From: Thioalkalivibrio sp. ALJ24 | GTDB taxonomy: Bacteria > Pseudomonadota > Gammaproteobacteria > Ectothiorhodospirales > Ectothiorhodospiraceae | Assembly: GCF_000377785.1 (NCBI RefSeq) | Contig: NZ_KB898731.1 | Coordinates: 62,001 to 126,000, forward strand | Reading direction: 5' to 3' | DNA: 64,000 bases | Notes under the pieces: model-generated | The model's input: the letters and a program-made list of their open reading frames with translations, nothing else | Told to the model about the DNA's origin: nothing | The model's database searches: none | In this document: positions 1-64,000 of the stretch, piece after piece | How positions within the stretch are numbered: position 1 is the stretch's first letter | How the letters are laid out: every line of letters begins with the position of its first letter | Made by a program: the position numbers and the translations under genes

Positions 1-155
1 TGATCGCCCTGGCCCCGCCGGTGCCCACGGGGCCGGCCATCGCTGCGCCGACACTCGCCCTGGCCGCGCTGACGGTTTCCTTCGCCGTGGATATCGTCTA
101 TCTGTATCGGGGAAGACCCGCGTCGGATTCACCCCTCCCGGAGGACACGTCATGA
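1..155 (+). CDS. C-terminal end of a membrane protein (partial)
   Basis: The window opens inside an open frame (codons in phase with base 3) that stops at a TGA overlapping the ATG of the next gene (ATGA). About 50 residues are visible. They include a long hydrophobic stretch rich in Ala, Leu and Val that ends in VDIVYLYRGRP, then a short polar tail, as expected for the last transmembrane helix of an inner-membrane protein and its cytoplasmic tail. The 4-base overlap suggests translational coupling to yceI. YceI genes are often paired with cytochrome b561-type genes, but too little is visible to identify this protein. Confidence 0.55.
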   Translation, partial: IALAPPVPTGPAIAAPTLALAALTVSFAVDIVYLYRGRPASDSPLPEDTS

Positions 156-763
156 AGAACCGATTCCGCACCCTGGCCACCACCGCCCTTATGGGACTTG
201 CATGGATGCTGCCAGCCGGCGCCGCGGCCATGGACGAATGGGAGATCGACACCGAGCACTTCGCGGTCGGGTTTATGGTCGATCACGCCGGATACGCGCG
301 AGTGCTGGGGATGTTTCTCGAGGCCGAAGGCGCCTTCATGTTCGACCCGGATACCGGCGAGCTGGGGGAGGGCCATTTCGTGGTGCAGACCGACAGCGTG
401 TTCACCAACCACGAGGAACGCGACGACCATCTGCGTAACGAGGACTTCCTCGACGTGGAAAACTACCCCGAGATGCGTTTTACCGCGACGGACTACGAGC
501 CCACCGGCGAGGACAGCGGGCAACTGACCGGTGATCTCGAACTGCTGGGCGAAACCCGGCCAATCACTCTGGACGTGACCATCAACAAGGTCGGACGCTA
601 CCCGTTCCCGCTGGGCGGCGTCTTCTCGCGTCCTTACGTACTGGGCGCCTCGATGCGCGGGGAATTCCAGCGCAGTGACTTCGGCATGGACTACGGGCTG
701 ATCCGCGACATCGTGGGGGACACGGTGGAACTGATCATCGAATTCGAGGCGCAGCGTCAGTAG
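152..763 (+). CDS. yceI: YceI family periplasmic lipid-binding protein
   Basis: This 203-residue protein starts with a clear Sec signal peptide (basic MKNRFR, hydrophobic core, cleavage near AAA-MDEW). The rest matches the YceI lipocalin-like beta-barrel: the N-terminal W-x-ID-x-H pattern, a central segment DHLRNEDFLDVENYP with the family's D-x-FFD-type core, PITLDVTIN, and the closing strand DTVELIIEFEA. YceI proteins bind isoprenoid or other lipid chains in the periplasm; the ligand here is unknown. The start is supported by GGAGGACACGTC just upstream. It overlaps the preceding membrane-protein gene by four bases. Confidence 0.9.
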   Translation: MKNRFRTLATTALMGLAWMLPAGAAAMDEWEIDTEHFAVGFMVDHAGYARVLGMFLEAEGAFMFDPDTGELGEGHFVVQTDSVFTNHEERDDHLRNEDFLDVENYPEMRFTATDYEPTGEDSGQLTGDLELLGETRPITLDVTINKVGRYPFPLGGVFSRPYVLGASMRGEFQRSDFGMDYGLIRDIVGDTVELIIEFEAQRQ

Positions 764-804
764 CCGCGCCGGGAAGCCGGGGACCGGGGCCCCCGGCCCT
801 GCCT

Positions 805-1041
805 TCAGGCCGTGGTGTTGACCAGCGTCCCGACGTTGTCGGGCAGCGCCTCGGCCGCACCGGCCGCCGCCTCCACGCTGGCACCGGCCCCCGCGTTCAC
901 GTCGGCCACGCCCTCGATCAGCTGCGTCACCGCAGACCCTTCGGCTTCCATGGCACGGTTCATCACCGCGATGTCCTTCTGCTGCATCAGGCTGGCCTGC
1001 TGCATCTGCACGGATTGAGAAACCGCTGCGTTGACATCCAT
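805..1041 (-). CDS. YjfB-like putative motility protein
   Basis: This is a small protein of 78 residues beginning MDVNAAVSQSV and ending in NVGTLVNTTA. The Gln/Met-rich N-terminal helix (QMQQASLMQQ), the central AVTQLIEGV segment and the terminal VNTTA are characteristic of the YjfB family (putative motility protein). The ATG at 1041 is preceded by AAGGAGGTACCC, an excellent ribosome binding site. That is why this start is preferred over a GTG seven codons upstream. No function has been shown for the family. No flagellar genes are visible nearby, so the gene stands alone. Confidence 0.75.
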   Translation of the reverse strand: MDVNAAVSQSVQMQQASLMQQKDIAVMNRAMEAEGSAVTQLIEGVADVNAGAGASVEAAAGAAEALPDNVGTLVNTTA

Positions 1042-1115
1042 GGGTACCTCCTTGACGTTCACAGACGCTTCCGAATGTATGAACCGTCTGCGCCGGGGCT
1101 AACGGCAGGCTGCAG

Positions 1116-1736
1116 TCAGGCTTTAGGGTCCGAGGGAAGATTTTTTCGCACCACCGACGGGCGGGCGGTAAAACGCCGCATCACGCCCCGTGCCACCCGG
1201 TCATGCGGGTCGATGGCAAACCCCGCGGCCTCCACCGCCGCCTCGGTGTCGCGATTCGGATGGCAGCCGCCCGCGATGCAGGTCCAGGCCGGCTGCACCC
1301 GATCCTGCAGGCGCGCCAGGGTCGGACGCGTGTGCCGCACGTGTTCCAGCATGCGCAGCTCGCCCCCGGTATCCAGCACCCGCCGAACCTCGCCCAGCGC
1401 CCGCGGCGGGTCCTGCACCGAACAGAACACCAGCCCTGAAACCACCACGTCGAATCGCCCGTCGTCGAAGGGCAGGGCCTCCGCCCGGGCGATCACCAGC
1501 GGCACCTCGGGGGCACGCCAGCGTGCCCGGCGCGCGGCCGCCGGGTCGGGCTCGATGGCCACCACCTGCGCCGGAGATAAATACAGGGGAAGGTTACGAC
1601 CCGTGCCGCAACCCACCTCCAGGATCCGGCCATGCACGCCGTCCAGCAGGCGCTCCCGCCAGCGGCGCAGACCGAGCAGCTCGGCCACCCGCATGAAGCC
1701 ATCATAAAGCCAGGGAATCTGTTCCAGTCCGCGCAT
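1116..1736 (-). CDS. Class I SAM-dependent methyltransferase (UbiE-like)
   Basis: The 206-residue product starts MRGLEQIPWLYDGFMR and carries a Rossmann methyltransferase fold. The glycine-rich SAM motif I is ILEVGCGTGRNLPLY, followed by the acidic end of strand 2 (VVAIEPDP), FDVVVSGLVFCSV (motif post-I/II region) and LRMLEHVRH. This resembles small UbiE/Coq5-type or phospholipid-methyltransferase-like enzymes, but nothing indicates the substrate. The ATG at 1736 is preceded by AGGTGAC. The frame stays open further upstream, but those residues look non-coding. It stands alone between a YjfB-like gene and a non-coding stretch. Confidence 0.75.
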   Translation of the reverse strand: MRGLEQIPWLYDGFMRVAELLGLRRWRERLLDGVHGRILEVGCGTGRNLPLYLSPAQVVAIEPDPAAARRARWRAPEVPLVIARAEALPFDDGRFDVVVSGLVFCSVQDPPRALGEVRRVLDTGGELRMLEHVRHTRPTLARLQDRVQPAWTCIAGGCHPNRDTEAAVEAAGFAIDPHDRVARGVMRRFTARPSVVRKNLPSDPKA

Positions 1737-1887
1737 GTCACCTGCCTTGATCCGGATCCTCCGGTTCCGACCCCGGCGACCGGGAAGAAGTGCCCGACTG
1801 CCCCTTTTCGTGAACTGTATCGCACGCACCGGACGCAAATCGGAACTTCTCAGGCTGCGGTTCGTCCGACGCAATGAAGGGTGAGGG

Positions 1888-2048
1888 AAGCCCCGCCGCC
1901 GATCCGGCGGGGGGCTTCAGCCCCCGGGCCACGACGTGGCCACTGCATGGTGTGGACCCGGTCTACGACCGGGGCATCGAGACAACCGACTCCCTCCGTC
2001 ACACGGTTGTTTCTGGATTAAGCCCGGCCCTGGTCGGGCTTCTTTTTT
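1888..2048 (+). ncRNA. Candidate structured small RNA of unknown type
   Basis: The interval 1737-2150 has no convincing gene. Within it, 1888-2048 can fold into a series of hairpins on the plus strand: a GC-rich stem with arms near 1888 and 1919, the GGCCACGACGTGGCC stem near 1926-1942, and ACAACCG/CGGTTGT at 1982-1988/2004-2010. It ends in an intrinsic terminator with a T-run. No plus-strand coding gene lies upstream to use this terminator. The sequence does not carry the signature bases of SRP RNA, 6S RNA or tmRNA as far as can be judged by eye. The 5' end is a guess, and 1737-1887 shows nothing recognisable. Confidence 0.35.
2020..2048 (+). terminator. Intrinsic terminator of the candidate small RNA
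   Basis: The arms AAGCCCG (2020-2026) and CGGGCTT (2035-2041) form a stem followed by CTTTTTT. The T-run lies only on the plus strand, so the terminated transcript runs rightwards although no plus-strand gene precedes it. Confidence 0.75.
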
Positions 2049-2107
2049 CGCATCTCCTCATCCGCGATCTTCTCCCCCGCGCCGACACGCCCATGGAACC
2101 GGCAACG

Positions 2108-2143
2108 AAAAAGGCCCGCAACCACCGGATGGCTGCGGGCCTT
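2108..2143 (-). terminator. Intrinsic terminator downstream of tRNA-Glu
   Basis: A stem with AAGGCCCGCA / TGCGGGCCTT arms is followed on the minus strand by TTTTTCG. It ends the gltX-tRNA-Ala-tRNA-Glu transcription unit. Confidence 0.8.
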
Positions 2144-2150
2144 TGGAATA

Positions 2151-2226
2151 TGGCGTCCCCACGGGGATTCGAACCCCGGTCGCTGCCGTGAAAGGGCAGT
2201 GTCCTAGGCCTCTAGACGATGGGGAC
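2151..2226 (-). tRNA. tRNA-Glu (anticodon TTC)
   Basis: Read on the minus strand this is a 76-nt cloverleaf that starts GTCCCCATCGTCTAGAGGCC, has anticodon TTC in the loop CCTTTCAC, a GGTTCGAATCC T-arm and an encoded CCA end. The acceptor arms GTCCCCA and TGGGGAC pair. It lies downstream of gltX, whose product charges it, and is followed by an intrinsic terminator. Confidence 0.97.
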
Positions 2227-2252
2227 GCAGAGGCAACGTCCTTGCTGCAAAC

Positions 2253-2480
2253 CTAATCGGGCGGGCCCCGTGGCCTTTCAACACGCCCCCTGACCTTCGG
2301 GGGATGCAGGATGGTCGTCACCACACCGTTGAAAAGCAGCAAAAAGCCCAGCGGGACCATCGCGACCAGCATCTTGGACCATGTCTGCTCACCGGCAAAC
2401 ATCAGGCCGAAACCACCGATCAGTCCCACGATCGACAAAACCAGCCCAACGTAAACGGAGATCATCCCAAAACGATGCAT
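2253..2480 (-). CDS. Small two-helix membrane protein of unknown function
   Basis: A 75-residue protein starting MHRFGMISVYVG has two strongly hydrophobic helices: VYVGLVLSIVGLIGGFGLMF near residues 8-27, and LVAMVPLGFLLLFNGVVTTIL near residues 36-56. A short basic/proline-rich tail follows. The frame extends upstream into tRNA-Ala, so the internal ATG at 2480 is the only sensible start. No family is recognised. It sits between the two tRNA genes on the same strand and would be on the same transcript. Confidence 0.55.
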   Translation of the reverse strand: MHRFGMISVYVGLVLSIVGLIGGFGLMFAGEQTWSKMLVAMVPLGFLLLFNGVVTTILHPPKVRGRVERPRGPPD

Positions 2481-2504
2481 CGCTGATCCTGCCTTTCGCC
2501 GTAA

Positions 2505-2580
2505 TGGTGGAGCCAGGCGGGATCGAACCGCCGACCTCCTGCATGCCATGCAGGCGCTCTCCCAGCTGAGCTATGGCCCC
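2505..2580 (-). tRNA. tRNA-Ala (anticodon GGC)
   Basis: The minus strand gives a 76-nt cloverleaf starting GGGGCCATAGCTCAGCTGGG. It has anticodon GGC in TGCATGGCATGCA, T-arm GGTTCGATCCC and an encoded CCA end; the acceptor arms GGGGCCA and TGGCTCC pair. It lies 43 bases downstream of gltX on the same strand. Confidence 0.97.
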
Positions 2581-2623
2581 GTAACCGGCGAGGTGCGTAA
2601 TTTAGCCACACCCCTTTTACCTG

Positions 2624-4030
2624 TCAACCCGCCTGCGCGGAAATTCTCGCGATCGCCCGTTCGATCCGCTCCAGCGCGCGCTCGCGCCCGATGAGCACAA
2701 GCGTGTCGTCGATCGGTGGAGATACCGTACCCCCGGTCAGCGCGACACGCAATGGCTGCGCGACCTTGCCCAGTTTCAGGTCCAGGCGTTCGGCGGTGTG
2801 CTGCACCACCTCGTGCAGGGCCTCCTGTTCCCAGGCCCCCAGGGCACTGAAGCCATCGTGCAGGGTCTGCAGCACCGGGCGCGTATCGGGCGTCAGCTGC
2901 TTGCGCTCGGCCTTCGGATCGTAGTCGTCGAAGTCGCGGTAAAAATACACGCTGTTCTCGGCCATCTCGCGCAGCGTACGCGCCCGTTCCCGCTGCGCCA
3001 GCACCACCTGCCGCAGTTCCGGCCCCTCGGCGGGATCCACGCCCAGCTGGCCCAGGTGCCATCCCAGCTCCAGCGCCACATGGTCGGGATCCAGGGTCTT
3101 GATGTAGTGCTGGTTCAGCCACAGCAGCTTGTCGGGGTTGATGGCCGAGGCGGACTGATTCACGTCCTCGATATCGAACAGGCGTACCAGCTCGTCCAGC
3201 GAGAAGATCTCCTGATCACCGTGGGCCCACCCCAGGCGCACCAGATAGTTCAGCAGCGCCTCCGGCAGGTAGCCCTCCTCGCGGAACTGCATCACCGACA
3301 CCGCCCCGTGGCGCTTGGACAGCTTGGCGCCGTCCGGCCCCATGATCATCGGCAGGTGCCCGTAACGCGGCGGTTCCACACCCAGGGCCTTGAGGATGTT
3401 GATCTGGCGCGGGGTATTGTTCAGGTGGTCATCGCCACGCACCACATGGCTGATGCCCATGTCCATGTCGTCCACCACCACGGTGAGGTTGTAGGTCGGC
3501 GAGCCGTCGGAGCGGGCAATGATCAGGTCATCCAGCTCGCTGTTCTGGAATGCCACCTTGCCGCGCACCATGTCGTCAACGATGGTCGCGCCCTCGTCCG
3601 GGGTGCGGAACCGGATCACCGGCTCCACGCCGTCACGCGGTTCGGTACGTGCGCGGCAGCGGCCGTCGTAGCGCGGCTTTTCCTTGCGTGCCTTCTGCTC
3701 CTCGCGCATCGCGTCCAGCTCTTCCTTCGTGCAGTAGCAGCGATAGGCGTGGCCGGAGGCCAGCAGCTGATCGATCACCTCGCGATACCGGTCGAAATGC
3801 TCGGTCTGGTAGAACGGGCCCTTGTCGTAGGTCAGGCCCAGCCAGTTCATGCCCTCGAGGATCGCATTCACCGACTCGGCGGTACTGCGCTCGAGATCGG
3901 TGTCCTCGATACGCAGTACGAACTCGCCACCATGGTGGCGGGCGTACAGCCAGGAAAACAGTGCGGTGCGGGCACCGCCGATGTGCAGATAGCCGGTGGG
4001 GCTCGGGGCGAAACGGGTACGCAGGGTCAT
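2624..4030 (-). CDS. gltX: Glutamyl-tRNA synthetase
   Basis: This class I aminoacyl-tRNA synthetase of 468 residues attaches glutamate to tRNA-Glu. The HIGH signature is present as HIGG at residues 16-19, and KLSKR is at 236-240. Residues TRFAPSPTGYLHIGG and the LPMIMGPDGAKLSKRHG block are typical of bacterial GltX. Length is normal for the family. The ATG at 4030 matches the usual GltX N-terminus (MTLRTRFAPSPTG); an upstream in-frame GTG at 4066 has no ribosome binding site. The gene is followed by tRNA-Ala and tRNA-Glu on the same strand, so enzyme and substrate RNA may share a transcript. Confidence 0.97.
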   Translation of the reverse strand: MTLRTRFAPSPTGYLHIGGARTALFSWLYARHHGGEFVLRIEDTDLERSTAESVNAILEGMNWLGLTYDKGPFYQTEHFDRYREVIDQLLASGHAYRCYCTKEELDAMREEQKARKEKPRYDGRCRARTEPRDGVEPVIRFRTPDEGATIVDDMVRGKVAFQNSELDDLIIARSDGSPTYNLTVVVDDMDMGISHVVRGDDHLNNTPRQINILKALGVEPPRYGHLPMIMGPDGAKLSKRHGAVSVMQFREEGYLPEALLNYLVRLGWAHGDQEIFSLDELVRLFDIEDVNQSASAINPDKLLWLNQHYIKTLDPDHVALELGWHLGQLGVDPAEGPELRQVVLAQRERARTLREMAENSVYFYRDFDDYDPKAERKQLTPDTRPVLQTLHDGFSALGAWEQEALHEVVQHTAERLDLKLGKVAQPLRVALTGGTVSPPIDDTLVLIGRERALERIERAIARISAQAG

Positions 4031-4184
4031 GCTCGGACCATCGGTTGCTTGGGTGAACGGGTGCACAGGGTAGCAGACGACCGCGCCCGTGGCCCCGGCA
4101 GGACGCAGAGGACGGTCTACAATGTCCTCAGGGGCCGCCAGGAGCCTGTCCGCGGCCCCTTCAACCCGATAAGGGGGTTATGCG

Positions 4185-4457
4185 ATGACCCGAAACCGGA
4201 GCTTCATCGCCTGTTCCGTGGCCCTTGCCGCCACCCCGGTCCTGCCCGTCTCGGCGCTCGCTGATCGCACGGATCCCGCAGAGGGTACGGAGCTCTATTT
4301 CATCAGTCCGCAGGATGGAGACACCGTCGTGAGTCCGATCCATGTGCGCATGGGCCTGCGCGGCACCCACACCCTGCAGCTGCTCTTCATGGACTATCGC
4401 CACATCAGCTTCGACCCGCCGGTGGTGTCCGAACAGATCACCATCACGGTGGAATAG
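4185..4457 (+). CDS. Exported DUF4399-type protein lacking the middle of the domain
   Basis: The 90-residue product has a signal peptide (cleavage near ALA-DRTD). The first part of a DUF4399 domain (ELYFISPQDGDTVVSPIHVR) is joined directly to its last part (THTLQLLFMDYRHISF, then DPPVVSEQITITVE). In full DUF4399 proteins the two parts are separated by a segment containing a His-rich GHHH-type motif, which is absent here. The join is in frame and at a plausible position (GLRG-THTLQ), so this looks like an internal deletion rather than a frameshift. The gene is monocistronic, convergent with the cytochrome c peroxidase gene. Function is unknown and may be lost. Confidence 0.7.
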   Translation: MTRNRSFIACSVALAATPVLPVSALADRTDPAEGTELYFISPQDGDTVVSPIHVRMGLRGTHTLQLLFMDYRHISFDPPVVSEQITITVE

Positions 4458-4465
4458 AAGCCCCA

Positions 4466-4498
4466 TCAAAAAGGCCCCCTCCATTCATGGAGGGGGCC
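4466..4498 (-). terminator. Intrinsic terminator for the cytochrome c peroxidase gene
   Basis: A perfect 10-bp stem, GGCCCCCTCC / GGAGGGGGCC with an ATTCAT loop, is followed on the minus strand by TTTTTG. On the plus strand there is no T-run, so it mainly serves the minus-strand gene, although the hairpin could also stabilise the 3' end of the DUF4399 transcript. Confidence 0.8.
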
Positions 4499-4549
4499 GC
4501 GACAAGGGGATTCGCATCAACGCTCAGGTACCGCGCGATCCCCCGTGCA

Positions 4550-5551
4550 TCACGGCAGCGCCGGGATGGTGATGTCCGGCATCTCGCCGGTCAGGGCGTG
4601 CATGAACGCCTCGAGGTCTTCCAGCTCGTCTTCCGTGAAGTCGGTGTCCAGCATCTCCTGACCCATGATGTCGATGGCTTCCTTGAGGGTCTCGGTCTCT
4701 CCATTGTTCATGTAGGGGTAGGTCAGGGCCACGTTGCGCAGCGTCGGGGTCTTGAAGGCGTACTTGTCGCGCTCTTCCCCGGTCACCAGATAGCGCCCCT
4801 TGTCCTCGGAGCCGGGCACCTGGATTCGGTGGAAATTCGAGTCCGTCAGCGCCGGGCCGCGGTGGCAGGCCACGCAACCGTTGTCCGCGAACAGGGCCAT
4901 GCCGCGCTTCTGCTGCTCGGTCATCGCGTCCTCGTCACCCACCAGCCAGCGGTCCAGATCGGAGTTTGGCGTGTTCAGGGTACGCTGGAACGAGGCCAGG
5001 GCCTTGGCCACGTGATCGGTGTTCACGACGTTGTCGCCGTCATAATCCGGGTACGCCGCGTCGAACATCTCGATGTACTCGGGGAACTCCTCCAGACGCT
5101 CGATCGCTTCCTCCAGCGGCATCGCCATCTCCACCGCATCCTGGATCGGACCCAGGGCCTGACCTTCCAGGTCATCCTCGCGGCCGTCCCAGAACTGGGC
5201 CTCGAAGAACCCGGAGTTCAGCACCGTCGGACTGTTGCGTTCGCCCACCTGGCCGGCATGCCCAACGGCGCGCGGGATGCGGTCGGCCCAGCCCAGCGCG
5301 GGGTTGTGGCAGGTCGCGCAGGAGATCACGCCCGAGCTGGAGATGCGCGGCTCGAAGAACAGGAACTTGCCCAGCTCCACTTTCTCGTCGGTCAGGGAAT
5401 TGTCGGCCGGGATCGGCGGCAGGGCCGGCAGCGGCTCGAACATGTCGCGGTACTGGTCGTAATCACCGGCGAACGCGGGGGCCGACAGCCCCAGGGCCAC
5501 CGCAGTGCAGGCCGACAGCAGCAGGCCACGGAAGGTGCGGTTGTTCTGCAT
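4550..5551 (-). CDS. Periplasmic di-heme cytochrome c peroxidase
   Basis: This 333-residue bacterial cytochrome c peroxidase/MauG-family protein has a signal peptide (cleavage near AFA-GDYD) and two heme c sites: CATCH at residues 78-82 and CVACH at 226-230. It also has the family blocks SPTVLNSGFFEAQFWDGRE and TPTLRNVALTYPYMNNGE. Such enzymes reduce hydrogen peroxide in the periplasm with electrons from small c-type cytochromes. The usual PYMHxG motif reads PYMNNG here, so a commonly conserved His is an Asn. The ATG at 5551 follows AAGGAGCGCACC, whereas the frame upstream is non-coding. An FNR-like box lies 126 bases upstream, which fits the oxygen control known for ccp genes. Confidence 0.92.
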   Translation of the reverse strand: MQNNRTFRGLLLSACTAVALGLSAPAFAGDYDQYRDMFEPLPALPPIPADNSLTDEKVELGKFLFFEPRISSSGVISCATCHNPALGWADRIPRAVGHAGQVGERNSPTVLNSGFFEAQFWDGREDDLEGQALGPIQDAVEMAMPLEEAIERLEEFPEYIEMFDAAYPDYDGDNVVNTDHVAKALASFQRTLNTPNSDLDRWLVGDEDAMTEQQKRGMALFADNGCVACHRGPALTDSNFHRIQVPGSEDKGRYLVTGEERDKYAFKTPTLRNVALTYPYMNNGETETLKEAIDIMGQEMLDTDFTEDELEDLEAFMHALTGEMPDITIPALP

Positions 5552-5676
5552 GGTGCGCTCCTTTTTTGTTTTTGATGACACATTTCCGTCCGGGGCGCGG
5601 AGGAGAATGCGTGGACTCAGTCTAAAAGAAGCTCCTGCTGTTTGGGGGGCTTTCTGCAGGGCAATCCCGTCCAGAC

Positions 5677-5690
5677 TTGACATGGATCAT
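5677..5690. promoter_or_regulatory. Candidate FNR/ANR binding site
   Basis: TTGACATGGATCAT matches the FNR/ANR consensus TTGAY-N4-RTCAA at nine of ten defined positions. It lies in the divergent region between the cytochrome c peroxidase gene (minus strand) and the riboswitch-controlled porin gene (plus strand). An FNR-type regulator is encoded at 33071. Which promoter it serves is inference; ccp genes are known FNR/ANR targets in other proteobacteria. Apart from this box, 5552-5740 shows nothing recognisable. Confidence 0.5.
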
Positions 5691-5740
5691 CCCGCCCGCG
5701 ATTTGCTCCGGCGGTTCCGCCCGGTTAGAGTCCGCTCGCC

Positions 5741-5946
5741 TTCAGGTGCCCCGGCCCACGACGCCGGGGATAATCGGGAAGCCGGTGCGTGAATCGACGT
5801 TCGCAACGCCGGCACTGCCCCCGCAACGGTAGGCGAAGACAGGCGGCTCCACTGCCACTGCGGCGCATCCACGGGATGCCCGCGGGAAGGCGATCCGCCC
5901 GGGGTGTCCTGCACCCCCTTCGCGAGTCCGGAGACCGGCCTGGAGG
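5741..5946 (+). promoter_or_regulatory. Cobalamin (B12) riboswitch upstream of porin and cytochrome c'
   Basis: The conserved blocks of the cobalamin riboswitch appear in order on the plus strand: CAGGTGCC at the 5' end, GGGATAATCGGGAAGCCGGTG, GCCGGCACTGCCCCCGCAAC, the B12-box core GCCACTG near 5861, and GAGTCCGGAGACCGGCCT at the 3' end (about 5924-5941). Binding of adenosylcobalamin normally represses the downstream genes. The first gene downstream is a porin, followed by a cytochrome c'; neither is a usual target. Confidence 0.9.
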
Positions 5947-6008
5947 AAACCCGACGCCGCGGCGGGCGGCCGAGCGGGACTGGGCCGGTGTGTCCGCCCC
6001 CTTCCCCC

Positions 6009-6075
6009 TGCTCCCTTGCCCGACTGCCGGTGTCGTTTCATCCACGGCGTGCGGGGTCGCGCGCCCAAGGGAGCA
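6009..6075 (+). promoter_or_regulatory. RBS-sequestering hairpin, likely riboswitch expression platform
   Basis: TGCTCCCTTG at 6009-6018 is perfectly complementary over 10 bases to CAAGGGAGCA at 6066-6075, which contains the Shine-Dalgarno sequence (AAGGGAG) of the porin gene at 6084. Pairing would hide the ribosome binding site, so the riboswitch probably acts on translation initiation. No intrinsic terminator is visible between riboswitch and gene. Confidence 0.55.
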
Positions 6076-6083
6076 TCACAACA

Positions 6084-7199
6084 ATGAAAGCTATCCATCT
6101 CCGACCGGGGCGGCCTGCCGTGCCGGCTCTGGCTACCCTGTGCCTGGTGACGGCCACGGGCATCGCGCCGGCGCAGGCCGGTTTCGATTTCGGCGACGCG
6201 GAGGACGGCCTGCAGGTCACTCTGGATCCGCTGATCCAGGGCCGTTACAGCTACGAGCATGATCCGGACGGTTCCAGCAGCGAATTCGATTTCCGGCGCG
6301 CCTGGCTAGACACCTCGGGCACCCTGTTCCACCCCGAACTGAGCTTTCGCCTGCAGCCGGATTTCAGCAACGGCGAGGTGTCCATGCGTGACGTCTGGCT
6401 GGAATACGGCCCGGGCGAACACCTGGGCCTGCGGGCGGGCCAGTTCACCGTGCCCTTCGGTCTGGCGCGGGACATCGGCGGCCCCAACCGCCTGTTCACC
6501 GAACTGAGCATCGCCGGCAACCAGTTCGAGATCCCGGCCGGACGCGACACCGGCCTCGCCCTGCTGGGTGGCGCGGGTGACGACCGCGCCTGGGCGGTCG
6601 GGATATTCGATGGCCGCGGCCGTCTCGATCAGCGCGACGACCGGCCCTCCACCTCCGGACACCTGTTCAGCGCCCGCGGCGCCTGGGCCCCGGTGGGGTC
6701 CGTCCCGCGCGACAACACCACGGTGGGCCGGGCCGTGGAGCGCACCGTAGCCCTGGGCGCCGGCCTGCAGGCCGCCAGCCGCAACCACCTGCGTGACTGG
6801 AGCCGCGGGCAGGAAGACACGGTGGACCGGCAGCGCGCCGACTGGGTCACCGCCACCGCCGATGCGGTGGTCAAGTTCGGCCATACCTCCCTGTCGCTGG
6901 CGGCCTACCGCCGCGATGTCTCCCCCGACCGCACCGCGAGCTACCACGACCTGGGGGCCGAGCTGGAACTGGCGCAGTCGCTGCCGCTGGAGGGCCTCGA
7001 GCTCGCCGCTCGCCACGCGGTACTGCGCCACGACGCCGGCGACGACCTGGACGGCGACGAGCGCTGGCAGCGCGAATGGGGCGCCGGCCTCAACTGGTAC
7101 CACCGGGGGCAGCGGCAGAAGACCCAGCTCATGTGGCTGGACCGCGACACCGACACCTCGAACTGGCAGCTGCACCTGCAGCACCAGTTCCGCTTCTGA
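6084..7199 (+). CDS. Outer-membrane porin (OprO/OprP-like) under B12 riboswitch control
   Basis: This 371-residue protein has a signal peptide (cleavage near AQA-GFDF) and alternating amphipathic beta-strands ending in an aromatic residue (LHLQHQFRF), as expected for an outer-membrane barrel. Blocks such as FDFRRAWLDTSGTLFHPELSF, and FTVPFGLARDIGG followed by NQFEIPAGRDTGLALLG, are typical of the phosphate-selective porin O/P family. The transported solute cannot be read from sequence. The ATG follows AAGGGAG, which is part of the hairpin described at 6009-6075. It is cotranscribed with a cytochrome c' gene 19 bases downstream. Control by a cobalamin riboswitch suggests a link to corrinoid or cobalt supply, or to a B12-independent back-up process. 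Confidence 0.82.
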   Translation: MKAIHLRPGRPAVPALATLCLVTATGIAPAQAGFDFGDAEDGLQVTLDPLIQGRYSYEHDPDGSSSEFDFRRAWLDTSGTLFHPELSFRLQPDFSNGEVSMRDVWLEYGPGEHLGLRAGQFTVPFGLARDIGGPNRLFTELSIAGNQFEIPAGRDTGLALLGGAGDDRAWAVGIFDGRGRLDQRDDRPSTSGHLFSARGAWAPVGSVPRDNTTVGRAVERTVALGAGLQAASRNHLRDWSRGQEDTVDRQRADWVTATADAVVKFGHTSLSLAAYRRDVSPDRTASYHDLGAELELAQSLPLEGLELAARHAVLRHDAGDDLDGDERWQREWGAGLNWYHRGQRQKTQLMWLDRDTDTSNWQLHLQHQFRF

Positions 7200-7218
7200 A
7201 CAAACAGGGAGAATCGCC

Positions 7219-7785
7219 ATGAAACGGATGCCATCCACGCGCCGGCCGCTGACGGCCGGCCTGTCGCTGGTCCTGCTGCTCGCAGCGACCGGTACCGCCG
7301 GCGCGGAAGACGAGATCAGCGTGCCGATGCCGGGCCCCTGGGGCGAAGACTACGCGGAGACCCTGGACGACCCGGCCGGAGTCGATGCCACCGAGGCCTT
7401 CCAGCGCTTTCGGCAGCAGAGCATGCAGGGCACCTCGGCCACCTACCGCAGCATCGAGCAGATCCTGCGCTACGACGCACCGTTCGCCGAACGTCTGCCC
7501 GAGCTGGCCGACGAACTCGCGCGCGGGGCCGCCGACATCGACACCTGGTTCGCCCGCGAGACACCGGCGCGGGACGGCCAACCCGGGGCCCTGCCCGCGG
7601 CCTGGGAGGATCCGGCGTTCGCCGAGTACAAGGCAGCCTACCGCGAGGCCACCACTGAACTGCAACGCAAGGTCGAGGCGGCCGACGACCTGGAGGACGA
7701 GGACTTTCAGCTACGCGCCACCGAGGCCCTGAACGGCGTACGCCACCAGTGCCTCGCCTGCCACGACAACTTCCGCCGCCGCTGA
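7219..7785 (+). CDS. Cytochrome c' (class II c-type cytochrome)
   Basis: The 188-residue product has a signal peptide (cleavage near AGA-EDEI) and, at its extreme C-terminus, the heme site CLACH followed by DNFRRR. This is the arrangement of class II cytochromes c', where a four-helix bundle binds a high-spin heme near its end. Helical segments such as FQRFRQQSMQGTSATYRSI and EYKAAYREATTELQRKV fit that fold. Cytochromes c' bind NO or CO or buffer nitrosative stress in the periplasm. The start follows CAGGGAGAATCGCC. The gene shares a transcript with the porin and therefore with the B12 riboswitch, which is unusual for a cytochrome. Confidence 0.8.
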   Translation: MKRMPSTRRPLTAGLSLVLLLAATGTAGAEDEISVPMPGPWGEDYAETLDDPAGVDATEAFQRFRQQSMQGTSATYRSIEQILRYDAPFAERLPELADELARGAADIDTWFARETPARDGQPGALPAAWEDPAFAEYKAAYREATTELQRKVEAADDLEDEDFQLRATEALNGVRHQCLACHDNFRRR

Positions 7786-7809
7786 ACCACGCGGGAAAAC
7801 GCGGAAACC

Positions 7810-7838
7810 GGGGCCGCCGCCCGGCGGCCCCTTTCCTT
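7810..7838 (+). terminator. Intrinsic terminator of the porin-cytochrome c' operon
   Basis: A 9-bp GC stem, GGGGCCGCC / GGCGGCCCC, is followed by TTTCCTT, 25 bases after the cytochrome stop codon. Confidence 0.7.
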
Positions 7839-7862
7839 CATCCTGACCGGGAAGGAACCACC

Positions 7863-7921
7863 TTCGCCTGCAAGCAGGCTCTACATCGTCGCCAACTTGC
7901 AGGAGCCTGCTTGCAGGCGAA
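7863..7921. repeat. REP-like inverted pair (REPIN-type element)
   Basis: Two perfect 18-base arms, TTCGCCTGCAAGCAGGCT (7863-7880) and its complement (7904-7921), flank a 23-base spacer. Each arm contains its own palindrome, GCCTGCAAGCAGGC. The motif with its AGGAGCCTGCTTGCAGGCGA form strongly resembles the REP sequences of pseudomonads. The element lies between two convergent transcription units and could also block read-through. No other copy was noticed in this window. Confidence 0.7.
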
Positions 7922-7987
7922 AAGCCCCGTGTCCCACGACACTCACCGGCGTGATCCCTGTCTGCGGAAGATCGGGGGCGCCGCCGT

Positions 7988-8752
7988 TCAGTCCTCGTCC
8001 ATGCCCCGGTAACGGCGCACGTGCGCCGGGTCGTACAGCGCACTGTCGCGGAAATCGCCCGGGTCCAGCGCCGGGCCCACCAGGATCAGCGCCGAGCGCC
8101 GCGTGGTCAGGGCCTGCGCCCGTTCCGCGATATTCCCCAGCGAACCGCGCACCACGGTCTCGTCCGGCCAGCTGGCGCGGAAGACGATCGCCACCGGGCA
8201 GTCGCAGCCATAGTGCGGCCGCAGGTCCTCGACCACGGTCTCGATATTGTGCAGCGACAGGTGGATCGCGAGCGTCGCCCCGGTGGCGGCAAAGCTCGCC
8301 AGCCGTTCGCGCTCCGGCATGGAGGACGCCCGTCCCGGCGTACGCGTCAGCACCACCGACTGCGCCACCTCCGGCACCGTCAGTTCCCGCCCCAGGGTCG
8401 CGGCGGCGGCGGATAATGCCGGCACGCCGGGCGTGATGCTGTACTCGATCCCGGCCGCCTCCAGCCGGCGGATCTGCTCGCCCAGCGCGCTGTAGACCGA
8501 AAGATCGCCGGAGTGCAGGCGCGCCACGTCCTGGCCCGCCGCGTGGGCGCGTTCGATCTCCTCCATGATCGCGTCCAGCGTCAGTGGCGCGGTGTTGACC
8601 ACGCGCGCCCCCTCCGGGGCATGTTCCAGCACCGCCTCCGGCACCAGCGAACCCGCGTACAGGCACACCGGGCAGGCCGCGATGCGATCGCGCCCGCGCA
8701 GGGTCAGCAGATCGGCCGCACCCGGCCCCGCTCCGACAAAATGAACCGTCAT
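7988..8752 (-). CDS. cobM: Precorrin-4 C11-methyltransferase
   Basis: This 254-residue cobalamin-pathway methyltransferase of the CobM/CbiF type uses SAM to methylate C11 of precorrin-4. The tetrapyrrole methyltransferase fold is shown by [20 protein letters not shown] at the start, the [15 protein letters not shown] block and [18 protein letters not shown]. Length is normal. The ATG overlaps the stop codon of cobE (TGATG at 8750-8754), indicating translational coupling. This is the last gene of the long minus-strand cob operon; a REP-like element follows. Confidence 0.95.
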
Positions 8753-9240
8753 CAAAACTCCTCGAAATTCCCGTCTGTCCCGTTCACCGTCCGCACGGCC
8801 ACCGCGCAGCTCGCCCGTGCCGAGAGCCGCCGCGGCAGCAGCAGGCGCGCCCCGTCGCCGGCCACCGCCAGCGCCGCCGCCTCCGCCACCGAACCGACCC
8901 CGGCGGCGGCACGCGAGCGCGCCGACTCCGTGGACAGGGCCGCGTCGCGCGCGGCCAGCGCGGCCAGCGCGGCCGCCGACGCGAACACCGGCTCCAGCTC
9001 CAGGTCGCGCGCGGCCGTCCACAGCACCGGGCTGTCGCCCTTGTGCGCCGGGGCCGCCAGCTGCCGGATCTCGATCGCCTCGCCGCCCCCCGCCCGCAAC
9101 CCGGCATGCGCCTCGGCCAGCATCTCGCGGACCAGTGCCTCCAGCTCGCCGGCCGTGCAGGCCGAGGCGAAGCCGACCCCGGGGGTCACCCGGACACGTG
9201 CCCCGCTCGGCGTTTCCCTCAGCCCCGGCGCAGCGACCAC
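8752..9240 (-). CDS. cobE: CobE / CbiG C-terminal-domain protein
   Basis: The domain is recognised from [16 protein letters not shown] at the N-terminal end, [29 protein letters not shown] and a final strand with [10 protein letters not shown], in the order of the CbiG C-terminal/CobE family. CobE is required for the aerobic pathway around precorrin-4/5; its exact chemistry is less well defined than that of CbiG. No ATG is available. The GTG at 9240 (162 residues, 22-base overlap with cobL) is chosen, and the GTG at 9189 is an alternative. It stands alone without the CbiG N-terminal hydrolase domain. Confidence 0.8.
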
Positions 9241-10463
9241 AGGGTCACCGGCCGCAGCGGCTGCCAGCCGGCCATGCCGCCCAGCGGCTCCGCGCGACTG
9301 ACGTTGATCCGCGTGAGCTCGCCGCCGTGGCGCTCGTGCGCCGCCGCCAGCACCGCGTCCCCTTCCACGGTCACGCTGCTGGCGACCAGCCGCCCGCCCG
9401 GGCGCAGCTGGTCGATGCAGTGCTCCACCAGCCCCGGCGTGGTCAGCCCGCCGCCGATGAAGATCGCGTCGGGTGGCGGCAGGTCTCCCAGTACCTCCGG
9501 CGCCCGCCCGTGGATGGGACGCAGCGCCGGCACTCCCAGCGTGCTCGCGTTGCGCGCGATGCGTTCCAGGCGCTCCGCGCGCGGCTCGATGGCCACGGCG
9601 GTGTTGGCCGGATCCGCCAGCATCCACTCGATGCCGATGGCACCGGAGCCGGCGCCCACGTCCCACAGCCGCTCGCCGCGACCGGGCGCCAGCAGGGCCA
9701 GCGCCACCGCCCGCACCTCGCGCTTGGTGATCTGCCCGTCCTGCTCGAACTGCGCCTCCGGCCGGCCGGCACTGGCCGCCAGCACCTGCGCCGCCGGATC
9801 GGCCCGGCATTCCAGCGCCACGGTGTTCAGCGCCTCGATCGCGACCTCCGGCCATGCCCCGGCGCGCGCGCGGACGACCGCCTCGCGGTCCGCGCCCAGC
9901 GACTGCAGTACGGTCAGGGTGGAATCGCCGAAGCCGAGTCCGGTCAGCCAGTGCGCCAGTTCCGCCGGGGTATCCCCGTCGCGGCTCAGGATCAGCAGTC
10001 GCGCGCCGTCATGCAGCCAGGGCCGCAGCGCCTCCATCGGCCGGCCGTGCACCGACAGGCAGCGGGTCTGCTGCAGCGGCCAGCCCATGCGCGCGGCGGC
10101 CAGACTGAACGCCGAGGGCGCCGGCCAGACGCAGGTCTGCGCGACCAGAAAACGCCGCATCAGGGTCGCGCCCACCCCGAACCAGAAGGGGTCGCCGCTG
10201 GCGAGCACGCACAGCGGCTGCCCGGCGCGCGCCTCGATCCAGTCCAGCGCGGTCTCCAGCGGCGACGGCCACACCAGGCGCTCCTGCCCCGGCCGCTCCG
10301 GCAGCATCTCCAGATGCCGTGCGCCGCCGATCACCGTCGCCGCCGTGTCCAGCGCCATGCGGGCATCGGGGGCCAGCCCGGCGAGCCCCTCCGCGCCCAC
10401 GCCGACGATGTTCAGCCATGGCGCTCGCTCCTCTCGCTCCTCGTTCGTGGCTAGACTGGTCAT
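9219..10463 (-). CDS. cobL: Precorrin-6Y C5,15-methyltransferase (decarboxylating), CbiE-CbiT fusion
   Basis: A bifunctional 414-residue enzyme. The N-terminal half is a CbiE-type tetrapyrrole methyltransferase ([43 protein letters not shown]). The C-terminal half is a CbiT-type Rossmann methyltransferase ([37 protein letters not shown]). It methylates C5 and C15 and removes the C12 acetate carboxyl of precorrin-6Y. Two in-frame ATGs exist, at 10463 and 10469. The outer one would overlap the start codon of the oppositely oriented cobK, so 10463 is used. Its own promoter region would have to lie inside cobK unless transcription comes through from cobJ. Confidence 0.93.
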
Positions 10464-10467
10464 CCTC

Positions 10468-11286
10468 ATGAGCTCCCGTTCATCCACCGATACCGGCCCC
10501 CGGGCGGCGCGCCCGCGGCAGATCCTGCTGCTGGGCGGCACCACCGAGGCCGCGGCACTGGAACCGCTGCTGGACGGCCACCCGCGGCTGCACGCCACCG
10601 TGTCGCTGGCCGGACGCACGCGCAGGCCCGCACCCTCGCGACTGCCGCGGCGCACGGGTGGGTTCGGCGGCGCCGACGGCCTCGCCGCCTGGCTGCGCGA
10701 CCACGCGATCGACGCCGTGGTCGACGCCACCCACCCGTTCGCGCGGCAGATCTCGGCCAATGCCGTCGCCGCCACGCGCCGCGCCGGCGTACCCCTGGCC
10801 CGGCTGACCCGGCCGCCGTGGGAGGCCGGACCCGAGGACCGCTGGATCCGCGCTCCCGATCTCGCGGCCGCCGCCCGCGCGCTCCCCGGCCTCGGCCGGC
10901 GCGTGCTCATCACCACCGGGCGCCAGCACCTGGAGGCCTTCGCGGCCGCGTCCGAGCTGGACTACGTGATCCGCACCATCGACCCGCCGGAACCGCCGCC
11001 GGCGCTGCCCCGGGTCACCTGGCTGCGGGCCCGCGGCCCGTTCAGCCTGGCCGATGAGCACCGGCTGCTGGAGACCCACGCCATCGACGTGCTGGTCACC
11101 AAGGACAGCGGCGGCGCGGCCACCGCCCCCAAGCTGCAGGCCGCGCGCGAACGCGGCATCCCGGTGGTGATGGTGGACCGGCCGCCGGACGCCCCCGGGG
11201 TGCCCCGCTTCCACGCCCCGCAGGCGGCCCTGGAGTGGCTGGAAGGCCTCCCGCGCGTTCACCGCGACTCCGCCGACTCGACATAG
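10468..11286 (+). CDS. cobK: Precorrin-6A reductase, encoded antisense inside the cob operon
   Basis: A 272-residue NAD(P)H-dependent reductase of the CobK/CbiJ family, recognised from ILLLGGTTEAAAL near the start, VVDATHPFARQISANA, VLITTGRQHLEAF, DVLVTKDSGG (family signature VTKxSGG) and the closing VVMVDRPPD. It reduces precorrin-6A to precorrin-6B. An 18-residue Ser/Arg-rich leader precedes the fold, and no good ribosome binding site is seen, so the start is less certain. The gene runs opposite to every neighbour in the cob operon. Its 3' end overlaps the 3' end of cobJ by 28 bases, and its 5' end is within a few bases of cobL's start. Confidence 0.93.
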   Translation: MSSRSSTDTGPRAARPRQILLLGGTTEAAALEPLLDGHPRLHATVSLAGRTRRPAPSRLPRRTGGFGGADGLAAWLRDHAIDAVVDATHPFARQISANAVAATRRAGVPLARLTRPPWEAGPEDRWIRAPDLAAAARALPGLGRRVLITTGRQHLEAFAAASELDYVIRTIDPPEPPPALPRVTWLRARGPFSLADEHRLLETHAIDVLVTKDSGGAATAPKLQAARERGIPVVMVDRPPDAPGVPRFHAPQAALEWLEGLPRVHRDSADST

Positions 11287-12029
11287 CGCGGGGTGTACAC
11301 ATGGCGCCGGCCGGAGGGGCGTTCCAGCACCCGGGTGGAGGCGGCGCCGACGATCACCAGCGTGCTCATGTTGGCCGCCGCCGGATCCACCTCGCCGAGG
11401 GTGGAGACCCGCAGCTCCTCCCGCTCGCCGCGGCCCACCGCGGTGGCCAGCACCACCAGGGTGTCCGGGCCCTGGACCTCGCGCACGATGTCCAGCGCCG
11501 CACCCAGCTGCCACGGTCGCGCGCGCGAGATCGGGTTGTAGAAGGCCATGGCGAAGTCGGCCTCGGCCGCCAGCCGCACCCGGCGCCGGATCAGCGACCA
11601 CGGCTTGAGATTGTCCGACAGGGAGATCGCGCAGAAGTCGTTGCCCAGCGGCGCCCCCAGCCGCGCCGCGGCCGCCTGCATCGCCGACACCCCGGGCAGC
11701 ACCTCCACCGCCACCGCATCCCAGCGGCCCGGCTCCGCGCCCTCCAGGGCCTCGAACACCGCCGCGGCCATCGCGAACACCCCGGGGTCGCCCCCGGAGA
11801 CCACCGCCACATCGCGCCCCTCGGCGGCCATGTCCAGCGCATGCGCCGCGCGCGCCAGTTCCTCGCGGTTGTCGGAGGCATGCACGCGGTGATGCGCCCC
11901 GGCCACGCGCTCCAGGTACGGCCCGTAGCCGACCAGGTCGGTGGCATCCGCGAGCAGCGCGGTCACCTCCGGCGTGATCCATTCGGGGCCGGCCGGTCCG
12001 ACCCCGACCACGCTCAGACGCCCGCTCAT
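11259..12029 (-). CDS. cobJ: Precorrin-3B C17-methyltransferase
   Basis: A 256-residue tetrapyrrole methyltransferase that makes precorrin-4 (ring contraction). Diagnostic blocks are LSVVGVGPAGPEWITPEV, VGYGPYLERV, VAVVSGGDPGVFAMA, VEVLPGVSAMQAAAARLGAP, DFCAISLSDNLKPW and FAMAFYNPISRARPWQL. SLSD and YNP are typical of CobJ/CbiH. Start ATG at 12029 overlaps the cobI stop (ATGA). Its 3' end overlaps the convergent cobK gene by 28 bases. Confidence 0.96.
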   Translation of the reverse strand: MSGRLSVVGVGPAGPEWITPEVTALLADATDLVGYGPYLERVAGAHHRVHASDNREELARAAHALDMAAEGRDVAVVSGGDPGVFAMAAAVFEALEGAEPGRWDAVAVEVLPGVSAMQAAAARLGAPLGNDFCAISLSDNLKPWSLIRRRVRLAAEADFAMAFYNPISRARPWQLGAALDIVREVQGPDTLVVLATAVGRGEREELRVSTLGEVDPAAANMSTLVIVGAASTRVLERPSGRRHVYTPRYVESAESR

Positions 12030-12811
12030 CGCCGCACCCCCTCGCCATGGATCACGATCAGGGAGAAATACGGCGCCTCCCCGGGCGTCTCCTCGAGCGC
12101 CTCGGCCAGCGGCCGCACCCGTTCCTCGTCGAAACTCGCGCGTTCGATGTACCAGGCGCGCGCGGTCAGCCCCAGGCGCTCCAGCACGCGGCGGATCTTC
12201 GGCAGCTGCTTGCCGAGCTTCATGATCACCGCGGCCTGCGCGGGCGCGAGCGCCGCCTCCAGTTCCGCCTCCGGCAGCGTCCCCGGTACCACGCTCAGGG
12301 TGTCGTCGCGCATCACCAGCGGCGCCGGCAGTTGCGCCGCCGCGGCGATCGGCGAGATCACCCCGGGCACCACCTCGCTGCGAAAGCGCTCGCGCAGGCG
12401 CAGGTGCACGTGCATGAACGAACCGTAGAAATACGGATCGCCCTCGTTGAGCACGCAGACCGAACGGCCGGCCTCCAGATGGGCCGCCAGGCGTTCGGCG
12501 CACTGGTCGAAGAACGCCTCGATGCGGCTGCGGTAGCTCTCCTCTTCGTGGGCGATCTCGTTGGTCACCGGATACTCCAGCGCCTCCTCGATCTGCCCGG
12601 GACCGATGTGCGCATCCGCGATGCGCCGCGCCTGCCCGGTGGTCCCGCGCTTGCAGAAATACGCCACCACCGGCGCCTCGGCGATGCGCCGCGCGGCGCG
12701 GAAGGTCATCAGTTCGGGGTCCCCGGGGCCGGTGCCGACCCCGCAGAGCACCCCGGGTTCGATCGTTCCGGGTTCGACCGTTCCGGGCCCGCTCGTCTCC
12801 GCCGCACTCAT
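12026..12811 (-). CDS. cobI: Precorrin-2 C20-methyltransferase
   Basis: A 261-residue SAM-dependent enzyme of the CobI/CbiL type. Blocks: LCGVGTGPGDPELMTFRA, VVAYFCKRGTTGQARRIA, VCVLNEGDPYFYGSFMH, EVVPGVISPIAAAAQL, AAVIMKLGKQLPKIRRVL. It methylates C20 of precorrin-2, the first committed corrin step after SUMT. A short Pro/Gly/Glu-rich leader (about 20 residues) containing a small internal repeat precedes the conserved fold. Start and stop codons overlap those of cobH and cobJ by four bases each. Confidence 0.96.
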   Translation of the reverse strand: MSAAETSGPGTVEPGTIEPGVLCGVGTGPGDPELMTFRAARRIAEAPVVAYFCKRGTTGQARRIADAHIGPGQIEEALEYPVTNEIAHEEESYRSRIEAFFDQCAERLAAHLEAGRSVCVLNEGDPYFYGSFMHVHLRLRERFRSEVVPGVISPIAAAAQLPAPLVMRDDTLSVVPGTLPEAELEAALAPAQAAVIMKLGKQLPKIRRVLERLGLTARAWYIERASFDEERVRPLAEALEETPGEAPYFSLIVIHGEGVRR

Positions 12812-13449
12812 GCCGGCTCCCTCCCCAGGCCGTTGACCGCCCCGGCAGTGATCGCGCTGCCGCCGCGGCGCCCGGCCACGGTCAGGTATTCCAGCCCGAA
12901 CGGGTTGTCCGCCAGCGCCTGCTTGCTCTCCACCGCGCCGACGAAGCCCACCGGGATGCCGATCACCGCCGCCGGGCGCGGCGCGCCGTCGCGCAGCATC
13001 TCCAGCAGGCGGAACAGGGCGGTGGGCGCATTGCCGATGGCCACCACCGCCCCGGCCAGCTCGGGGCGCCACAGCTCCATCGCCGCCGCGCTGCGGGTGT
13101 TGTCCAGTTCGCGCGCCAGCTCCGGCACGCGCGCATCGCGCAGGGTGCAGCGCACCGGGTTGTCCGCCGGCAGGCGCGCGCGGGTGATGCCGTGGGCCAC
13201 CATCTCGCTGTCGCACAGCACCGGGGCCCCGGCCTCCAGCGCCTGACGGAGCGCACTGCCGGCACCCGGCGAGAAGCGGATGTCCTGCGCCAGATCGGGC
13301 ATGCCGCAGCTGTGGATCATGCGTTCCACCGCCGCCACCAGATCCGCCGGGAAGCGCTCCAGGTCCGCCTCGGCGCGGATGATCGCGAACGACTCCGCAT
13401 AGATCGCCTTCCCGTCGCGCTCGTAGCGCCAGGCCTCAGTCTCCGTCAC
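12808..13449 (-). CDS. cobH: Precorrin-8X methylmutase
   Basis: The 213-residue product catalyses the 1,5-methyl shift that turns precorrin-8X into hydrogenobyrinic acid. The catalytic His is at position 46 in RMIHSCGMPDLAQDI, and the blocks NTRSAAAMELWRPEL, VVAIGNAPTALFRLLEM and VIGIPVGFVGAVESKQAL are family hallmarks. The GTG at 13449 lies seven bases after GAGGAGC, a good ribosome binding site inside the end of cobG; the two genes overlap by 14 bases. No ATG fits this N-terminus. Confidence 0.95.
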   Translation of the reverse strand: MTETEAWRYERDGKAIYAESFAIIRAEADLERFPADLVAAVERMIHSCGMPDLAQDIRFSPGAGSALRQALEAGAPVLCDSEMVAHGITRARLPADNPVRCTLRDARVPELARELDNTRSAAAMELWRPELAGAVVAIGNAPTALFRLLEMLRDGAPRPAAVIGIPVGFVGAVESKQALADNPFGLEYLTVAGRRGGSAITAGAVNGLGREPA

Positions 13450-14860
13450 GTTCGTGCTCCTCGCACAGCGCCGCGTCCACCGCGGCATTCCAGGCCTCGG
13501 GCCCGATCCGTTCCAGCATGGTCTGCAACTCCTCTCCAGCATTGCGTTGACGGGCGAACGCCCGCTCCAGCGCCGTGATCCGGGCGCGCGCCTGTGCCGG
13601 GGCCAGCCCGCTCCATTCAAGGGCCGCACCGGGTCGCGAGCGCAGCACCACGGCATGGCCTTCCGGCCGCGCGATCCACTCGACCACCCCGGCTTCCGTC
13701 CGCGGCGGCGCCGCGCAGCGCTTGTCGCAGGCGGATACCTGCAGCCGCATCCCGCTCGCGGCCAGGGTCGGCATGCGCTGCACCAGCGCGGCGGCCTCGC
13801 TGCGCGCGGCGATGTGCGCCGAGGCGCAGCCCGGCTGCCCGACACAGGCATCCGCCGCCAGGCGCCGGTCGGCCGGCTCGGTCACCGCGCCCAGTTCCCG
13901 CAGCAGGCGCTGCAGCTCCGGAATGGCCTCCGCGGCCACGCCGGTCGCCAGCAGCGCCCGCCACGGCGTCAGGCGCAGACCGCCGCCGTGCGGCTCCAGC
14001 CACGCGGCCAGACGCTCCAGCCGGTCGGCGTCGATCACGCCGAACGGGAAGACCGCCCCCAGCCAGGCTCCGCCGGCCGCCGCACCGAGCCAGTCCCCGG
14101 CGCGCACCGGCGTGTCGGCGTGGGCGACCGCACCCGGCGTCTCCCCCTCCGAACCCGGCAGGCGCAGCGCCTCGCTCCCGGGCATGCCCAGCGCGTCACG
14201 CAGCCGTCCCGGCGGCGGATCCAGCACGACGCGCTGCTCGAGAAACGCGCGCAGGGCGCGCACCACCGCCTCCGGGGCGTGCTGCGCCGAGACCTCGCCG
14301 AGCGGGGTCGCCGTGGCCGCGGTGCCGCCGGCCGCCAGACGGAAACGAGGCCCCGCGCCGGCGAGCGGATCCAGACGCAGATCCGCCGGCACCCCGCGCA
14401 GCGAGGCACGCCCGCCACCGTCGACCACCACGCCCACCTTGGCCGGCAGACCCCGCAGCGCGGGCTCGTCGACGATCGCGGCGCTCACCGCGCGCGCCAG
14501 GGCCAGCACGTCCACCGCCTCCGGATCGAGGTCCGGCACCGGCGCCGCCAGCACGTTGCGCCGCGCCTCGCGCTCCGCCTGCGCATCCACCAGCCCGGTG
14601 GGGGCCAGGGCCGCGCGCGCCGCGTCCAGGTCGCCGGCCGCCACGCCGCGCAGCTGCAGGTTGCCGCGCAGGGTCAGTTCCAGTTCGCCGTTGCCCAGGC
14701 GCCGCGCGGTGTCCGCCAGCACCCGCGCGGCGGCCGCCCCCAGGCCCCCGATCGGGTGGCGCAGGCGCAGCAGATAGCCGTCCCCGGTGGCCATCGGCGC
14801 CGCCACCCCGGGACAGGCCCCGCGTACCCGCGGCGGCTGCGGCGCCGCCGGACGGTTCAT
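13436..14860 (-). CDS. cobG: Precorrin-3B synthase (oxygen-dependent, sulfite-reductase-like)
   Basis: This 474-residue protein has two ferredoxin-like/siroheme-fold repeats of the nitrite-sulfite reductase family and the iron-sulfur cysteine pattern CVGQPGC followed by SACDKRCA. CobG uses O2 to hydroxylate C20 and form the gamma-lactone of precorrin-3B, so its presence marks the aerobic branch of the pathway. N-terminal residues RGACPGVAAPMATGDGYLLR and LRGNLQLRGV are typical. A Pro/Arg-rich start gives ATG at 14860, overlapping the stop of the ABC permease gene by four bases. Confidence 0.92.
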   Translation of the reverse strand: MNRPAAPQPPRVRGACPGVAAPMATGDGYLLRLRHPIGGLGAAAARVLADTARRLGNGELELTLRGNLQLRGVAAGDLDAARAALAPTGLVDAQAEREARRNVLAAPVPDLDPEAVDVLALARAVSAAIVDEPALRGLPAKVGVVVDGGGRASLRGVPADLRLDPLAGAGPRFRLAAGGTAATATPLGEVSAQHAPEAVVRALRAFLEQRVVLDPPPGRLRDALGMPGSEALRLPGSEGETPGAVAHADTPVRAGDWLGAAAGGAWLGAVFPFGVIDADRLERLAAWLEPHGGGLRLTPWRALLATGVAAEAIPELQRLLRELGAVTEPADRRLAADACVGQPGCASAHIAARSEAAALVQRMPTLAASGMRLQVSACDKRCAAPPRTEAGVVEWIARPEGHAVVLRSRPGAALEWSGLAPAQARARITALERAFARQRNAGEELQTMLERIGPEAWNAAVDAALCEEHERDGD

Positions 14861-15642
14861 GAGCGCAGCCTCCGGCTGTGGGCCAGCAGATACCAGGCCC
14901 CGCCCGCCACCAGCACACAGGCGGCGGCCAGCACCGCGAAGGTCGTGGTCCAGGCGACCGCGCTGACCCCCAGCAGGCCGTGGCGGAAGCCCTCGATCAC
15001 GTAATAGAGCGGGTTCAGCTGCGCGATCCCCTGCCAGGGATCGGCCAGGCGCTCCACCGGATAGAACAGCCCGCCGAGATAGATCAGCGGGGTAAGCACA
15101 AAGGTGCTGATCACCGAGGTGTGGTCGAAGCTGCGCGCGTACAGGCCGTTGATCAGCCCCGCCAGCGAGAACAGCACCGCGGTCAGCAGCGCGATCCCCA
15201 GCACCGCCCCGGCGTGGTGCAGCTGCAGATCGCTGAACGGCAGCGCCACCGCCAGCACCAGCGCCCCGGCCAGCAGCCCACGCAGTACCCCGGCGGTGGC
15301 AAACCCGGCCACCAACAGCCACGCCGGCATCGGCGCCACCAGGATCTCCTCGATGTGGCGCTGCAGGCGCGCGCCGAACAGCGCGAGGCTGCTGTTGCCG
15401 TAGGCGTTGGTGACCACCGCCAGCATCACCAGGCCCGGCAGGATGAAGTCGGCATAGGGCACGCCGCCCAGGGTGCCGATCTCGCGCCCCACCAGATGCC
15501 CCAGCACCGCGAGAAACAGCACCGCGGTCACCAGCGACGGCAGCAGGTTCTGCACCCAGCCGCGCAGGAAGCGGCGCACCTGCTTCACCACCAGCCCGCG
15601 CCAGGCGTACCAGTACAGCGCGGCGTTGTGCAGCGGGCTCAT
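14857..15642 (-). CDS. ABC-2 type transporter permease
   Basis: A 261-residue membrane protein with about six hydrophobic helices. It shows the ABC-2/YadH-like layout: a basic N-terminal segment, then NLLPSLVTAVLFLAVLGHL, NAYGNSSLALFGARLQRHIE, SFDHTSVISTFVLTPLIYLG and QLNPLYYVIEGFRHGLLG. The last block, containing NPLYY, is typical of this permease type. It pairs with the ATPase gene immediately upstream (four-base overlap) and is equally coupled to cobG downstream. Its substrate is unknown; a place in the middle of a corrinoid operon suggests a corrinoid precursor or metal-related export, which is inference. Confidence 0.88.
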   Translation of the reverse strand: MSPLHNAALYWYAWRGLVVKQVRRFLRGWVQNLLPSLVTAVLFLAVLGHLVGREIGTLGGVPYADFILPGLVMLAVVTNAYGNSSLALFGARLQRHIEEILVAPMPAWLLVAGFATAGVLRGLLAGALVLAVALPFSDLQLHHAGAVLGIALLTAVLFSLAGLINGLYARSFDHTSVISTFVLTPLIYLGGLFYPVERLADPWQGIAQLNPLYYVIEGFRHGLLGVSAVAWTTTFAVLAAACVLVAGGAWYLLAHSRRLRS

Positions 15643-16580
15643 GCCGCGCCCTCCCCGCCGCGCTCGCGCAGCAGTTCGAGAAAGCGGGTCTCCAGCCGAT
15701 TGCCCTTCTCGCGCAGCCCGGCGATACGCGCCCCGGCGGCGGTCAGTTCGGCGAACACCGGGTTCAGCTCGGTGCCGCGCGGCACGTCCACCTCCAGGGT
15801 GTGCGCATCCACCGGGCGCAGGGTGCCGGCGGACAGCGCGAGCTCCCCGGGCCGCGCCAGCGGCTCTGCCAGTTCCACCACCAGGGTCTGGAAGCGCAGC
15901 CCGCGCAGCAGCTCGCCGGTGCCGCCGCGGGCGATGATGCGCCCGCCATCGATGATGGCCAGCTCGCGGCACAGGCGCTCGGCCTCCTCCAGGTAATGCG
16001 TGGTCAGCAGGATGGTCACGCCATCCGCGTTCAGTTCCTGCAGCAGGGTCCAGAGGTCGTGGCGGGCCTCCAGGTCGACGCCGGCGGTGGGTTCGTCCAG
16101 CACCAGCAGGCGCGGCTGGTGCACCAGCGCGCGCGCCAGCAGCAGGCGCCGCTTGAAGCCCCCGGACAGCCCCCAGGCGGTCTGCCGGCGGCGGTCGGCC
16201 AGCCCCAGGCGCTCGCACAGTTCGTCGGTGCGGCGGCGCGCCTGGCGCGGCGACAGTCCGTAGTAGGCGCCCTGGGTCTCGATGATCTCGCCCACCGGCT
16301 CGAAGCTGTTGAAATTGACCTCCTGCGGCACCAGACCGACCAGACGCCGCGCCGCCACCGGCTCGCGCGCGACATCGTGGCCGAAGATCCGTACCGTGCC
16401 GCGCTCCAGGCGCAGCAGCGAGGTCAGCAGCCCGATCAGGGTGGTCTTGCCGGCGCCATTGGGCCCCAGCAGGCCGAAGAACGCCCCCGGCTCGACGTGC
16501 AGGCTGACCCCGTCCAGGCCGACCCGGCCACCGCGATAGCGCTTGGCGAGGTCGTCGATGGCGATGGCCGGGGCGCTCAT
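15639..16580 (-). CDS. ABC transporter ATP-binding protein (ABC-2 system)
   Basis: A 313-residue ATPase with Walker A GPNGAGKTT at 39-47, Q-loop VGLVPQEVNFN, signature LSGGFKRRLLLARAL, Walker B LLVLDEPTAGVD and switch histidine in LLTTHYLEEAERLC. The roughly 90-residue C-terminal extension is like that of YadG/NodI-type ATPases that serve ABC-2 permeases. The start overlaps the cbiD stop, and its stop overlaps the permease start, so the pair is translated as part of the cob operon. It is not of the CbiO/EcfA type used for cobalt or B12 import. Confidence 0.92.
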   Translation of the reverse strand: MSAPAIAIDDLAKRYRGGRVGLDGVSLHVEPGAFFGLLGPNGAGKTTLIGLLTSLLRLERGTVRIFGHDVAREPVAARRLVGLVPQEVNFNSFEPVGEIIETQGAYYGLSPRQARRRTDELCERLGLADRRRQTAWGLSGGFKRRLLLARALVHQPRLLVLDEPTAGVDLEARHDLWTLLQELNADGVTILLTTHYLEEAERLCRELAIIDGGRIIARGGTGELLRGLRFQTLVVELAEPLARPGELALSAGTLRPVDAHTLEVDVPRGTELNPVFAELTAAGARIAGLREKGNRLETRFLELLRERGGEGAA

Positions 16581-17737
16581 CGCGTCACCCCCGTGGCATG
16601 GTCGTGGTCGCCGGCCGTCCCCACCACCCGGCCCTGGCGATCCACCGCGACCACCTCCAGCGTGGTGTCGGGCAGCTGATAGCTGCGCGCCTGTTCCAGG
16701 GCCAGCGCCGCCATGCGGTCCCCCAGTGCCACGCCGGCCTCCTGACAGGCGGCGAGGGCCTCGATGCTGGTGTTGCAGCCGCGGATCCGCCGCGCCAGCG
16801 CGGCATCCGCCCCGGCGGCCGCGGCGGTGGCGGCGATGAAATCCAGGTCGATCGCGCTGCTGCGGCTGTGGGTATCCGGGTGCCCGGCGGCGAACTTGCC
16901 CAGCTTGGCGAAGCCCGCCACCAGCGCGACGCGCGGCAGCGGCTGGCGCCGCAGGTACTTGAGCGCCGCGCCGAAGAAATCGCCCATCTCCACCAGCCCC
17001 ATCTCGTCAAGCCCGTAGCGCTCGCTCGCGGTGCGTTCGCTGGTGCCGCCGGTGCAGCAGGCGACCTGCCGCAGGCCGTTGGCCCGCGCCACGTCGATGG
17101 CCTGGTGGATGGAGGCGATGTAGGCGGAACAGGAGAAGGGCCGCACGATGCCGGTGGTGCCGAGGATGGAGATGCCGCCGAGGATGCCGAGGCGCGGATT
17201 CATGGTGCGCCGGGCGATGCGTTCGCCGCCATCCACGCCGAGCGTGACCCGGAACCCGCCCGCATGGTCCAGCTCGCGGGCCAGGCGTTCGAGGTGGTCG
17301 GTGATCATCCGCCGCGGCACCGGGTTGATCGCCGGTTCCCCCGGCGGCAGCACCAGACCGCTGCGGGTCACCGTGCCCACCCCGGGCCCGGCGACGAAGG
17401 TCACCCCCGCATCCGGCCGTGGTTCCACCCGCGCGCGGATCCAGGCGCCGTGGGTGGCATCGGGATCATCGCCGGCGTCCTTGATGACCGCCGCCTCGGC
17501 ACCGCCCGGAACCCGCTCCAGCGACGCCAGCGCCAGGCTGACCACCTGGCCACGCGGCAGCACCACCTCCTGGCTCGTGGTCGCGCCGCCGCCCAGCGCC
17601 AGCCGCGCCGCCCCCAGGGCCGCCGCGGTCGCGCTGGTGCCGGTGGTCAGGCCGGTGCGCAGCGGCGCGGTGCCGTCGCGGCTCTCCGCGCGCATCGCTC
17701 CGGGTTGCGCGCCCGGCTCGGGTACGGGCTCAACCAT
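16577..17737 (-). CDS. cbiD: Cobalt-precorrin-5B C1-methyltransferase
   Basis: The 386-residue protein is CbiD: LRTGLTTGTSATAAALGAAR near the N-terminus, IKDAGDDPDATHGAWI, GVGTVTRSGLVLPPGEPAINPVPR, LGILGGISILGTTGIV and KLGKFAAGHPDTHSR are all family blocks. CbiD methylates C1 in the anaerobic pathway, a step done by CobF in the classical aerobic route. Its presence next to cobG makes this locus a hybrid. The ATG at 17737 follows GACGGGATCC and overlaps the cobA stop by eight bases. Confidence 0.95.
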   Translation of the reverse strand: MVEPVPEPGAQPGAMRAESRDGTAPLRTGLTTGTSATAAALGAARLALGGGATTSQEVVLPRGQVVSLALASLERVPGGAEAAVIKDAGDDPDATHGAWIRARVEPRPDAGVTFVAGPGVGTVTRSGLVLPPGEPAINPVPRRMITDHLERLARELDHAGGFRVTLGVDGGERIARRTMNPRLGILGGISILGTTGIVRPFSCSAYIASIHQAIDVARANGLRQVACCTGGTSERTASERYGLDEMGLVEMGDFFGAALKYLRRQPLPRVALVAGFAKLGKFAAGHPDTHSRSSAIDLDFIAATAAAAGADAALARRIRGCNTSIEALAACQEAGVALGDRMAALALEQARSYQLPDTTLEVVAVDRQGRVVGTAGDHDHATGVTR

Positions 17738-18545
17738 GGATCCCGTCAACCGCGCCGAGGTCCATCGCGGGCGCCCCGGAAGCATCGCCCGTCAGCCGGG
17801 CGCGTTCGCCCACCACGTCGCCCACGATCAGCAGGCTGGGCGACTCCAGCGCGAGCGCCGCGGTGCGCCCGGGCAGGTCTCCCAGGGTGCCGGCGACCAC
17901 GCGCTGCCCCGGCCGCGTCCCGTGCTCGATGATGGCGGCGGGCCGCGTGGCCGGGGCGCCGGCGGCGACCAGCCCGGCACAGATCTCCGCCAGCGGGTTC
18001 AGCCCCATGTAGATCACCACTGTCTGTCGCGGGGCGGCCAGCGCCTCCCAGTCCAGCTCGGTAATGCCGTTGCGCCGGTGCGCGGTCACGAACTGGCAGC
18101 GATGGGCATGATCGCGGTGGGTCAGCGGGATGCCGGCGAACGCCGCGCAGCCGCCGGCCGCGCTGATGCCGGGGATGACCCGCACCGGGATGCCGGCCGC
18201 CGCCAGTGCCGCCGCCTCCTCGCCACCACGGCCGAAGACATACGGATCTCCGCCCTTCAGCCGCACCACGTAACGCCCCTCGCGGGCGCGTTCGATCATC
18301 AGCGCGTTCAGCTCCTCCTGGCGCAGGCTGTGGTTGGCGCGCGCCTTGCCCACGTAGCAGCGTTCGGCCTGCGGACTGGCCATCGCGAGGATCGCCTCGG
18401 GGATCAGGCGGTCGTGCAGCAATACCTCGGCATCGCGCAGCGCCGCGGCCGCGTCCAGCGTCAGCAGCCCGGGATCACCCGGCCCGGCGCCGACCAGATC
18501 CACGCGGCCGGCGGCCGGCGTGCTGTCCGTGAACGCCCGGCTCAT
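17730..18545 (-). CDS. cobA: Uroporphyrinogen-III C-methyltransferase (SUMT)
   Basis: A 271-residue SUMT that makes precorrin-2 from uroporphyrinogen III. Blocks: VDLVGAGPGDPGLLTLDA, VLLHDRLIPEAIL, YVVRLKGGDPYVFGRGGEEA, IRVIPGI-like VRVIPGISAAGGCAAFAGIP and YMGLNPLAEICAGLVAAG. There is no CysG dehydrogenase/chelatase domain, so this is the monofunctional form. ATG overlaps the cobB stop codon (ATGA). It feeds cobI in the same operon. Confidence 0.95.
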   Translation of the reverse strand: MSRAFTDSTPAAGRVDLVGAGPGDPGLLTLDAAAALRDAEVLLHDRLIPEAILAMASPQAERCYVGKARANHSLRQEELNALMIERAREGRYVVRLKGGDPYVFGRGGEEAAALAAAGIPVRVIPGISAAGGCAAFAGIPLTHRDHAHRCQFVTAHRRNGITELDWEALAAPRQTVVIYMGLNPLAEICAGLVAAGAPATRPAAIIEHGTRPGQRVVAGTLGDLPGRTAALALESPSLLIVGDVVGERARLTGDASGAPAMDLGAVDGIHG

Positions 18546-19870
18546 GACGCGAACAGGGCTGCGGCCGCCTCCGGATTGGAGGGGAACCAGGCGTGCAGGT
18601 AGGTGGCGGTCAGCCGGCCGTCGCGGTAGACCGCCTCGCCGGTGGAACCGGCGCCGCGGGCACGGGTGCAGTGCGCGACAGGTTCCAGCCCGACCTCGGC
18701 CCGGGTGTGGTGGAAGGTATGACCGCGCAGCTCGCCCTCCGGCAGCGGCGCCGCCTGCAGCCCGAGGCCCTGCAGCTTGTCCTCCAGACGCGCATGCCCC
18801 GGCAGCAGACCGGCCATCGGCGCGGCGTGGCCGTCGCGGTCCGCCAGCTCTTCCAGCAGGTAGAGGAAGCCGCCGCACTCGGCCAGGAGCGGCCGGCCGG
18901 CCGCGTGATGCGCGGCCAGGTCCGCCTTCAGGCCGGTGTTGGCCGCCAGTGCCCCCAGGTGCAGCTCGGGATAGCCGCCCGGCAGCCACACCGCATCCAC
19001 CTCGGGCAGGCGGTCGCCGGCCACCGGGGAGAAGAACTCCAGGCGCGCGCCCAGCGCACGCAGGAACTCGAGGTTGCCCGGATAGGTGAAGGCGAACGCT
19101 GCGTCGCGGGCAATGCCGATGCGCAGCCCGTCCAGCCGCGGGGCCCGTTCGGTCCCGGAGTGCGAGTCGGGCTCCGCACCGGCGTCCGCTTCGGGGGCGA
19201 AAGCCACCGGGGCCGGCAACTCGGTCACCCCGGCCTCGGCGATCGCCTGCGCGGCGGCCTCCAGACGGGCGTCCAGGTCGGCGACCTCGCCGGCCTGCAC
19301 CAGCCCGAGGTGGCGGTCGGGCACGCTCAGGGCCTCGTTGCGCTGGATCGCGCCGAAGAAATGCACGCCATCCGGGGTGGCATCGCGCAGCATGCGCCCG
19401 TGCCCCGGGCTGCCGGTGCGGTTGGCGATCACTCCGGCCAGTGGCATCTCCGGGCGGTAGGTCGCCAGCCCGTGCACGATGGCGCCGAAGGTCTGGGCCA
19501 TGCCGCCGGCATCCACCAGCGCCAGCACCGGCAGGCCGAAGGCGACCGCCAGGTCCGCGCCGGAGGGGTCGCCGTCGAACAGGCCCATGGAACCCTCGAC
19601 CAGGATCAGGTCGGCATCCTGCGCGGCGGCATGCAGCTTCGCCCGGCAGGCCGCCTCGCCCACCATCCACAGGTGCAGCGGGTCCACCGGATGCCCGGAG
19701 GCCTGCTCCAGGATCATCGGGTCGAGGAAATCCGGGCCGGTCTTGAACACCCGCACCCGGCGCCCCTGGTTGCGATGGTAACGCGCGATCGCGGCGGTAA
19801 CCGTGGTCTTGCCCTGGCCCGAAGCCGGCGCCGCCACGAACGCGGCCGGGCAGCTCACCGGGGCACTCAT
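18542..19870 (-). CDS. cobB: Cobyrinic acid a,c-diamide synthase (hydrogenobyrinate synthase)
   Basis: A 442-residue ATP- and glutamine-dependent amidotransferase. The P-loop region PASGQGKTTVTAAIA lies at residues 15-29, LILVEGSMGLFDG is the CobB/CbiA block, and the class I glutaminase domain in the second half has its Cys in LLAECGGFLYLLEEL. In the aerobic pathway it amidates hydrogenobyrinic acid before cobalt insertion; CbiA does the same on the cobalt form. With CobG and CobH present the aerobic substrate is likelier, but sequence alone does not decide. The frame upstream of 19870 is non-coding. Confidence 0.92.
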   Translation of the reverse strand: MSAPVSCPAAFVAAPASGQGKTTVTAAIARYHRNQGRRVRVFKTGPDFLDPMILEQASGHPVDPLHLWMVGEAACRAKLHAAAQDADLILVEGSMGLFDGDPSGADLAVAFGLPVLALVDAGGMAQTFGAIVHGLATYRPEMPLAGVIANRTGSPGHGRMLRDATPDGVHFFGAIQRNEALSVPDRHLGLVQAGEVADLDARLEAAAQAIAEAGVTELPAPVAFAPEADAGAEPDSHSGTERAPRLDGLRIGIARDAAFAFTYPGNLEFLRALGARLEFFSPVAGDRLPEVDAVWLPGGYPELHLGALAANTGLKADLAAHHAAGRPLLAECGGFLYLLEELADRDGHAAPMAGLLPGHARLEDKLQGLGLQAAPLPEGELRGHTFHHTRAEVGLEPVAHCTRARGAGSTGEAVYRDGRLTATYLHAWFPSNPEAAAALFAS

Positions 19871-19940
19871 GCCGACACCTCCGCCTGCAGGCCGGCCGCC
19901 TGCCGGGCCCGGTGCCCGTCCGGCCAAAGACCGCGCGCGG

Positions 19941-20540
19941 TCAGGCCTCGCTCATAGGGGGCTCGGTATCCGGCGGTGCGTCCTCGAAGATGCGCCCGCC
20001 TTCCAGTGTCAGGCCGACGCTGCGCAACTCCACAGTATCCTCCATGGAATCGCGTGGATCGTGCGTGTACAGCACCCAGTGCCCCTCCGGGTCGCGCCGG
20101 TAGAGCTCCACCGCGCCGCTGGCCGGGTCGATCATCAGGTATTCCTGCAGCGAGGCCAGGGAACGGTAGGCGGCGAACTTCGCCCCGCGGTCGAAGGCCT
20201 CGGTCGACGGCGACAGGACCTCCACCACCAGCAGCGGGGCCTGCTTGTACTGCTCGCGCCCCCGGTCCTGCGGATCGCAGGTGACCATCACGTCCGGATA
20301 GAAGAAGGCATCGGCCGCTTCCACCCGCAGCTTCATGTCCGCGATGAAGGTCCGGCAGGGCCCGCCCCGCAGGTATTCGCGCAGCGCCGAAGCCACATTG
20401 AGCGAGATCGTCACGTGCCGATCCGAGGCCCCGCCCATCGCAAAGACCTCGCCGGCCACAAACTCGTGCTTCTCCGGCTGTTCGGCCTCCCACGCCAGAA
20501 AGGCGTCGGCATCCATCTGTGCGGGTTGCGGGTTGCCCAT
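19941..20540 (-). CDS. Uma2 family endonuclease-like protein
   Basis: A 199-residue protein of the Uma2 (DUF820) family with the PD-(D/E)XK-like nuclease core: HEFVAGEVFAMGGAS, DMKLRVEAADAFFYPDVMV and PLLVVEVLSPSTEAFDRGAKFAAYRSL. The pair PDVMV and EVLSPST provides the acidic active-site positions and is well conserved. The biological role of Uma2 proteins is unclear. It sits between cobB and cobO in the cobalamin operon with 70-75-base gaps on both sides, unlike the overlapping genes around it, so it looks like a later insertion. Confidence 0.85.
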   Translation of the reverse strand: MGNPQPAQMDADAFLAWEAEQPEKHEFVAGEVFAMGGASDRHVTISLNVASALREYLRGGPCRTFIADMKLRVEAADAFFYPDVMVTCDPQDRGREQYKQAPLLVVEVLSPSTEAFDRGAKFAAYRSLASLQEYLMIDPASGAVELYRRDPEGHWVLYTHDPRDSMEDTVELRSVGLTLEGGRIFEDAPPDTEPPMSEA

Positions 20541-20615
20541 GCTGGAGTCTCCGGTTCGGGCCGTCGTCCCCCTGATAGTAGCGCAGCGCCATGGCTGCCC
20601 GCAGCGTCCGCCGTG

Positions 20616-21224
20616 TCACAGTTCGATTCCCTTCTGCGCCTTGATGCCGGCCTGGAAGGCGTGCTTGACGACCTGCAGTTCGGTCACCGTGTCGGCGGCG
20701 TCGATCAGGCCCTGCGGGGCCGCGCGGCCGGTGGTGATCACGTGCTGCATCTCGGGGCGCGCGGTAAGGTCCCGCACCACCTCGTCGACATCCAGATAGC
20801 CGTACTTCAGCGCGATGTGCAGCTCGTCCAGCAGCACCAGGTCGATGGCCGGATCGGTCAGCATGTCGCGGGCGTGGGCCCAGGCCTCGCGCGCCGCCTC
20901 GCCGTCCTTGTCGCGGTCCTGGGTCTCCCAGGTGTAGCCCTCGCCCATCACGTAGTACTGCACGTTGTCCTGGCGCTTGAAGAAGGCCTCCTCGCCGGTG
21001 GCGAAACGGCCCTTGATGAACTGCACGATGCCCACCTGCATGTCGTGGCCCAGGGCACGCGCCGCCATGCCGAAACCGGAGGAGCTCTTGCCCTTGCCGT
21101 TGCCGGTCAGCACCAGGAACACACCGCGTTCCTCCTGCGCCTCGGCGATCTTGCGGTCCACCACTTCCTTCTTGCGCGCCATGCGCTCGGCGTGGCGGCG
21201 CGCGCGTTCGTCCTGTTCACTCAT
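20616..21224 (-). CDS. cobO: Cob(I)yrinic acid a,c-diamide adenosyltransferase (CobO/BtuR type)
   Basis: A 202-residue P-loop enzyme that adds the 5'-deoxyadenosyl group to cob(I)alamin or its precursors. The nucleotide loop is LTGNGKGKSSSGFGMAARALG; IDLVLLDELHIALKYGYLD and HVITTGRAAPQGLIDAADTVTEL are CobO/BtuR/CobA family blocks. The start follows AAAGGACC. It is one of two unrelated adenosyltransferases in this locus, the other being the PduO-type gene at 26694. The gene lies 53 bases downstream of the DUF2149 gene in the same direction. Confidence 0.95.
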   Translation of the reverse strand: MSEQDERARRHAERMARKKEVVDRKIAEAQEERGVFLVLTGNGKGKSSSGFGMAARALGHDMQVGIVQFIKGRFATGEEAFFKRQDNVQYYVMGEGYTWETQDRDKDGEAAREAWAHARDMLTDPAIDLVLLDELHIALKYGYLDVDEVVRDLTARPEMQHVITTGRAAPQGLIDAADTVTELQVVKHAFQAGIKAQKGIEL

Positions 21225-21277
21225 GGTCCTTTTCCTCGATTGGGTTTGCGGCCATCGGGCGGCCGGCTCGGGTGTAC

Positions 21278-21577
21278 TCAGTCGCCACCCTCGATCAGCA
21301 GCATGCGGCCGGTCTCCGGGTCGCGGTAGACCTGGCCCATGGATTCGAACCCGGAGCCGGCCTCGCCGGCACCGTCGGGCAGTTCGGGAACCTCCTCGCC
21401 GGCCTCGACGTCCACGCCACCGGCTTCCTGCTGTTCCAGTCCGTCGTCGGCGGCCACCAGGGCCACGATCAGGCCGACCGCGAACACCAGCATGATGTCC
21501 GCGAGGTTGGCCAGCGGCCCCATGGGTTCCTCGTCCGGCGCGTCGAACCGGCTGGCACGGTAGTGCGGGACCCTCAT
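21278..21577 (-). CDS. DUF2149 protein, ExbD/TolR-like motor subunit candidate
   Basis: A 99-residue protein with a short cytoplasmic N-terminus and one transmembrane helix (about residues 22-43, containing LADIMLVFAVGLIVALV), followed by a periplasmic acidic tail ending RDPETGRMLLIEGGD. It belongs to the DUF2149 family by its gene context and the C-terminal motif. The Asp at position 27 at the start of the helix (NLADIMLV) lines up with the proton-carrying Asp of ExbD/TolR (IDVMLVL). It overlaps the ExbB/TolQ-like gene upstream by four bases. Together they probably form a proton-driven complex for the CobN-like protein. Confidence 0.8.
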   Translation of the reverse strand: MRVPHYRASRFDAPDEEPMGPLANLADIMLVFAVGLIVALVAADDGLEQQEAGGVDVEAGEEVPELPDGAGEAGSGFESMGQVYRDPETGRMLLIEGGD

Positions 21578-22014
21578 GCCGCCTCCATGCGTTCCATCGC
21601 CCCGTCATACCAGCGCCGGCGCAGGCGGCCGAGCAGGAAACCGAGGATACCGATCAGCAGGCCCAGGACCGTGGTGTTGAACGCCACGGTCACCGCCTGC
21701 GCCAGTACGTCGAGTTCGCCCCGGCCCATGGCCGCCAGACCCGGTCCCAGCGGGATCAGCGTCCCCATCAGCCCCAGCATCGGGCCGATGCGCGCGAGCA
21801 GATCGGCACGGTCGATGCGCCGCCGCGCCAGGAACGCCAGGCGTTCGGCATTGCCGCTGGCCTCCAGGCGCCGCACGCCGCCGGTACGCTCGCCGATGGC
21901 CTGTCCCAGCTCCCAGACGGCCACCGCGACCAGCACCAGCAGGGCGATGATCACCGGCTCCAGCAGCCAGCTCACCACCGTGTCCATCAGTTCCATCGTG
22001 ATCGAGAACGACAT
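21574..22014 (-). CDS. MotA/TolQ/ExbB-type proton channel protein
   Basis: A 146-residue protein with three predicted helices: one near residues 13-38, a second in IGPMLGLMGTLIPLGPGLAAM and a third in FNTTVLGLLIGILGFLLGRL. The P-x-LGL-x-GT block and AFNTTVLGLL correspond to the conserved TM2/TM3 region of ExbB/TolQ, and a basic cytoplasmic loop with ERLAFLARRRIDRADLL lies between TM1 and TM2. It is shorter than ExbB and TolQ. It lies 35 bases after the CobN-like gene and overlaps the DUF2149 gene, so the three form a module. Confidence 0.88.
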   Translation of the reverse strand: MSFSITMELMDTVVSWLLEPVIIALLVLVAVAVWELGQAIGERTGGVRRLEASGNAERLAFLARRRIDRADLLARIGPMLGLMGTLIPLGPGLAAMGRGELDVLAQAVTVAFNTTVLGLLIGILGFLLGRLRRRWYDGAMERMEAA

Positions 22015-22049
22015 TCGCGTTACCTCATCAATCTTTGTTCAGCGCTTCC

Positions 22050-25000
22050 TTAACGGCGCCGGCCGGCAACGATGCCTCCGAGCAGCAGCACGAACAGCAC
22101 CCCGGAGACCAACCAGGGGATCCACTGCATGGCCTGTGCCTCGCCCGATTCGCGGCCATCCTCGGCCTCCACCGCCTCGACCTCGGCCGGCTCCGGGGCC
22201 TCCTGCATCTCGCGGGCATCCGGCTGTTCCAGCGGCTGGATCTCGGCCATACGCGCCGGGTCGGTCTCGGCGGGCTCGCGTTCGATCTGCGCGGCCTCGC
22301 GCACGGCCTCGAAGGCCTCGGCCAGTTCCGCGTCGTCCAGACGTTCGGCGACTTCGTCGAGCACGGGATGATCCGGCCGCGTATGACCGCTGCCGGGCAG
22401 GCCGTGCTCGGCCACCAGTTCGGCGAAGTCCTCGGACAGCGCCTGCAGGACCTCGGGGTCGGCATCCCAGAACTCGCGGCTCGCGGCCACCAGCAGCGTG
22501 GCCTGCATGTGCGTCTTCACGTGCACCTTGTGGCCGTCTTCCAGGAATTCGTCGAGCCCCAGGTCGTGCCGGTCCTGCAGGTAGACGTCGTGTACGTGGT
22601 CCCATACCTCGGAACCGACCACGTGGGGGCTGGTCGCCTGCCAGCCCCACAGGTTGTTGACGAAATCGGCGGTGAAGGTCCGCGCCCCGGCATAGCCGTG
22701 GTCCATCAGCGGCTCGATCCACTGCGGGTTCAGGTTCTGCCCGTGCAGCTCGGTCATCAGCGCGCGCTGCAGGCTCTCCACGCGCGGGTTGTCGGGGTCG
22801 GCATGCTGCAGGATGCGATTGTCCGGCGGGGTTCCGCGGGCGTGTTCCACCGCGGCCGACAGACCGCCCTGGAAGTCGAAGCCGTCGTCGTTGTCCAGCA
22901 GGCCGTAGAGATGGCTGGCGCGGCCCAGATAGGTGCGGCCCACGCCTTCCAGACGTGCATCGAAGGCCTCGTGGGCGGGCTCGCCGCGGGTCCCGGCGCC
23001 ATAGGCATGCCCCATGCGCCGGGCATAGGCGTCGGCCAGCTCGGCCCGATCCTCCCAGGCCCCGGAGCGGTCGGCCAGACGGTTCACCCCGGCGCCATAG
23101 GCCCCCGGCGCGGTGCCGAACACCCGCAGCGCCGCCTGACGGCCGGCCTCGGCCGCCTCCACGCCATCGGATTTCAGCGCCCGGGTATCGGCTACCCACT
23201 GGCTCGCCACGTCGTTGCGCTCCAGCGGCTCCCGGCCCGGATCCCTCAGGTCCTCGCTCAGGGGTTTCAGGGCCACGTCCAGCGCTTCGTCCAGGTGGGG
23301 ATATTCGGCGCGGATGGTCTTCGACGAGCCGTCCAGCGCCAGGCGCGCGGCCTGGTCCAGCCAGGCCAGCTGATCCTCGTAGAGGTCGCGGAACAGGCCC
23401 GAGGTGGTGAACAGGGCATCCCGCCGACGCTCACGATCGGCCTCGTCGAGATCCATCAGCTTCAGGCCCTCGACGATCCCGCGGCTGTTCCAGTCGGGCT
23501 TGACCCCCAGCATGTCGAGTCCGAAGGCCACCATCACGCCTTCGTCGCGCACGGTGTCGGAGGCCCACAGCACCACGGCCTCGCTGCCGTCGGCCTCGGG
23601 GTCGCCCTGCTCGCGGGCATCGGCCGCCAGGTCCTGGCCCAGGCTCCAGGCGATGCGAGTGGGCACCAGATCGGAGGACAGGGCGTGGAAATTGCGCCCG
23701 GTGGGCAGCACATCCGGGGTGCGCACCGGATCGTTGCCGCGGCTCGGCGGCACGAAGCGGCCCTCGAGCCCGGCCAGCAGGTTCGCTCCCTCATTGGCGG
23801 GCGAGCCCTCCAGGTCTTCGCGCATCGCCGCGTCCGGCTCCGCGTCGCCGGCCATGGAGTCGAGCATGGTGTCCACGGCCTCGCCATCCCAGTCGCGGGC
23901 CAGCACATGCAGCCCGAGGGGCATGTGCTCCTCCTGCATGTCGGTCACCCAGTGACCGATGTCGTGGACCATCAGCTCCTCGTCGAGGTCCGCCAGGCCA
24001 CCCTCGTGAGCCGAGTCATGGTCATGCCCGTGAGCGTGATCATCGCCATGGTCGTGCTCGCGGTCATGACCATGCTCCCGGTCCTCCTCATGACCGTGGT
24101 CACCATCGTCCTCGTGTCCATGATCATGGTCGTGGTCGTGGTCATGATCGGCCATCGCCTCTTCGATGGTCTCGCTCAGACCCAGCTCCTCGATGCGTTC
24201 CAGCAGCGTGTCCGCGGCCCGGGCCTGAGTCGGCGAGTCCGGATCGGTGCTCGCCTCATAGCTTTCGACCAGCTGGCGCAGTTCCAGCAGGTCGTCGTAG
24301 AGCTCGGTGGTCGCCAGCGCCGGCGTCAGATGGCTGATGATCACGCCCTGGGCGCGACGCTTGGCCTGGATGCCCTCGCCCACGCCATCGACGATGTAGG
24401 GGTACAGCACCGGCAACGGGCCGCCGAGGAGTTCCGGATAGTCGTCCGGGGCCAGCCCGGCGCGGCGCCGCGGCAGGAATTCGCGGGTGGAGTGGCGCCC
24501 CATGTAGACCAGCGCGTCCGCCTCGAAATGGTCGCGCAGCCAGTGGTAGAAGCCCACGTACTGATGGGTGGGCGGGAACGTGGTGTTGGCGTGCAGCAGG
24601 CGCTCGCTGACCTCCCAGCCCCGCGGCGGCTGCGGGCCGATGAACACGTTGCCGTATTCGATCCCGGGGAAATGCATCGCCCCGTCATGGGTCATGGCCT
24701 CGCCCGGGGGTTCGCCCCAGCCGCTCAGGCCCGGGATGCCGGTGCGTGTCAGGGCATCGCGCAGGGATTCCGCCTGCGCCAGATCCCCGCCGCCGTCCAG
24801 CAGCGCCTCCCATTCGCGCTCCAGTTGATCGATCAGTGACTGCGCACGCTCCTGTGCATCGTGCGAGTGGTTCTGCACCATGTGGCGCAGGTCGCCGATG
24901 CCGTTCTCCAGCGCGCGCTCGGCGGCGTCGGTCGCGCCCAGCTCGCGGGCCTTGAGCAGCCGCTCGTGCAGATAGCCCACCGGACCGTGCACCAGCTCGG

Positions 25001-26534
25001 CCTGTACGGTGTCCGGCAGGGTCTCGAAGTAAGAACGATAGGTCTCCGCATCCAGGCTGGCCACGCGGTCGGCGATGTCGGCGGCCGCGTCGGCCTGTTC
25101 GGGCAGGTTGACGCCGCGGTCCTGGATATCGTCCAGCAGGGCCTCGGCATCTTCCGGGTGATCCCCGGTGTCGTAGCCCGCGTCGCGCAGCAGATCCAGG
25201 GTCTCCAGCAGCGACTCGGGGACATCCAGCTTGTCGGCGCCGATGTTGTGGCGCCCCGGCGGATGGTTGTAATAGACGATGGCCACGCGCTTGTCGGCAT
25301 TGGAGCGCTCGCGCAGGCGCTGCCAGCGGGCCATGCGTTCGGCCACCGCGTCGACCCGTTCCCGGATCGGCTCGGAGAGCATCAGGCGCACGCCGGTGCG
25401 GTCGTCGATCTCGGGCTCGCCGGCGGCGGCCAGCACCGTGGGCTGGCTCACGCCCTGCAGTTCGGGCATGGCCACCTGGTAGTGGACGCTGTCCCGGGGA
25501 ACGCCGTCATGTGCGACCCGCCATTCGTCCTCGCTGCGCGAGGCCAGGCGCAGCCCCTTGACCACCGGCACGTCCAGCTCGCCCAGCGCCCCGGCAACCG
25601 CCTCGCGGTTACCGCCGCCCCCGATCACGAAGTCCTGCAGGGAGACGATGCCGGCGAGATCGGCGGGTGCGGCCGACTGCGCCAGGTCCTCCACCGCCTG
25701 CCGGCTGGCGCCACCCCAGCGCGCGAGCACGCCGAAGCACTGCAGATCGCGCGATTCCAGCGCGTCGCAGGCGGCGTCCAGCAGTGCACGGTCGCCCGGC
25801 CGGTCGCCGGTGTCCAGGTCCAGCAGGGCGACCGCCGGGCGTTCGTCCAGCTCCATTGCGGCGGCGTCATCCACCGCGTGGCCGTCGTGGTAGAAACGGA
25901 TGGTCTCGCGCGGATCCGGCTGCGGCACGTCGATGTCGTGGCCGGCCTCGGCGGCCAGCCAGCGCATCAGACCCTCCATGCTCTCCGGCGTACGCCCCTG
26001 ATAATACGCCCGGCCGGTGAGCCAGTCGGCCTGCTCGGGGAACGCCTGCCGCTGCTCCCGCAGGTGTTCGCGCGGATCCTCGTCGGCATCCGGGTTCTCC
26101 GCCAGCTCGGTCCGTTCGTCGTCTTCCAGACCGGCCAGCGGCTGCTCGCCATCCAGGCGCGACAGGGACGTCAGCTCCCGATCGCTGTTGATCGCCAGCA
26201 GCGGAACTTCGGCGTCCGGGCCGCGCTCGCGCAGCAGCCGCGTCAGCCGGCCGACCTCGTCGCCCAGCACCGCCGCCACCAGCACGGCGTCCGCGTCGTC
26301 CCACAACGCGGTGACCTCGGAGTCATCCTTGTCGGCCAGCTGCTCCGGGGTGCGCAGGCGCACCTCGGACTCGGGGAAGGCCTCGAGGAAACGGTGGGCC
26401 CCGGCCGTGACCTCGGCGGCGGAGCGGTCCGAGACGATGCCGAGGATATGCGGGGACGGGTCCGTGTCCGCCGACGGAACCCCCGGCAGCAGCAGCGCCA
26501 GCAACAGGGGGTAGCGTTTTTTCCATGTACTCAT
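22050..26534 (-). CDS. Exported, membrane-anchored CobN-like chelatase with His-rich insert
   Basis: This 1494-residue protein has the CobN/magnesium-chelatase-H fold: VAIVYYNHPPGRHNIGADKL, FPGIEYGNVFIGPQPPRGW, ALVYMGRHSTREFLP, YPYIVDGVGEGIQAKRRA, HLTPALATTELYDDL, LPTGRNFHALSSDLVPT and ADFVNNLWGWQAT are all in family order. Unlike cytoplasmic CobN it starts with a signal peptide (KKR, hydrophobic core, cleavage near PSA-DTDP at residue 22). It ends with a single transmembrane helix and basic tail (about 1471-1494, GRRR last). Residues 797-843 hold about 17 histidines alternating with Asp/Glu/Gly, a probable metal-binding loop. The catalytic part should therefore face the periplasm. The start ATG has only a weak ribosome binding site; a GTG three codons upstream is possible. 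CobS and CobT are not in the window. The layout resembles HmuS-type CobN homologues linked to heme dechelation in Bacteroidetes. Confidence 0.9.
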   Translation of the reverse strand: MSTWKKRYPLLLALLLPGVPSADTDPSPHILGIVSDRSAAEVTAGAHRFLEAFPESEVRLRTPEQLADKDDSEVTALWDDADAVLVAAVLGDEVGRLTRLLRERGPDAEVPLLAINSDRELTSLSRLDGEQPLAGLEDDERTELAENPDADEDPREHLREQRQAFPEQADWLTGRAYYQGRTPESMEGLMRWLAAEAGHDIDVPQPDPRETIRFYHDGHAVDDAAAMELDERPAVALLDLDTGDRPGDRALLDAACDALESRDLQCFGVLARWGGASRQAVEDLAQSAAPADLAGIVSLQDFVIGGGGNREAVAGALGELDVPVVKGLRLASRSEDEWRVAHDGVPRDSVHYQVAMPELQGVSQPTVLAAAGEPEIDDRTGVRLMLSEPIRERVDAVAERMARWQRLRERSNADKRVAIVYYNHPPGRHNIGADKLDVPESLLETLDLLRDAGYDTGDHPEDAEALLDDIQDRGVNLPEQADAAADIADRVASLDAETYRSYFETLPDTVQAELVHGPVGYLHERLLKARELGATDAAERALENGIGDLRHMVQNHSHDAQERAQSLIDQLEREWEALLDGGGDLAQAESLRDALTRTGIPGLSGWGEPPGEAMTHDGAMHFPGIEYGNVFIGPQPPRGWEVSERLLHANTTFPPTHQYVGFYHWLRDHFEADALVYMGRHSTREFLPRRRAGLAPDDYPELLGGPLPVLYPYIVDGVGEGIQAKRRAQGVIISHLTPALATTELYDDLLELRQLVESYEASTDPDSPTQARAADTLLERIEELGLSETIEEAMADHDHDHDHDHGHEDDGDHGHEEDREHGHDREHDHGDDHAHGHDHDSAHEGGLADLDEELMVHDIGHWVTDMQEEHMPLGLHVLARDWDGEAVDTMLDSMAGDAEPDAAMREDLEGSPANEGANLLAGLEGRFVPPSRGNDPVRTPDVLPTGRNFHALSSDLVPTRIAWSLGQDLAADAREQGDPEADGSEAVVLWASDTVRDEGVMVAFGLDMLGVKPDWNSRGIVEGLKLMDLDEADRERRRDALFTTSGLFRDLYEDQLAWLDQAARLALDGSSKTIRAEYPHLDEALDVALKPLSEDLRDPGREPLERNDVASQWVADTRALKSDGVEAAEAGRQAALRVFGTAPGAYGAGVNRLADRSGAWEDRAELADAYARRMGHAYGAGTRGEPAHEAFDARLEGVGRTYLGRASHLYGLLDNDDGFDFQGGLSAAVEHARGTPPDNRILQHADPDNPRVESLQRALMTELHGQNLNPQWIEPLMDHGYAGARTFTADFVNNLWGWQATSPHVVGSEVWDHVHDVYLQDRHDLGLDEFLEDGHKVHVKTHMQATLLVAASREFWDADPEVLQALSEDFAELVAEHGLPGSGHTRPDHPVLDEVAERLDDAELAEAFEAVREAAQIEREPAETDPARMAEIQPLEQPDAREMQEAPEPAEVEAVEAEDGRESGEAQAMQWIPWLVSGVLFVLLLGGIVAGRRR

Positions 26535-26693
26535 CTTCAACACCCGGATTCGTGCACACACGGCGGCCGGGACACGCGAGGCGTCCCGACGGAGCGTGGA
26601 TAAAAGGGGAGCGGCCGCGGGTCGCGTCAGCGTCGCGGCATTACTGTCGATCGGGGCCGTCGCGGATCCGCCGTCACGGTGCCGCTGGCAGAA

Positions 26694-27260
26694 TCAGCCG
26701 CCGGAGGCCTCGCGCCGCGCGGCGGGCTGCCACAGGACCTCGGAGCCGTTCTCGTGGCGCGCCAGCACGCGGCAGAACACGAACAGCAGGTCCGACAGAC
26801 GATTGATGTAGGCCAGCGAGCTCGGCCGCAGGGCCTCGTGGTGGTTGACCGCGACCAGCCGCCGCTCGGCGCGGCGGCAGACGGTGCGGGCAATGTGGCA
26901 ATCCGCGGTGGCCGGGCCGCCGCCCGGGAGGATGAACTCCTCCAGCGGCGGCAGCTCGTCATTGAAGCCTTCGAGCTCGACATCCAGGCGTTCCACCGAC
27001 GCCTCCGGCAGCGCCTGATACCCCGGCACCGCCAGCTCCGCGCCCAGATCGAACAGCTCGTGCTGCACCCGGGCGAGGGAACCCCGAACGTCTTCGGGCA
27101 GCTCGTGCACCAGCACACGCCCGATCACGCTGTTCAGCTCGTCCACGTCACCAAAGGCCTCGACGCGATGCGAGTCCTTGTCCACGCGCGAACCGTCACC
27201 CAGACCGGTACGCCCCTCGTCACCCGTGCGGGTCGCGATCTTCGAAAGTCGATTGCCCAT
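26694..27260 (-). CDS. Cob(I)alamin adenosyltransferase, PduO/ATR type
   Basis: A 188-residue protein of the PduO-type adenosyltransferase family, a four-helix-bundle trimer. Blocks: KIATRTGDEGRTGLGDGSRV (ATP-binding N-terminus), VEAFGDVDELNSVIG, HELFDLGAELAVPG, EEFILPGGGPATADCHIAR, CRRAERRLVAVN and YINRLSDLLFVFCR. It makes adenosylcobalamin from ATP and cob(I)alamin. It lies four bases after the receptor gene, so it is directly co-expressed with uptake, and 160 bases before the CobN-like gene. Its function duplicates CobO in the same locus. Confidence 0.95.
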   Translation of the reverse strand: MGNRLSKIATRTGDEGRTGLGDGSRVDKDSHRVEAFGDVDELNSVIGRVLVHELPEDVRGSLARVQHELFDLGAELAVPGYQALPEASVERLDVELEGFNDELPPLEEFILPGGGPATADCHIARTVCRRAERRLVAVNHHEALRPSSLAYINRLSDLLFVFCRVLARHENGSEVLWQPAARREASGG

Positions 27261-27264
27261 GACC

Positions 27265-29160
27265 TTACCTCTGCTGCTGATAGCGCAGTTTCACGAACGC
27301 GCCCATGCCGGGGTTGTTGTAGCCACCCTGGGTCTCGTAATCCCGATCGAAGACGTTGGTGAGGGAGCCCTCGACCGTCCATTCCGGATCCAGTTCATAA
27401 GCCGCGCGCAGATCCAGGGTCCCGTAGCCCGAGAGGCGCGTCTCGTTGTCGCCGCGGTCATAGCTGCGACTCCGGGCCCGGATTGTGCCGCCCAGGGAAG
27501 CGTCTCCGAACTGACGGTCCAGGTCGAAACGCGCCGAGACCGGAGGCCGGCGCGCCAGCTCGTTCCCCGTATCCCGGTCCTCGGTATCCAGCAGGGTCAG
27601 CGAGACCCGCGAATTCCACGGGCCCAGATCGTGGCCACCTTCGAGCTCCAGACCGCGAATGCGCGCTTCCCTGACGTTGCGAGGCTCGTTTATATCCGTG
27701 TCCGGGTTGCCGTCATCGCAATTCACCACACAACGACTTTGAATCAAGTCATCTACGTTCGTTTCAAATACTGAAACATCCACGTATGCAAGACTGGCCG
27801 AGTACCTCGCACCGAGTTCAAAAGTTTCCGACTCTTCCGGATCCAGGTCCGGATTGCCGAATCCGGGGAAATACAGGTCGTTGAATGTCGGGGCCTTGAA
27901 CGCCGTGCCATAGCTGGCCCGTAGCCGCAGGGCATCCGTCGCCTGAAGACCCCAGGCGACCTGCCCGGTGGTCTTGTCGCCGAACTCTTCGTTATCGTCG
28001 TAGCGCAGCGAGCCTTCCAGGTCGTGGTTGCCGATCTCGGTGCGCAGGACCGAATACACGCCGACGTTGTAGCGCGAGTCCTCGTCGTAATCCGTCGAAC
28101 CGTCAACCCGGTCTTCGTAGGCATCCACCCCGGCGATCAGGTCGGTGCGCTCCCCGACGCGGACATCATTGCGCCAGGCCGCCTGATCCCGCCGTGTGTC
28201 GAAACGGTCAACACCGCCGCCCAGGACGCCGCCTTCGGTCACGTCGTCACTCTCATCCCGCGACTGCCCGAGCGTGACTTCCGTGTCCCAATGGCGGGTC
28301 ACGGGAATACGCACGCCTGCCCGCAACGCGGCATGCACGAAATCCGTATACGCCCGATCGTACGGTCCCAGAATGTCGACAGGATTGGCAGGATCGGATT
28401 CATCTGCGTCGTATTCCGAGCGGCCCTCCGAATACAGCACGTTGCCGAAGAACTCGAGCCCATTGGTGAGACGGTGCGACAGCTTGCCCGCCAGCGAGGT
28501 GTTGTCATAGCCGTCGGGGTCATCATCACCGACATCGTCCTGGACGTTGATGCCGTCGGTGTCGTAGCGGCTCAGGGACAGGCTGTAGCGGGTGCGTTCG
28601 GTGCCGCCGGCGATCCCGGCTCCGGCCTCGCGGGTACCGAAGGAGCCCAGCCCGAAGAAGGCGTTCACGCGCGGCGGTCCCTCTTCGCCCTCGCGACTGA
28701 AGATCTGGGTCACCCCGCCGATCGCATCGGACCCGTAGATGGAAGTGCGCGGCCCGCGCACGATCTCCACGCGGTCGACCTCCTCGGGTGGCAAGAACCT
28801 CCAGCTGGCGCCTCCGCTGGTCGCCGACCCCATGCGCACGCCATCGATCAGCATCAGGTGGTGGTCGGATTCGGTGCCGCGCAGGCGCACGCTCGACTGT
28901 TTGCCGAACGGACCGGCGCTGGAAACCGAGACCCCGGCGCGCCCTTCCACCAGATCGGTGAACTGGCGCGGCTGCAGGCGCTCGATCTCTTCGCGGTCGA
29001 TGACCGTCACCGAGGCCAGGGCCTCGTCCACGGTCTGGCTCAGGCGGGTCGCGGTGACCTGCACGGGCTCCAGGGTCACGGCACCGCTGTCCGGTGCCTC
29101 TTCGGCCAGAGTCGGGGAGGCCGCCATCACGATGGCGGCGGAAAGAATGCTGCGTTTCAT
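27265..29160 (-). CDS. btuB: TonB-dependent vitamin B12 receptor (BtuB-like)
   Basis: A 631-residue outer-membrane receptor with a signal peptide (cleavage near TLA-EEAP), a TonB-box-like VTLEPVQVTAT segment and a plug domain (LQPRQFTDLVEGRAGVSV, SVRLRGTESDHHLMLIDGVR, VDRVEIVRGPRTSIYGSDAI). A 22-strand-type barrel follows, with the characteristic FKAPTFNDLYFPGFGNPDL block and a C-terminal LTNVFDRDYETQGGYNNPG. The size, the plug motif RGPRTSIYGSDAIGGV and the cobalamin riboswitch upstream identify it as a corrinoid receptor. The start follows GGGAGATCCGAAGAC. The C-terminus ends in YQQQR rather than a terminal aromatic residue, which is unusual for a barrel. Confidence 0.92.
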   Translation of the reverse strand: MKRSILSAAIVMAASPTLAEEAPDSGAVTLEPVQVTATRLSQTVDEALASVTVIDREEIERLQPRQFTDLVEGRAGVSVSSAGPFGKQSSVRLRGTESDHHLMLIDGVRMGSATSGGASWRFLPPEEVDRVEIVRGPRTSIYGSDAIGGVTQIFSREGEEGPPRVNAFFGLGSFGTREAGAGIAGGTERTRYSLSLSRYDTDGINVQDDVGDDDPDGYDNTSLAGKLSHRLTNGLEFFGNVLYSEGRSEYDADESDPANPVDILGPYDRAYTDFVHAALRAGVRIPVTRHWDTEVTLGQSRDESDDVTEGGVLGGGVDRFDTRRDQAAWRNDVRVGERTDLIAGVDAYEDRVDGSTDYDEDSRYNVGVYSVLRTEIGNHDLEGSLRYDDNEEFGDKTTGQVAWGLQATDALRLRASYGTAFKAPTFNDLYFPGFGNPDLDPEESETFELGARYSASLAYVDVSVFETNVDDLIQSRCVVNCDDGNPDTDINEPRNVREARIRGLELEGGHDLGPWNSRVSLTLLDTEDRDTGNELARRPPVSARFDLDRQFGDASLGGTIRARSRSYDRGDNETRLSGYGTLDLRAAYELDPEWTVEGSLTNVFDRDYETQGGYNNPGMGAFVKLRYQQQR

Positions 29161-29297
29161 GTCTTCGGATCTCCCGGCGAGCCGCCCGCACGCCGCTGGT
29201 TCACGGGGATCGTGCTGGCGCGAGGGAGAAGACGACAACGCATTCCCGGGAGGGAACGGCCATCCGTCTCGCACGCCCTCCGCGTGCCGCACGACCA

Positions 29298-29519
29298 TTC
29301 CCCGGCCGGTCTCCGGGCTGACGAGCGGGGCATGCCCGGCCGGCGGCGCCTTCCCGTGTCCGTGACACAGTGGCCTTGAGCCGCCAGCCTCCGGGATCCA
29401 TGGCCGAAGGATTCCGGCCCGGATCCGCGCTCGATCACCGTTGCGGGGGCAGCGCCGGATTCGCGCCAGGGCGCTCACCGGACTTCCCGTTTAACCCGGC
29501 GGGGGACCGCCGAGGCACC
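29298..29519 (-). promoter_or_regulatory. Cobalamin (B12) riboswitch upstream of the btuB/cob operon
   Basis: Read on the minus strand, the blocks CGGTGCCTCGG, AACGGGAAGTCCGGTG, AATCCGGCGCTGCCCCCGCA, GCCACTGTG (B12 box) and CAGCCCGGAGACCGGCC follow in the right order and spacing. It lies 137 bases upstream of the receptor gene. All genes down to cobM run the same way apart from cobK, so this element may govern the whole locus. The leader 29161-29297 contains TCTCCC, which could pair with GGGAGA at the receptor's ribosome binding site, but only over six bases. The rest of 29520-29591 shows nothing recognisable. Confidence 0.92.
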
Positions 29520-29591
29520 GAGGAACGGGGCGAAGACTACATGAGGGATGGCTGATTTTCCACCCGGCAGGTCCGGCATGCCGCGCGACGT

Positions 29592-31487
29592 TCAGTTCTG
29601 GCGCGCCTCCTCCGCCTGGCGGTAACGGGCGCCCCGCCGCAGCAGCCGACCCCACTGCCGGTCCTGCAGCATCGTGTCGAACTCGGGCGAACGCTCGGCG
29701 CGCAGAGCCACCGGCTGCGATTCGTCGCCGGTATTCTGCGCCAGCATCTCCAGACGCTCGGGATTGGCCCCGTAGTGACTCTCGAGAAAGCCGCGCATGC
29801 CATCGGTCAGCGGCAGGTGGTAGACCCGGGTCAGACGCAGGGCCAGCCACTCGGCCGCACGCCCGAGGTCCTGGCGGACCATGCGCACCATGGCGGAGCC
29901 CAGCCCGGCCTTGGCATCGGCGCTCATGCCGACGTACAGCCCGCCGAGATAAGCCGCCGGACTGGCGTAGATCGCGCGCTGGATGCTGGGGTTGGTGAGA
30001 TCCACCAGCGGATCCAGCAGCAGCGCCAGCTGGATGCCGATGCGCTTGGCGGTATCACTGTCCAGCGGCTTGTTGCCGAAATGGATAAAATCGCCTTCGC
30101 GTCGGATCTGCAGCTCCTGCAGATAGTCGCAGAAGCCATCCGCCAGCCGGATCTTCTGGTCGTCGTCCAGCTCGATCAGCTCCTCCGACACGCGGATGCG
30201 CCGCGCCGAACGCTTCTGCCAGCGCCGATCGCCCTTGCGGTCGCGTTCGCGCCGGCGCAGATTTTCCCAGCGTTCCACGGCGTTCGCATAGCGGCTCTGC
30301 GCCTGCATCAGCCGGTCACGCGCCTCTCGCAGCTCCTCGACCTGCGACATGGCGGCCCCGAGAATGCGCCCGTCCGGGCTCTTGACGTCCGGCGCGGCCT
30401 CCAGCAGCGCCTGCAATCCGGCCAGCACCTGCTGCCCCAGCACCGGGAGCGGTTCGCGCAGATGCTGCTGGGTAATGCCGCTGGTTTCGCTGTGTGCGAG
30501 CAACATCGCCAGCGAGCGCAGGCGACTGATCACGGCGGCCTGGGCCACGCGGAAACGATTGCCCTGGTACTCCAGCCGGTCCAGCGCCCGCCCCAGCTGC
30601 CAGGGGCCGGACCATTCGAAGCTCAGCCGCTTGATCTGGCGCCCGTTCACCAGCTCGAAGGCGAGCACGAAGATCGCCTGCACGTCATCCAGGGTGCAGC
30701 GCGAGAGATCATCGGCATCGGCCGCGGAGAACAGGCGTTCGAGGAACTGGTCCACGCGCCGTACGCCGTCCTCGCGCGTGGGCGCGATCCCGCGCAGGCG
30801 ATCGCGCAGCAGCTCGGCCAGATCGGAATCCTCGGCATGCAGCCGTTCCAGCGCGGCCATGCGGGCGTCGGCGGTGGCATCCACCAGATCGGTCACCCGG
30901 GCATGCAGGCCCAGGCGCCGGAAGATCTCGATCTGTTCCGCGGTGGAGGCCAGGGTCGAATCGCCGGTCATCTCGCGCACCGCCACGGCCACCGCCTCCG
31001 GCGAGACCTCGACCTCGTGCAGCAGGACCCCCGCGGCCTGCCGTCGCCGTACGTCCGGCGTCATCTCGCCCATGGCCAGGTCGCGGGTCGCGAACAGCAG
31101 ATCCGGCAGCAGATCGATGGTGTTGCGCAGCTGGGTCTGCGAACGCTCCTGGCGACGACCGCGGGTTGCATCCGCGACGAAACGCGCAACCAGACCGATC
31201 ACCCCGAACAGCAGGGTGTAGACGGCGAAAAAGACGAAGTTCTGGGTGGGGGCCGCATGGCCGAAACCGAGGAAATACCCCCCCTGCATCGCGAGGAACG
31301 TCACCGGACCGGCGGCCCACAGCAGCTGCAACAGGTTCAGCGACCACGGCACCTTGCGCGCGCTGGTCGCCACCTCGGTGATGCGGCTGCGACCGGCGGC
31401 CTCGATCAGGACCTGATCCTGGTTCGACTCCTGTGGTTCGGCGGCGCCAGAGGCCCCGGACTTCTTTTGACGAAAAAGGCGGAACAC
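29592..31487 (-). CDS. Large membrane protein of unknown function
   Basis: A 631-residue protein beginning MFRLFRQKKSG. Two hydrophobic helices lie near residues 50-100 (NLLQLLWAAGPVTFLAMQGG and FVFFAVYTLLFGVIGLVARF). The remaining roughly 530 residues are soluble, Arg/Asp/Glu/Leu-rich and mainly helical, without recognisable catalytic motifs or cysteine clusters. The GTG at 31487 is preceded by CGGGGAGTTGGG, a good ribosome binding site; in-frame sequence further upstream looks non-coding. It stands alone between cfa and the btuB riboswitch. I do not recognise the family. Confidence 0.7.
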   Translation of the reverse strand: MFRLFRQKKSGASGAAEPQESNQDQVLIEAAGRSRITEVATSARKVPWSLNLLQLLWAAGPVTFLAMQGGYFLGFGHAAPTQNFVFFAVYTLLFGVIGLVARFVADATRGRRQERSQTQLRNTIDLLPDLLFATRDLAMGEMTPDVRRRQAAGVLLHEVEVSPEAVAVAVREMTGDSTLASTAEQIEIFRRLGLHARVTDLVDATADARMAALERLHAEDSDLAELLRDRLRGIAPTREDGVRRVDQFLERLFSAADADDLSRCTLDDVQAIFVLAFELVNGRQIKRLSFEWSGPWQLGRALDRLEYQGNRFRVAQAAVISRLRSLAMLLAHSETSGITQQHLREPLPVLGQQVLAGLQALLEAAPDVKSPDGRILGAAMSQVEELREARDRLMQAQSRYANAVERWENLRRRERDRKGDRRWQKRSARRIRVSEELIELDDDQKIRLADGFCDYLQELQIRREGDFIHFGNKPLDSDTAKRIGIQLALLLDPLVDLTNPSIQRAIYASPAAYLGGLYVGMSADAKAGLGSAMVRMVRQDLGRAAEWLALRLTRVYHLPLTDGMRGFLESHYGANPERLEMLAQNTGDESQPVALRAERSPEFDTMLQDRQWGRLLRRGARYRQAEEARQN

Positions 31488-31609
31488 CCCAACTCCCCGA
31501 CCCCGGACTCGCCGGTCAGTGTAAAGCGCGAAAACCCCGCGCGCCGCCGTGCGCAAACGCGGGAATCACGTCTGGACCGTAGCGCCCGCGGGAGGTTCGG
31601 CGCGGCACT

Positions 31610-32842
31610 TCACCGCGGAGAAGAAATTCCTTCTTCCGCAGGCGGGACCGAGGAAGTCCCGGGATCCTCCAGGCCGCAGAGATAGTCGCGGGTCAACGGC
31701 ACGGCGTCCTGCCGGCGCGCCATCTGGATGTGGAACACCACCTGCCCCCACCAGCGGAACGTGCCCTCGCAGCTGGCCAGGTAGAACTCCCACATGCGAC
31801 AGAAGCGCTCGTCGAAGTAGTCGGCCGCCTCGTCACGGACCGCCTGAAAGCGCCGGTACCACTCGGCCAGAGTCTCCGCGTAGTGCAGGCGCCACACCTC
31901 GATGTCGGTGGTATGCAGCGGCGTGGGCTCCAGCGCCCCCGTCACCTCGGACAACGCCGGCGTGTAACCACCGGGGAAGATGTACTTCTTCAGCCAGGGA
32001 TTGGAGGTGCCCGGCGGCCCCTGACGTCCGATGGTATGCAGCACGGCAATGCCATCCGGATTGAGCAGATCATTGACCCGCTGAAAGAACGTGCCGTAGT
32101 TGGGCTGGCCGACGTGCTCGAACATGCCGACGCTGACGATGCGGTCGTAGCGTTCTTCGTGCTCGCGATAGTCCTGATAGAGGAAACGCACGCGGTCCTC
32201 CAGCCCCCGGCGCTTCGCCTCCTCCTGCGCCACCCGCAGCTGCTCGCGCGACAGGGTGATGCCGTCGACCTGAACGTCCGCATGCTCGGCCAGATGCATC
32301 GCCAGCCCGCCCCAGCCGCAGCCGATGTCCAGCACGCGCATGCCCGGCTCCAGGCACAATTTCCTGCGCAGGACCTCGCATTTGGCCTTCTGGGCCTCCT
32401 CCAGGCTCATGTCCGGGCGGGCAAAGTAGGCACAGCTGTAGAACATGCCGTCATCGAGGAAGCGCCGGAACAGCCACTCGTCCACGTCGTAGTGATGGGA
32501 GATGTTGCGATAGCTGCGCGCCACGCGATTGCCCTGCTCCACCAGCCCCCGCAGGGTGCGGGTCAGGAATCCGACCCGTTTGCGAAACATCGGCGCAAAG
32601 TTGCGCATGGTCATGTCCAGGAAGACCCGCAGCCCCTCCGGACCGGGCGACCACAGCCCCTCCATGTAGGTCTGCCCCAGCTCGAAGCCGGGATCCCGCG
32701 CGATGCGCCGCAGGGCATTCGCCTCGTGCACCTGCAGCACCACCTCGGGACCCCCCTGGCCAAACCGCCGTTCGCTCCCGTCCGGATGACGCAGCAACAG
32801 CGTGCCGTAGCGAACATGCTCGTCCAGCATCCGTTCAATCAT
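31610..32842 (-). CDS. cfa: Cyclopropane-fatty-acyl-phospholipid synthase
   Basis: A 410-residue SAM-dependent enzyme that adds a methylene bridge to unsaturated acyl chains of membrane phospholipids. Blocks: ISHHYDVDEWLFRRFLDDGMFYSCAYF, KCEVLRRKLCLEPGMRVLDI then GCGWGGLAMHLAEH (SAM site), VSVGMFEHVGQPNYGTFF, HTIGRQG and KYIFPGGYTPALSEV, all hallmarks of Cfa. The ATG at 32842 follows GCAGGTA. The gene is divergent from fnr. A TATAAA hexamer on its strand lies 55 bases upstream. Confidence 0.95.
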   Translation of the reverse strand: MIERMLDEHVRYGTLLLRHPDGSERRFGQGGPEVVLQVHEANALRRIARDPGFELGQTYMEGLWSPGPEGLRVFLDMTMRNFAPMFRKRVGFLTRTLRGLVEQGNRVARSYRNISHHYDVDEWLFRRFLDDGMFYSCAYFARPDMSLEEAQKAKCEVLRRKLCLEPGMRVLDIGCGWGGLAMHLAEHADVQVDGITLSREQLRVAQEEAKRRGLEDRVRFLYQDYREHEERYDRIVSVGMFEHVGQPNYGTFFQRVNDLLNPDGIAVLHTIGRQGPPGTSNPWLKKYIFPGGYTPALSEVTGALEPTPLHTTDIEVWRLHYAETLAEWYRRFQAVRDEAADYFDERFCRMWEFYLASCEGTFRWWGQVVFHIQMARRQDAVPLTRDYLCGLEDPGTSSVPPAEEGISSPR

Positions 32843-32896
32843 TACCTGCTGCCCCCCGATTCCCCGGTATCCGGCACGCATCCGTGTCCGGCCATT

Positions 32897-32925
32897 TTTA
32901 TACTGAGTCTAAATCCTGCCTGTAA
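32897..32925 (-). promoter_or_regulatory. Possible cfa promoter
   Basis: On the minus strand TTACAG and TATAAA are separated by 17 bases, about 55 bases before the cfa start codon. The -10 hexamer is good and the -35 hexamer poor. A TTTAGACTCAGT sequence sits in the spacer; a near-identical TTTAGACTGAGT occurs upstream of the cytochrome c peroxidase gene near 5616-5627. Confidence 0.3.
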
Positions 32926-33070
32926 GGCCGTCCAGTGCAGCGGGCCTGCACAACGCATGTTGTACCAACGCATCAAGCGTAGTGCATCCAGCAAACACCG
33001 CCATCGCAAGTCGCGCCGCGAAAATCCGCAACGCCTTTCCACATTGACGCAAACGGGCTACCCTCGAGCC

Positions 33071-33799
33071 ATGACCTTGCGCCCGGCCCAAGCCTGTGAA
33101 AAGTGCACCCTGCGTCAGCTCTGCCTGCCGATGGGACTGCCCGATACCGAGCTGTGGCAGCTCGACGAAATCGTGCAGCAACGCCGTCCGATCGAGAAGG
33201 GCAGCACGCTGTTCGCGATGGGCGCGCCGTTCGAATACCTGTACGCAGTGCGCACCGGCGCGATGAAAACGGTGCTGATGGGCGACGACGGGACCGAACA
33301 GATCACCGGCTTCGCGCTGGCCGGCGAACTCCTGGGGCTGGACGCCATCCACCAGGGATCCCACCCGGTCACCGCCATCGCGCTGGAATCCACGAGCGTC
33401 TGTGCGGTGCCGTGGTCACTGGTAGACGACCTGTCCGGGCGCCTGCCCACGTTCCGGCAACACCTGATGGGGGTGATGAGCCGCGGCCTGGCGAGCGAGG
33501 AGAACCTGCATGCACTGATCGGGCAACGCAGCGCGGAACAGCGCCTGGCTACGTTCCTGCTGTCACTGTCGCAACGCCACCAGGCGCGCGGCCTGGCCGC
33601 CAACCGCTTCATCCTGCCGATGTCGCGCGCGGAGATCGCCAATCACCTGGGGCTCACCCAGGAGACCATCAGCCGGCTGTTCACGCAGATGCGGCGTCAG
33701 GGACTGATCGAACTGCATACCCGCGACCTGCACATCCCCGACCTGGACGCCCTGCGCACCACGGCCGGGGTGAGCGTCTCCGCCGCCAGCAGTGCCTGA
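33071..33799 (+). CDS. fnr: FNR/ANR-type oxygen-responsive transcription regulator
   Basis: A 242-residue CRP/FNR-family regulator. The N-terminal cysteines C9, C12 and C18 (ACEKCTLRQLC) plus C111 (ESTSVCAVPW) are the four ligands of the oxygen-sensing [4Fe-4S] cluster in FNR. A cyclic-nucleotide-type sensor fold precedes the helix-turn-helix SRAEIANHLGLTQETISRLF, whose recognition helix has the E-x2-S-R pattern that reads TTGAT half-sites. The start is the first ATG that gives this N-terminus. It is followed, with an eight-base overlap, by a TIGR02444-type gene. A matching FNR-like box exists at 5677. Confidence 0.95.
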   Translation: MTLRPAQACEKCTLRQLCLPMGLPDTELWQLDEIVQQRRPIEKGSTLFAMGAPFEYLYAVRTGAMKTVLMGDDGTEQITGFALAGELLGLDAIHQGSHPVTAIALESTSVCAVPWSLVDDLSGRLPTFRQHLMGVMSRGLASEENLHALIGQRSAEQRLATFLLSLSQRHQARGLAANRFILPMSRAEIANHLGLTQETISRLFTQMRRQGLIELHTRDLHIPDLDALRTTAGVSVSAASSA

Positions 33800-34274
33800 G
33801 GGCCACCCGGCGCCCGAGTTCTGGGCGTTTGCCGAAACCGTCTGGGCCCACCCGCCACTGCGCCGCCGGCTGCTGCAGTGGCAGGACCACCACGACGCCG
33901 ACGTCATTCTTGTGCTGTTCGCCGCCTGGCACCCCGGGCCACTGACATCGGACGAACTGGCACGGCTGCGAACCCGCGCGCGCGACTGGAGCGCCCGCGC
34001 GACCACCCGGATCCGGCGCCTGCGTCGCCACCTGCACACCCCCGAACGCCATGCCCTCTACCGTGCCCTGCTGGATCTGGAACTGAGCGCGGAGCGGCTT
34101 GGCGCGCTGCACCTGCTGCAGGAATGCCCGCCCCCGATCGCCGTTGCAGGCCCGCACCGACGCGCGTGCGCGGACACCATCGAGGCGCGCCTCGGCCATC
34201 TCCAGCCCGAACTCCCGCCGGACGAACGCGCCAGCGGCTCCGCCGAACTCGCGGCGGTCCCGGATCCCACCTGA
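33792..34274 (+). CDS. TIGR02444 / DUF2390 family protein
   Basis: A 160-residue soluble protein beginning MPEGHPAPEFWAFAETVWAH. The blocks FWAFAETVWAHPPLRRRLLQ, HHDADVILVLFAAW and LSAERL-type LYRALLDLELSAERLGALHL match the small TIGR02444 family, which has no known function. Translation starts at a GTG (33792) inside the fnr stop region, an eight-base overlap, so it is probably coupled to fnr. Whether it has a role in oxygen response is not known. Confidence 0.7.
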   Translation: MPEGHPAPEFWAFAETVWAHPPLRRRLLQWQDHHDADVILVLFAAWHPGPLTSDELARLRTRARDWSARATTRIRRLRRHLHTPERHALYRALLDLELSAERLGALHLLQECPPPIAVAGPHRRACADTIEARLGHLQPELPPDERASGSAELAAVPDPT

Positions 34275-34381
34275 CCGGACGGACCGGAAAAGCACCGACC
34301 ACGCCCGGGCCGCCCCCCCTGCACGCGGCTCGCAGTTCCGGCTATCCTGAAGGGTTCCACTCAGCCAGACGGCGATCGAAC

Positions 34382-34951
34382 ATGTCCGACGCAATGCGCG
34401 ACCAGCTCCTGAAGGCAGGACTGGTTGACGAAAAGCAGGTCAAGAAGGCTCGCAGCGAGCAGCACAAGGGCAAGAAAAAGGCCAAAAAGCCGAAGAAGGC
34501 CGCGCCGGCCGCGGCCGAGCCCACCGCCGCCGAGCAGCGTCAGGCGGAACAGGCCGAGCGCTCGCGGCGCAAGAACGAGGAACGTCAGGCCCGAGCCGCG
34601 CGCAAGGCGCTGACCGCACAGCTGCGCGAACTGGTCAGCTCCAACCTGTACCCGGTGCCCACCGGCAACGACGCCGAGGACTACCATTTCCAGCAGGGAG
34701 GGCGAATCCGCAGCCTGCCGGTGACACCCGCACTGCGGCGCCAGCTGGTGGACGGGCGCGCGGCGATCGCCGGGCTGGATCACCGCCCCGAGGCAGGCTT
34801 TCGCGTGGTGCCGCGCGAGACGGCGGACCGCATCCGCGAGCGCGATCCGCAGTGGCCGCTGGTCATCCCGGCCGAGGAAGCCGCGGACGCCGAACCGGCC
34901 GCCGACGACCCGTATGCGGATTACGTGGTGCCCGACGACCTGATGTGGTGA
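34382..34951 (+). CDS. DUF2058 family protein (YaiL-like)
   Basis: A 189-residue protein. It starts MSDAMRDQLLKAGLVDEKQV, followed by a very basic Lys/Ala-rich segment (about residues 20-45, KKAKKPKKAA), an Arg/Gln/Glu helix, and a C-terminal domain with EDYHFQQGGRIRSLPVTP and AGFRVVPRETADRI. This order is typical of DUF2058/YaiL proteins, described as nucleoprotein- or polysome-associated. The ribosome binding site is weak. It stands alone after the fnr unit. Confidence 0.85.
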   Translation: MSDAMRDQLLKAGLVDEKQVKKARSEQHKGKKKAKKPKKAAPAAAEPTAAEQRQAEQAERSRRKNEERQARAARKALTAQLRELVSSNLYPVPTGNDAEDYHFQQGGRIRSLPVTPALRRQLVDGRAAIAGLDHRPEAGFRVVPRETADRIRERDPQWPLVIPAEEAADAEPAADDPYADYVVPDDLMW

Positions 34952-34966
34952 GGACGCCCGACGGCG

Positions 34967-35188
34967 TCAGTCGTCGTCGGTGCGCTTGACGTCAGCCGCC
35001 GGCATGCCCGGCTGCTGCGGACGCTGAACCCCCTCGTCCTCGGTCGGCTGCGGCTGCATCTGGCGATCGCCCAGGCTCTGCGGCGGGCCCTCTTCGGCCT
35101 CCGGCTCTCCGTTACAGCCCGCCAGCAGCAACCCGCCCGCCAGCAGGACCGAGATAGCGGTGATTCTGCCCGTGATTCTCTGCTTCAT
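34967..35188 (-). CDS. Small lipoprotein of unknown function
   Basis: The 73-residue product has a type II signal peptide with lipobox LLAGC (cysteine near residue 25). A hydrophilic Glu/Gln/Pro-rich tail follows, without a folded domain, ending VKRTDDD. The ATG at 35188 follows GAGAGGTGGATC, a strong ribosome binding site. It is convergent with the DUF2058 gene. The mature part looks disordered, and no family is recognised. Confidence 0.65.
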   Translation of the reverse strand: MKQRITGRITAISVLLAGGLLLAGCNGEPEAEEGPPQSLGDRQMQPQPTEDEGVQRPQQPGMPAADVKRTDDD

Positions 35189-35313
35189 GATCCACCTCTC
35201 TCCCCCGATTTCAGCCCGCAAGACTGCACGCGAGCGCGCAGACGGCCAAGAACTCCGGTTGGTGCAGGGGATTCCCGGCTCCCGGCCCGCAACCGCCCAT
35301 GCATCTCGATCGG

Positions 35314-36210
35314 TCAGTCCGGAACGATCCGCGTCCCGGCGTTCCCGGCAAGGATGGCCGCGGCCGACTCCAGCGCCCCGATACCCCCGATGCGGCCGCC
35401 CAGGGCCACCCGCCGCGCCGCATCCAGTTTGGGTCCCATGGACCCCGGCGGCCATTCGGCCGGGTCAATGTCGCTGGCCTTCAGGCGGTCCAGCCGTCGG
35501 GCCGCGTCCGTACCCCAGTCGGCATAGACCGCATCGACATCGGTGAGCATCAGCAGGGCATCGGCCTCCACCTCGACGGTCAGCAGGGCCGCGGCGAGAT
35601 CCTTGTCCACCACCGCCTCCACACCAGCGAGCCGGCCGTCGGCATCGCGCGCCACCGGAACCCCGCCCCCGCCGGCACACACCACCAGGGTCCCGGCAGC
35701 AGCCAGGGTCCGGATCGCCGGCACGCCCAGCAGCGCGCGCGGCTCCGGCGACCCCACCACCCGACGCCAGGCCCTGCCGTCGCGGGCGATGCGCCAGCCA
35801 CGCTCCTGTGCCAGACGCCGCGCGGCCTCCTCGGCGTAGGTCGGTCCGATGAACTTGCTCGGCTCGTCGAAGGCCGGATCATGCGGATCGACCTCGGTCT
35901 GCGTCAGCAGGCTGGCCACGCGGTCATGTCCCAGCGCGTTGTGCAGCTCCTGCGCGAGGATGTAGCCGATCATCCCGTGGCTCTCCGCGCCCACCACGTC
36001 CAGCGGCCAGGCGATGCGGTCGCATTCCGCCTGGTTCGCCAGCAGCCCCACCTGCGGGCCGTTGCCGTGGGTCACGATCACCTCGTGCTCCGCCGCCAGA
36101 CCGGCGATGGCCGCGGCCGCGCGCCGCGCGTTGTGCCGCTGATTCGTGGCCGAGGGCGTCTCCCCCCGCTGCAGCAGTGCGTTGCCCCCCAGGGCGACCA
36201 CGATGCGCAT
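35314..36210 (-). CDS. arcC: Carbamate kinase
   Basis: A 298-residue amino-acid-kinase-family enzyme: MRIVVALGGNALLQRG at the start, VIVTHGNGPQVGLLANQAE, ESHGMIGYILAQELHN, GTLVVCAGGGGVPV, VVDKDLAAALL, LLMLTDVDAVYADWG and GSMGPKLDAARR are the carbamate kinase signatures. It interconverts carbamoyl phosphate plus ADP and carbamate plus ATP. No arginine deiminase or ornithine carbamoyltransferase gene is adjacent, so its pathway partner here is open. The ATG follows GGGAGGTAGGGGC. It lies four bases after the sulfatase-fold gene. Confidence 0.95.
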   Translation of the reverse strand: MRIVVALGGNALLQRGETPSATNQRHNARRAAAAIAGLAAEHEVIVTHGNGPQVGLLANQAECDRIAWPLDVVGAESHGMIGYILAQELHNALGHDRVASLLTQTEVDPHDPAFDEPSKFIGPTYAEEAARRLAQERGWRIARDGRAWRRVVGSPEPRALLGVPAIRTLAAAGTLVVCAGGGGVPVARDADGRLAGVEAVVDKDLAAALLTVEVEADALLMLTDVDAVYADWGTDAARRLDRLKASDIDPAEWPPGSMGPKLDAARRVALGGRIGGIGALESAAAILAGNAGTRIVPD

Positions 36211-36214
36211 GCCC

Positions 36215-37864
36215 CTACCTCCCGTCAGCCGTTGATCGGCGTGAATCACCGTAATCTTCGTGCAACCAGTCGCGCAGGTCCTCGAACCCGGGGATGTCCT
36301 CGTCCCCGGTGGCCGGCGGCAGCTCGAAACCGTCGTGGAAGCCACGGGCCCGGAACGGCTCCAGCAGCTCCGGGTCGCCGGAGATCACGTGCACCGGCAC
36401 CGCCCACGAGGGATCCGGGCCGGTCACCAGGGCCGCCGGCTGGTGGTCGCCCGGCATCAGAAACAGGGTGTCCTCGTCTACGTGGTCGCGCGCCCAGTGG
36501 CCGCTGACCTCCAGCGAGTAGCGCACCGCCTCGGCGTAATGGTCGCGCACGCGGTCGAAGTCCCGCCACAGGACCTCGGGGGCGGGCCCGGCCCCGGCCT
36601 GTTCGTGGAACACCCGCCCGTCGTCCATCGCATCCGGGTCGTCCAGCACGTCCAGTACCGGGGTCCACGGGGCGTGGCTGCTGACCAGCGCGAGCATCGC
36701 GAACACAGGCGCCTCCCCGCCCTGCGGGTCCGGCCGCACGTCCTGTTCGAAGCGCCACCAGGTGAATTCGTCGGGCATCGTGACCCAGAAGAACGGGGGG
36801 CCGCGGTAATCCATGCCGTCGCGGTCCAGGATCCGGTCCCAGCCGAACCAGCGCCCCTCCGGCCAGTCGAGGGTGATGGCCGGGGCCAGCATGGCCGTGT
36901 GATGGCCGGTGGCCGCGAAGTCCTGCACCAGGGTCGCCCGCTCGCGCTCCTGCAGCCGGCGGTACTGCCCGGCATGCCGCACGGCCACGCCCGACAGCAG
37001 GGAGGCATGCGCCAGCCACGACTGCCCGCCGGCGATCGGGGCCTTCATCACCCCGGTCACCGCGTGCAGATCCCGCGCGGCGAGATCCTCCTGCAGATCC
37101 TCCAGGGTCGGCTCGATGACCTCGGCATAGCGCGGGATCTCCAGCGCCGAGACCCCGTAGGACTCGATCAGGCCCACCACCACATCGACGCCGGCCAGAC
37201 CCTCCAGCGACCGGGGTTCGGCCAGCCGCGGATCCTCGTCCAGCCGGTGCGCCAGCACGCGGTCCTCGCACCGCGCCTCGCGCATGCCGTCGACCTGCGC
37301 CGTTACCAGCGCCACCGCCGGGGCCGCCGTGCGCGGCGGCTCCACGCCCGTCGCGTGGCCCGCGAGCCCGGCGAGGCCCGCGCCCAGCAGCACGAAACCC
37401 GCGCCCCGGGGCACGACCGGGCGCGCCAGCAGACGCGCCAGCGACCACACCGCCAGCCCGATCACGGCCAGCAGCGCCGCGACGGCGAGGATCACGCCGG
37501 CAGTGGGGAGGTTGCCGGTCAGCAGCCGGAAGACGGCATCCAGCAGGCCGATGTCCACGTAGACATTCAGCGGACGGGCAAGGCTGACCCGGGCCAGCGC
37601 ATCGAACAGCGCCAGCACGATCAGTGCGAGGAGGATGGCGGCCACCACCCGAGCCAGTACGCGGGCGGTGGCCAGAGGAAGAACCGCGAACAGTCCGGCG
37701 AGGACCACGGCCTCCCAGGCCAGCCACCCCGGCCCCGGGCCCGCATGGCGCGGGATGTCCAGGGCCAGGAGCAGTCCGTTCAGAAGCAGCAGGGTCAGCA
37801 GGACGCGGACCCCGCCGGGGACGGCGCGCAAGCGCCGGCCGGACTGTTCGGGCGGGAGGTTCAA
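36215..37864 (-). CDS. Membrane-anchored sulfatase/alkaline-phosphatase-fold hydrolase
   Basis: A 549-residue protein with about five hydrophobic helices in the first 180 residues, then an extracytoplasmic domain resembling LTA-synthase/sulfatase-type phosphoglycerol transferases. VVVGLIESYGVSAL would hold the N-terminal metal-binding Glu and FLMPGDHQPAALV the late metal-binding Asp/His pair, with ALVSSHAPWTP between them. The nucleophile Thr/Ser probably lies in PIAGGQSWLAHASLLSG. The substrate (phosphoglycerol, phosphoethanolamine or other) cannot be inferred. The start at 37864 is the first ATG of the frame. It is nearly contiguous with arcC downstream and 10 bases after the DsrE-like gene. 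Confidence 0.75.
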   Translation of the reverse strand: MNLPPEQSGRRLRAVPGGVRVLLTLLLLNGLLLALDIPRHAGPGPGWLAWEAVVLAGLFAVLPLATARVLARVVAAILLALIVLALFDALARVSLARPLNVYVDIGLLDAVFRLLTGNLPTAGVILAVAALLAVIGLAVWSLARLLARPVVPRGAGFVLLGAGLAGLAGHATGVEPPRTAAPAVALVTAQVDGMREARCEDRVLAHRLDEDPRLAEPRSLEGLAGVDVVVGLIESYGVSALEIPRYAEVIEPTLEDLQEDLAARDLHAVTGVMKAPIAGGQSWLAHASLLSGVAVRHAGQYRRLQERERATLVQDFAATGHHTAMLAPAITLDWPEGRWFGWDRILDRDGMDYRGPPFFWVTMPDEFTWWRFEQDVRPDPQGGEAPVFAMLALVSSHAPWTPVLDVLDDPDAMDDGRVFHEQAGAGPAPEVLWRDFDRVRDHYAEAVRYSLEVSGHWARDHVDEDTLFLMPGDHQPAALVTGPDPSWAVPVHVISGDPELLEPFRARGFHDGFELPPATGDEDIPGFEDLRDWLHEDYGDSRRSTADGR

Positions 37865-37874
37865 CCCGCCCGAA

Positions 37875-38231
37875 TCAGAAGCTCATCGAGCGATCAAACT
37901 CGGCCACCGCCTGCACGTAGTGGCCCATGCCCGCGTATTCGGCGGTGGCCAGGAAGTTGTCCGGGGTCACGTCACGGCCACGGCCGCAGGCCTCGCAGAC
38001 CCACAGCGGCACGCCGGCGTCGACCAGATCCTCGACGATGTCCTTCATTGCCGGCATGTTGTGGCCGACGATCTTGTCGTAGATGTTGCGGTTGGCGATG
38101 TTCGCCGCCTCGCCCTGCAGCCATACGGTCACGTCGTGTCCCTGATCCTTGGCCACCTTGGCGGCGATCATGCCCAGCGTGGCGCGGGTGGGGTCATCGG
38201 TTCCGGCGGTAACGGCAACGATAAAGCGCAT
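37875..38231 (-). CDS. DsrE/DsrF-like protein
   Basis: The 118-residue product has the DsrE fold: MRFIVAVTAGTDDPTRATLG, VTVWLQGEAANIANRNIYD, DLVDAGVPLWVCEACGRGRD and a closing helix. The two cysteines in VCEACGRG lie where DsrE-family sulfur carriers and their relatives keep reactive Cys residues. In sulfur oxidisers such proteins can carry persulfide sulfur, but this gene is not next to dsr genes, so a sulfur role is inference. ATG at 38231 follows AGGAGAATCGACC. Confidence 0.8.
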   Translation of the reverse strand: MRFIVAVTAGTDDPTRATLGMIAAKVAKDQGHDVTVWLQGEAANIANRNIYDKIVGHNMPAMKDIVEDLVDAGVPLWVCEACGRGRDVTPDNFLATAEYAGMGHYVQAVAEFDRSMSF

Positions 38232-38325
38232 GGTCGATTCTCCTGTGTCGTCGCGTGTCGGCCTTGCGGCCGGTTGGCGGACCCGGCGGGTCCGTTGTTG
38301 TTACAGCAATCCGCAGCGTACCCGA

Positions 38326-38568
38326 TCAGACGCCGGTCCGGCTCTGGCGGGCCAGACGCAGCGCCATCAGCAGCCACGGCAGTCCGTGCAGCAGCAGACC
38401 GCCCCAGCCCGCCGCGCCGGCGAGTTCGCCGGCCAGCAGGTCGCGCACCAGACCGGCGATCGCCGGCTCGGGCTGCCAGGGCCACAGGCCCACGGTCGCC
38501 ACGATCAGGGCGAACAGCCACAGCGGCAGGCGGTCGAACAGGCGCAGAACGGTCGGCATGGCGCGCAT
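38326..38568 (-). CDS. Small membrane protein of unknown function
   Basis: An 80-residue protein beginning MRAMPTVLRLFDR. The first hydrophobic helix is PLWLFALIVATVGLWPW; a second covers GWGGLLLHGLPWLLMALRL, and a basic tail follows. Two starts are possible, ATG at 38568 and ATG at 38559. No family is recognised. It lies between the DsrE-like and smr genes on the same strand. Confidence 0.45.
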   Translation of the reverse strand: MRAMPTVLRLFDRLPLWLFALIVATVGLWPWQPEPAIAGLVRDLLAGELAGAAGWGGLLLHGLPWLLMALRLARQSRTGV

Positions 38569-38621
38569 CCTATCGCATACGGCCACCGGTACCGCGCATG
38601 CCCCGACACGGCGGCGCGGAT

Positions 38622-38876
38622 TCAGTGGCGAAAATGCACGAACAGCCGGCCGTGATTCTTCGAATCCTTCTCCACCCGGTGGTAACGCGCCTTGACCTCC
38701 GGCTGCTGCAAAAAACGCAGCACCCGCTTTTTCAGCTGCCCGCTGCCCTTGCCGTGGATGATCTCCACGGTCTTGATGCGTTTCTCGCAGGCCTCGTCGA
38801 TCGCGCCGTTGAGCGCCTGATCGATGCGCCGGCCATCGCGAAAGCATTCGTGCAGGTCGATGGAAAGCCGCGACAT
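38622..38876 (-). CDS. Smr domain protein
   Basis: An 84-residue stand-alone Smr (small MutS-related) domain: SIDLHECFRDGRRIDQAL carries the DLH motif, and VEIIHGKGSGQLKKRVLRFL has the HGKGSG motif, followed by KNHGRLFVHFR. Smr domains bind or nick nucleic acid; bacterial stand-alone forms are often implicated in RNA or ribosome-collision processing. The gene lies 23 bases after parE on the same strand and is probably cotranscribed. Confidence 0.88.
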   Translation of the reverse strand: MSRLSIDLHECFRDGRRIDQALNGAIDEACEKRIKTVEIIHGKGSGQLKKRVLRFLQQPEVKARYHRVEKDSKNHGRLFVHFRH

Positions 38877-38899
38877 CACGGACCTCCGCAGGGATCGGA

Positions 38900-41915
<3,016 letters not shown>

Positions 41916-41921
41916 AACGCC

Positions 41922-41956
41922 TCGCCGCGCGGATGCCTGCCCGCGGCGATTTACAT
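41922..41956 (+). terminator. Possible terminator after the thioredoxin-TPR gene
   Basis: A perfect 8-bp stem, TCGCCGCG / CGCGGCGA with a 12-base loop, is followed by TTTACATT. The T-run is short, so termination strength is doubtful. Confidence 0.4.
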
Positions 41957-42008
41957 TGCTCCGCATTGCCCTACACTCCGCACGATCAGGCGTCACGAGG
42001 AAACGCGG

Positions 42009-42992
42009 ATGAAGCGCTACGGCGGATGCAGGGGCGCGGCCCTGCTGCTCGGTCTGCTGGTGCTGTTGCCGGCCCTGCCGGCCATGGCCGGGCAGGCCTT
42101 CGTGAATATCGGCACCGGCGGGGTGACCGGGGTGTATTACCCCGCCGGCCAGCACCTGTGCCGGCTGTTCAACGCGGAGCGCGACGAACACGGCATGCGC
42201 TGCACCGCCGAGAGCACCGGAGGTTCGGTGTTCAACCTGAACATGATCCGTTCCGGCGACATGGACTTCGGCGTGGCCCAGTCGGATCTGCAGCACCACG
42301 CCTACCACGGCAGCGGGCGGTTCGAGGCCTTCGGAGCCGCGCATCACCTGCGGGCGATGTTCAGCCTGCACCCGGAACCGCTGACCTTGGTGGTGCGCCG
42401 GGACTCCGGCATCGAGGGGCTGGATGACCTGCAGGGCCAGCGCGTGAACATCGGCAACCCCGGCTCCGGCCAGCGCGCGATGATGGAAGAACTGCTGGAC
42501 GAACTCGGCTGGGACCACGACACCTTCGCCCGGGTCGCCGAACTGCCTTCGCGCGAACAGGCCCAGGCCCTGTGCGACAACCGGGTGGATGCCTTCGTGT
42601 TTTCCGTCGGCCACCCGTCGGCCGCGATCCAGGAACCCATCGCCACCTGCGACGCGCGCCTGGTCTCGCTGCAGGGCGAGGCCATCGACCGCCTGGTGGA
42701 CGAGACCCCGTACTACATGGCCGCCGAGATCCCCGCCGGGACCTATCCCGGGCAGGACGAAACCATCCGCACCTACGGGGTAGGCGCGACCCTGGTCACC
42801 TCGGAGCGCACCAGCAGCGACGCCGCCTACGCCCTGACCCGTGCGGTGTTCGAGAATTTCGACACCTTCCGCAGGCTGCACCCGGCGTTTGCCGGGCTGG
42901 AACGCGAGGCGATGGTGGACGAAGGGCTCTCCGCGCCGCTGCACCCCGGGGCACGACGCTACTTCCGCGAGGCAGGGCTGCTCCATGACTGA
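42009..42992 (+). CDS. TAXI family TRAP transporter solute-binding protein
   Basis: A 327-residue periplasmic protein with signal peptide (cleavage near AMA-GQAF). The TAXI family pattern is clear: FVNIGTGGVTGVYYPAGQHL at the mature N-terminus, TAESTGGSVFNLNMIRSGDM, DFGVAQSDLQHHAYHG, LVVRRDSGIEGLDDLQGQRV and NIGNPGSGQRAMMEELL. It presents a small organic solute to the fused permease encoded downstream; the two genes overlap by eight bases. The ligand is unknown. Its position before glcE suggests a carboxylate, but this is inference. Confidence 0.92.
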   Translation: MKRYGGCRGAALLLGLLVLLPALPAMAGQAFVNIGTGGVTGVYYPAGQHLCRLFNAERDEHGMRCTAESTGGSVFNLNMIRSGDMDFGVAQSDLQHHAYHGSGRFEAFGAAHHLRAMFSLHPEPLTLVVRRDSGIEGLDDLQGQRVNIGNPGSGQRAMMEELLDELGWDHDTFARVAELPSREQAQALCDNRVDAFVFSVGHPSAAIQEPIATCDARLVSLQGEAIDRLVDETPYYMAAEIPAGTYPGQDETIRTYGVGATLVTSERTSSDAAYALTRAVFENFDTFRRLHPAFAGLEREAMVDEGLSAPLHPGARRYFREAGLLHD

Positions 42993-45750
42993 TTCCCGAT
43001 CGGCTCCCGCACCCGACATCACGCCCGAGGAGATCGAGACCGGAGCGCGCCACCCGGGCACCGCGACCCGGGTCCTGATCTTCGTGGTCGCAGTCGCCTG
43101 GTCGCTGTTCCAGCTGTGGATCGCCTCGCCGCTGCCGGATGCGCTGGACTGGTTTACGGTGTCGGACACCGATGCCCGCGCGGTGCATCTCGCCTTCGCG
43201 GTGTTCCTCGCCTTCCTCCTGTTCCCGGCGCTGCGCCCGGGCGGCGGGCGCGCGGTGCTGCCCCGCAGCTTCGGCGTGGCCTACGCCCTCGGCGGGCTCG
43301 CCCTGCTGGGCCTGGGGGCCTGGCAGTTCATCGGCCTGGAACGTCTGGGCGAGGTCTACGCCGCGCTGGGCGCGGCCCTGCTGCTGGTGGCCTGGCCGCT
43401 GCTGCGCGGGCGCGATCCGCTGAACCGGGTCCCGGCGTTCGACTGGCTCTATGCCGCGGTCGCCGCGTTCAGCGCACTGTATCTGTACCTGTTCCACGAG
43501 ACCCTCGCGGACCGCGCCGGTGCACCCACCGAGGTCGATCTGATCGTCGCCGGGATCGGCCTGATCCTGCTGCTGGAGGCCGCGCGGCGGGTGCTGGGGC
43601 CGGCGCTTACCATCATCGCGGCGATCTTCCTGTTCTACACCTTCGCCGGGCCGCTGATGCCCGACCTGATCGCCCACCGCGGCGCCAGCTACCCGCGCGC
43701 GATGGCGCAGCAGTGGCTGTCCAACGAGGGGGTCTTTGGGATCGCGCTGGGGGTCTCCACCAGCTTCGTGTTCCTGTTCGTGCTGTTCGGTGCCTTGCTG
43801 GAACGCGCCGGCGCCGGCGACTACTTCATCCGCGTGGCCTTCGCCCTGCTCGGGCATCTGCGCGGCGGCCCGGCCAAGGCCGCGGTGGTGGCCTCGGGCA
43901 TGACCGGGCTGGTCTCGGGCTCCTCCATCGCCAACACCGTGACCACCGGGACCTTCACCGTGCCGCTGATGAAGCGCGTCGGCTTCCCCGCGCACAAGGC
44001 CGGGGCGGTGGAGGTCGCCAGCTCGGTCAACGGCCAGCTGATGCCGCCGGTTATGGGCGCGGCCGCGTTCCTGATGGTCGAATACGTGGGCATCTCCTAC
44101 GTGGAGGTGCTCAAGCACGCGATCCTCCCGGCCCTGATCGCCTACATCGCGCTGCTCTACATCGTGCATCTGGAGGCCTGCAAGGGCGGCATGGAGGGCC
44201 TGCAGCGCGCGGTCGGCGGCACCCTGCGCGGACGCCTGATCGCGTTCGGCCTGACCCTGACCAGCCTGATCATCCTCGCCGCCGCGGTGTACTGGGGGCT
44301 CGGCTGGATCAAGGACGTGGCGGGCGAACGCGCCGCCTGGATCATCGCCGGACTGCTGTTCGCGGCCTACCTGATCCTGCTGTGGATCGCCGCGCGCGAA
44401 CCCGATCCCGAGCCGCTGGACACCGACCGCCCGCTGCCGCGCATCGGCCCGGTGCTGCTGTCGGGCATGCACTTCGTGCTGCCGCTAGTGGTACTGGTCT
44501 GGGCGCTGGTGGTGGAACGCCTGTCGCCGGGGCTGGCCGCATTCTGGGCGGTGGCGTTCATGATCTTCATCGTCCTGACCCAGCGCCCGCTGGTGGCGCT
44601 GATGCGCGGCACGGGCGGCCTGCTGCAGGCCGCCTGGGTCGGGGTGTGGGAGCTGTTCCACGGCTTCGCCACCGGCGCGCGCAACATGATCGGCATCGGC
44701 GTGGCCACCGCGGCCGCGGGGATCATCGTCGGCACGGTAGCGATGACCGGACTCGGGCTGGTGCTCACCGACGTGGTCGACACCCTGTCCGGCGGCAACC
44801 TGCTGCTGGTCCTGCTGCTGACCGCGCTGATCAGCCTGATCCTCGGCCTGGGCCTGCCGACCACGGCCAACTACATCGTGGTGGCCACGCTGATGGCCCC
44901 GATCGTGGTCGAGCTGGGCGCCCAGAACGACGTCCTGATCCCGCTGATCGCGGCCCATCTGTTCGTGTTCTACTTCGGCATCATGGCGGACGTCACACCG
45001 CCGGTCGGCCTCGCCTCGTTCGCCGGCGCGGCCGTCGCGAAGGCGGACCCGGTGCGCACCGGGGTACAGGCCTTCGCCTACAGCCTGCGTACCGTGGCCC
45101 TGCCGTTCTTCTTCATCTTTAACAGTCAGCTGCTGCTGATCGGCGTGGACAACGTGTTCCAGCTGGCGCTGGTGTTCTTCGGCTCGCTGGCGGGGATCCT
45201 GGCGTTCACCGCGGCCACCCAGGGCTGGTTCCTGACCCGCAGCCGTCACTGGGAGTCCGCCCTGCTGCTGGTGGTGGCCTTCACCCTGCTCGCGCCGACC
45301 GTGCTGATGGACCGTATCGCCCCGGCCCATGTCAGCGAGGACCCGGCAACCCTGACCGAGGTGGTGGACGCGGCCCCGGATGGCGCCAACCTGCGCCTGC
45401 GGGCGACCGGGCTCGACCTCGAAGGGCGCGAGGTCACCCGCACGGTGATGTTCCCGCTGGGCGAGCGGCGCGACGACCCGCTGGAGCGCCTGTCCGAGGC
45501 CGGGCTGGACGTGGACCCGGAGGAAAGAACGCGCATCCGCACGGTTGCTTTCGAGAGCCCCGCCGCCCGCGTAGGCTTGGAAGGCGGCTGGGAGATCACC
45601 GCGGTACTGGTTCCGACCGACCGGCCGAGCCCGTACTGGTTCTATCTGCCGGCGCTGGCCCTGGGGCTGGTAGTGGTGTGGAACCAGCGGCGCCGCGAGC
45701 CGCCTGCGGGGCCCGGCCCGGCAACGGCGGCGCCGACGCTCCCGGCCTGA
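42985..45750 (+). CDS. TRAP transporter fused permease (4TM+12TM) with DUF3394 end
   Basis: A 921-residue integral membrane protein. A four-helix small-subunit part covers roughly residues 25-170, and the large DctM-like part follows (FTFAGPLMPDLIAHRG, SGMTGLVSGSSIANTVTTGT, ASSVNGQLMPPVMGAAAFLM, LGLGLPTTANYIVVATLMAP, DVTPPVGLASFAGAAVAKAD). A C-terminal DUF3394-like segment with a PDZ-like AFESPAARVGLEGGWEITAV precedes a last helix. This is the usual partner of TAXI binding proteins and uses a sodium or proton gradient. The ATG lies inside the end of the binding-protein gene. Confidence 0.92.
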   Translation: MTDSRSAPAPDITPEEIETGARHPGTATRVLIFVVAVAWSLFQLWIASPLPDALDWFTVSDTDARAVHLAFAVFLAFLLFPALRPGGGRAVLPRSFGVAYALGGLALLGLGAWQFIGLERLGEVYAALGAALLLVAWPLLRGRDPLNRVPAFDWLYAAVAAFSALYLYLFHETLADRAGAPTEVDLIVAGIGLILLLEAARRVLGPALTIIAAIFLFYTFAGPLMPDLIAHRGASYPRAMAQQWLSNEGVFGIALGVSTSFVFLFVLFGALLERAGAGDYFIRVAFALLGHLRGGPAKAAVVASGMTGLVSGSSIANTVTTGTFTVPLMKRVGFPAHKAGAVEVASSVNGQLMPPVMGAAAFLMVEYVGISYVEVLKHAILPALIAYIALLYIVHLEACKGGMEGLQRAVGGTLRGRLIAFGLTLTSLIILAAAVYWGLGWIKDVAGERAAWIIAGLLFAAYLILLWIAAREPDPEPLDTDRPLPRIGPVLLSGMHFVLPLVVLVWALVVERLSPGLAAFWAVAFMIFIVLTQRPLVALMRGTGGLLQAAWVGVWELFHGFATGARNMIGIGVATAAAGIIVGTVAMTGLGLVLTDVVDTLSGGNLLLVLLLTALISLILGLGLPTTANYIVVATLMAPIVVELGAQNDVLIPLIAAHLFVFYFGIMADVTPPVGLASFAGAAVAKADPVRTGVQAFAYSLRTVALPFFFIFNSQLLLIGVDNVFQLALVFFGSLAGILAFTAATQGWFLTRSRHWESALLLVVAFTLLAPTVLMDRIAPAHVSEDPATLTEVVDAAPDGANLRLRATGLDLEGREVTRTVMFPLGERRDDPLERLSEAGLDVDPEERTRIRTVAFESPAARVGLEGGWEITAVLVPTDRPSPYWFYLPALALGLVVVWNQRRREPPAGPGPATAAPTLPA

Positions 45751-45825
45751 ACCGCGCGGGTCCGGCCCTGACCGGCCGGACGCCGACCGCACCCGCGCGC
45801 CGCCACCCGAAACCCACGGAGACCG

Positions 45826-46935
45826 ATGTCCGAGACCGCCGACCACAGCCAGGAAATCGCCCGCGCGGTCCGCGAGGCCGCCGATGGCGGCCGCCGGCTG
45901 TGGGTCGGCGGGGGCGGGACCCGGTCGACCATCGCCCGGCCCGACCCCCTGCCGGGCGACGTCGAGACCCTCGATGTCACGGCACACCGCGGCATTACCC
46001 ATCTCGCCCCCAGCGAACTGGTGGTCAGCGTGCGGGCCGGCACTCCGCTGGCCGAACTGCAGACCGAGCTGGCCGCGGTGGGCATGATGCTGCCATTCGA
46101 GCCGGGGGATCCAGGGCCGGGCGCCACCGTCGGCGGAATGGTCGCGACCGGACTGTCGGGCCCGCGCCGGCCGTGGACCGCCAGCCTGCGCGACGCCGTG
46201 CTGGGCACGCGCGTGATCAACGGCGCCGGCGAGATCCTGCGTTTCGGCGGCGAGGTCATGAAGAACGTCGCCGGCTTCGACGTCTCCCGGCTTATGGCCG
46301 GCAGTCTGGGCGGCCTCGGGGTCCTGCTGGAGGTCAGCTTCAAGCTCCTGCCGCGCCCGGCGCATGAACAGTACCTGCAGCGCGAGCTGGATGCCGCCGG
46401 CTTCATCGACGCCTGTCGCGAGCTGGGTCGTACGGCCCTGCCGCTGTCCGGGCTGGCCTGGAGCGGCGGCCGCATGCAGCTGCGCCTGAGCGGCGGGGAA
46501 CAGGCAGTCGCGGAGGCGGCCGAGCGTCTGGGCGACGCGGCTTCCGTTGAAGGTGAAGGGTTCTGGCGCGGCCTGCGCGACCATCGCGCGGACCTGTTCG
46601 GGCCCGCCCCCCTGCCGGGCGAACGCCTGTGGCGCATCGTCGTGCCCCCGGCCACGCCCCCGCTGGAGCTGCCCGGCGAGTGGCTGCTGAACTGGGGCGG
46701 CGGGGAGCGCTGGCTACGCAGCGAGGCCGACCCGGCACGGGTGCGCGCCGCGGTGGAGGCCGCCGGCGGACACGCTCGCATCTGGCACGGGGACCCGGCC
46801 GGTGCGCCCCGCCTGCATCCACGCGGCACCGCACTGGAGGCGCTGGAGGCCCGGGTGCGCCATGCGATGGATCCCGAAGGCGTGTTCCACAGTCCGCTGC
46901 TGCCCGGCTCCCCGGACCGCGCCACCGGCACCTGA
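45826..46935 (+). CDS. glcE: Glycolate oxidase FAD-binding subunit
   Basis: A 369-residue FAD-binding (FAD_binding_4/VAO-type) protein matching GlcE: RLWVGGGGTRSTIARPD, LAPSELVVSVRAGTPLAELQ, FEPGDPGPGATVGGMVATGL, RRPWTASLRDAVLGTRVING, FGGEVMKNVAGFDVSRLMAG and SLGGLGVLLEVSFKLLPRP. With GlcD and GlcF it oxidises glycolate to glyoxylate and passes electrons to the quinone pool. No glcD is seen upstream; the preceding gene is the TRAP permease. glcF follows after 13 bases. Confidence 0.92.
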   Translation: MSETADHSQEIARAVREAADGGRRLWVGGGGTRSTIARPDPLPGDVETLDVTAHRGITHLAPSELVVSVRAGTPLAELQTELAAVGMMLPFEPGDPGPGATVGGMVATGLSGPRRPWTASLRDAVLGTRVINGAGEILRFGGEVMKNVAGFDVSRLMAGSLGGLGVLLEVSFKLLPRPAHEQYLQRELDAAGFIDACRELGRTALPLSGLAWSGGRMQLRLSGGEQAVAEAAERLGDAASVEGEGFWRGLRDHRADLFGPAPLPGERLWRIVVPPATPPLELPGEWLLNWGGGERWLRSEADPARVRAAVEAAGGHARIWHGDPAGAPRLHPRGTALEALEARVRHAMDPEGVFHSPLLPGSPDRATGT

Positions 46936-46948
46936 AGCGAGCACTCCC

Positions 46949-48217
46949 ATGGACACTCGTATCCACGAACGCTACGCCGACGACCCGGCCGCCCGCATCG
47001 CCGAACAGGCCCTGCGCAACTGCGTCCACTGCGGTTTCTGCAACGCGACCTGCCCCACCTACCAGGAACTGGGCGACGAGCTGGACGGCCCGCGCGGACG
47101 CATCTACCTGATCAAGCAGGTACTGGAACAGGGCGAGGCCGACGCGGCCACCGGGCGCCACCTGGATCGCTGCCTGACCTGCCTCAACTGCATGACGACC
47201 TGCCCGTCCGGGGTCAACTACGCACACCTGGTGGAATTCGGGCGCGAGGCGGTGGAACGCGACGTCCCGCGCGGCTGGCGCGAGCGCCTGCTGCGCGCCA
47301 CGCTCAAGCGCACGCTCCCGGCCGGGTGGCCGTTCCGCCTCGCCCTGGGTGCCGGGCGCCTGGCCCGTCCGCTGCTGCGCGGCGAATTGCGGGCCAAGAT
47401 ACCGGCCGCCCATCGGGCCCCGCCAAGCCCCGCCAAACCCGCCGGCGATCCGGTGCTGCAGGGTGGGGCCGTATCCTTCGAGCACGGCCGCGTGCTGCTG
47501 CTGGCCGGCTGCGTGCACGATGCCATCGACGCGCGCATCAACGCGGCGTTCGAGCGCCTGATGGCCGCGCGCGGCATCGCGGTGGAACGGGTCTCCGCCG
47601 CGCGCTGCTGCGGCGCGGTGGAACATCACCTGAGTGATGCGGAACGCACGCGCGCCCGCCTGCACGCCAATCTCGACGCCTGGGCACCGGCACTGGAGCG
47701 GGGAGTGGACGCGGTAGTCTCTACCGCCAGCGGCTGTGGCGCGATGCTGCGCGACTACGCCCACCTGCTGGAGGGTGACGACGAATACCAGGAGCGGGCG
47801 CGCGAACTCACCGCGCTGGTGCGCGACCCGGCCGAGCTGTTCGACGCCGACACCATCCGTGCGCTGGGGATCGAGGTCACCGGCGAGGACCGCCGGATCG
47901 CCTGGCACGCCCCCTGCACCCTGCAGCACGGCCAGGGCCTGGCCGGACGCGTGGAGCCGCTGCTGCAGGCCGCCGGGTGCGAGATCCTGCCGGTCGCCGA
48001 GGGCCACCTGTGCTGCGGCTCGGCCGGAACCTATTCCATCACTCAGCCGGCCATGGCACGGCAGCTGCGCGACCGCAAGCTCGGGAACCTGGAAGCTGCG
48101 GCCCCGGCGCGCATCGTGTCGGCCAACATCGGCTGCCTGAGCCACCTGCAGTCGGGCACCGAACGTGGGGTGGAACACTGGCTGAGCCTGCTGGACCGCC
48201 ACCGTCGGGAAGGGTGA
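46949..48217 (+). CDS. glcF: Glycolate oxidase iron-sulfur subunit
   Basis: A 422-residue protein. Two ferredoxin-type [4Fe-4S] motifs, CVHCGFCNATCPTY (near residues 27-40) and CLTCLNCMTTCPSG (near 75-88), precede two CCG domains with CCGAVEHHL and LCCGSAGTYSITQP. This order is that of GlcF. It takes electrons from the flavin subunits GlcD/GlcE. ATG at 46949 is the only start that precedes the first cluster at the usual distance. It is followed 112 bases later by the glyoxylate aminotransferase gene. Confidence 0.95.
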   Translation: MDTRIHERYADDPAARIAEQALRNCVHCGFCNATCPTYQELGDELDGPRGRIYLIKQVLEQGEADAATGRHLDRCLTCLNCMTTCPSGVNYAHLVEFGREAVERDVPRGWRERLLRATLKRTLPAGWPFRLALGAGRLARPLLRGELRAKIPAAHRAPPSPAKPAGDPVLQGGAVSFEHGRVLLLAGCVHDAIDARINAAFERLMAARGIAVERVSAARCCGAVEHHLSDAERTRARLHANLDAWAPALERGVDAVVSTASGCGAMLRDYAHLLEGDDEYQERARELTALVRDPAELFDADTIRALGIEVTGEDRRIAWHAPCTLQHGQGLAGRVEPLLQAAGCEILPVAEGHLCCGSAGTYSITQPAMARQLRDRKLGNLEAAAPARIVSANIGCLSHLQSGTERGVEHWLSLLDRHRREG

Positions 48218-48329
48218 CCATAATCCGGCGCGGGGAACTCCCGCCGCGCGGTGGGGGCGCTTGCCCGCACCCCGGCCGGGGCCTACATTCGCGCCATCCG
48301 ATTTCCCGAGTACAGCAGAAGGTTAAACG

Positions 48330-49532
48330 ATGACCGCTTCTTCCTTTCTTCCGCCGCAACGCACCCTGATGGGGCCCGGCCCCTCCGACGTGAACCCGCG
48401 CGTGCTGAGCGCGATGAGTCGCCCGATCATCGGCCACCTGGACCCGGTGTTCGTCGGCATGATGGAAGAGATGAAGGGCCTGCTGCAGTACGCCTTCCAG
48501 ACCGAAAACGCGCTGACCCTGCCGGTCTCCGCCCCCGGTTCCGCCGGCATGGAGACCTGCTTTGCCAACCTGGTGGAGCCGGGTGACAAGGTGATCGTCT
48601 GCATCAACGGGGTGTTCGGGACCCGCATGAAGGAGAATGTCGAACGCTGTGGTGGCACCGCCGTGGTGGTGGAAGACGACTGGGGCAACCCGGTCTCCCC
48701 GGACAAGGTCGCGGATGCACTGAAGGGCAACCCCGACGCGAAGGTCCTCGCCTTCGTGCATGCCGAGACCTCCACCGGCGCGCGCTCGGACGTCGAGACC
48801 CTTTGCCGGCTGGCCCGTGAGCACGACTGCCTGACCATCGTCGACTCGGTGACCGGCCTGGCCGGCAGCCCCCTGTACGTCGATGAATGGGGCGTGGATG
48901 CCATCTATTCCGGCAGCCAGAAGTGCCTGTCCTGCACCCCCGGCCTGTCGCCGGTCAGTTTCAGCCAGCGCGCGGTGGACCGTATCCAGGCGCGCAGCCA
49001 CAAGGTGCAGAGCTGGTTCCTCGATCTGAACCTGGTCATGGGCTACTGGGGCGGTGGCGGCAAGCGTGCCTATCACCACACCGCCCCGATCAACGCCCTG
49101 TATGCCCTGCACGAGTCGCTGGTGATCCTGCAGGAAGAAGGCCTGGAGAACAGCTGGGCGCGGCACTGCCGTCACCACGACGCGCTGCGCGCCGGCCTTG
49201 AAGCGATGGGCCTCGAATTCCTGGTGGCCCAGGAACACCGTCTGCCGCAGCTCAATTCCGTCCATGTCCCCGAGGGCGTGGACGAAGCGGCGGTGCGCGG
49301 CGAGCTGCTGGAACGCTACGGCCTGGAGATCGGCGCCGGCCTGGGCCCGTACGCCGGCAAGGTCTGGCGCATCGGCCTGATGGGTTACGGCGCGAACGAA
49401 CGCAACGTGCTGACCTGCCTGTCCGCGCTGGAGGCGGTGCTGACCGATCGCGGCTTGGTGGAACCCGGTCGCGCGATGCAGGCCGCCCGCGCGGCCTATG
49501 CGAACATGGACTCGGCCGCGGCCCGCGGCTGA
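48330..49532 (+). CDS. Alanine/serine-glyoxylate aminotransferase (PLP-dependent)
   Basis: A 400-residue class V aminotransferase. LMGPGPSDVNPRVLSAMSRP and IIGHLDPVFVGMMEEMKGLL form the typical N-terminus, and SAPGSAGMETCFANLVEPGD the cofactor-phosphate region. Lys198 in YSGSQKCLSCTPGLSPVSF is the Schiff-base lysine. It converts glyoxylate to glycine using alanine or serine. Downstream of glcEF it fits a glycolate-salvage route, useful for an autotroph whose Rubisco makes phosphoglycolate. Sequence does not settle whether alanine or serine is the donor. Confidence 0.92.
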   Translation: MTASSFLPPQRTLMGPGPSDVNPRVLSAMSRPIIGHLDPVFVGMMEEMKGLLQYAFQTENALTLPVSAPGSAGMETCFANLVEPGDKVIVCINGVFGTRMKENVERCGGTAVVVEDDWGNPVSPDKVADALKGNPDAKVLAFVHAETSTGARSDVETLCRLAREHDCLTIVDSVTGLAGSPLYVDEWGVDAIYSGSQKCLSCTPGLSPVSFSQRAVDRIQARSHKVQSWFLDLNLVMGYWGGGGKRAYHHTAPINALYALHESLVILQEEGLENSWARHCRHHDALRAGLEAMGLEFLVAQEHRLPQLNSVHVPEGVDEAAVRGELLERYGLEIGAGLGPYAGKVWRIGLMGYGANERNVLTCLSALEAVLTDRGLVEPGRAMQAARAAYANMDSAAARG

Positions 49533-49568
49533 ACCGGCAACTCGAGCCGAAAATACCGGGAGGCTTTG

Positions 49569-49898
49569 ATGAACCTGAGTGAACTGCTGAACTATCTCGA
49601 CCGCAACCTGGATACGGAATTCCTCGACGGCGATGCCGCCGGCACGCTGGAAAAGGCCCGCAGCGGCGAACACAAGGACCCGATCGCCGCCGAGATCCTG
49701 GTCGCACTGATGGACGGTGCGGGAGCCGACGGCCCGGATACCCCGCTGGAGCGCGCCGAGGCGGTCAAGGCAATCGGCCCGCTACGGCTGAAATACATGG
49801 GCGATGATGCCCCGGTGGAGGGCTTCCGGCTGGTGGAGAAGACCATCACCACCATCGATGCCGCCTACAACGAAGAGGCCCTGGCCGCCCGCGGCTGA
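49569..49898 (+). CDS. Small acidic protein cotranscribed with the aminotransferase; unknown
   Basis: A 109-residue soluble protein beginning MNLSELLNYLDRNLDTEFLD. It is acidic, helical and without Cys or His. The ATG follows GGGAGGCTTTG. It lies 36 bases after the aminotransferase gene and is presumably on the same mRNA. Both proteins end in a similar AARG motif, likely coincidence. I do not recognise a family. Confidence 0.6.
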   Translation: MNLSELLNYLDRNLDTEFLDGDAAGTLEKARSGEHKDPIAAEILVALMDGAGADGPDTPLERAEAVKAIGPLRLKYMGDDAPVEGFRLVEKTITTIDAAYNEEALAARG

Positions 49899-49916
49899 GA
49901 CCGATCCGCCCTCCTC

Positions 49917-50600
49917 TCAGGTAATCCGCCGGAGCATCCCGCGCCGGCGGAACGCACGGGCGAACGCGTGCCCGGTGTGATACCAGTGCAGCAGCCAGGC
50001 CTCGCGCCACAGCACCGGCCCGCGGGCACCACCACGTCCGGGCTCGGCGGGGCACGGCTGCAGCTGCAGCCCCAGCCCGCGCGCGATTGCCAGCGCCCGG
50101 GCGAGATGATAACGGCTGGTCACCAGCACCGCCGGCGGAGGGGCCTCGCCGCCGGCGTTCTCCTCGTGCAGCAGATCCCGCGCATGCCGCAGATTCTCCA
50201 GGGTGTGCGTGGAACGATCCTCGATACGGATACGCGCGTTCGGGACGCCCCGTTCGCGCAGAAACTCGGCCCCGGCCGCGGCCTCGCTGGGCCCCTGCGC
50301 CGAGGTCTGTCCGCCCAGCACCAGCACCCGCGCCTGCGGATGCCGACGCAGCAGCCGCAGCGCCCGCAGCAGCCGCAGGCGATAGCCGGGTGGCAGGCAT
50401 TGCGCATCCAGCTGCATCCCGGCCACCAGCACGGTCTCCACCACCTGCGGCCGACAGGCCCCGCGTGCCACGCGCCGCACCTGCCACCAGACCGCCAGCA
50501 GGCTGAGCCCGAGGGTCGCGACGGTCACCAGCTGTGACAGGGCGAACATCGCCAGACCGTCCAGCCCCACGCGTCCCAGGGTTACCCGGCGATACTGCAC
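49917..50600 (-). CDS. DUF218 / YdcF-like membrane protein
   Basis: A 227-residue protein with one N-terminal helix (FALSQLVTVATLGLSLLAVW) and a DUF218 domain: VLVAGMQLDAQCLPPGYRLR, ARVLVLGGQTSAQGPSEAAA, IRIEDRSTHTLENLRHARDL and AVLVTSRYHLARALAIARGL. Such proteins (YdcF, SanA, ElyC) act on cell-envelope metabolites or polyprenyl-linked glycans. The GTG at 50600 follows GTGGAGGCCGC, the best ribosome binding site in the region; an internal ATG at 50549 is possible. It is divergent from the polyene cluster, with 168 bases between. Confidence 0.75.
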   Translation of the reverse strand: MQYRRVTLGRVGLDGLAMFALSQLVTVATLGLSLLAVWWQVRRVARGACRPQVVETVLVAGMQLDAQCLPPGYRLRLLRALRLLRRHPQARVLVLGGQTSAQGPSEAAAGAEFLRERGVPNARIRIEDRSTHTLENLRHARDLLHEENAGGEAPPPAVLVTSRYHLARALAIARGLGLQLQPCPAEPGRGGARGPVLWREAWLLHWYHTGHAFARAFRRRGMLRRIT

Positions 50601-50768
50601 CAATGCGGCCTCCACGGATCGAGATGGATCTGCGATTGAATCGAGATGCGCGGGGCCACCCCGAAGGCTGCCACGGGCGCCGCCCCCGGAACACCTCCGT
50701 TTGAAGGGTACCAAGCCCGCGACGGTCCCGGTATCATCGCCCCCGATCAATGATTCCAGGAGAACCCA

Positions 50769-51038
50769 ATGGGGGCGCAGACGGCATTCGAGCAGGAAGT
50801 GGCCCAACTGATCGTGGACAGCCTGAACCTCGAGGACACGGCGCCGGAGGACATCGATCCGGAAGCGCCCCTGTTCCGCGAGGGCCTCGGGCTGGATTCC
50901 ATCGACGCCCTCGAACTGGCCCTTGCGGTCGGGCGCGCCTACGGGGTGCAGATCCGCTCGGACGACGAGGACAATCTGCGCATCTTCGCGTCGCTGCGCG
51001 CGCTAAGCGAACACATCGAGGCCAACCGCACCTCGTGA
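50769..51038 (+). CDS. Acyl carrier protein of the polyene cluster
   Basis: An 89-residue acyl carrier protein with the phosphopantetheine serine at position 44 in GLGLDSIDALELALAV; the helix I-loop-helix II-III pattern is intact. It probably carries the growing polyene chain. It is the first gene of a run of 12 same-strand genes, most of them overlapping by a few bases. Classical aryl polyene clusters carry two ACP genes; only this one is seen here. The next gene starts at a GTG overlapping its stop codon (GTGA). Confidence 0.92.
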   Translation: MGAQTAFEQEVAQLIVDSLNLEDTAPEDIDPEAPLFREGLGLDSIDALELALAVGRAYGVQIRSDDEDNLRIFASLRALSEHIEANRTS

Positions 51039-51652
51039 GGGGCGGGGCCGCCGTGGCCGTGGCGCTCGCCTACCCGGCCTCGGTGATCGCCGGGCAGTGG
51101 ATCGAGCTGCAGCCCCTGCCGTTGATCCTGCTGGCACTACTGATATTTTTCGCACTGGCCCCGTCGTCCCCGGGTGTGTACCCGCGCCTGCTGCTGGGCG
51201 CCGGTCTGCTGGCGATCATGGGCACGCTGGGCCTGACCCCGCTCGGCGGCTGGGTGATCCACGCGGTGCCGGTACTGGTGCCAAGCCTGATCGGGCTGCT
51301 GTTCGCGCGCTCGCTGCGCCCCGGCTCCACGCCGCTGATCACGCGCTACGCGCTGGAGATGGGCGCCTCGGACAGCCCGGCGGTGCACCGTTACACGCGC
51401 ACCATCACCACAATCTGGGCCACCACCTGCGTGACGCTCGCGCTGGTCTCCCTCGGCCTGTCGCTGTTCGCATCACCCGCAGTCTGGGCCGTGATCGCCA
51501 ACGGAGTGAACTATCTTCTGCTGGGAGGGCTGTTCATGCTGGAATATCCGCTGCGTGCCCGCTTCCTGCCGGACGAGCCCCGCGCGGGCTTTCTCGCCTA
51601 TCTGACGGAACTGGCGCGCGCCGACCACAGACGCATCCTGAGGCAGCCATGA
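51035..51652 (+). CDS. COG4648-like membrane protein of polyene clusters
   Basis: A 205-residue integral membrane protein with about six hydrophobic helices: VAVALAYPASVIAGQWIEL, PLILLALLIFFALAP, LLLGAGLLAIMGTLGL, VPVLVPSLIGLLFARSL, WATTCVTLALVSLGLSLFA and AVIANGVNYLLLGGLFMLEY. The RSLRPGSTPLITRYALEMGA segment between helices and the final LEYPLRARFLP are typical of the COG4648 proteins found beside the ACP in aryl polyene clusters. Its exact role is unknown. The start GTG overlaps the ACP stop; its stop overlaps the ligase ATG. Confidence 0.78.
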   Translation: MRGGAAVAVALAYPASVIAGQWIELQPLPLILLALLIFFALAPSSPGVYPRLLLGAGLLAIMGTLGLTPLGGWVIHAVPVLVPSLIGLLFARSLRPGSTPLITRYALEMGASDSPAVHRYTRTITTIWATTCVTLALVSLGLSLFASPAVWAVIANGVNYLLLGGLFMLEYPLRARFLPDEPRAGFLAYLTELARADHRRILRQP

Positions 51653-53013
51653 GCGAGCCGGCGACCCCCGCCCACCCGCTGTACGCGACACACGACACGC
51701 CGCTGGCACGGATCAACGGCCGGCCGGTATCACGTGCCGCCTGGCTGGCGGACGTGCACGAACTGGCCGCACGCCTGCCGGAAGGCAGGGCGGCCCTCAA
51801 CCTGTGCGAGGACCGCTACCGTTTCTCCGTCGCGTTTGCCGCGATCCTGCTGCGCGGGCAGATGAACCTGCTGCCGCCGGCGCGCGGGCGCACCGTGCTG
51901 GCCGAGATCGCGCGCGGCTATTCCGACCCGATCGCCGTCGTGGACTCCCGCGAGGGCGATTTTCCGCTCCCCACCATCGCGGTCACCGCCCGCGGCGAGG
52001 CAGCCGTGGCCGCCGGCGACACCCCGCCTCCCGAGATCCCGCTGGAGCAGACCGCCATCCTCGGCTTCTCCTCCGGCTCCACCGGCACGCCCACCGCCCA
52101 CCCGCGACGCTGGGGCGATCTGGTCGCAGCCACCGGACAGGCCCTGCAGCGTCTGGAGATGGACCGCGCCCCCGGTCATTCACTGGTCGCCACCGTGCCG
52201 CCCCAGCACATGTACGGGCTGGAATCCACCGTGCTGCTGGCCCTGCTGGGCCCCAACACCCTGATCGCGGAACGCCCGTTCTACCCCGCCGACGTGCACG
52301 CGGCGCTGGCCCGGGAACCGCGGCCGGTGCTGATCTCGACGCCCTTTCATCTGGGCACCTGCCTGCGCTGCGGACAGCCGGCGCCCGCCTCGCCCGCCCG
52401 GGTCCTGTCGGCCACTGCACCGCTGGAGGCCAGCACGGCCAGGGAGCTGGAACGGCATTTCGACGCGCCGGTTACCGAGATCTACGGCTGCACCGAGGCC
52501 GGCGCGATCGCCACGCGGCGAACCGTGGCCGAGCATCACAGGACCCCCTACCCCGGCGTGCAGGTGAATGCCGATGACGGCACCTCCGGACTGGCGCTGG
52601 TGCAGGGGCCACAGCATGCCGAGCCGGTCCCGCTGCCGGACTGCATCGAGGTCCATCCGGATGGTGCGTTCCACATGACCGGGCGTCTGGCCGACATGCT
52701 CAACATCGCCGGCAAGCGCGCCTCGCTGGTCGAACTCAACCGCCACCTGCAGACCATCCCCGGGGTCGAGGACGGCGTCTTCATCCCGCCCGCCGCCGGC
52801 TCCGATGCCGCCGGCATCGAACGCCTTGCAGCGCTGGTCGTGGCCCCGGAACTGGACGAGGCCACCATTCAGGGCCGGCTCGCCGGGCGTCTGGATCCGG
52901 CCTTCCTCCCGCGCCCGCTGGTGCGGGTGGAGGCCCTGCCGCGTTCGGCCACCGGCAAGCTCCCGCGCCAGGCACTGCTGGACCTGCTCGCGCGCCACGG
53001 GGAGTGCGCCTGA
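51649..53013 (+). CDS. AMP-dependent acyl/aryl-CoA ligase of the polyene cluster
   Basis: A 454-residue adenylate-forming enzyme. AILGFSSGSTGTPTAHPRRW is the ATP/P-loop motif, VTEIYGCTEAGAIATRR the adenylation motif, MTGRLADMLNIAGKRASLVE the hinge region and LPRSATGKLPRQALLDLL carries the C-terminal catalytic lysine. In aryl polyene systems this type of ligase activates an aromatic starter acid (for example 4-hydroxybenzoate) and loads it on the ACP. The substrate here is not defined by sequence. ATG at 51649 overlaps the preceding stop. Confidence 0.88.
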   Translation: MSEPATPAHPLYATHDTPLARINGRPVSRAAWLADVHELAARLPEGRAALNLCEDRYRFSVAFAAILLRGQMNLLPPARGRTVLAEIARGYSDPIAVVDSREGDFPLPTIAVTARGEAAVAAGDTPPPEIPLEQTAILGFSSGSTGTPTAHPRRWGDLVAATGQALQRLEMDRAPGHSLVATVPPQHMYGLESTVLLALLGPNTLIAERPFYPADVHAALAREPRPVLISTPFHLGTCLRCGQPAPASPARVLSATAPLEASTARELERHFDAPVTEIYGCTEAGAIATRRTVAEHHRTPYPGVQVNADDGTSGLALVQGPQHAEPVPLPDCIEVHPDGAFHMTGRLADMLNIAGKRASLVELNRHLQTIPGVEDGVFIPPAAGSDAAGIERLAALVVAPELDEATIQGRLAGRLDPAFLPRPLVRVEALPRSATGKLPRQALLDLLARHGECA

Positions 53014-53014
53014 G

Positions 53015-53359
53015 ATGGCCACCCTGACCAGCCGGACCCACCGCATCCCCGCCGACCATCCGGCACTGCCCGGACATTTCCCCGGTCATCCCGTGGTGCC
53101 CGGCGTGGTAATCCTGGAACAGGTGGCGCAGGCGGCCACCGAACTCGGCCTGGAGGCGCCCGGGCGTTTCCCGCAGGTGAAGTTCATCGCGCCGCTGCCG
53201 CCCGAGGTGCCCTTCCGGATCGAGATCGATGATCCCGGACGCCGGGGCGGGCACGCCTTTCGCTGTCTGCGCGACGACGGCTCCGACACGCTGTTGTGCG
53301 CCGGCCAGCTGGCCCCGGGACCGGTGCACCGCCCCGACCCCACGGCACCCGGGCCATGA
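53015..53359 (+). CDS. Hot-dog-fold 3-hydroxyacyl-ACP dehydratase-like protein (ApeI-like)
   Basis: A 114-residue single hot-dog domain: DHPALPGHFPGHPVVPGVVI carries the FabZ-type H-F-P-G-x-P-x-x-P-G active-site pattern with its His, followed by LEQVAQAATELG and QVKFIAPLPPEVPFRIEI. It corresponds to the small dehydratase (ApeI type) of aryl polyene clusters, which pairs with the larger dehydratase encoded at 59282. It starts one base after the ligase stop and overlaps the acyltransferase ATG by four bases. Confidence 0.82.
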   Translation: MATLTSRTHRIPADHPALPGHFPGHPVVPGVVILEQVAQAATELGLEAPGRFPQVKFIAPLPPEVPFRIEIDDPGRRGGHAFRCLRDDGSDTLLCAGQLAPGPVHRPDPTAPGP

Positions 53360-54249
53360 CTGCAGGCTGGCGCGCTCAGGAGGAACGCGGCAGCCCCCTG
53401 GCCCTGCGCATCATCCTGTGGATCGCGCTGCATCTGGGGCGCCCGGCCGGACGCCTGCTGCTGTACCCCATCACCGCCTATTTCCTGCTGCTGGCGCCGC
53501 GTGCCCGGCGCCACAGCCGGCATTATCTGCGCCGGGTGCTGGGCCGGCCGCCGGGCATTCGCGACGTGGCCCGCCACCTGCACAGCTTCGCCACGGTGAT
53601 CCTCGACCGGGTGTTCCTGCTCGCCGGGCGCGAACAGGCCCTGGATATCCGGGTGCACGGGACCGACATCTTCCACCAGGCTCTGGACTCCGGGGACGGC
53701 GCGATCCTGCTGGGGGCCCATCTGGGCAGCTTCGAGGCCCTGCGGGCGCTGGCCGTCGGCCAAAACGACTTTCCCGTACGGGTGCTGATGGATGCCGACC
53801 ACAACCAGGTGATCACCCGGCTGCTGGATTCGCTCAACCCCGAGGTCGCCCGCAGCGTGATCCCATTGGGACGCACCGACACCCTGATCCGCGCCCGCGA
53901 GGCGATGGAACGCGGCGAGATGGTGGGCATGCTGGGCGATCGGGTGGTGGAAAACGATCGCACGATGGAGTGCGAATTTCTGGGCGACCGCGCGGTCTTC
54001 CCCATGGGGCCGATGCTGCTGGCCGCGGTACTGAAGGTGCCGGTGATCCTGTGCTTCGGGCTGTATCGCGGCGGCAACCGCTACGATGTCGTCTTCGAAC
54101 GCTTTGCCGACCGCATCGAGGCCCCGCGCGCGCAGCGCGACGCGGTGCTGCAGGAATGGACCTGCCACTATGCCCGGCGTCTGGAGGCCCACGTGCGGGA
54201 CGCCCCCTGGAACTGGTTCAACTTCTATGACTTCTGGCAAGACGACTGA
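53356..54249 (+). CDS. LpxL/HtrB-like acyltransferase of the polyene cluster
   Basis: A 297-residue membrane-associated lysophospholipid-type acyltransferase. One helix near residues 16-45 is followed by the lauroyl-acyltransferase-family core: AILLGAHLGSFEALRAL with the H-x4-E catalytic pair, ARSVIPLGRTDTLIRAREAM, and VVENDRTMECEFLGDRAVFPMGP. A conserved NWFNFYDFW motif ends the protein. In many aryl polyene clusters this domain is fused behind a glycosyltransferase; here the glycosyltransferase is separate at 60461. It probably attaches the polyene to a lipid head group. Confidence 0.85.
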   Translation: MTAGWRAQEERGSPLALRIILWIALHLGRPAGRLLLYPITAYFLLLAPRARRHSRHYLRRVLGRPPGIRDVARHLHSFATVILDRVFLLAGREQALDIRVHGTDIFHQALDSGDGAILLGAHLGSFEALRALAVGQNDFPVRVLMDADHNQVITRLLDSLNPEVARSVIPLGRTDTLIRAREAMERGEMVGMLGDRVVENDRTMECEFLGDRAVFPMGPMLLAAVLKVPVILCFGLYRGGNRYDVVFERFADRIEAPRAQRDAVLQEWTCHYARRLEAHVRDAPWNWFNFYDFWQDD

Positions 54250-54874
54250 CCACCCTCGCCCGCGCGGACCCGTCCGCCTGGCGCTGCTCGCTCTGCTTGC
54301 GCCGCTGTGGCTGGCGCTGCCGACCGCGGCGGCCGACGACCTGGACGCGATCCTCGCGGCCCTGACCCTCGACGAGCCGTCACAGATGGACTTCAGCGAG
54401 GTCCGCCAGGAACCGATGCTGGAGTCACGCGAGCGCCAGAGCGGGCGCATCGCGTTCGAGCCCCCGGACACCCTGATCCGCGAGACCGACGGACGGCGTG
54501 GCGAGCACGTGCGCATCGAGGGCCGTGAGCTGACCCTGACCCGGGACGATTCGGTGCGCGAGATCCGTCTGGACGAACAACCCGGGCTGGAGGCCTTCGC
54601 CGGGCTGTTCCGCAGCCTGCTGCAGGGCGACCGCGAGGCCCTGGAGGCAGGCTTCGAGGTTGAACTGGACGGTGATCTCGACGCCTGGGAACTGGAGCTG
54701 CGCCCGCGTGACCGCGCGCTGCGCCGGGCGATCATCGAGATCACCATCCAGGGCCACGAAGGGGTAATCCGGCGCGTGGACACCTGGGAGGCGGGCAACC
54801 GCACCAGCCGCATGGAGTTCGCGACCGAAGACGCCGAGGACCCGTCCCCCGCCCCCCCCGCCGAGCACGACTGA
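54227..54874 (+). CDS. LolA-like periplasmic carrier of the polyene cluster
   Basis: A 215-residue exported protein. Its hydrophobic signal LALLALLAPLWLALPTAAA follows a basic N-terminus, and the mature part has LolA-like outer-membrane-lipoprotein-carrier features: MDFSEVRQEPMLESRERQSG and RIAFEPPDTLIRETD, then paired beta-strands with ITIQGHEGVIRRVDTWEAGN. In polyene clusters such proteins are thought to carry the product across the periplasm. The ATG lies inside the acyltransferase gene (23-base overlap) with no clear ribosome binding site, implying translational coupling. Confidence 0.8.
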   Translation: MTSGKTTDHPRPRGPVRLALLALLAPLWLALPTAAADDLDAILAALTLDEPSQMDFSEVRQEPMLESRERQSGRIAFEPPDTLIRETDGRRGEHVRIEGRELTLTRDDSVREIRLDEQPGLEAFAGLFRSLLQGDREALEAGFEVELDGDLDAWELELRPRDRALRRAIIEITIQGHEGVIRRVDTWEAGNRTSRMEFATEDAEDPSPAPPAEHD

Positions 54875-54880
54875 CCGCCG

Positions 54881-57304
54881 ATGCCCTCCCTCCCCTCGCG
54901 CGCCGCGGTCGCGCTGTGGCTGGCCGGCCTGCTGATCGCGGCCCTGATCCTCGGTCTGCGCGGTGAGATGGCCACCGATCTCGGACGCTTCATGCCCGAC
55001 CCCGGCGCCGAGGCCGGACTTCCGCTGGACATCGACGCCGGGCCGGGCGCCCGCCAGCTGCTGCTGGCCATCGAGGGCGGCGATGCCGCACAGCGGGCCG
55101 CGGCCTCCGACGGACTCGCCGACGCCCTGCGCGGGGATGCGGCGATCGCCGGCGTCCATAACGGACGCGGCGATTTCGACCCCGAGGCGCTGGAGGCGAT
55201 CCTCGACCTGCGCTACCTGCTGAGCCCGGCGGTCACCCCCGAGCGCTTCTCCCGGGAACACCTGGACAGCGCATTCGCCGAGCGCCGCGACGACCTTTCC
55301 AGCGCGGTGCCGGCGATGCCGCGCGAGCTGATCCCGCGCGACCCCACCGGCGAACTGCTGGAACTGGGCGAGCGCCTGCGCGACCCGTTCGGCGACGCGA
55401 CCCGCGGCGAACACGGCGTATGGACCGACCCGGCCGGCGAGCGGGCCCTGCTGGTCGTGCGCATCGCGCCGGCGGCCGAGGGCCTGGAGGAGCAGACCGG
55501 CCTGCTGCAGCGCGTCGAACAGGAATTCGCGGCCCTGGAGGACGCCGACCTGCGCCTGCTGCAGGCCGGGCCGCCCGCGATCGCGGTGGCATCGCGCGAG
55601 CGCATCCGCGCCGAGGTCACTGCCTTCAGCCTCGCCGCCTCGCTGGCGCTGGCGGTGCTCTTGCTGGTGGTCTTCCGCCACCCCCATCCGGTGTGGCTGG
55701 CGGCGATCCCGCTGGGCAGCGGGATCCTCGCCGGGGCGGCCGTGGTCACGCTGGTCTTCGGCCATCTGCACGGGATCGCGCTGGCCTTCGGCATCACCGT
55801 GCTGGGGGTCGCGCTGGACTACCCCCTGCATCTGTTCGCGCACACCGGCCGCCGGGGGGCCGCACGGGTCGCCGGGGAACTGTGGCCCGCACTGGTACTG
55901 GGTGCCGGTTCCACCGCGCTGGTCTACGCGCTGATGGCCGCGACCTCGTTCCCCGGCATGGCCCAGCTGGGCCTGTTCGTGCTGACCGGCATCCTGGTCG
56001 CCGCCGCAGTCACCCGCTGGGTCCTGCCGGCGCTGCTGCCACGCGGCGCACGCGAAAAGGGCCTGCCGGAACCGCGACTGCCCCTGCCCTCACCGTCATA
56101 CCGCGGGCAGCTGGCCGGCCGCGGCCTGCTCCTGGTGGCGGTGCTCGCTGCGCTGGCCGTGCTTTTGAGCCGCGACCCCTTCCCGTGGAACGACCAGCTC
56201 ACCGCGCTGAACCCGGTCCCCGAGGAGGCCATTGCCCTGGACCGGGAACTGCGCGATGCCCTGGGCCTTCCGGATGTGCGTCACCTGCTGCTGATCCGGG
56301 CGGAATCGGCCGACGCCGTGCTGCAGGAAGCGCGCGCGCTGGAAGAACCACTGGAGGCGCTGCGCGAGGAAGGCGCGATCACCGGCTTCGAGCATCCCGC
56401 GCGAATCCTGCCCGACACCGCGACCCAGCGCGAACGTCAGGCAGCCCTGCCCGAGCGCGACACCCTGGCCGAACACGTGGAACGGGCGGTGCGGGACCAC
56501 GGCTTTCAGGCCGAGGCCTTCACGCCGTTTCTCGATGACGTGGAACGCAGTCGCGCGATGGACCCGGTGACCCCTGCCAGCCTGCCCGACGGGCCACTGC
56601 GCCAGGCGCTGGAACCGCTGCTGCTGGCCCCGGGAGAGCATTCGGCGGCGGGGCATGAACGGGCCTGGATCGGACAGGTGCTGCTGCGCGGGCTGAACGA
56701 CGCCGACGCCGTCAGCGGGCATATCGACCGCCACAGTGCAGCCGCCGGCACCCGGGTCGAACTGGTCGACCTGCGCGCCACCACCGAGGCCATGGTGGCG
56801 GATTTCCGCACGGCGGCCCTGACTCGCCTGGCCCTGGCCGCGCTGGCGGTCACCGCCCTGCTGTGGCTGCTGACGCGCGATCCCGGGCGCAGCCTGCGCA
56901 TCGTGACCGCGGTCGCCGCCGGTCTGCTGCTGACCACCGCCAGCCTGCTGCTGCTCGGGATCGAGCTGACCCTGTTCCACCTGATCGCATTGATGCTGGT
57001 GATCGGGCTGGGGCTGGACTACGCGGTATTCCTCGGCCGCCCGGGCGCCATGGAGCCGGACGAGGCCCGGCGCACCCGCCGCTCGGTGACCCTGTGCGCC
57101 CTGTCCACCGGTCTGGTGTTCGCCCTGCTGGCCCTGTCCAGCCTGCCGGTGCTGCGTGCCCTGGGTCTCACCGTGGCCCTGGGCGTGGTATTTTCCTACA
57201 TGGCGGCCCTGTTGCTGGCCCGTCCCGTGAACCCGCCCCCGACGTCCGAGGCCTCCGGCCCCGGGCCGGGGTCATTGCGCTCGAGGATCCAACCGTTTCC
57301 ATGA
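54881..57304 (+). CDS. MMPL/RND-type exporter of the polyene cluster
   Basis: An 807-residue transporter of the MMPL (RND superfamily) type with two repeats. Each has an N-terminal helix, a large periplasmic loop and five or six helices. The first bundle begins near residue 245 with SLAASLALAVLLLVVFRHPH and includes GITVLGVALDYPLHLFAHTG; the second includes ALMLVIGLGLDYAVFLGRPG and RSVTLCALSTGLVFALLALS. The GLGLDY motif with its membrane Asp is typical. It probably moves the lipid-linked polyene to the outer membrane together with the LolA-like protein. Its stop overlaps the ketosynthase ATG (ATGA). Confidence 0.9.
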   Translation: MPSLPSRAAVALWLAGLLIAALILGLRGEMATDLGRFMPDPGAEAGLPLDIDAGPGARQLLLAIEGGDAAQRAAASDGLADALRGDAAIAGVHNGRGDFDPEALEAILDLRYLLSPAVTPERFSREHLDSAFAERRDDLSSAVPAMPRELIPRDPTGELLELGERLRDPFGDATRGEHGVWTDPAGERALLVVRIAPAAEGLEEQTGLLQRVEQEFAALEDADLRLLQAGPPAIAVASRERIRAEVTAFSLAASLALAVLLLVVFRHPHPVWLAAIPLGSGILAGAAVVTLVFGHLHGIALAFGITVLGVALDYPLHLFAHTGRRGAARVAGELWPALVLGAGSTALVYALMAATSFPGMAQLGLFVLTGILVAAAVTRWVLPALLPRGAREKGLPEPRLPLPSPSYRGQLAGRGLLLVAVLAALAVLLSRDPFPWNDQLTALNPVPEEAIALDRELRDALGLPDVRHLLLIRAESADAVLQEARALEEPLEALREEGAITGFEHPARILPDTATQRERQAALPERDTLAEHVERAVRDHGFQAEAFTPFLDDVERSRAMDPVTPASLPDGPLRQALEPLLLAPGEHSAAGHERAWIGQVLLRGLNDADAVSGHIDRHSAAAGTRVELVDLRATTEAMVADFRTAALTRLALAALAVTALLWLLTRDPGRSLRIVTAVAAGLLLTTASLLLLGIELTLFHLIALMLVIGLGLDYAVFLGRPGAMEPDEARRTRRSVTLCALSTGLVFALLALSSLPVLRALGLTVALGVVFSYMAALLLARPVNPPPTSEASGPGPGSLRSRIQPFP

Positions 57305-58491
57305 ATGCCCTGGCCATTACCGCCCACACCCAGACCAGCGCGGCCGGCACCGGCAACGCCGCGGGCGCGGCCGCGCTGCGCGAGGGGCGCAGTGGCCTGC
57401 GGCGCTGCGACCTGCCCGACGTGGATCTGGAGACCTTCATCGGCCGTGTCGATGGCCTGGAGGACCACCCGCTGGGGGGCGAGCTGGCGGCGTTCGACTG
57501 CCGCAACAACCGCCTGGCCGAACTCGCCCTGCAGCAGGACGGCTTCCTCGACGCGGTCGCCGGCGCGGTGCGTCGCCACGGCGCCGACCGGGTCGCGGTA
57601 CTGCTGGGTACCAGCACCTCGGGGATCGCGGCCACCGAGGCAGCCTACCGGCGGCGCGATCCGGACACCGGTGCCCTGCCGCCCGACTACGACTACCGCC
57701 ACACCCAGAACATGTATTCGCTGGCGGACTACGTGGCCACGCGCCTGGGTCTGAACGGGCCGGCGATGGTGGTCTCGACCGCCTGCTCCTCCAGCGCCAA
57801 GGTGTTCGCCGATGCCTGGCGTCATCTGCGGGCGGGGGTCTGCGACGCGGCCATCGTCGGCGGGGTCGACTCGCTGTGCGGGATGACCCTGTACGGCTTC
57901 AACGCCCTGCAGCTGGTGGCCCCCGAGCCCTGCACCCCGCTGGACCGGCAGCGGCGCGGGATCTCCATCGGCGAGGCCGCCGGCTTCTTCCTGCTGGAAC
58001 GCGAGGAGGACGCCCCGGCGGATGCCCCGCGCCTGACCGGCCACGGCGAATCCAGCGACGCCCATCACATGTCCGCGCCCCACCCGGAGGGCGCGGGCGC
58101 GGCGCGGGCCATGCGCGAGGCCCTGCAGCGCGCCGGATGTGCGGGCACCGACGTGGACTACGTGCTGATGCACGCCACTGCGACCCCCGCCAACGACCGC
58201 TCCGAGGCCCGCGCGCTGGCCGACGTCCTCGGCCCGCAGGCGCGCTGCGCCGGCACCAAGGGCCTGACCGGACACACCCTGGGCGCGGCCGGGGCGGTGG
58301 GCGCGGCCCAGGCGCTCGCCAGTCTGGCCGGCGACTTCGTGCCCGGCACCGCCGGACTGACCGACCCGGATCCCGAGCTGGACCTGGATGCGCGCGCGAC
58401 CAGCGAGGCACGCCCGGTGCGCCGGGTGATGCTCAACGCCTTCGGTTTCGGGGGCAACAACTGTTCGCTGCTGCTGGAGGCCCCGTGCTGA
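57301..58491 (+). CDS. Beta-ketoacyl-ACP synthase of the polyene cluster
   Basis: A 396-residue FabF/FabB-type condensing enzyme with a complete active site: Cys162 in VVSTACSSSAKVFA, His291 in VLMHATATPANDRSEA, Lys320 and His325 in GTKGLTGHTLGAAGAVGAA. The final NAFGFGGNNCSLLLE is the glycine-rich FGF loop. It should extend the polyene chain with malonyl units. The block normally reading NAHGTGT is MHATATP here, keeping the His but changing its neighbours. The next gene encodes a partner that resembles a chain-length factor. Confidence 0.92.
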   Translation: MNALAITAHTQTSAAGTGNAAGAAALREGRSGLRRCDLPDVDLETFIGRVDGLEDHPLGGELAAFDCRNNRLAELALQQDGFLDAVAGAVRRHGADRVAVLLGTSTSGIAATEAAYRRRDPDTGALPPDYDYRHTQNMYSLADYVATRLGLNGPAMVVSTACSSSAKVFADAWRHLRAGVCDAAIVGGVDSLCGMTLYGFNALQLVAPEPCTPLDRQRRGISIGEAAGFFLLEREEDAPADAPRLTGHGESSDAHHMSAPHPEGAGAARAMREALQRAGCAGTDVDYVLMHATATPANDRSEARALADVLGPQARCAGTKGLTGHTLGAAGAVGAAQALASLAGDFVPGTAGLTDPDPELDLDARATSEARPVRRVMLNAFGFGGNNCSLLLEAPC

Positions 58492-59285
58492 ATCCCGTCG
58501 GCATCCACGCGGTCGGGCTGATCGGGCCGGGGCTGACGGATTTCCCGTCGGCGCGCGAGATCCTCGCCGGGCGCGAGGAGCACCTGTACGCACCGGTGCA
58601 GATCCCGCCCACCAGCCTGCTGCCCGCCAACGAGCGACGGCGTACCACGCAGACCATCCGCCTGGCCCTGCACGCGGCCGAGGAGGCCAGCGAAGGTGGC
58701 GACCGCACGTCCATGCGCAGCGTGTTCGCCTCCTCCAGCGGCGACATGGACATCATCGACCGCATCTGCGAGACCCTGACCCAGCCGGACCCGGCGGTCT
58801 CGCCGATGCAGTTCCACAACTCGGTGCACAATGCCCCGGCCGGCAACTGGTCCATCGCCACCCGCAACCCGGCCCCGGCCACCGCGCTGTCCGGCTTTAC
58901 CGGCACGGTGGCCGCCGGGCTGCTGGAGGCGGTGACCCTGCAACTGGCCGAGGGGGGCGAGGTCCTCCTGGTCTGTTATGACGTGCCGTCGATGGAGCTG
59001 TTCCGCGAGGTCCGCCCGGTGCACGAGCATTTCGCCTTTGGCCTGCGCCTGGGACCGGTCGCCGGTGCCCCCTGGCGCCTGCGCCTGGAACCCCGACCGC
59101 AGGCCGTGGAGACCCGCTGCCGGGCGGATGCACTGGAGGCCCTGCGCGACACCAACCCGGCCGCCCGCTGTCTGCCCCTGCTGGAGCGCCTGGCCGGCGC
59201 GCATGCGCAGGAGGTCGTGCTGGAGGCACCCGCCGGACGTTCGCTGGCCGTGCACGTGGAAGAGTCCGCGGAGGACACCCCATGA
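58485..59285 (+). CDS. Ketosynthase-like partner / chain-length factor
   Basis: A 266-residue protein of the Ketoacyl-synt_2 type (beta-ketoacyl synthase-like N-terminal domain only). Key blocks are VFASSSGDMDIIDRICETL, SPMQFHNSVHNAPAGNWSIA, ALSGFTGTVAAGLLEAVTLQ and VLLVCYDVPSMELF. There is no TACSS active-site Cys at the nucleophile position, so it is probably non-catalytic and pairs with the upstream ketosynthase. It corresponds to ApeC-type proteins. The GTG at 58485 lies inside the end of the ketosynthase gene; the stop overlaps the next ATG. Confidence 0.8.
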   Translation: MLNPVGIHAVGLIGPGLTDFPSAREILAGREEHLYAPVQIPPTSLLPANERRRTTQTIRLALHAAEEASEGGDRTSMRSVFASSSGDMDIIDRICETLTQPDPAVSPMQFHNSVHNAPAGNWSIATRNPAPATALSGFTGTVAAGLLEAVTLQLAEGGEVLLVCYDVPSMELFREVRPVHEHFAFGLRLGPVAGAPWRLRLEPRPQAVETRCRADALEALRDTNPAARCLPLLERLAGAHAQEVVLEAPAGRSLAVHVEESAEDTP

Positions 59286-59728
59286 CGCTGGATGCGAGCG
59301 CCATCCGCGAGCGCCTGCCGCATGCCGGCGCGATGAGCCTGCTGGACGAGGTCGTCGCCCACGATGCCGACGCCATCCACTGCCGCGCCCGTTCGCACCG
59401 CGATCCGGACAATCCGCTGCGTGGTGCACACGGGCTGCACGCCCTGGCAGCACTGGAATACGGTGCCCAGGCGATGGCCGTGCACGGCAGTCTGGGCGCC
59501 CCGGACAGCGACGGCGCACCACCCCGCGCGGGCTATCTCGCCGCGGTGCGCGACCTGCAGATCCACGCACGGCGCCTGGACACCCTGGACGCGCCGCTGG
59601 AGATCCATGCCCGCCAGGTGATGGCCGACGCCCGCAGCTCGATCTACGATCTCGCCGTGGAGGCGGCCGGCGAACCGCTGCTGGCCGCCCGCGCGACGGT
59701 CATCCTGGAACCCGGAGAGACCCCATGA
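59282..59728 (+). CDS. 3-hydroxyacyl-ACP dehydratase (FabA/FabZ-like, ApeP type)
   Basis: A 148-residue hot-dog-fold protein: LPHAGAMSLLDEVVAHDADA is the typical N-terminal block of this dehydratase type, and LHALAALEYGAQAMAVHGSL carries the conserved Glu-Tyr segment of the central helix. It may form a heteromeric dehydratase with the small protein encoded at 53015, as described for ApeI/ApeP. ATG overlaps the upstream stop and the stop overlaps the reductase ATG. Confidence 0.82.
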   Translation: MTLDASAIRERLPHAGAMSLLDEVVAHDADAIHCRARSHRDPDNPLRGAHGLHALAALEYGAQAMAVHGSLGAPDSDGAPPRAGYLAAVRDLQIHARRLDTLDAPLEIHARQVMADARSSIYDLAVEAAGEPLLAARATVILEPGETP

Positions 59729-60447
59729 CGCGACGCGCACTCGTCACCGGCGGCAGCGGCGCCATCGGCGCGGCCATCGCCCGGGATCTCGCCGCTGCCG
59801 GCTGCGAGGTCTTCGTCCATGCCAACCGCAACACCGAGGCCGCCACGAGCGTCGCCGAAGAAATCCGCGCCGACGGCGGCCGGGCCGAGGTGCTGGGCTT
59901 CGACATCACCGATGCCGACGCCACCCGCGCGACGCTGGAGGCCGAGATCGCCCGCGGCCCGTTCCAGATCCTGGTGCACAACGCCGGGGTCCACGACGAT
60001 GCCCCGCTGGCGGGCATGACGCCGGAACAGTGGCGCCGGCCGCTGGAGGTCTCGCTGCACGGCTTCTATAACGTGATCCAGCCGGCGCTGCTGCCGATGA
60101 TCACCACCCGCTGGGGACGGGTCATCGCGGTCACCTCGGTGGCCGGGGTCACCGGGAACCGCGGCCAGGCCAACTACGCCGCGGCCAAGGCCGGTCTTCA
60201 CGGGGCGATCAAGTCGCTCGCCCAGGAGGTCGCCAGTCGCGGCATCACCGCCAACGCGGTCGCGCCCGGGATCATCGAGAGCCCGATGAGCGAATCCGCG
60301 TTCGATGCCGACACCATCCGCCGCATGGTGCCCATGCGCCGCGCCGGCGAGCCCGCCGAGGTCGCCGGGCTGGTGGGCTATCTCGCCTCCGAGGCCGCCG
60401 GCTACGTGTCCGGGCAGGTCATCGGCATCAACGGCGCCCTGGCCTGA
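59725..60447 (+). CDS. 3-oxoacyl-ACP reductase (FabG-like)
   Basis: A 240-residue short-chain dehydrogenase. The NADPH-binding loop is VTGGSGAIGAAIARDLA, ILVHNAGVHDDAPLAGM is the NAG motif, the catalytic Ser is in IAVTSVAGVTGN, and Tyr-x3-Lys in GQANYAAAKAGLHGAIKSL. The C-terminus GYVSGQVIGINGALA is typical of FabG. It reduces the 3-keto intermediate to the hydroxyacyl form that the dehydratases convert to a conjugated double bond. Confidence 0.93.
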   Translation: MTRRALVTGGSGAIGAAIARDLAAAGCEVFVHANRNTEAATSVAEEIRADGGRAEVLGFDITDADATRATLEAEIARGPFQILVHNAGVHDDAPLAGMTPEQWRRPLEVSLHGFYNVIQPALLPMITTRWGRVIAVTSVAGVTGNRGQANYAAAKAGLHGAIKSLAQEVASRGITANAVAPGIIESPMSESAFDADTIRRMVPMRRAGEPAEVAGLVGYLASEAAGYVSGQVIGINGALA

Positions 60448-60460
60448 AGCGGGCCCGCCG

Positions 60461-61216
60461 ATGACCGCCCCCGTCGTGTTCGCCGTGATCCCGGCCCACA
60501 ACGAGGCCGCGACCATCGAGGCGGTGACCGCCGCCACGCGGGAGCAGGTCGACCGGGTACTGGTGGTGGACGACGGCTCCGCCGACGACACCGCCACCCT
60601 GGCGGCCACCCATGCCGAGGTCCTGCGCCTGGAACCCAATCGCGGCAAGGCCGGTGCCCTGTGGGCCGGGATGCAGCAGGCGGTGGCCGAGGGCGCCGAC
60701 GCGGTCGTCACCCTGGACGGCGACGGCCAGCACGACGCCACGGAGATCCCGGCGCTGATCGCCGCGTGGCGGGAACAACCCCGACACCTGATCCTCGGCG
60801 CCCGGCTGAAGGAACGCGAACGCACCCCGCCGCTGCGCCTGTTCGGCAACCGGGTCGCGGATTTCTGGATCGGCTGGGCCTCGTCGCAGCCACTGCGCGA
60901 TTCGCAGTCGGGCTTTCGCCTGTACCCCGCCGACCTGCTGCGGCAGATGCGCATCCCCCACGGGCGCGGCCGCTCGTTCGTGTTCGAGAGCGAGGCGCTG
61001 ATCGCGGCCGAACGGCACGGCTTTCCGGCGCGTCTGGTGCCGGTACGCTGCATCTATCCCGAGGATCGCCGCCCCAGCCATTTCCGGCCGGCGGCCGACA
61101 CCCTGCGCATCATCTTCATGGTCGCCGGTCACCTGCTGCGCCGCGGGATGCGTCCACTCGGACTGTGGCGTTCACTGCGCCACCCGCAGGTCGCGGACCC
61201 GGTGGAAAACCCGTGA
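60461..61216 (+). CDS. Family 2 glycosyltransferase of the polyene cluster
   Basis: A 251-residue GT-A-fold glycosyltransferase: FAVIPAHNEAATIEAVTAAT, VLVVDDGSADDT, the DXD-type motif TLDGDGQHDATEIPAL, and SQPLRDSQSGFRLYPADLL with the DSQSGFR acceptor-side motif. It resembles dolichol-phosphate-mannose-synthase-like enzymes. In related clusters a glycosyltransferase is fused to the acyltransferase, so it probably adds a sugar or head group to the polyene. It starts 13 bases after the reductase stop. It is the last recognisable gene of the cluster. Confidence 0.85.
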   Translation: MTAPVVFAVIPAHNEAATIEAVTAATREQVDRVLVVDDGSADDTATLAATHAEVLRLEPNRGKAGALWAGMQQAVAEGADAVVTLDGDGQHDATEIPALIAAWREQPRHLILGARLKERERTPPLRLFGNRVADFWIGWASSQPLRDSQSGFRLYPADLLRQMRIPHGRGRSFVFESEALIAAERHGFPARLVPVRCIYPEDRRPSHFRPAADTLRIIFMVAGHLLRRGMRPLGLWRSLRHPQVADPVENP

Positions 61217-61283
61217 GCCCGCCCATACACTCAATCGGGACGCCGCACTCGTGACGTCCGTACCCGCTTCTCCGGAGGGAGCC

Positions 61284-61679
61284 ATGCGCTACAAGACCCT
61301 GATCCTGATTTTCGTCGTTGCCCTGGTCCTGGTCGCCGGCTGCCGCGGCACCGTTCCGGTCCACAACGTCAGCGACACCACCATCACCGATGCCCGCGGC
61401 GAGAGCCCCGATGCCGAACAGATGTCACAGGCGATCCGCAATGCCGGTGCCCACCTCGGCTGGCAGATGGAAGAGATCGAACCGGGCGTTCTGGAAGGCG
61501 CGATCCGCGTGCGGGACCACACGGCAGTGGTGGAGATTCCGTATTCCGACGGGCAGTACCGGATCGATTACAAGGACAGTACCAACCTCGACCACGCCAA
61601 CGGCCAGATCCATCCGAACTACAACCGGTGGATCGAGAACCTCGACGACCGCATCCGCGCCGAACTGTCGCGTCTGTAG
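61284..61679 (+). CDS. Lipoprotein of unknown function
   Basis: A 131-residue protein with a lipobox signal (LVLVAGC, cysteine near residue 18). The small alpha/beta mature domain contains ARGESPDAEQMSQAIRNAGA, AHLGWQMEEIEPGVLEGAI and VEIPYSDGQYRIDYKDSTNL with a closing YNRWIENLDDRIRAEL. The fold resembles small repeat lipoproteins with no known function. The start follows CCGGAGGGAGCC. It lies 67 bases after the glycosyltransferase and may or may not belong to the polyene cluster; classical clusters do carry a lipoprotein, but this does not look like it. Confidence 0.7.
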   Translation: MRYKTLILIFVVALVLVAGCRGTVPVHNVSDTTITDARGESPDAEQMSQAIRNAGAHLGWQMEEIEPGVLEGAIRVRDHTAVVEIPYSDGQYRIDYKDSTNLDHANGQIHPNYNRWIENLDDRIRAELSRL

Positions 61680-61712
61680 TCCCCGTTGCAGCCGCGGCGC
61701 CCCGCACCCCGG

Positions 61713-62195
61713 TCAGTCGGGGCGCGGGCGCTCCGGCTCGGATGGCCGCGGGCGCTCGCCGGCCTCCTCGGGGTCGGACGCATCGGAAAGTCGTTCCGCC
61801 GTCCCCGCCCGTTCGTCGTTCGAACTGCCGGATCCGGGCTCGTAGTCCTGCTGATGGGTATTCGCCAGCATCTTGCCCGCCCGATCCTCCAGACGTTCGC
61901 GGGTGGGCTTGTCGGCCAGCTCCTCGGCGCTCTGCGCGAGGTGATGGTAGAGGTCGCGATAGGTGCCTGCCATGCTGGCGAACAGCGTCGCGGTGCGATC
62001 GAAATGATCGTTCACCTGCGAGCGGTAGCGGGTGAGTTCCTGCATGCGCTGGTCCAGCTCTTCCTCCAGCTGACGGATCAGCTTGCGTTCGTCGCTGGTC
62101 ACCCGGCCGACCCAGAATCCGACCAGCGCCGCCACCACGATCGCCAGGATACCCAGGGCCACCCACAGCCCGACTGCCGTCTGTTCCTCCACCAC
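61713..62195 (-). CDS. YhcB/ZapG-like (DUF1043) membrane protein
   Basis: A 160-residue protein with one N-terminal helix (VGLWVALGILAIVVAALVGF), a coiled-coil stretch (SDERKLIRQLEEELDQRMQE and LTRYRSQVNDHFDRTATLFA) and a disordered acidic tail. This is the layout of YhcB (ZapG), a cell-division and envelope protein. The GTG at 62195 follows AGGAGGTGAGA at ideal spacing and places the helix at the very N-terminus; an upstream ATG at 62225 lacks such a site. It stands alone on the minus strand. Confidence 0.85.
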   Translation of the reverse strand: MVEEQTAVGLWVALGILAIVVAALVGFWVGRVTSDERKLIRQLEEELDQRMQELTRYRSQVNDHFDRTATLFASMAGTYRDLYHHLAQSAEELADKPTRERLEDRAGKMLANTHQQDYEPGSGSSNDERAGTAERLSDASDPEEAGERPRPSEPERPRPD

Positions 62196-62293
62196 TCTCA
62201 CCTCCTGCAATCCGGTTCCGGCCATTGTGCCCGACGCTTCGCGTGAAAGCACATGCTACCCTCGGCACACGTCCCGAAACCGAGGTTTTCCCG

Positions 62294-62845
62294 ATGCAGG
62301 AGTCGCCGCGCGCGCAACAGATCCGGCAGGCCCACGCCACCCTGATCCATCTGGTGGTGCAGGCCTGCCAGAATCCGCAGAGCCGGCAGGAACTCGAGCC
62401 CGTGCTGGAACAGGCCATCCAGGGTGGCTGGACCGAGCTGGTCGCGCGTATCCGCCAGGTGCTGGACGGCCAGCGGGACCCGTCCCTGCTGAACGGGCTG
62501 GACGAGGAGGACACGGCCATCCTGTCTTCCATCCTCGCCGGCCTCCAGGATCCGTCGACGCTGCCCGACCCCGATCAGACCGCCGACGCCGCCCAGGCCG
62601 CCCCGGGACTGGCACAGATGATCCACGGGGCCTCGCGCGGGGATCCGCAGTCGCTGCACTGGCTGTCGCAGATGGCCGAGCAGATGACCCGCGCGGGCGG
62701 CGACATGGCCCGGCTGGGCGGGATCACCAAACGCCTGGTGGACGGGGAACGCGATCCGGAGGCGCTGTGCCGCGGCATGGGTCCGCAGGGGGAGAGCCTG
62801 GTGCAGTCCATCCTCAGCGAGCTGGGCAAGCTGGAACGGCATTAA
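62294..62845 (+). CDS. Conserved-looking protein of unknown function
   Basis: A 183-residue soluble protein beginning MQESPRAQQIRQAHATLIHL. It is helical and Gln/Leu/Asp-rich, with internal similarity between segments around DGQRDPSLLNGLDEEDTAIL and DGERDPEALCRGMGPQGESL. The duplicated DGxRDP pattern suggests two related halves. No family is recognised. The next gene on the same strand begins 14 bases after its stop, so the two are probably cotranscribed. Confidence 0.6.
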   Translation: MQESPRAQQIRQAHATLIHLVVQACQNPQSRQELEPVLEQAIQGGWTELVARIRQVLDGQRDPSLLNGLDEEDTAILSSILAGLQDPSTLPDPDQTADAAQAAPGLAQMIHGASRGDPQSLHWLSQMAEQMTRAGGDMARLGGITKRLVDGERDPEALCRGMGPQGESLVQSILSELGKLERH

Positions 62846-62859
62846 GGAAACGCTCGTCG

Positions 62860-63534
62860 ATGTACGTGGCCATGCAAGCGATCCGAACATCGCTGCACCT
62901 GCGCGGCAACAGCCTGCGCGCCCCGTATCTCCTGTTGCTGCCCCTGCTGCTGGCACTGACCGCCTGCGCCCCGGTACAGATCCAGCCGCCGGCGGACCCC
63001 GACCCGCCGGCCCGCGTCCTGCTGATCGATCACGGCCGCCACACCAGCCTGATGCTGCGCGACGGCGACGGCGAACACTGGCTGCGCTATTCCTACGGCG
63101 ACTGGCGCTTCTACGCCGAGCGTCGCACCGGCCCGTTCAGCGCGCTGGCCGCGCTGGCCTGGCCGACCCGCGCGGCCCTCGGTCGCCAGGTGCTCACCGG
63201 GGAGGACCCAGAGGCCGCCCTGAGGCGTGATCTGCGCGTGCCGGTGCGCGAGACCCACGCCCTCACCGTGAACGCCGAGGATGCCGCCGTGCTGCGCGAG
63301 GATCTGGAAGAACTCTGGCGACGGGGCCGGGAAGACCGCCGGGAGATGGCCGCCTGGGACATGGCCTTCGTCGAACACCCCACAGGCTACAGCCTGCGCC
63401 ACAACTCCAACCGCATGATCGCGCTGTGGCTGGCCGAGCTGGAGGTACGGGTGGCCCGCCCGCCGATCCTGTCGCGCTGGGAGGTCTGCCCGGCCGCGCC
63501 GGACGAGGAACCGGCTGCGGACCCGGACTGCTGA
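62860..63534 (+). CDS. Lipoprotein, DUF2459-like
   Basis: A 224-residue lipoprotein with a long hydrophobic signal and lipobox LLALTAC (cysteine near residue 36). The mature domain has LLIDHGRHTSLMLRDGDGEH, WLRYSYGDWRFYAERRTGPF and a later EHPTGYSLRHNSN motif. The pattern of an early HxS/T followed by RYSYGDWRFY recalls the DUF2459 family, but the match is by eye and weak. The ATG follows AAGGAAACGCTCGTCG. It is convergent with the dacB-type gene. Confidence 0.6.
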   Translation: MYVAMQAIRTSLHLRGNSLRAPYLLLLPLLLALTACAPVQIQPPADPDPPARVLLIDHGRHTSLMLRDGDGEHWLRYSYGDWRFYAERRTGPFSALAALAWPTRAALGRQVLTGEDPEAALRRDLRVPVRETHALTVNAEDAAVLREDLEELWRRGREDRREMAAWDMAFVEHPTGYSLRHNSNRMIALWLAELEVRVARPPILSRWEVCPAAPDEEPAADPDC

Positions 63535-63565
63535 CCCGGCGCGCACACTGCGGGCCCGGCTACAG

Positions 63566-64000
63566 CTACAGCTGCCGCACCCAGCCCAGCACGGCCTCCT
63601 GCAGGCTGCGCCCGGGACCGACATGGGCCCGCGCGTCGTTGACCATCAGGACCACACGCACGTCGTCTCCGCTCTGTGTACGCACGTAGCCGGCCACCGC
63701 CGAGACCTCGCGCAGATGACCGGTCTTCAGGTGCATGTGGCCGCGTTCGTCGCCATTGTTGAAGCGATTGCGCAGGGTGCCGTCGATCCCCGCCAGCGCC
63801 AGCGACGACTGGAATTCCGGTCGCAGCGGATGATCCCAGCCCGCTTTGAGCACCTCGCCCAGCTGGTACGGCGACATGCGCGCGTGACGCGACAGCCCGG
63901 AACCGTTGTCGACCACCATGCCACCCACGCCCACGTCGAGTTCGCGCAGCGCCAGCACCAGGGCTTCGCGCGCCTTTTCCGTAGTGGCCGGCGGGCCGAA
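63566..64000 (-). CDS. dacB: D-alanyl-D-alanine carboxypeptidase/endopeptidase, C-terminal part
   Basis: About 144 residues are visible; the gene enters from the right edge of the window, so the start and the catalytic SxxK serine are missing. VVDNGSGLSRHARMSPYQLG and MHLKTGHLREVSAVAGYVRT (with the KTG motif) belong to the S13 family (DacB/PBP4), periplasmic enzymes that cleave peptidoglycan peptide cross-links or terminal D-Ala. Its frame is open to the edge of the window. Confidence 0.88.
   Translation of the reverse strand, partial: FGPPATTEKAREALVLALRELDVGVGGMVVDNGSGLSRHARMSPYQLGEVLKAGWDHPLRPEFQSSLALAGIDGTLRNRFNNGDERGHMHLKTGHLREVSAVAGYVRTQSGDDVRVVLMVNDARAHVGPGRSLQEAVLGWVRQL

Follow-up and report, generated by a model that had tools for sequence, protein, structure and literature searches.

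The cobalamin operon of the salt-lake bacterium Thioalkalivibrio encodes a CobN-like protein for which we see an even chance that it is an exported class I cobaltochelatase, one that would draw on the proton gradient to insert Co2+ into metal-free corrins in the periplasm and to which ring-making bacteria would export their corrin ring. The gene lies in the window, that is, the whole 64,000-nucleotide stretch of Thioalkalivibrio sp. ALJ24 DNA analysed here, within an operon that starts with a cobalamin riboswitch and has the corrin-ring genes and an ABC-2 transporter downstream (Table 1). The BtuB-like receptor and the adenosyltransferase that the original prediction had recognised upstream of the gene were both recovered, the former with a TIGR01779 score that falls below the cut-off of 599.7 and yet is by far its top match. 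A tRNA-His called by ARAGORN at 26860-26952 runs antisense within the PduO gene, is absent among the Rfam matches and was taken as false. Export signals, gene sets, regulation and searched absences were read from the sequence, and the chemistry, its direction, the substrate, the proton coupling and the cargo of the exporter are what we infer.

Table 1. Features of the Thioalkalivibrio cobalamin operon, in window coordinates
Feature	Position	Strand	Evidence
Cobalamin riboswitch RF00174, operon leader	29287..29537	-	69.3 bits vs gathering 31.5
BtuB-like TonB-dependent receptor, start approximate	27265..29166	-	Plug and barrel Pfam domains; TIGR01779 522.7 bits
PduO-type corrinoid adenosyltransferase	26694..27260	-	TIGR00636 196 bits, above cut-off
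CobN-like chelatase, exported, membrane-anchored (predicted), 1494 aa	22050..26534	-	PF02514 807 bits
Signal peptide of CobN-like protein, extent by eye	26466..26534	-	
His/Asp-rich insert of CobN-like protein, about residues 798-858	23961..24143	-	
C-terminal transmembrane anchor of CobN-like protein, about residues 1470-1491	22062..22127	-	RRR behind
TolQ/ExbB-like proton-channel protein, 146 aa, three helices	21574..22014	-	PF01618 37 bits, above cut-off
DUF2149 protein, one membrane helix	21278..21577	-	PF09919 33 bits, above cut-off
BtuR/CobO adenosyltransferase, start approximate	20616..21224	-	PRK05986 278 bits, above cut-off
CobB, (hydrogeno)cobyrinate a,c-diamide synthase	18542..19870	-	PRK01077 415 bits, above cut-off
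Uroporphyrinogen-III C-methyltransferase	17730..18542	-	TIGR01469 284 bits, above cut-off
CbiD, C1 methyltransferase, longest frame	16577..17785	-	TIGR00312 394 bits, above cut-off
ABC-2 exporter ATPase, 4-base overlap with cbiD	15639..16580	-	PF00005
ABC-2 exporter permease, within corrin-ring cluster	14857..15630	-	PF01061 121 bits; PRK15066 305 bits
CobG, precorrin-3B synthase, late-insertion marker	13436..14851	-	TIGR02435 249 bits vs cut-off 234.8
CobH, precorrin-8X methylmutase	12808..13449	-	PF02570 238 bits
CobI, CobJ, CbiET, CobM	7988..12811	-	CobM and CbiET by NCBIfam; CobI and CobJ by eye
CobK	inside 7988..12811	+	named by eye

At the protein level, PF02514 covers the CobN-like protein in three stretches, whose summed score is to be compared with a cut-off of 24.5 bits. 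Its relatives with a common active-site signature, termed group A here (95 sequences, 87 distinct), form one clade in the tree with a support of 100. Genomes G002, G009 and G011 entered the survey on a reading of their loci. The C-terminal hydrophobic helix reaches a maximum 19-residue Kyte-Doolittle value of 2.36 before the closing arginines, and the combination of this helix with a signal-type N-terminus was found in all 18 group A proteins compared, while none of 15 cytosolic CobN/BchH proteins had either feature. The protein does not fit the classical cytosolic form, which has neither signal peptide nor anchor, and both features support the periplasmic body that had been predicted for it. 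In a profile search of solved structures it lies closest to HmuS (487 bits) and CobN (479 bits). His681 and Glu720 are conserved in the 121 aligned sequences without exception and, together with Asp1217, are invariant across group A (95/95). Asp1217 occupies the position of the catalytic His1209 that is specific to HmuS (LSLDHxxEFMGG motif), a difference that disfavours heme as the substrate of group A proteins. The region holding the HmuS heme ligands, Met79 and His254, falls outside the structure alignments with the CobN-like protein. A His/Asp-rich insert interrupts the alignment with HmuS in the very gap where HmuS has its Met-rich insert. It reaches 15-26 His per 60 residues in 8/8 Thioalkalivibrio proteins; the remaining 10 group A proteins have 5-8. 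Having been seen in Thioalkalivibrio only, it was discarded as a hallmark of the family.

Group A was not found described in the literature, though its overall architecture is already known from HmuS and from the Zur operon PA1922-PA1925. The Bacteroidota hmu operon encodes HmuS, a dechelatase reported to remove the metal from heme (PMC12583661), together with HmuU (ExbB-like) and HmuV (DUF2149), and has in common with the present system the CobN-superfamily fold (PMC12583661, PMC13227078, PMC10434189) as well as, from what is described there, the signal peptide, the terminal membrane helices, the periplasmic side, the ExbB-like and DUF2149 partners and the TonB receptor upstream. Unlike the hmu genes, which make up a heme operon, the module described here stands among a cobalamin riboswitch and BtuB-like, PduO, BtuR and CobB genes, and no mention of a cobalamin riboswitch or of cobalamin genes was found in the available portions of the HmuS literature. 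The Zur-regulated PA1922-PA1925 operon of Pseudomonas aeruginosa is reported to contain a TonB receptor and CobN-like, ExbB/ExbD-like and DUF2149 genes; unlike group A it is zinc-controlled (PMC9431628, PMC4542158), and our guess is that its CobN-like protein, known here by description only, belongs to group B. The cobN cluster on the plasmid of Geobacter (Trichlorobacter) lovleyi also places TolQ, DUF2149 and CobN between TonB receptors and near cobalamin genes, and its authors noted the absence of CobS/CobT (PMC3403914). In contrast to group A, the G. lovleyi CobN falls in group B of the tree and is reported to accompany an anaerobic pathway with CbiK (PMC3403914). Locus L177 was also placed in group B by the tree.

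These likenesses give some weight to a reading in which the protein is a periplasmic demetallase that strips imported corrinoids of their cobalt, much as HmuS takes iron from heme. Its architecture is that of HmuS, and the fact that HmuS, the characterised relative that it matches best by profile, removes metal counts against an insertase. Moreover, one relative of the module is Zur-controlled in P. aeruginosa (PMC4542158, PMC9431628) and another neighbours nickel-hydrogenase genes in Runella, and the two cases together suggest a theme of metal extraction. We nevertheless regard this reading as unlikely, since the position of HmuS His1209 is an Asp throughout group A, the 35 group A genomes that lack CobH could hardly put freed cobalt to use for B12, and many of the operons encode BtuFCD, BtuR and CobB, all of which work on an intact corrinoid.

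The ExbB-like partner that had been recognised beside the CobN-like gene stands on its Pfam match and on its model. The AlphaFold model of this protein has a pLDDT of 90, its top Foldseek matches are ExbB chains (probability 1.00, though with an E value of 0.009), the PDB profile search returned only MotA/PomA (E values of 0.026 and 0.38), and Thr85, Thr114 and Thr115 are invariant in 12/12 sequences. Asp27 of the DUF2149 protein, originally matched to the proton-carrying Asp of ExbD, is indeed located within the membrane helix and is invariant in 13/13. Homology with ExbD, on the other hand, found no support in the PDB profile search, which gave no significant match, or in the poor model (pLDDT 67), and the protein was set aside as a provable ExbD homologue. 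An ExbD-like role for it and proton coupling of the CobN-like module are putative. CobN, TolQ and DUF2149 occur together in the window and in 17/17 group A loci, two fragments of G356 excepted, and DUF2149 adjoins CobN in each of the 69 non-Marinobacter group A loci (62 distinct) with more than 2.5 kb downstream, so that the co-occurrence on which the original prediction had staked itself is well conserved across genomes. Marinobacter has lost the anchor, TolQ and DUF2149 but kept the signal segment (19/19 loci, 18 distinct, with more than 2.5 kb downstream). This joint loss of motor and anchor indicates that the motor is not always needed and is dispensable there.

The link to cobalamin proved stronger than the original prediction could show. 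A cobalamin riboswitch lies upstream in 23/27 group A loci and before the ring operon in the three that were tested, and it was found at none of the four group B loci tested. The exceptions within group A are L056, L060, L147 and L149, of which L147 has less than 1 kb upstream. A recognised cobalamin gene is found nearby in 71/95 group A loci and none in 24/95. Related modules associated with iron, zinc or nickel (PMC10434189, PMC9431628, and the Runella locus) would be compatible with a protein acting on a different metal or tetrapyrrole, such as heme, zinc or nickel complexes, and merely co-controlled with cobalamin genes, as would the loci lacking the riboswitch or a recognised cobalamin gene. 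Given the frequency of both in the remaining loci, the lack of the riboswitch in group B and the single, fully supported clade, we consider this very improbable. A second reading concerns corrinoid handling or uptake devoid of metal chemistry, in which a periplasmic binder moved by the proton motor would hand its cargo from BtuB to BtuF. It draws on the Halomonas-type operons, where the triplet sits between BtuB and BtuFCD-CobB-BtuR, and on the reported co-purification of CobN with its corrin substrate (review PMC7689651). We think it doubtful because group A keeps the His, Glu and Asp of the active site without exception, because the protein is the only CobN of ring-makers with late-insertion genes, and because some triplets have no recognised Btu or Cob gene nearby (for example L145, L152, L156, L164 and L167).

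A cobaltochelatase of the CobN-CobS-CobT or CobN-ChlID type shares with the CobN-like protein the PF02514 family, the place in the late-insertion pathway and the active-site His and Glu. Unlike those cytosolic, ATP-driven and CobW-supplied enzymes, the CobN-like protein is predicted to be exported, no CobT or ChlID-type partner was found here, and the scanned stretches hold no CobW-like gene (0/109 group A stretches, compared with 6/10 genomes with cytosolic CobN). The CobN-like protein is the only CobN in the genome of the window, where CobT, searched in this genome only, gave no match and the ChlID-type model TIGR02442 reached at most 42 bits against a cut-off of 779. Weak AAA matches in the same genome were identified by eye as MoxR-like proteins, ComM halves, sigma-54 regulators and ClpX, and rejected as partners. 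The absence of CobS and CobT noted in the original prediction extends genome-wide for CobT, with CobS covered through AAA-related models. In the 13 ring-making genomes where a group A protein is the only CobN found, a ChlID-type partner was found in none (TIGR02442 at most 45 bits), while 7/7 ring-makers with cytosolic CobN only gave 311-807 bits, one of them passing the curated cut-off. CbiK was found in none of these 13, compared with weak matches in 5/7 ring-makers with cytosolic CobN, and the CbiX match in the genome of the window is ferrochelatase-like by eye; early cobalt insertion was rejected on these grounds. Another, cytosolic chelatase is possible in these genomes.

All 13 of these ring-makers carry a CobG late-insertion cluster with ABC-2 exporter genes inside it, and such genes were found in 0/10 other ring clusters fetched, a comparison set that includes G130, which has no cytosolic CobN. 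In the tree the 13 group into roughly three clades, so these counts are not independent. The cargo of the exporter would be the metal-free ring, and the imported corrinoids on which the original prediction had centred are in that case half of the story. A further 35 group A genomes, many of them drafts or MAGs whose completeness is not given, have no ring synthesis (no CobH); CobB lies in the same stretch as the group A CobN in 18 of them and was not found in the stretch fetched for the other 17. Read from gene content, the presence of CobB in the stretch with CobN in those 18 ring-less genomes and the position of the protein as sole CobN in the ring-makers favour insertion over removal of cobalt.

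In the proposed mechanism, the periplasm would receive metal-free corrins by two routes, with BtuB bringing them in from the surroundings and the ABC-2 exporter sending them out of the cytoplasm. The body of CobN, held by its C-terminal helix beside the ExbB/TolQ-like and ExbD-like (DUF2149) pair, would there insert Co2+ into these hydrogenobyrinate-type corrins, with the pair replacing CobS/CobT or ChlI/ChlD, the motors that run on ATP. BtuFCD would then import the cobalt corrinoid, and CobB, BtuR and the remaining enzymes would complete it. More tentatively, as a proposal that may well not hold in full, B12 synthesis would take a detour in which a ring made in the cytoplasm is exported by the ABC-2 system, loaded with cobalt by the proton-driven periplasmic enzyme and re-imported by BtuFCD, while the ring-less Halomonas-type bacteria and Marinobacter would subsist on rings, metal-free or unamidated, made by their neighbours. 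If true, a key metal-insertion step of B12 synthesis would take place outside the cytoplasm, between the inner and the outer membrane. It would require neither cytosolic cobalt nor CobW as a chaperone, and chelatase motors that run on ATP would have a proton-driven counterpart. This would explain where the ring acquires its cobalt in Thioalkalivibrio, Halospina and those relatives with CobG and no ChlID-type partner, and would predict that members of saline and marine communities share metal-free corrins.

The operon runs along the minus strand behind a cobalamin riboswitch, in the order BtuB-like receptor, PduO, CobN-like protein, TolQ/ExbB-like protein, DUF2149, BtuR, Uma2 gene, CobB, SUMT, CbiD, ABC-2 ATPase, ABC-2 permease, CobG, CobH and, last, CobI, CobJ, CbiET and CobM. 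This agrees with the original prediction, which had placed ExbB/TolQ-like and DUF2149 partners after CobN, and a BtuB-like receptor and an adenosyltransferase before it. The signal peptide and C-terminal anchor that it had assigned to CobN were likewise recognised, as a signal-type segment at the start and a hydrophobic helix then RRR at the end. The positive-inside rule places the body of such a protein by the charges flanking its helix and, because the terminal helix is followed by RRR, the CobN body would lie in the periplasm. The genome (2.81 Mb) has a completeness score of 100%, and its CobN and that of Thioalkalivibrio halophilus HL17 are 94% identical over the best segment.

Features of the window and of related loci (L, loci; G, genomes)
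Feature	Position	Strand	Remarks
Cobalamin riboswitch	29287-29537	-	operon start
Uma2-type nuclease-like gene	19941-20540	-	between BtuR and CobB; window and a few relatives (L053, L067)
654-aa protein	29592-31556	-	no Pfam match; upstream of operon; conserved in Thioalkalivibrio
Second cobalamin riboswitch with the genes behind it	5727-7785	+	riboswitch ahead of OprO/P-type porin (PF07396) and cytochrome c' gene (PF01322), an unusual B12 regulon
TPP riboswitch	L060 12847-12977	+	after CobN-TolQ-DUF2149 triplet, before TonB receptor-like gene
ComM-like gene, apparent halves	G000 C4:316473 and C9:121767 (L005, L004)		separate contigs; first half runs into unrelated sequence, as though an element had inserted
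Marinobacter CobN with signal segment, without anchor or motor	L104, L105, L107-L113, L115-L122, L128, L139, L159, L212		L115 has little sequence downstream of CobN; L212 is plasmid-borne

Of 369 genomes sampled across the class, 41 carry the class I chelatase family PF02514. Wide loci were fetched for 32 of the 41 (window included, one in two fragments); the nine omitted consisted for the most part of contig fragments and additional cytosolic copies. Among 39 proteins examined, an N-terminal signal-type segment together with a C-terminal helix was found in 18 of the window's type (group A, window included) and in 6 of a related clade (group B), and both were absent from all 15 cytosolic CobN or BchH. 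Named genomes were scanned as well; of the 284 relatives reported there, the best 79 loci came from Thioalkalivibrio, Halomonas-type genera, Marinobacter, Pseudomonas, Methylophaga, Nitrospirota, Nitrospinota, Myxococcota and others. In a 62-row tree including 36 of the 95 group A sequences, group A formed one clade (support 100), as did group B (9 rows, support 99), and the two joined (98) against 17 cytosolic rows; the tree was built by a quick method with a midpoint root, has some long branches and does not include HmuS, the periplasmic heme dechelatase. In G130, a genome from the window's own taxonomic family, CobH is present, yet the sole PF02514 gene groups with BchH-like proteins.

The gene triplet foreseen in the original prediction was found to recur widely. 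Of 97 group A loci considered (the window, L052-L068 and L092-L170), 88 remain (80 distinct, some genomes being in both collections) once two without a complete CobN and seven short of downstream sequence are set aside. DUF2149 adjoins CobN in 69 of these, with a C-terminal helix that is clear in 67 and borderline in 2, both Nitrospinota. The other 19 (18 distinct), all Marinobacter, keep the signal-type N-terminus but in every case lack the C-terminal helix, TolQ and DUF2149. Anchor and motor thus appear to be linked, since they are gained and lost together across group A loci, and Marinobacter shows that a form predicted to be soluble and periplasmic persists without the motor. By hydropathy, a small minority of the 95 showed no clear signal segment (L106, L131, L132, L155, L156, L160, L165); their start is obscured by a cut contig or by the use of the longest frame. 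Some Marinobacter CobN proteins close with a cysteine-containing tail. Regarding the motor, the TolQ-like protein gave a confident model (pLDDT 90) whose top fold matches were E. coli ExbB chains (prob 1.00, E 0.009; none at or below 0.001). The DUF2149 model was poor, and a PDB profile search with this protein found no ExbD; its putative ExbD-like role rests on an Asp27 invariant in 13/13 within its single helix, on operon context and on the known parallel of HmuV, the DUF2149 partner of HmuS.

CobH (PF02570), taken as the marker of corrin-ring synthesis, was searched in 77 genomes, 50 of which carry group A CobN; it was present in 14 of these and absent from 36. Setting aside G007, with contig breaks within its cob cluster, leaves 35 ring-less genomes, several of them MAGs, with completeness not given for those reached via named loci. 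Of the 14 ring-makers all but Azotobacter (G417), 13 in total, have no CobN besides that of group A; in G002, G009 and G011 group A with the full triplet was settled by reading the loci. In the 13, the ChlID-type profile TIGR02442 reached at most 45 bits and CbiK was absent; TIGR02442 scored 311-807 bits in 7/7 ring-makers with cytosolic CobN only and 338 in G417, although G050 alone passes the curated cut-off of 779. All 13 ring clusters carry CobG, a marker of the late-insertion route; checked against its curated cut-off in the window, in L191 and in L193, it scored above it each time. Within Thioalkalivibrio, CobH occurred in 7/11 genomes with group A CobN vs 0/8 without (Fisher 0.013; 19 of 25 genomes tested for both genes, rows related).

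An ABC-2 ATPase and permease lie between cbiD and cobG/cobH in 13/13 group-A-only ring clusters, with 4-base overlaps with cbiD and between the ABC-2 genes in several; this holds for Halospina, Vreelandella and Halovibrio too, whose ring clusters stand at a distance from the CobN operon. Ten further ring clusters that were fetched gave no match to the permease profile (G050, G181, G080, G295, G302, G345, G388 and G417, with cytosolic CobN; G130 and G221, without). Because only four of these ten have a CobG-like gene, the like-for-like count is 13/13 vs 0/4, and since the 13 ring-makers form about three clades the association represents a handful of events at most. By family type, the ABC-2 transporter (PF01061) would be an exporter.

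Of 27 group A loci tested, 23 have a cobalamin riboswitch ahead of CobN or of the operon that contains it (the window; then 6/6, 7/7, 6/6 and 3/7 by scan); none was found in L056, L060, L147 (with <1 kb upstream) and L149, nor in four group B loci tested. Such a riboswitch also precedes the ring-gene operon in 3/3 (L191-L193). A recognised cobalamin gene shares the stretch in 71 of 95 group A loci, and none in 24. Halomonas-type genera show the order BtuB, CobN, TolQ, DUF2149, BtuF, BtuC, BtuD, CobB, BtuR, their BtuF scoring 186 and 168 bits against PRK03379, under the 234 cut-off; a Marinobacter plasmid combines a CobN, CobB, BtuR, CobQ set with BtuFCD-type genes and BluB. A single BtuFCD-like set is encoded in the genome of the window, away from the operon (L185).

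On cytosolic cobalt supply, a CobW-like P-loop protein occurs in 6/10 genomes with cytosolic CobN (L087, L089, L090, L091, L197, L209; CxCC in five) and in 0/109 group A stretches, as searched by a short pattern in these stretches only. According to the review PMC7689651, cobW usually adjoins cobN in aerobic clusters, providing cytosolic cobalt. Absence of a CobW-like protein from the group A stretches scanned fits extracytosolic insertion. On the direction of metal transfer, CobB is kept in the same stretch as group A CobN in 18/35 ring-less genomes, and CobB is not known to be useful except for a ring lacking a,c-amidation. A cell that makes no ring would gain nothing for its B12 supply from free cobalt. 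CobN, CobB, BtuR and CobQ are adjacent steps past the metal-free ring (PMC7689651). Together, CobB retention, step adjacency and the cobalt argument favour cobalt insertion over removal. Against insertion stands the best profile match, HmuS (487 bits vs 479 for CobN), which removes metal. The position of its catalytic His1209 is Asp in 95/95 group A proteins, as it is in 9/18 of the cytosolic set and in 6 of the 8 sequences taken as group B in this comparison, the other 2 having His. The metal handling of corrinoids originally proposed, in either direction, is partly supported and sharpened towards insertion, which is favoured over removal.

A periplasmic CobN homologue linked to ExbB/DUF2149 is a known kind in the literature (PMC12583661, PMC13227078, PMC10434189, PMC9431628, PMC4542158, PMC8531726, PMC13083405, PMC3403914, PMC7689651), and the authors of the G. 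lovleyi work had already remarked on a CobN without CobS/CobT (PMC3403914). Among the open-access papers listed, none dealt with a class under cobalamin-riboswitch control, with the ABC-2 association or with cobalt insertion in the periplasm, which is not proof of absence. On the Runella slithyformis plasmid pRUNSL01 (L211), TolQ, DUF2149 and a CobN-like gene lie amid the hydrogenase maturation genes hypF, hypC, hypD and hypE, which hints that the module has a nickel counterpart. The window's CobN-like protein is a member of the class I chelatase superfamily, is not part of classical CobNST and falls outside the HmuS family by its His1209 position and context, although it probably works as an HmuS-type, motor-linked, periplasmic chelatase.
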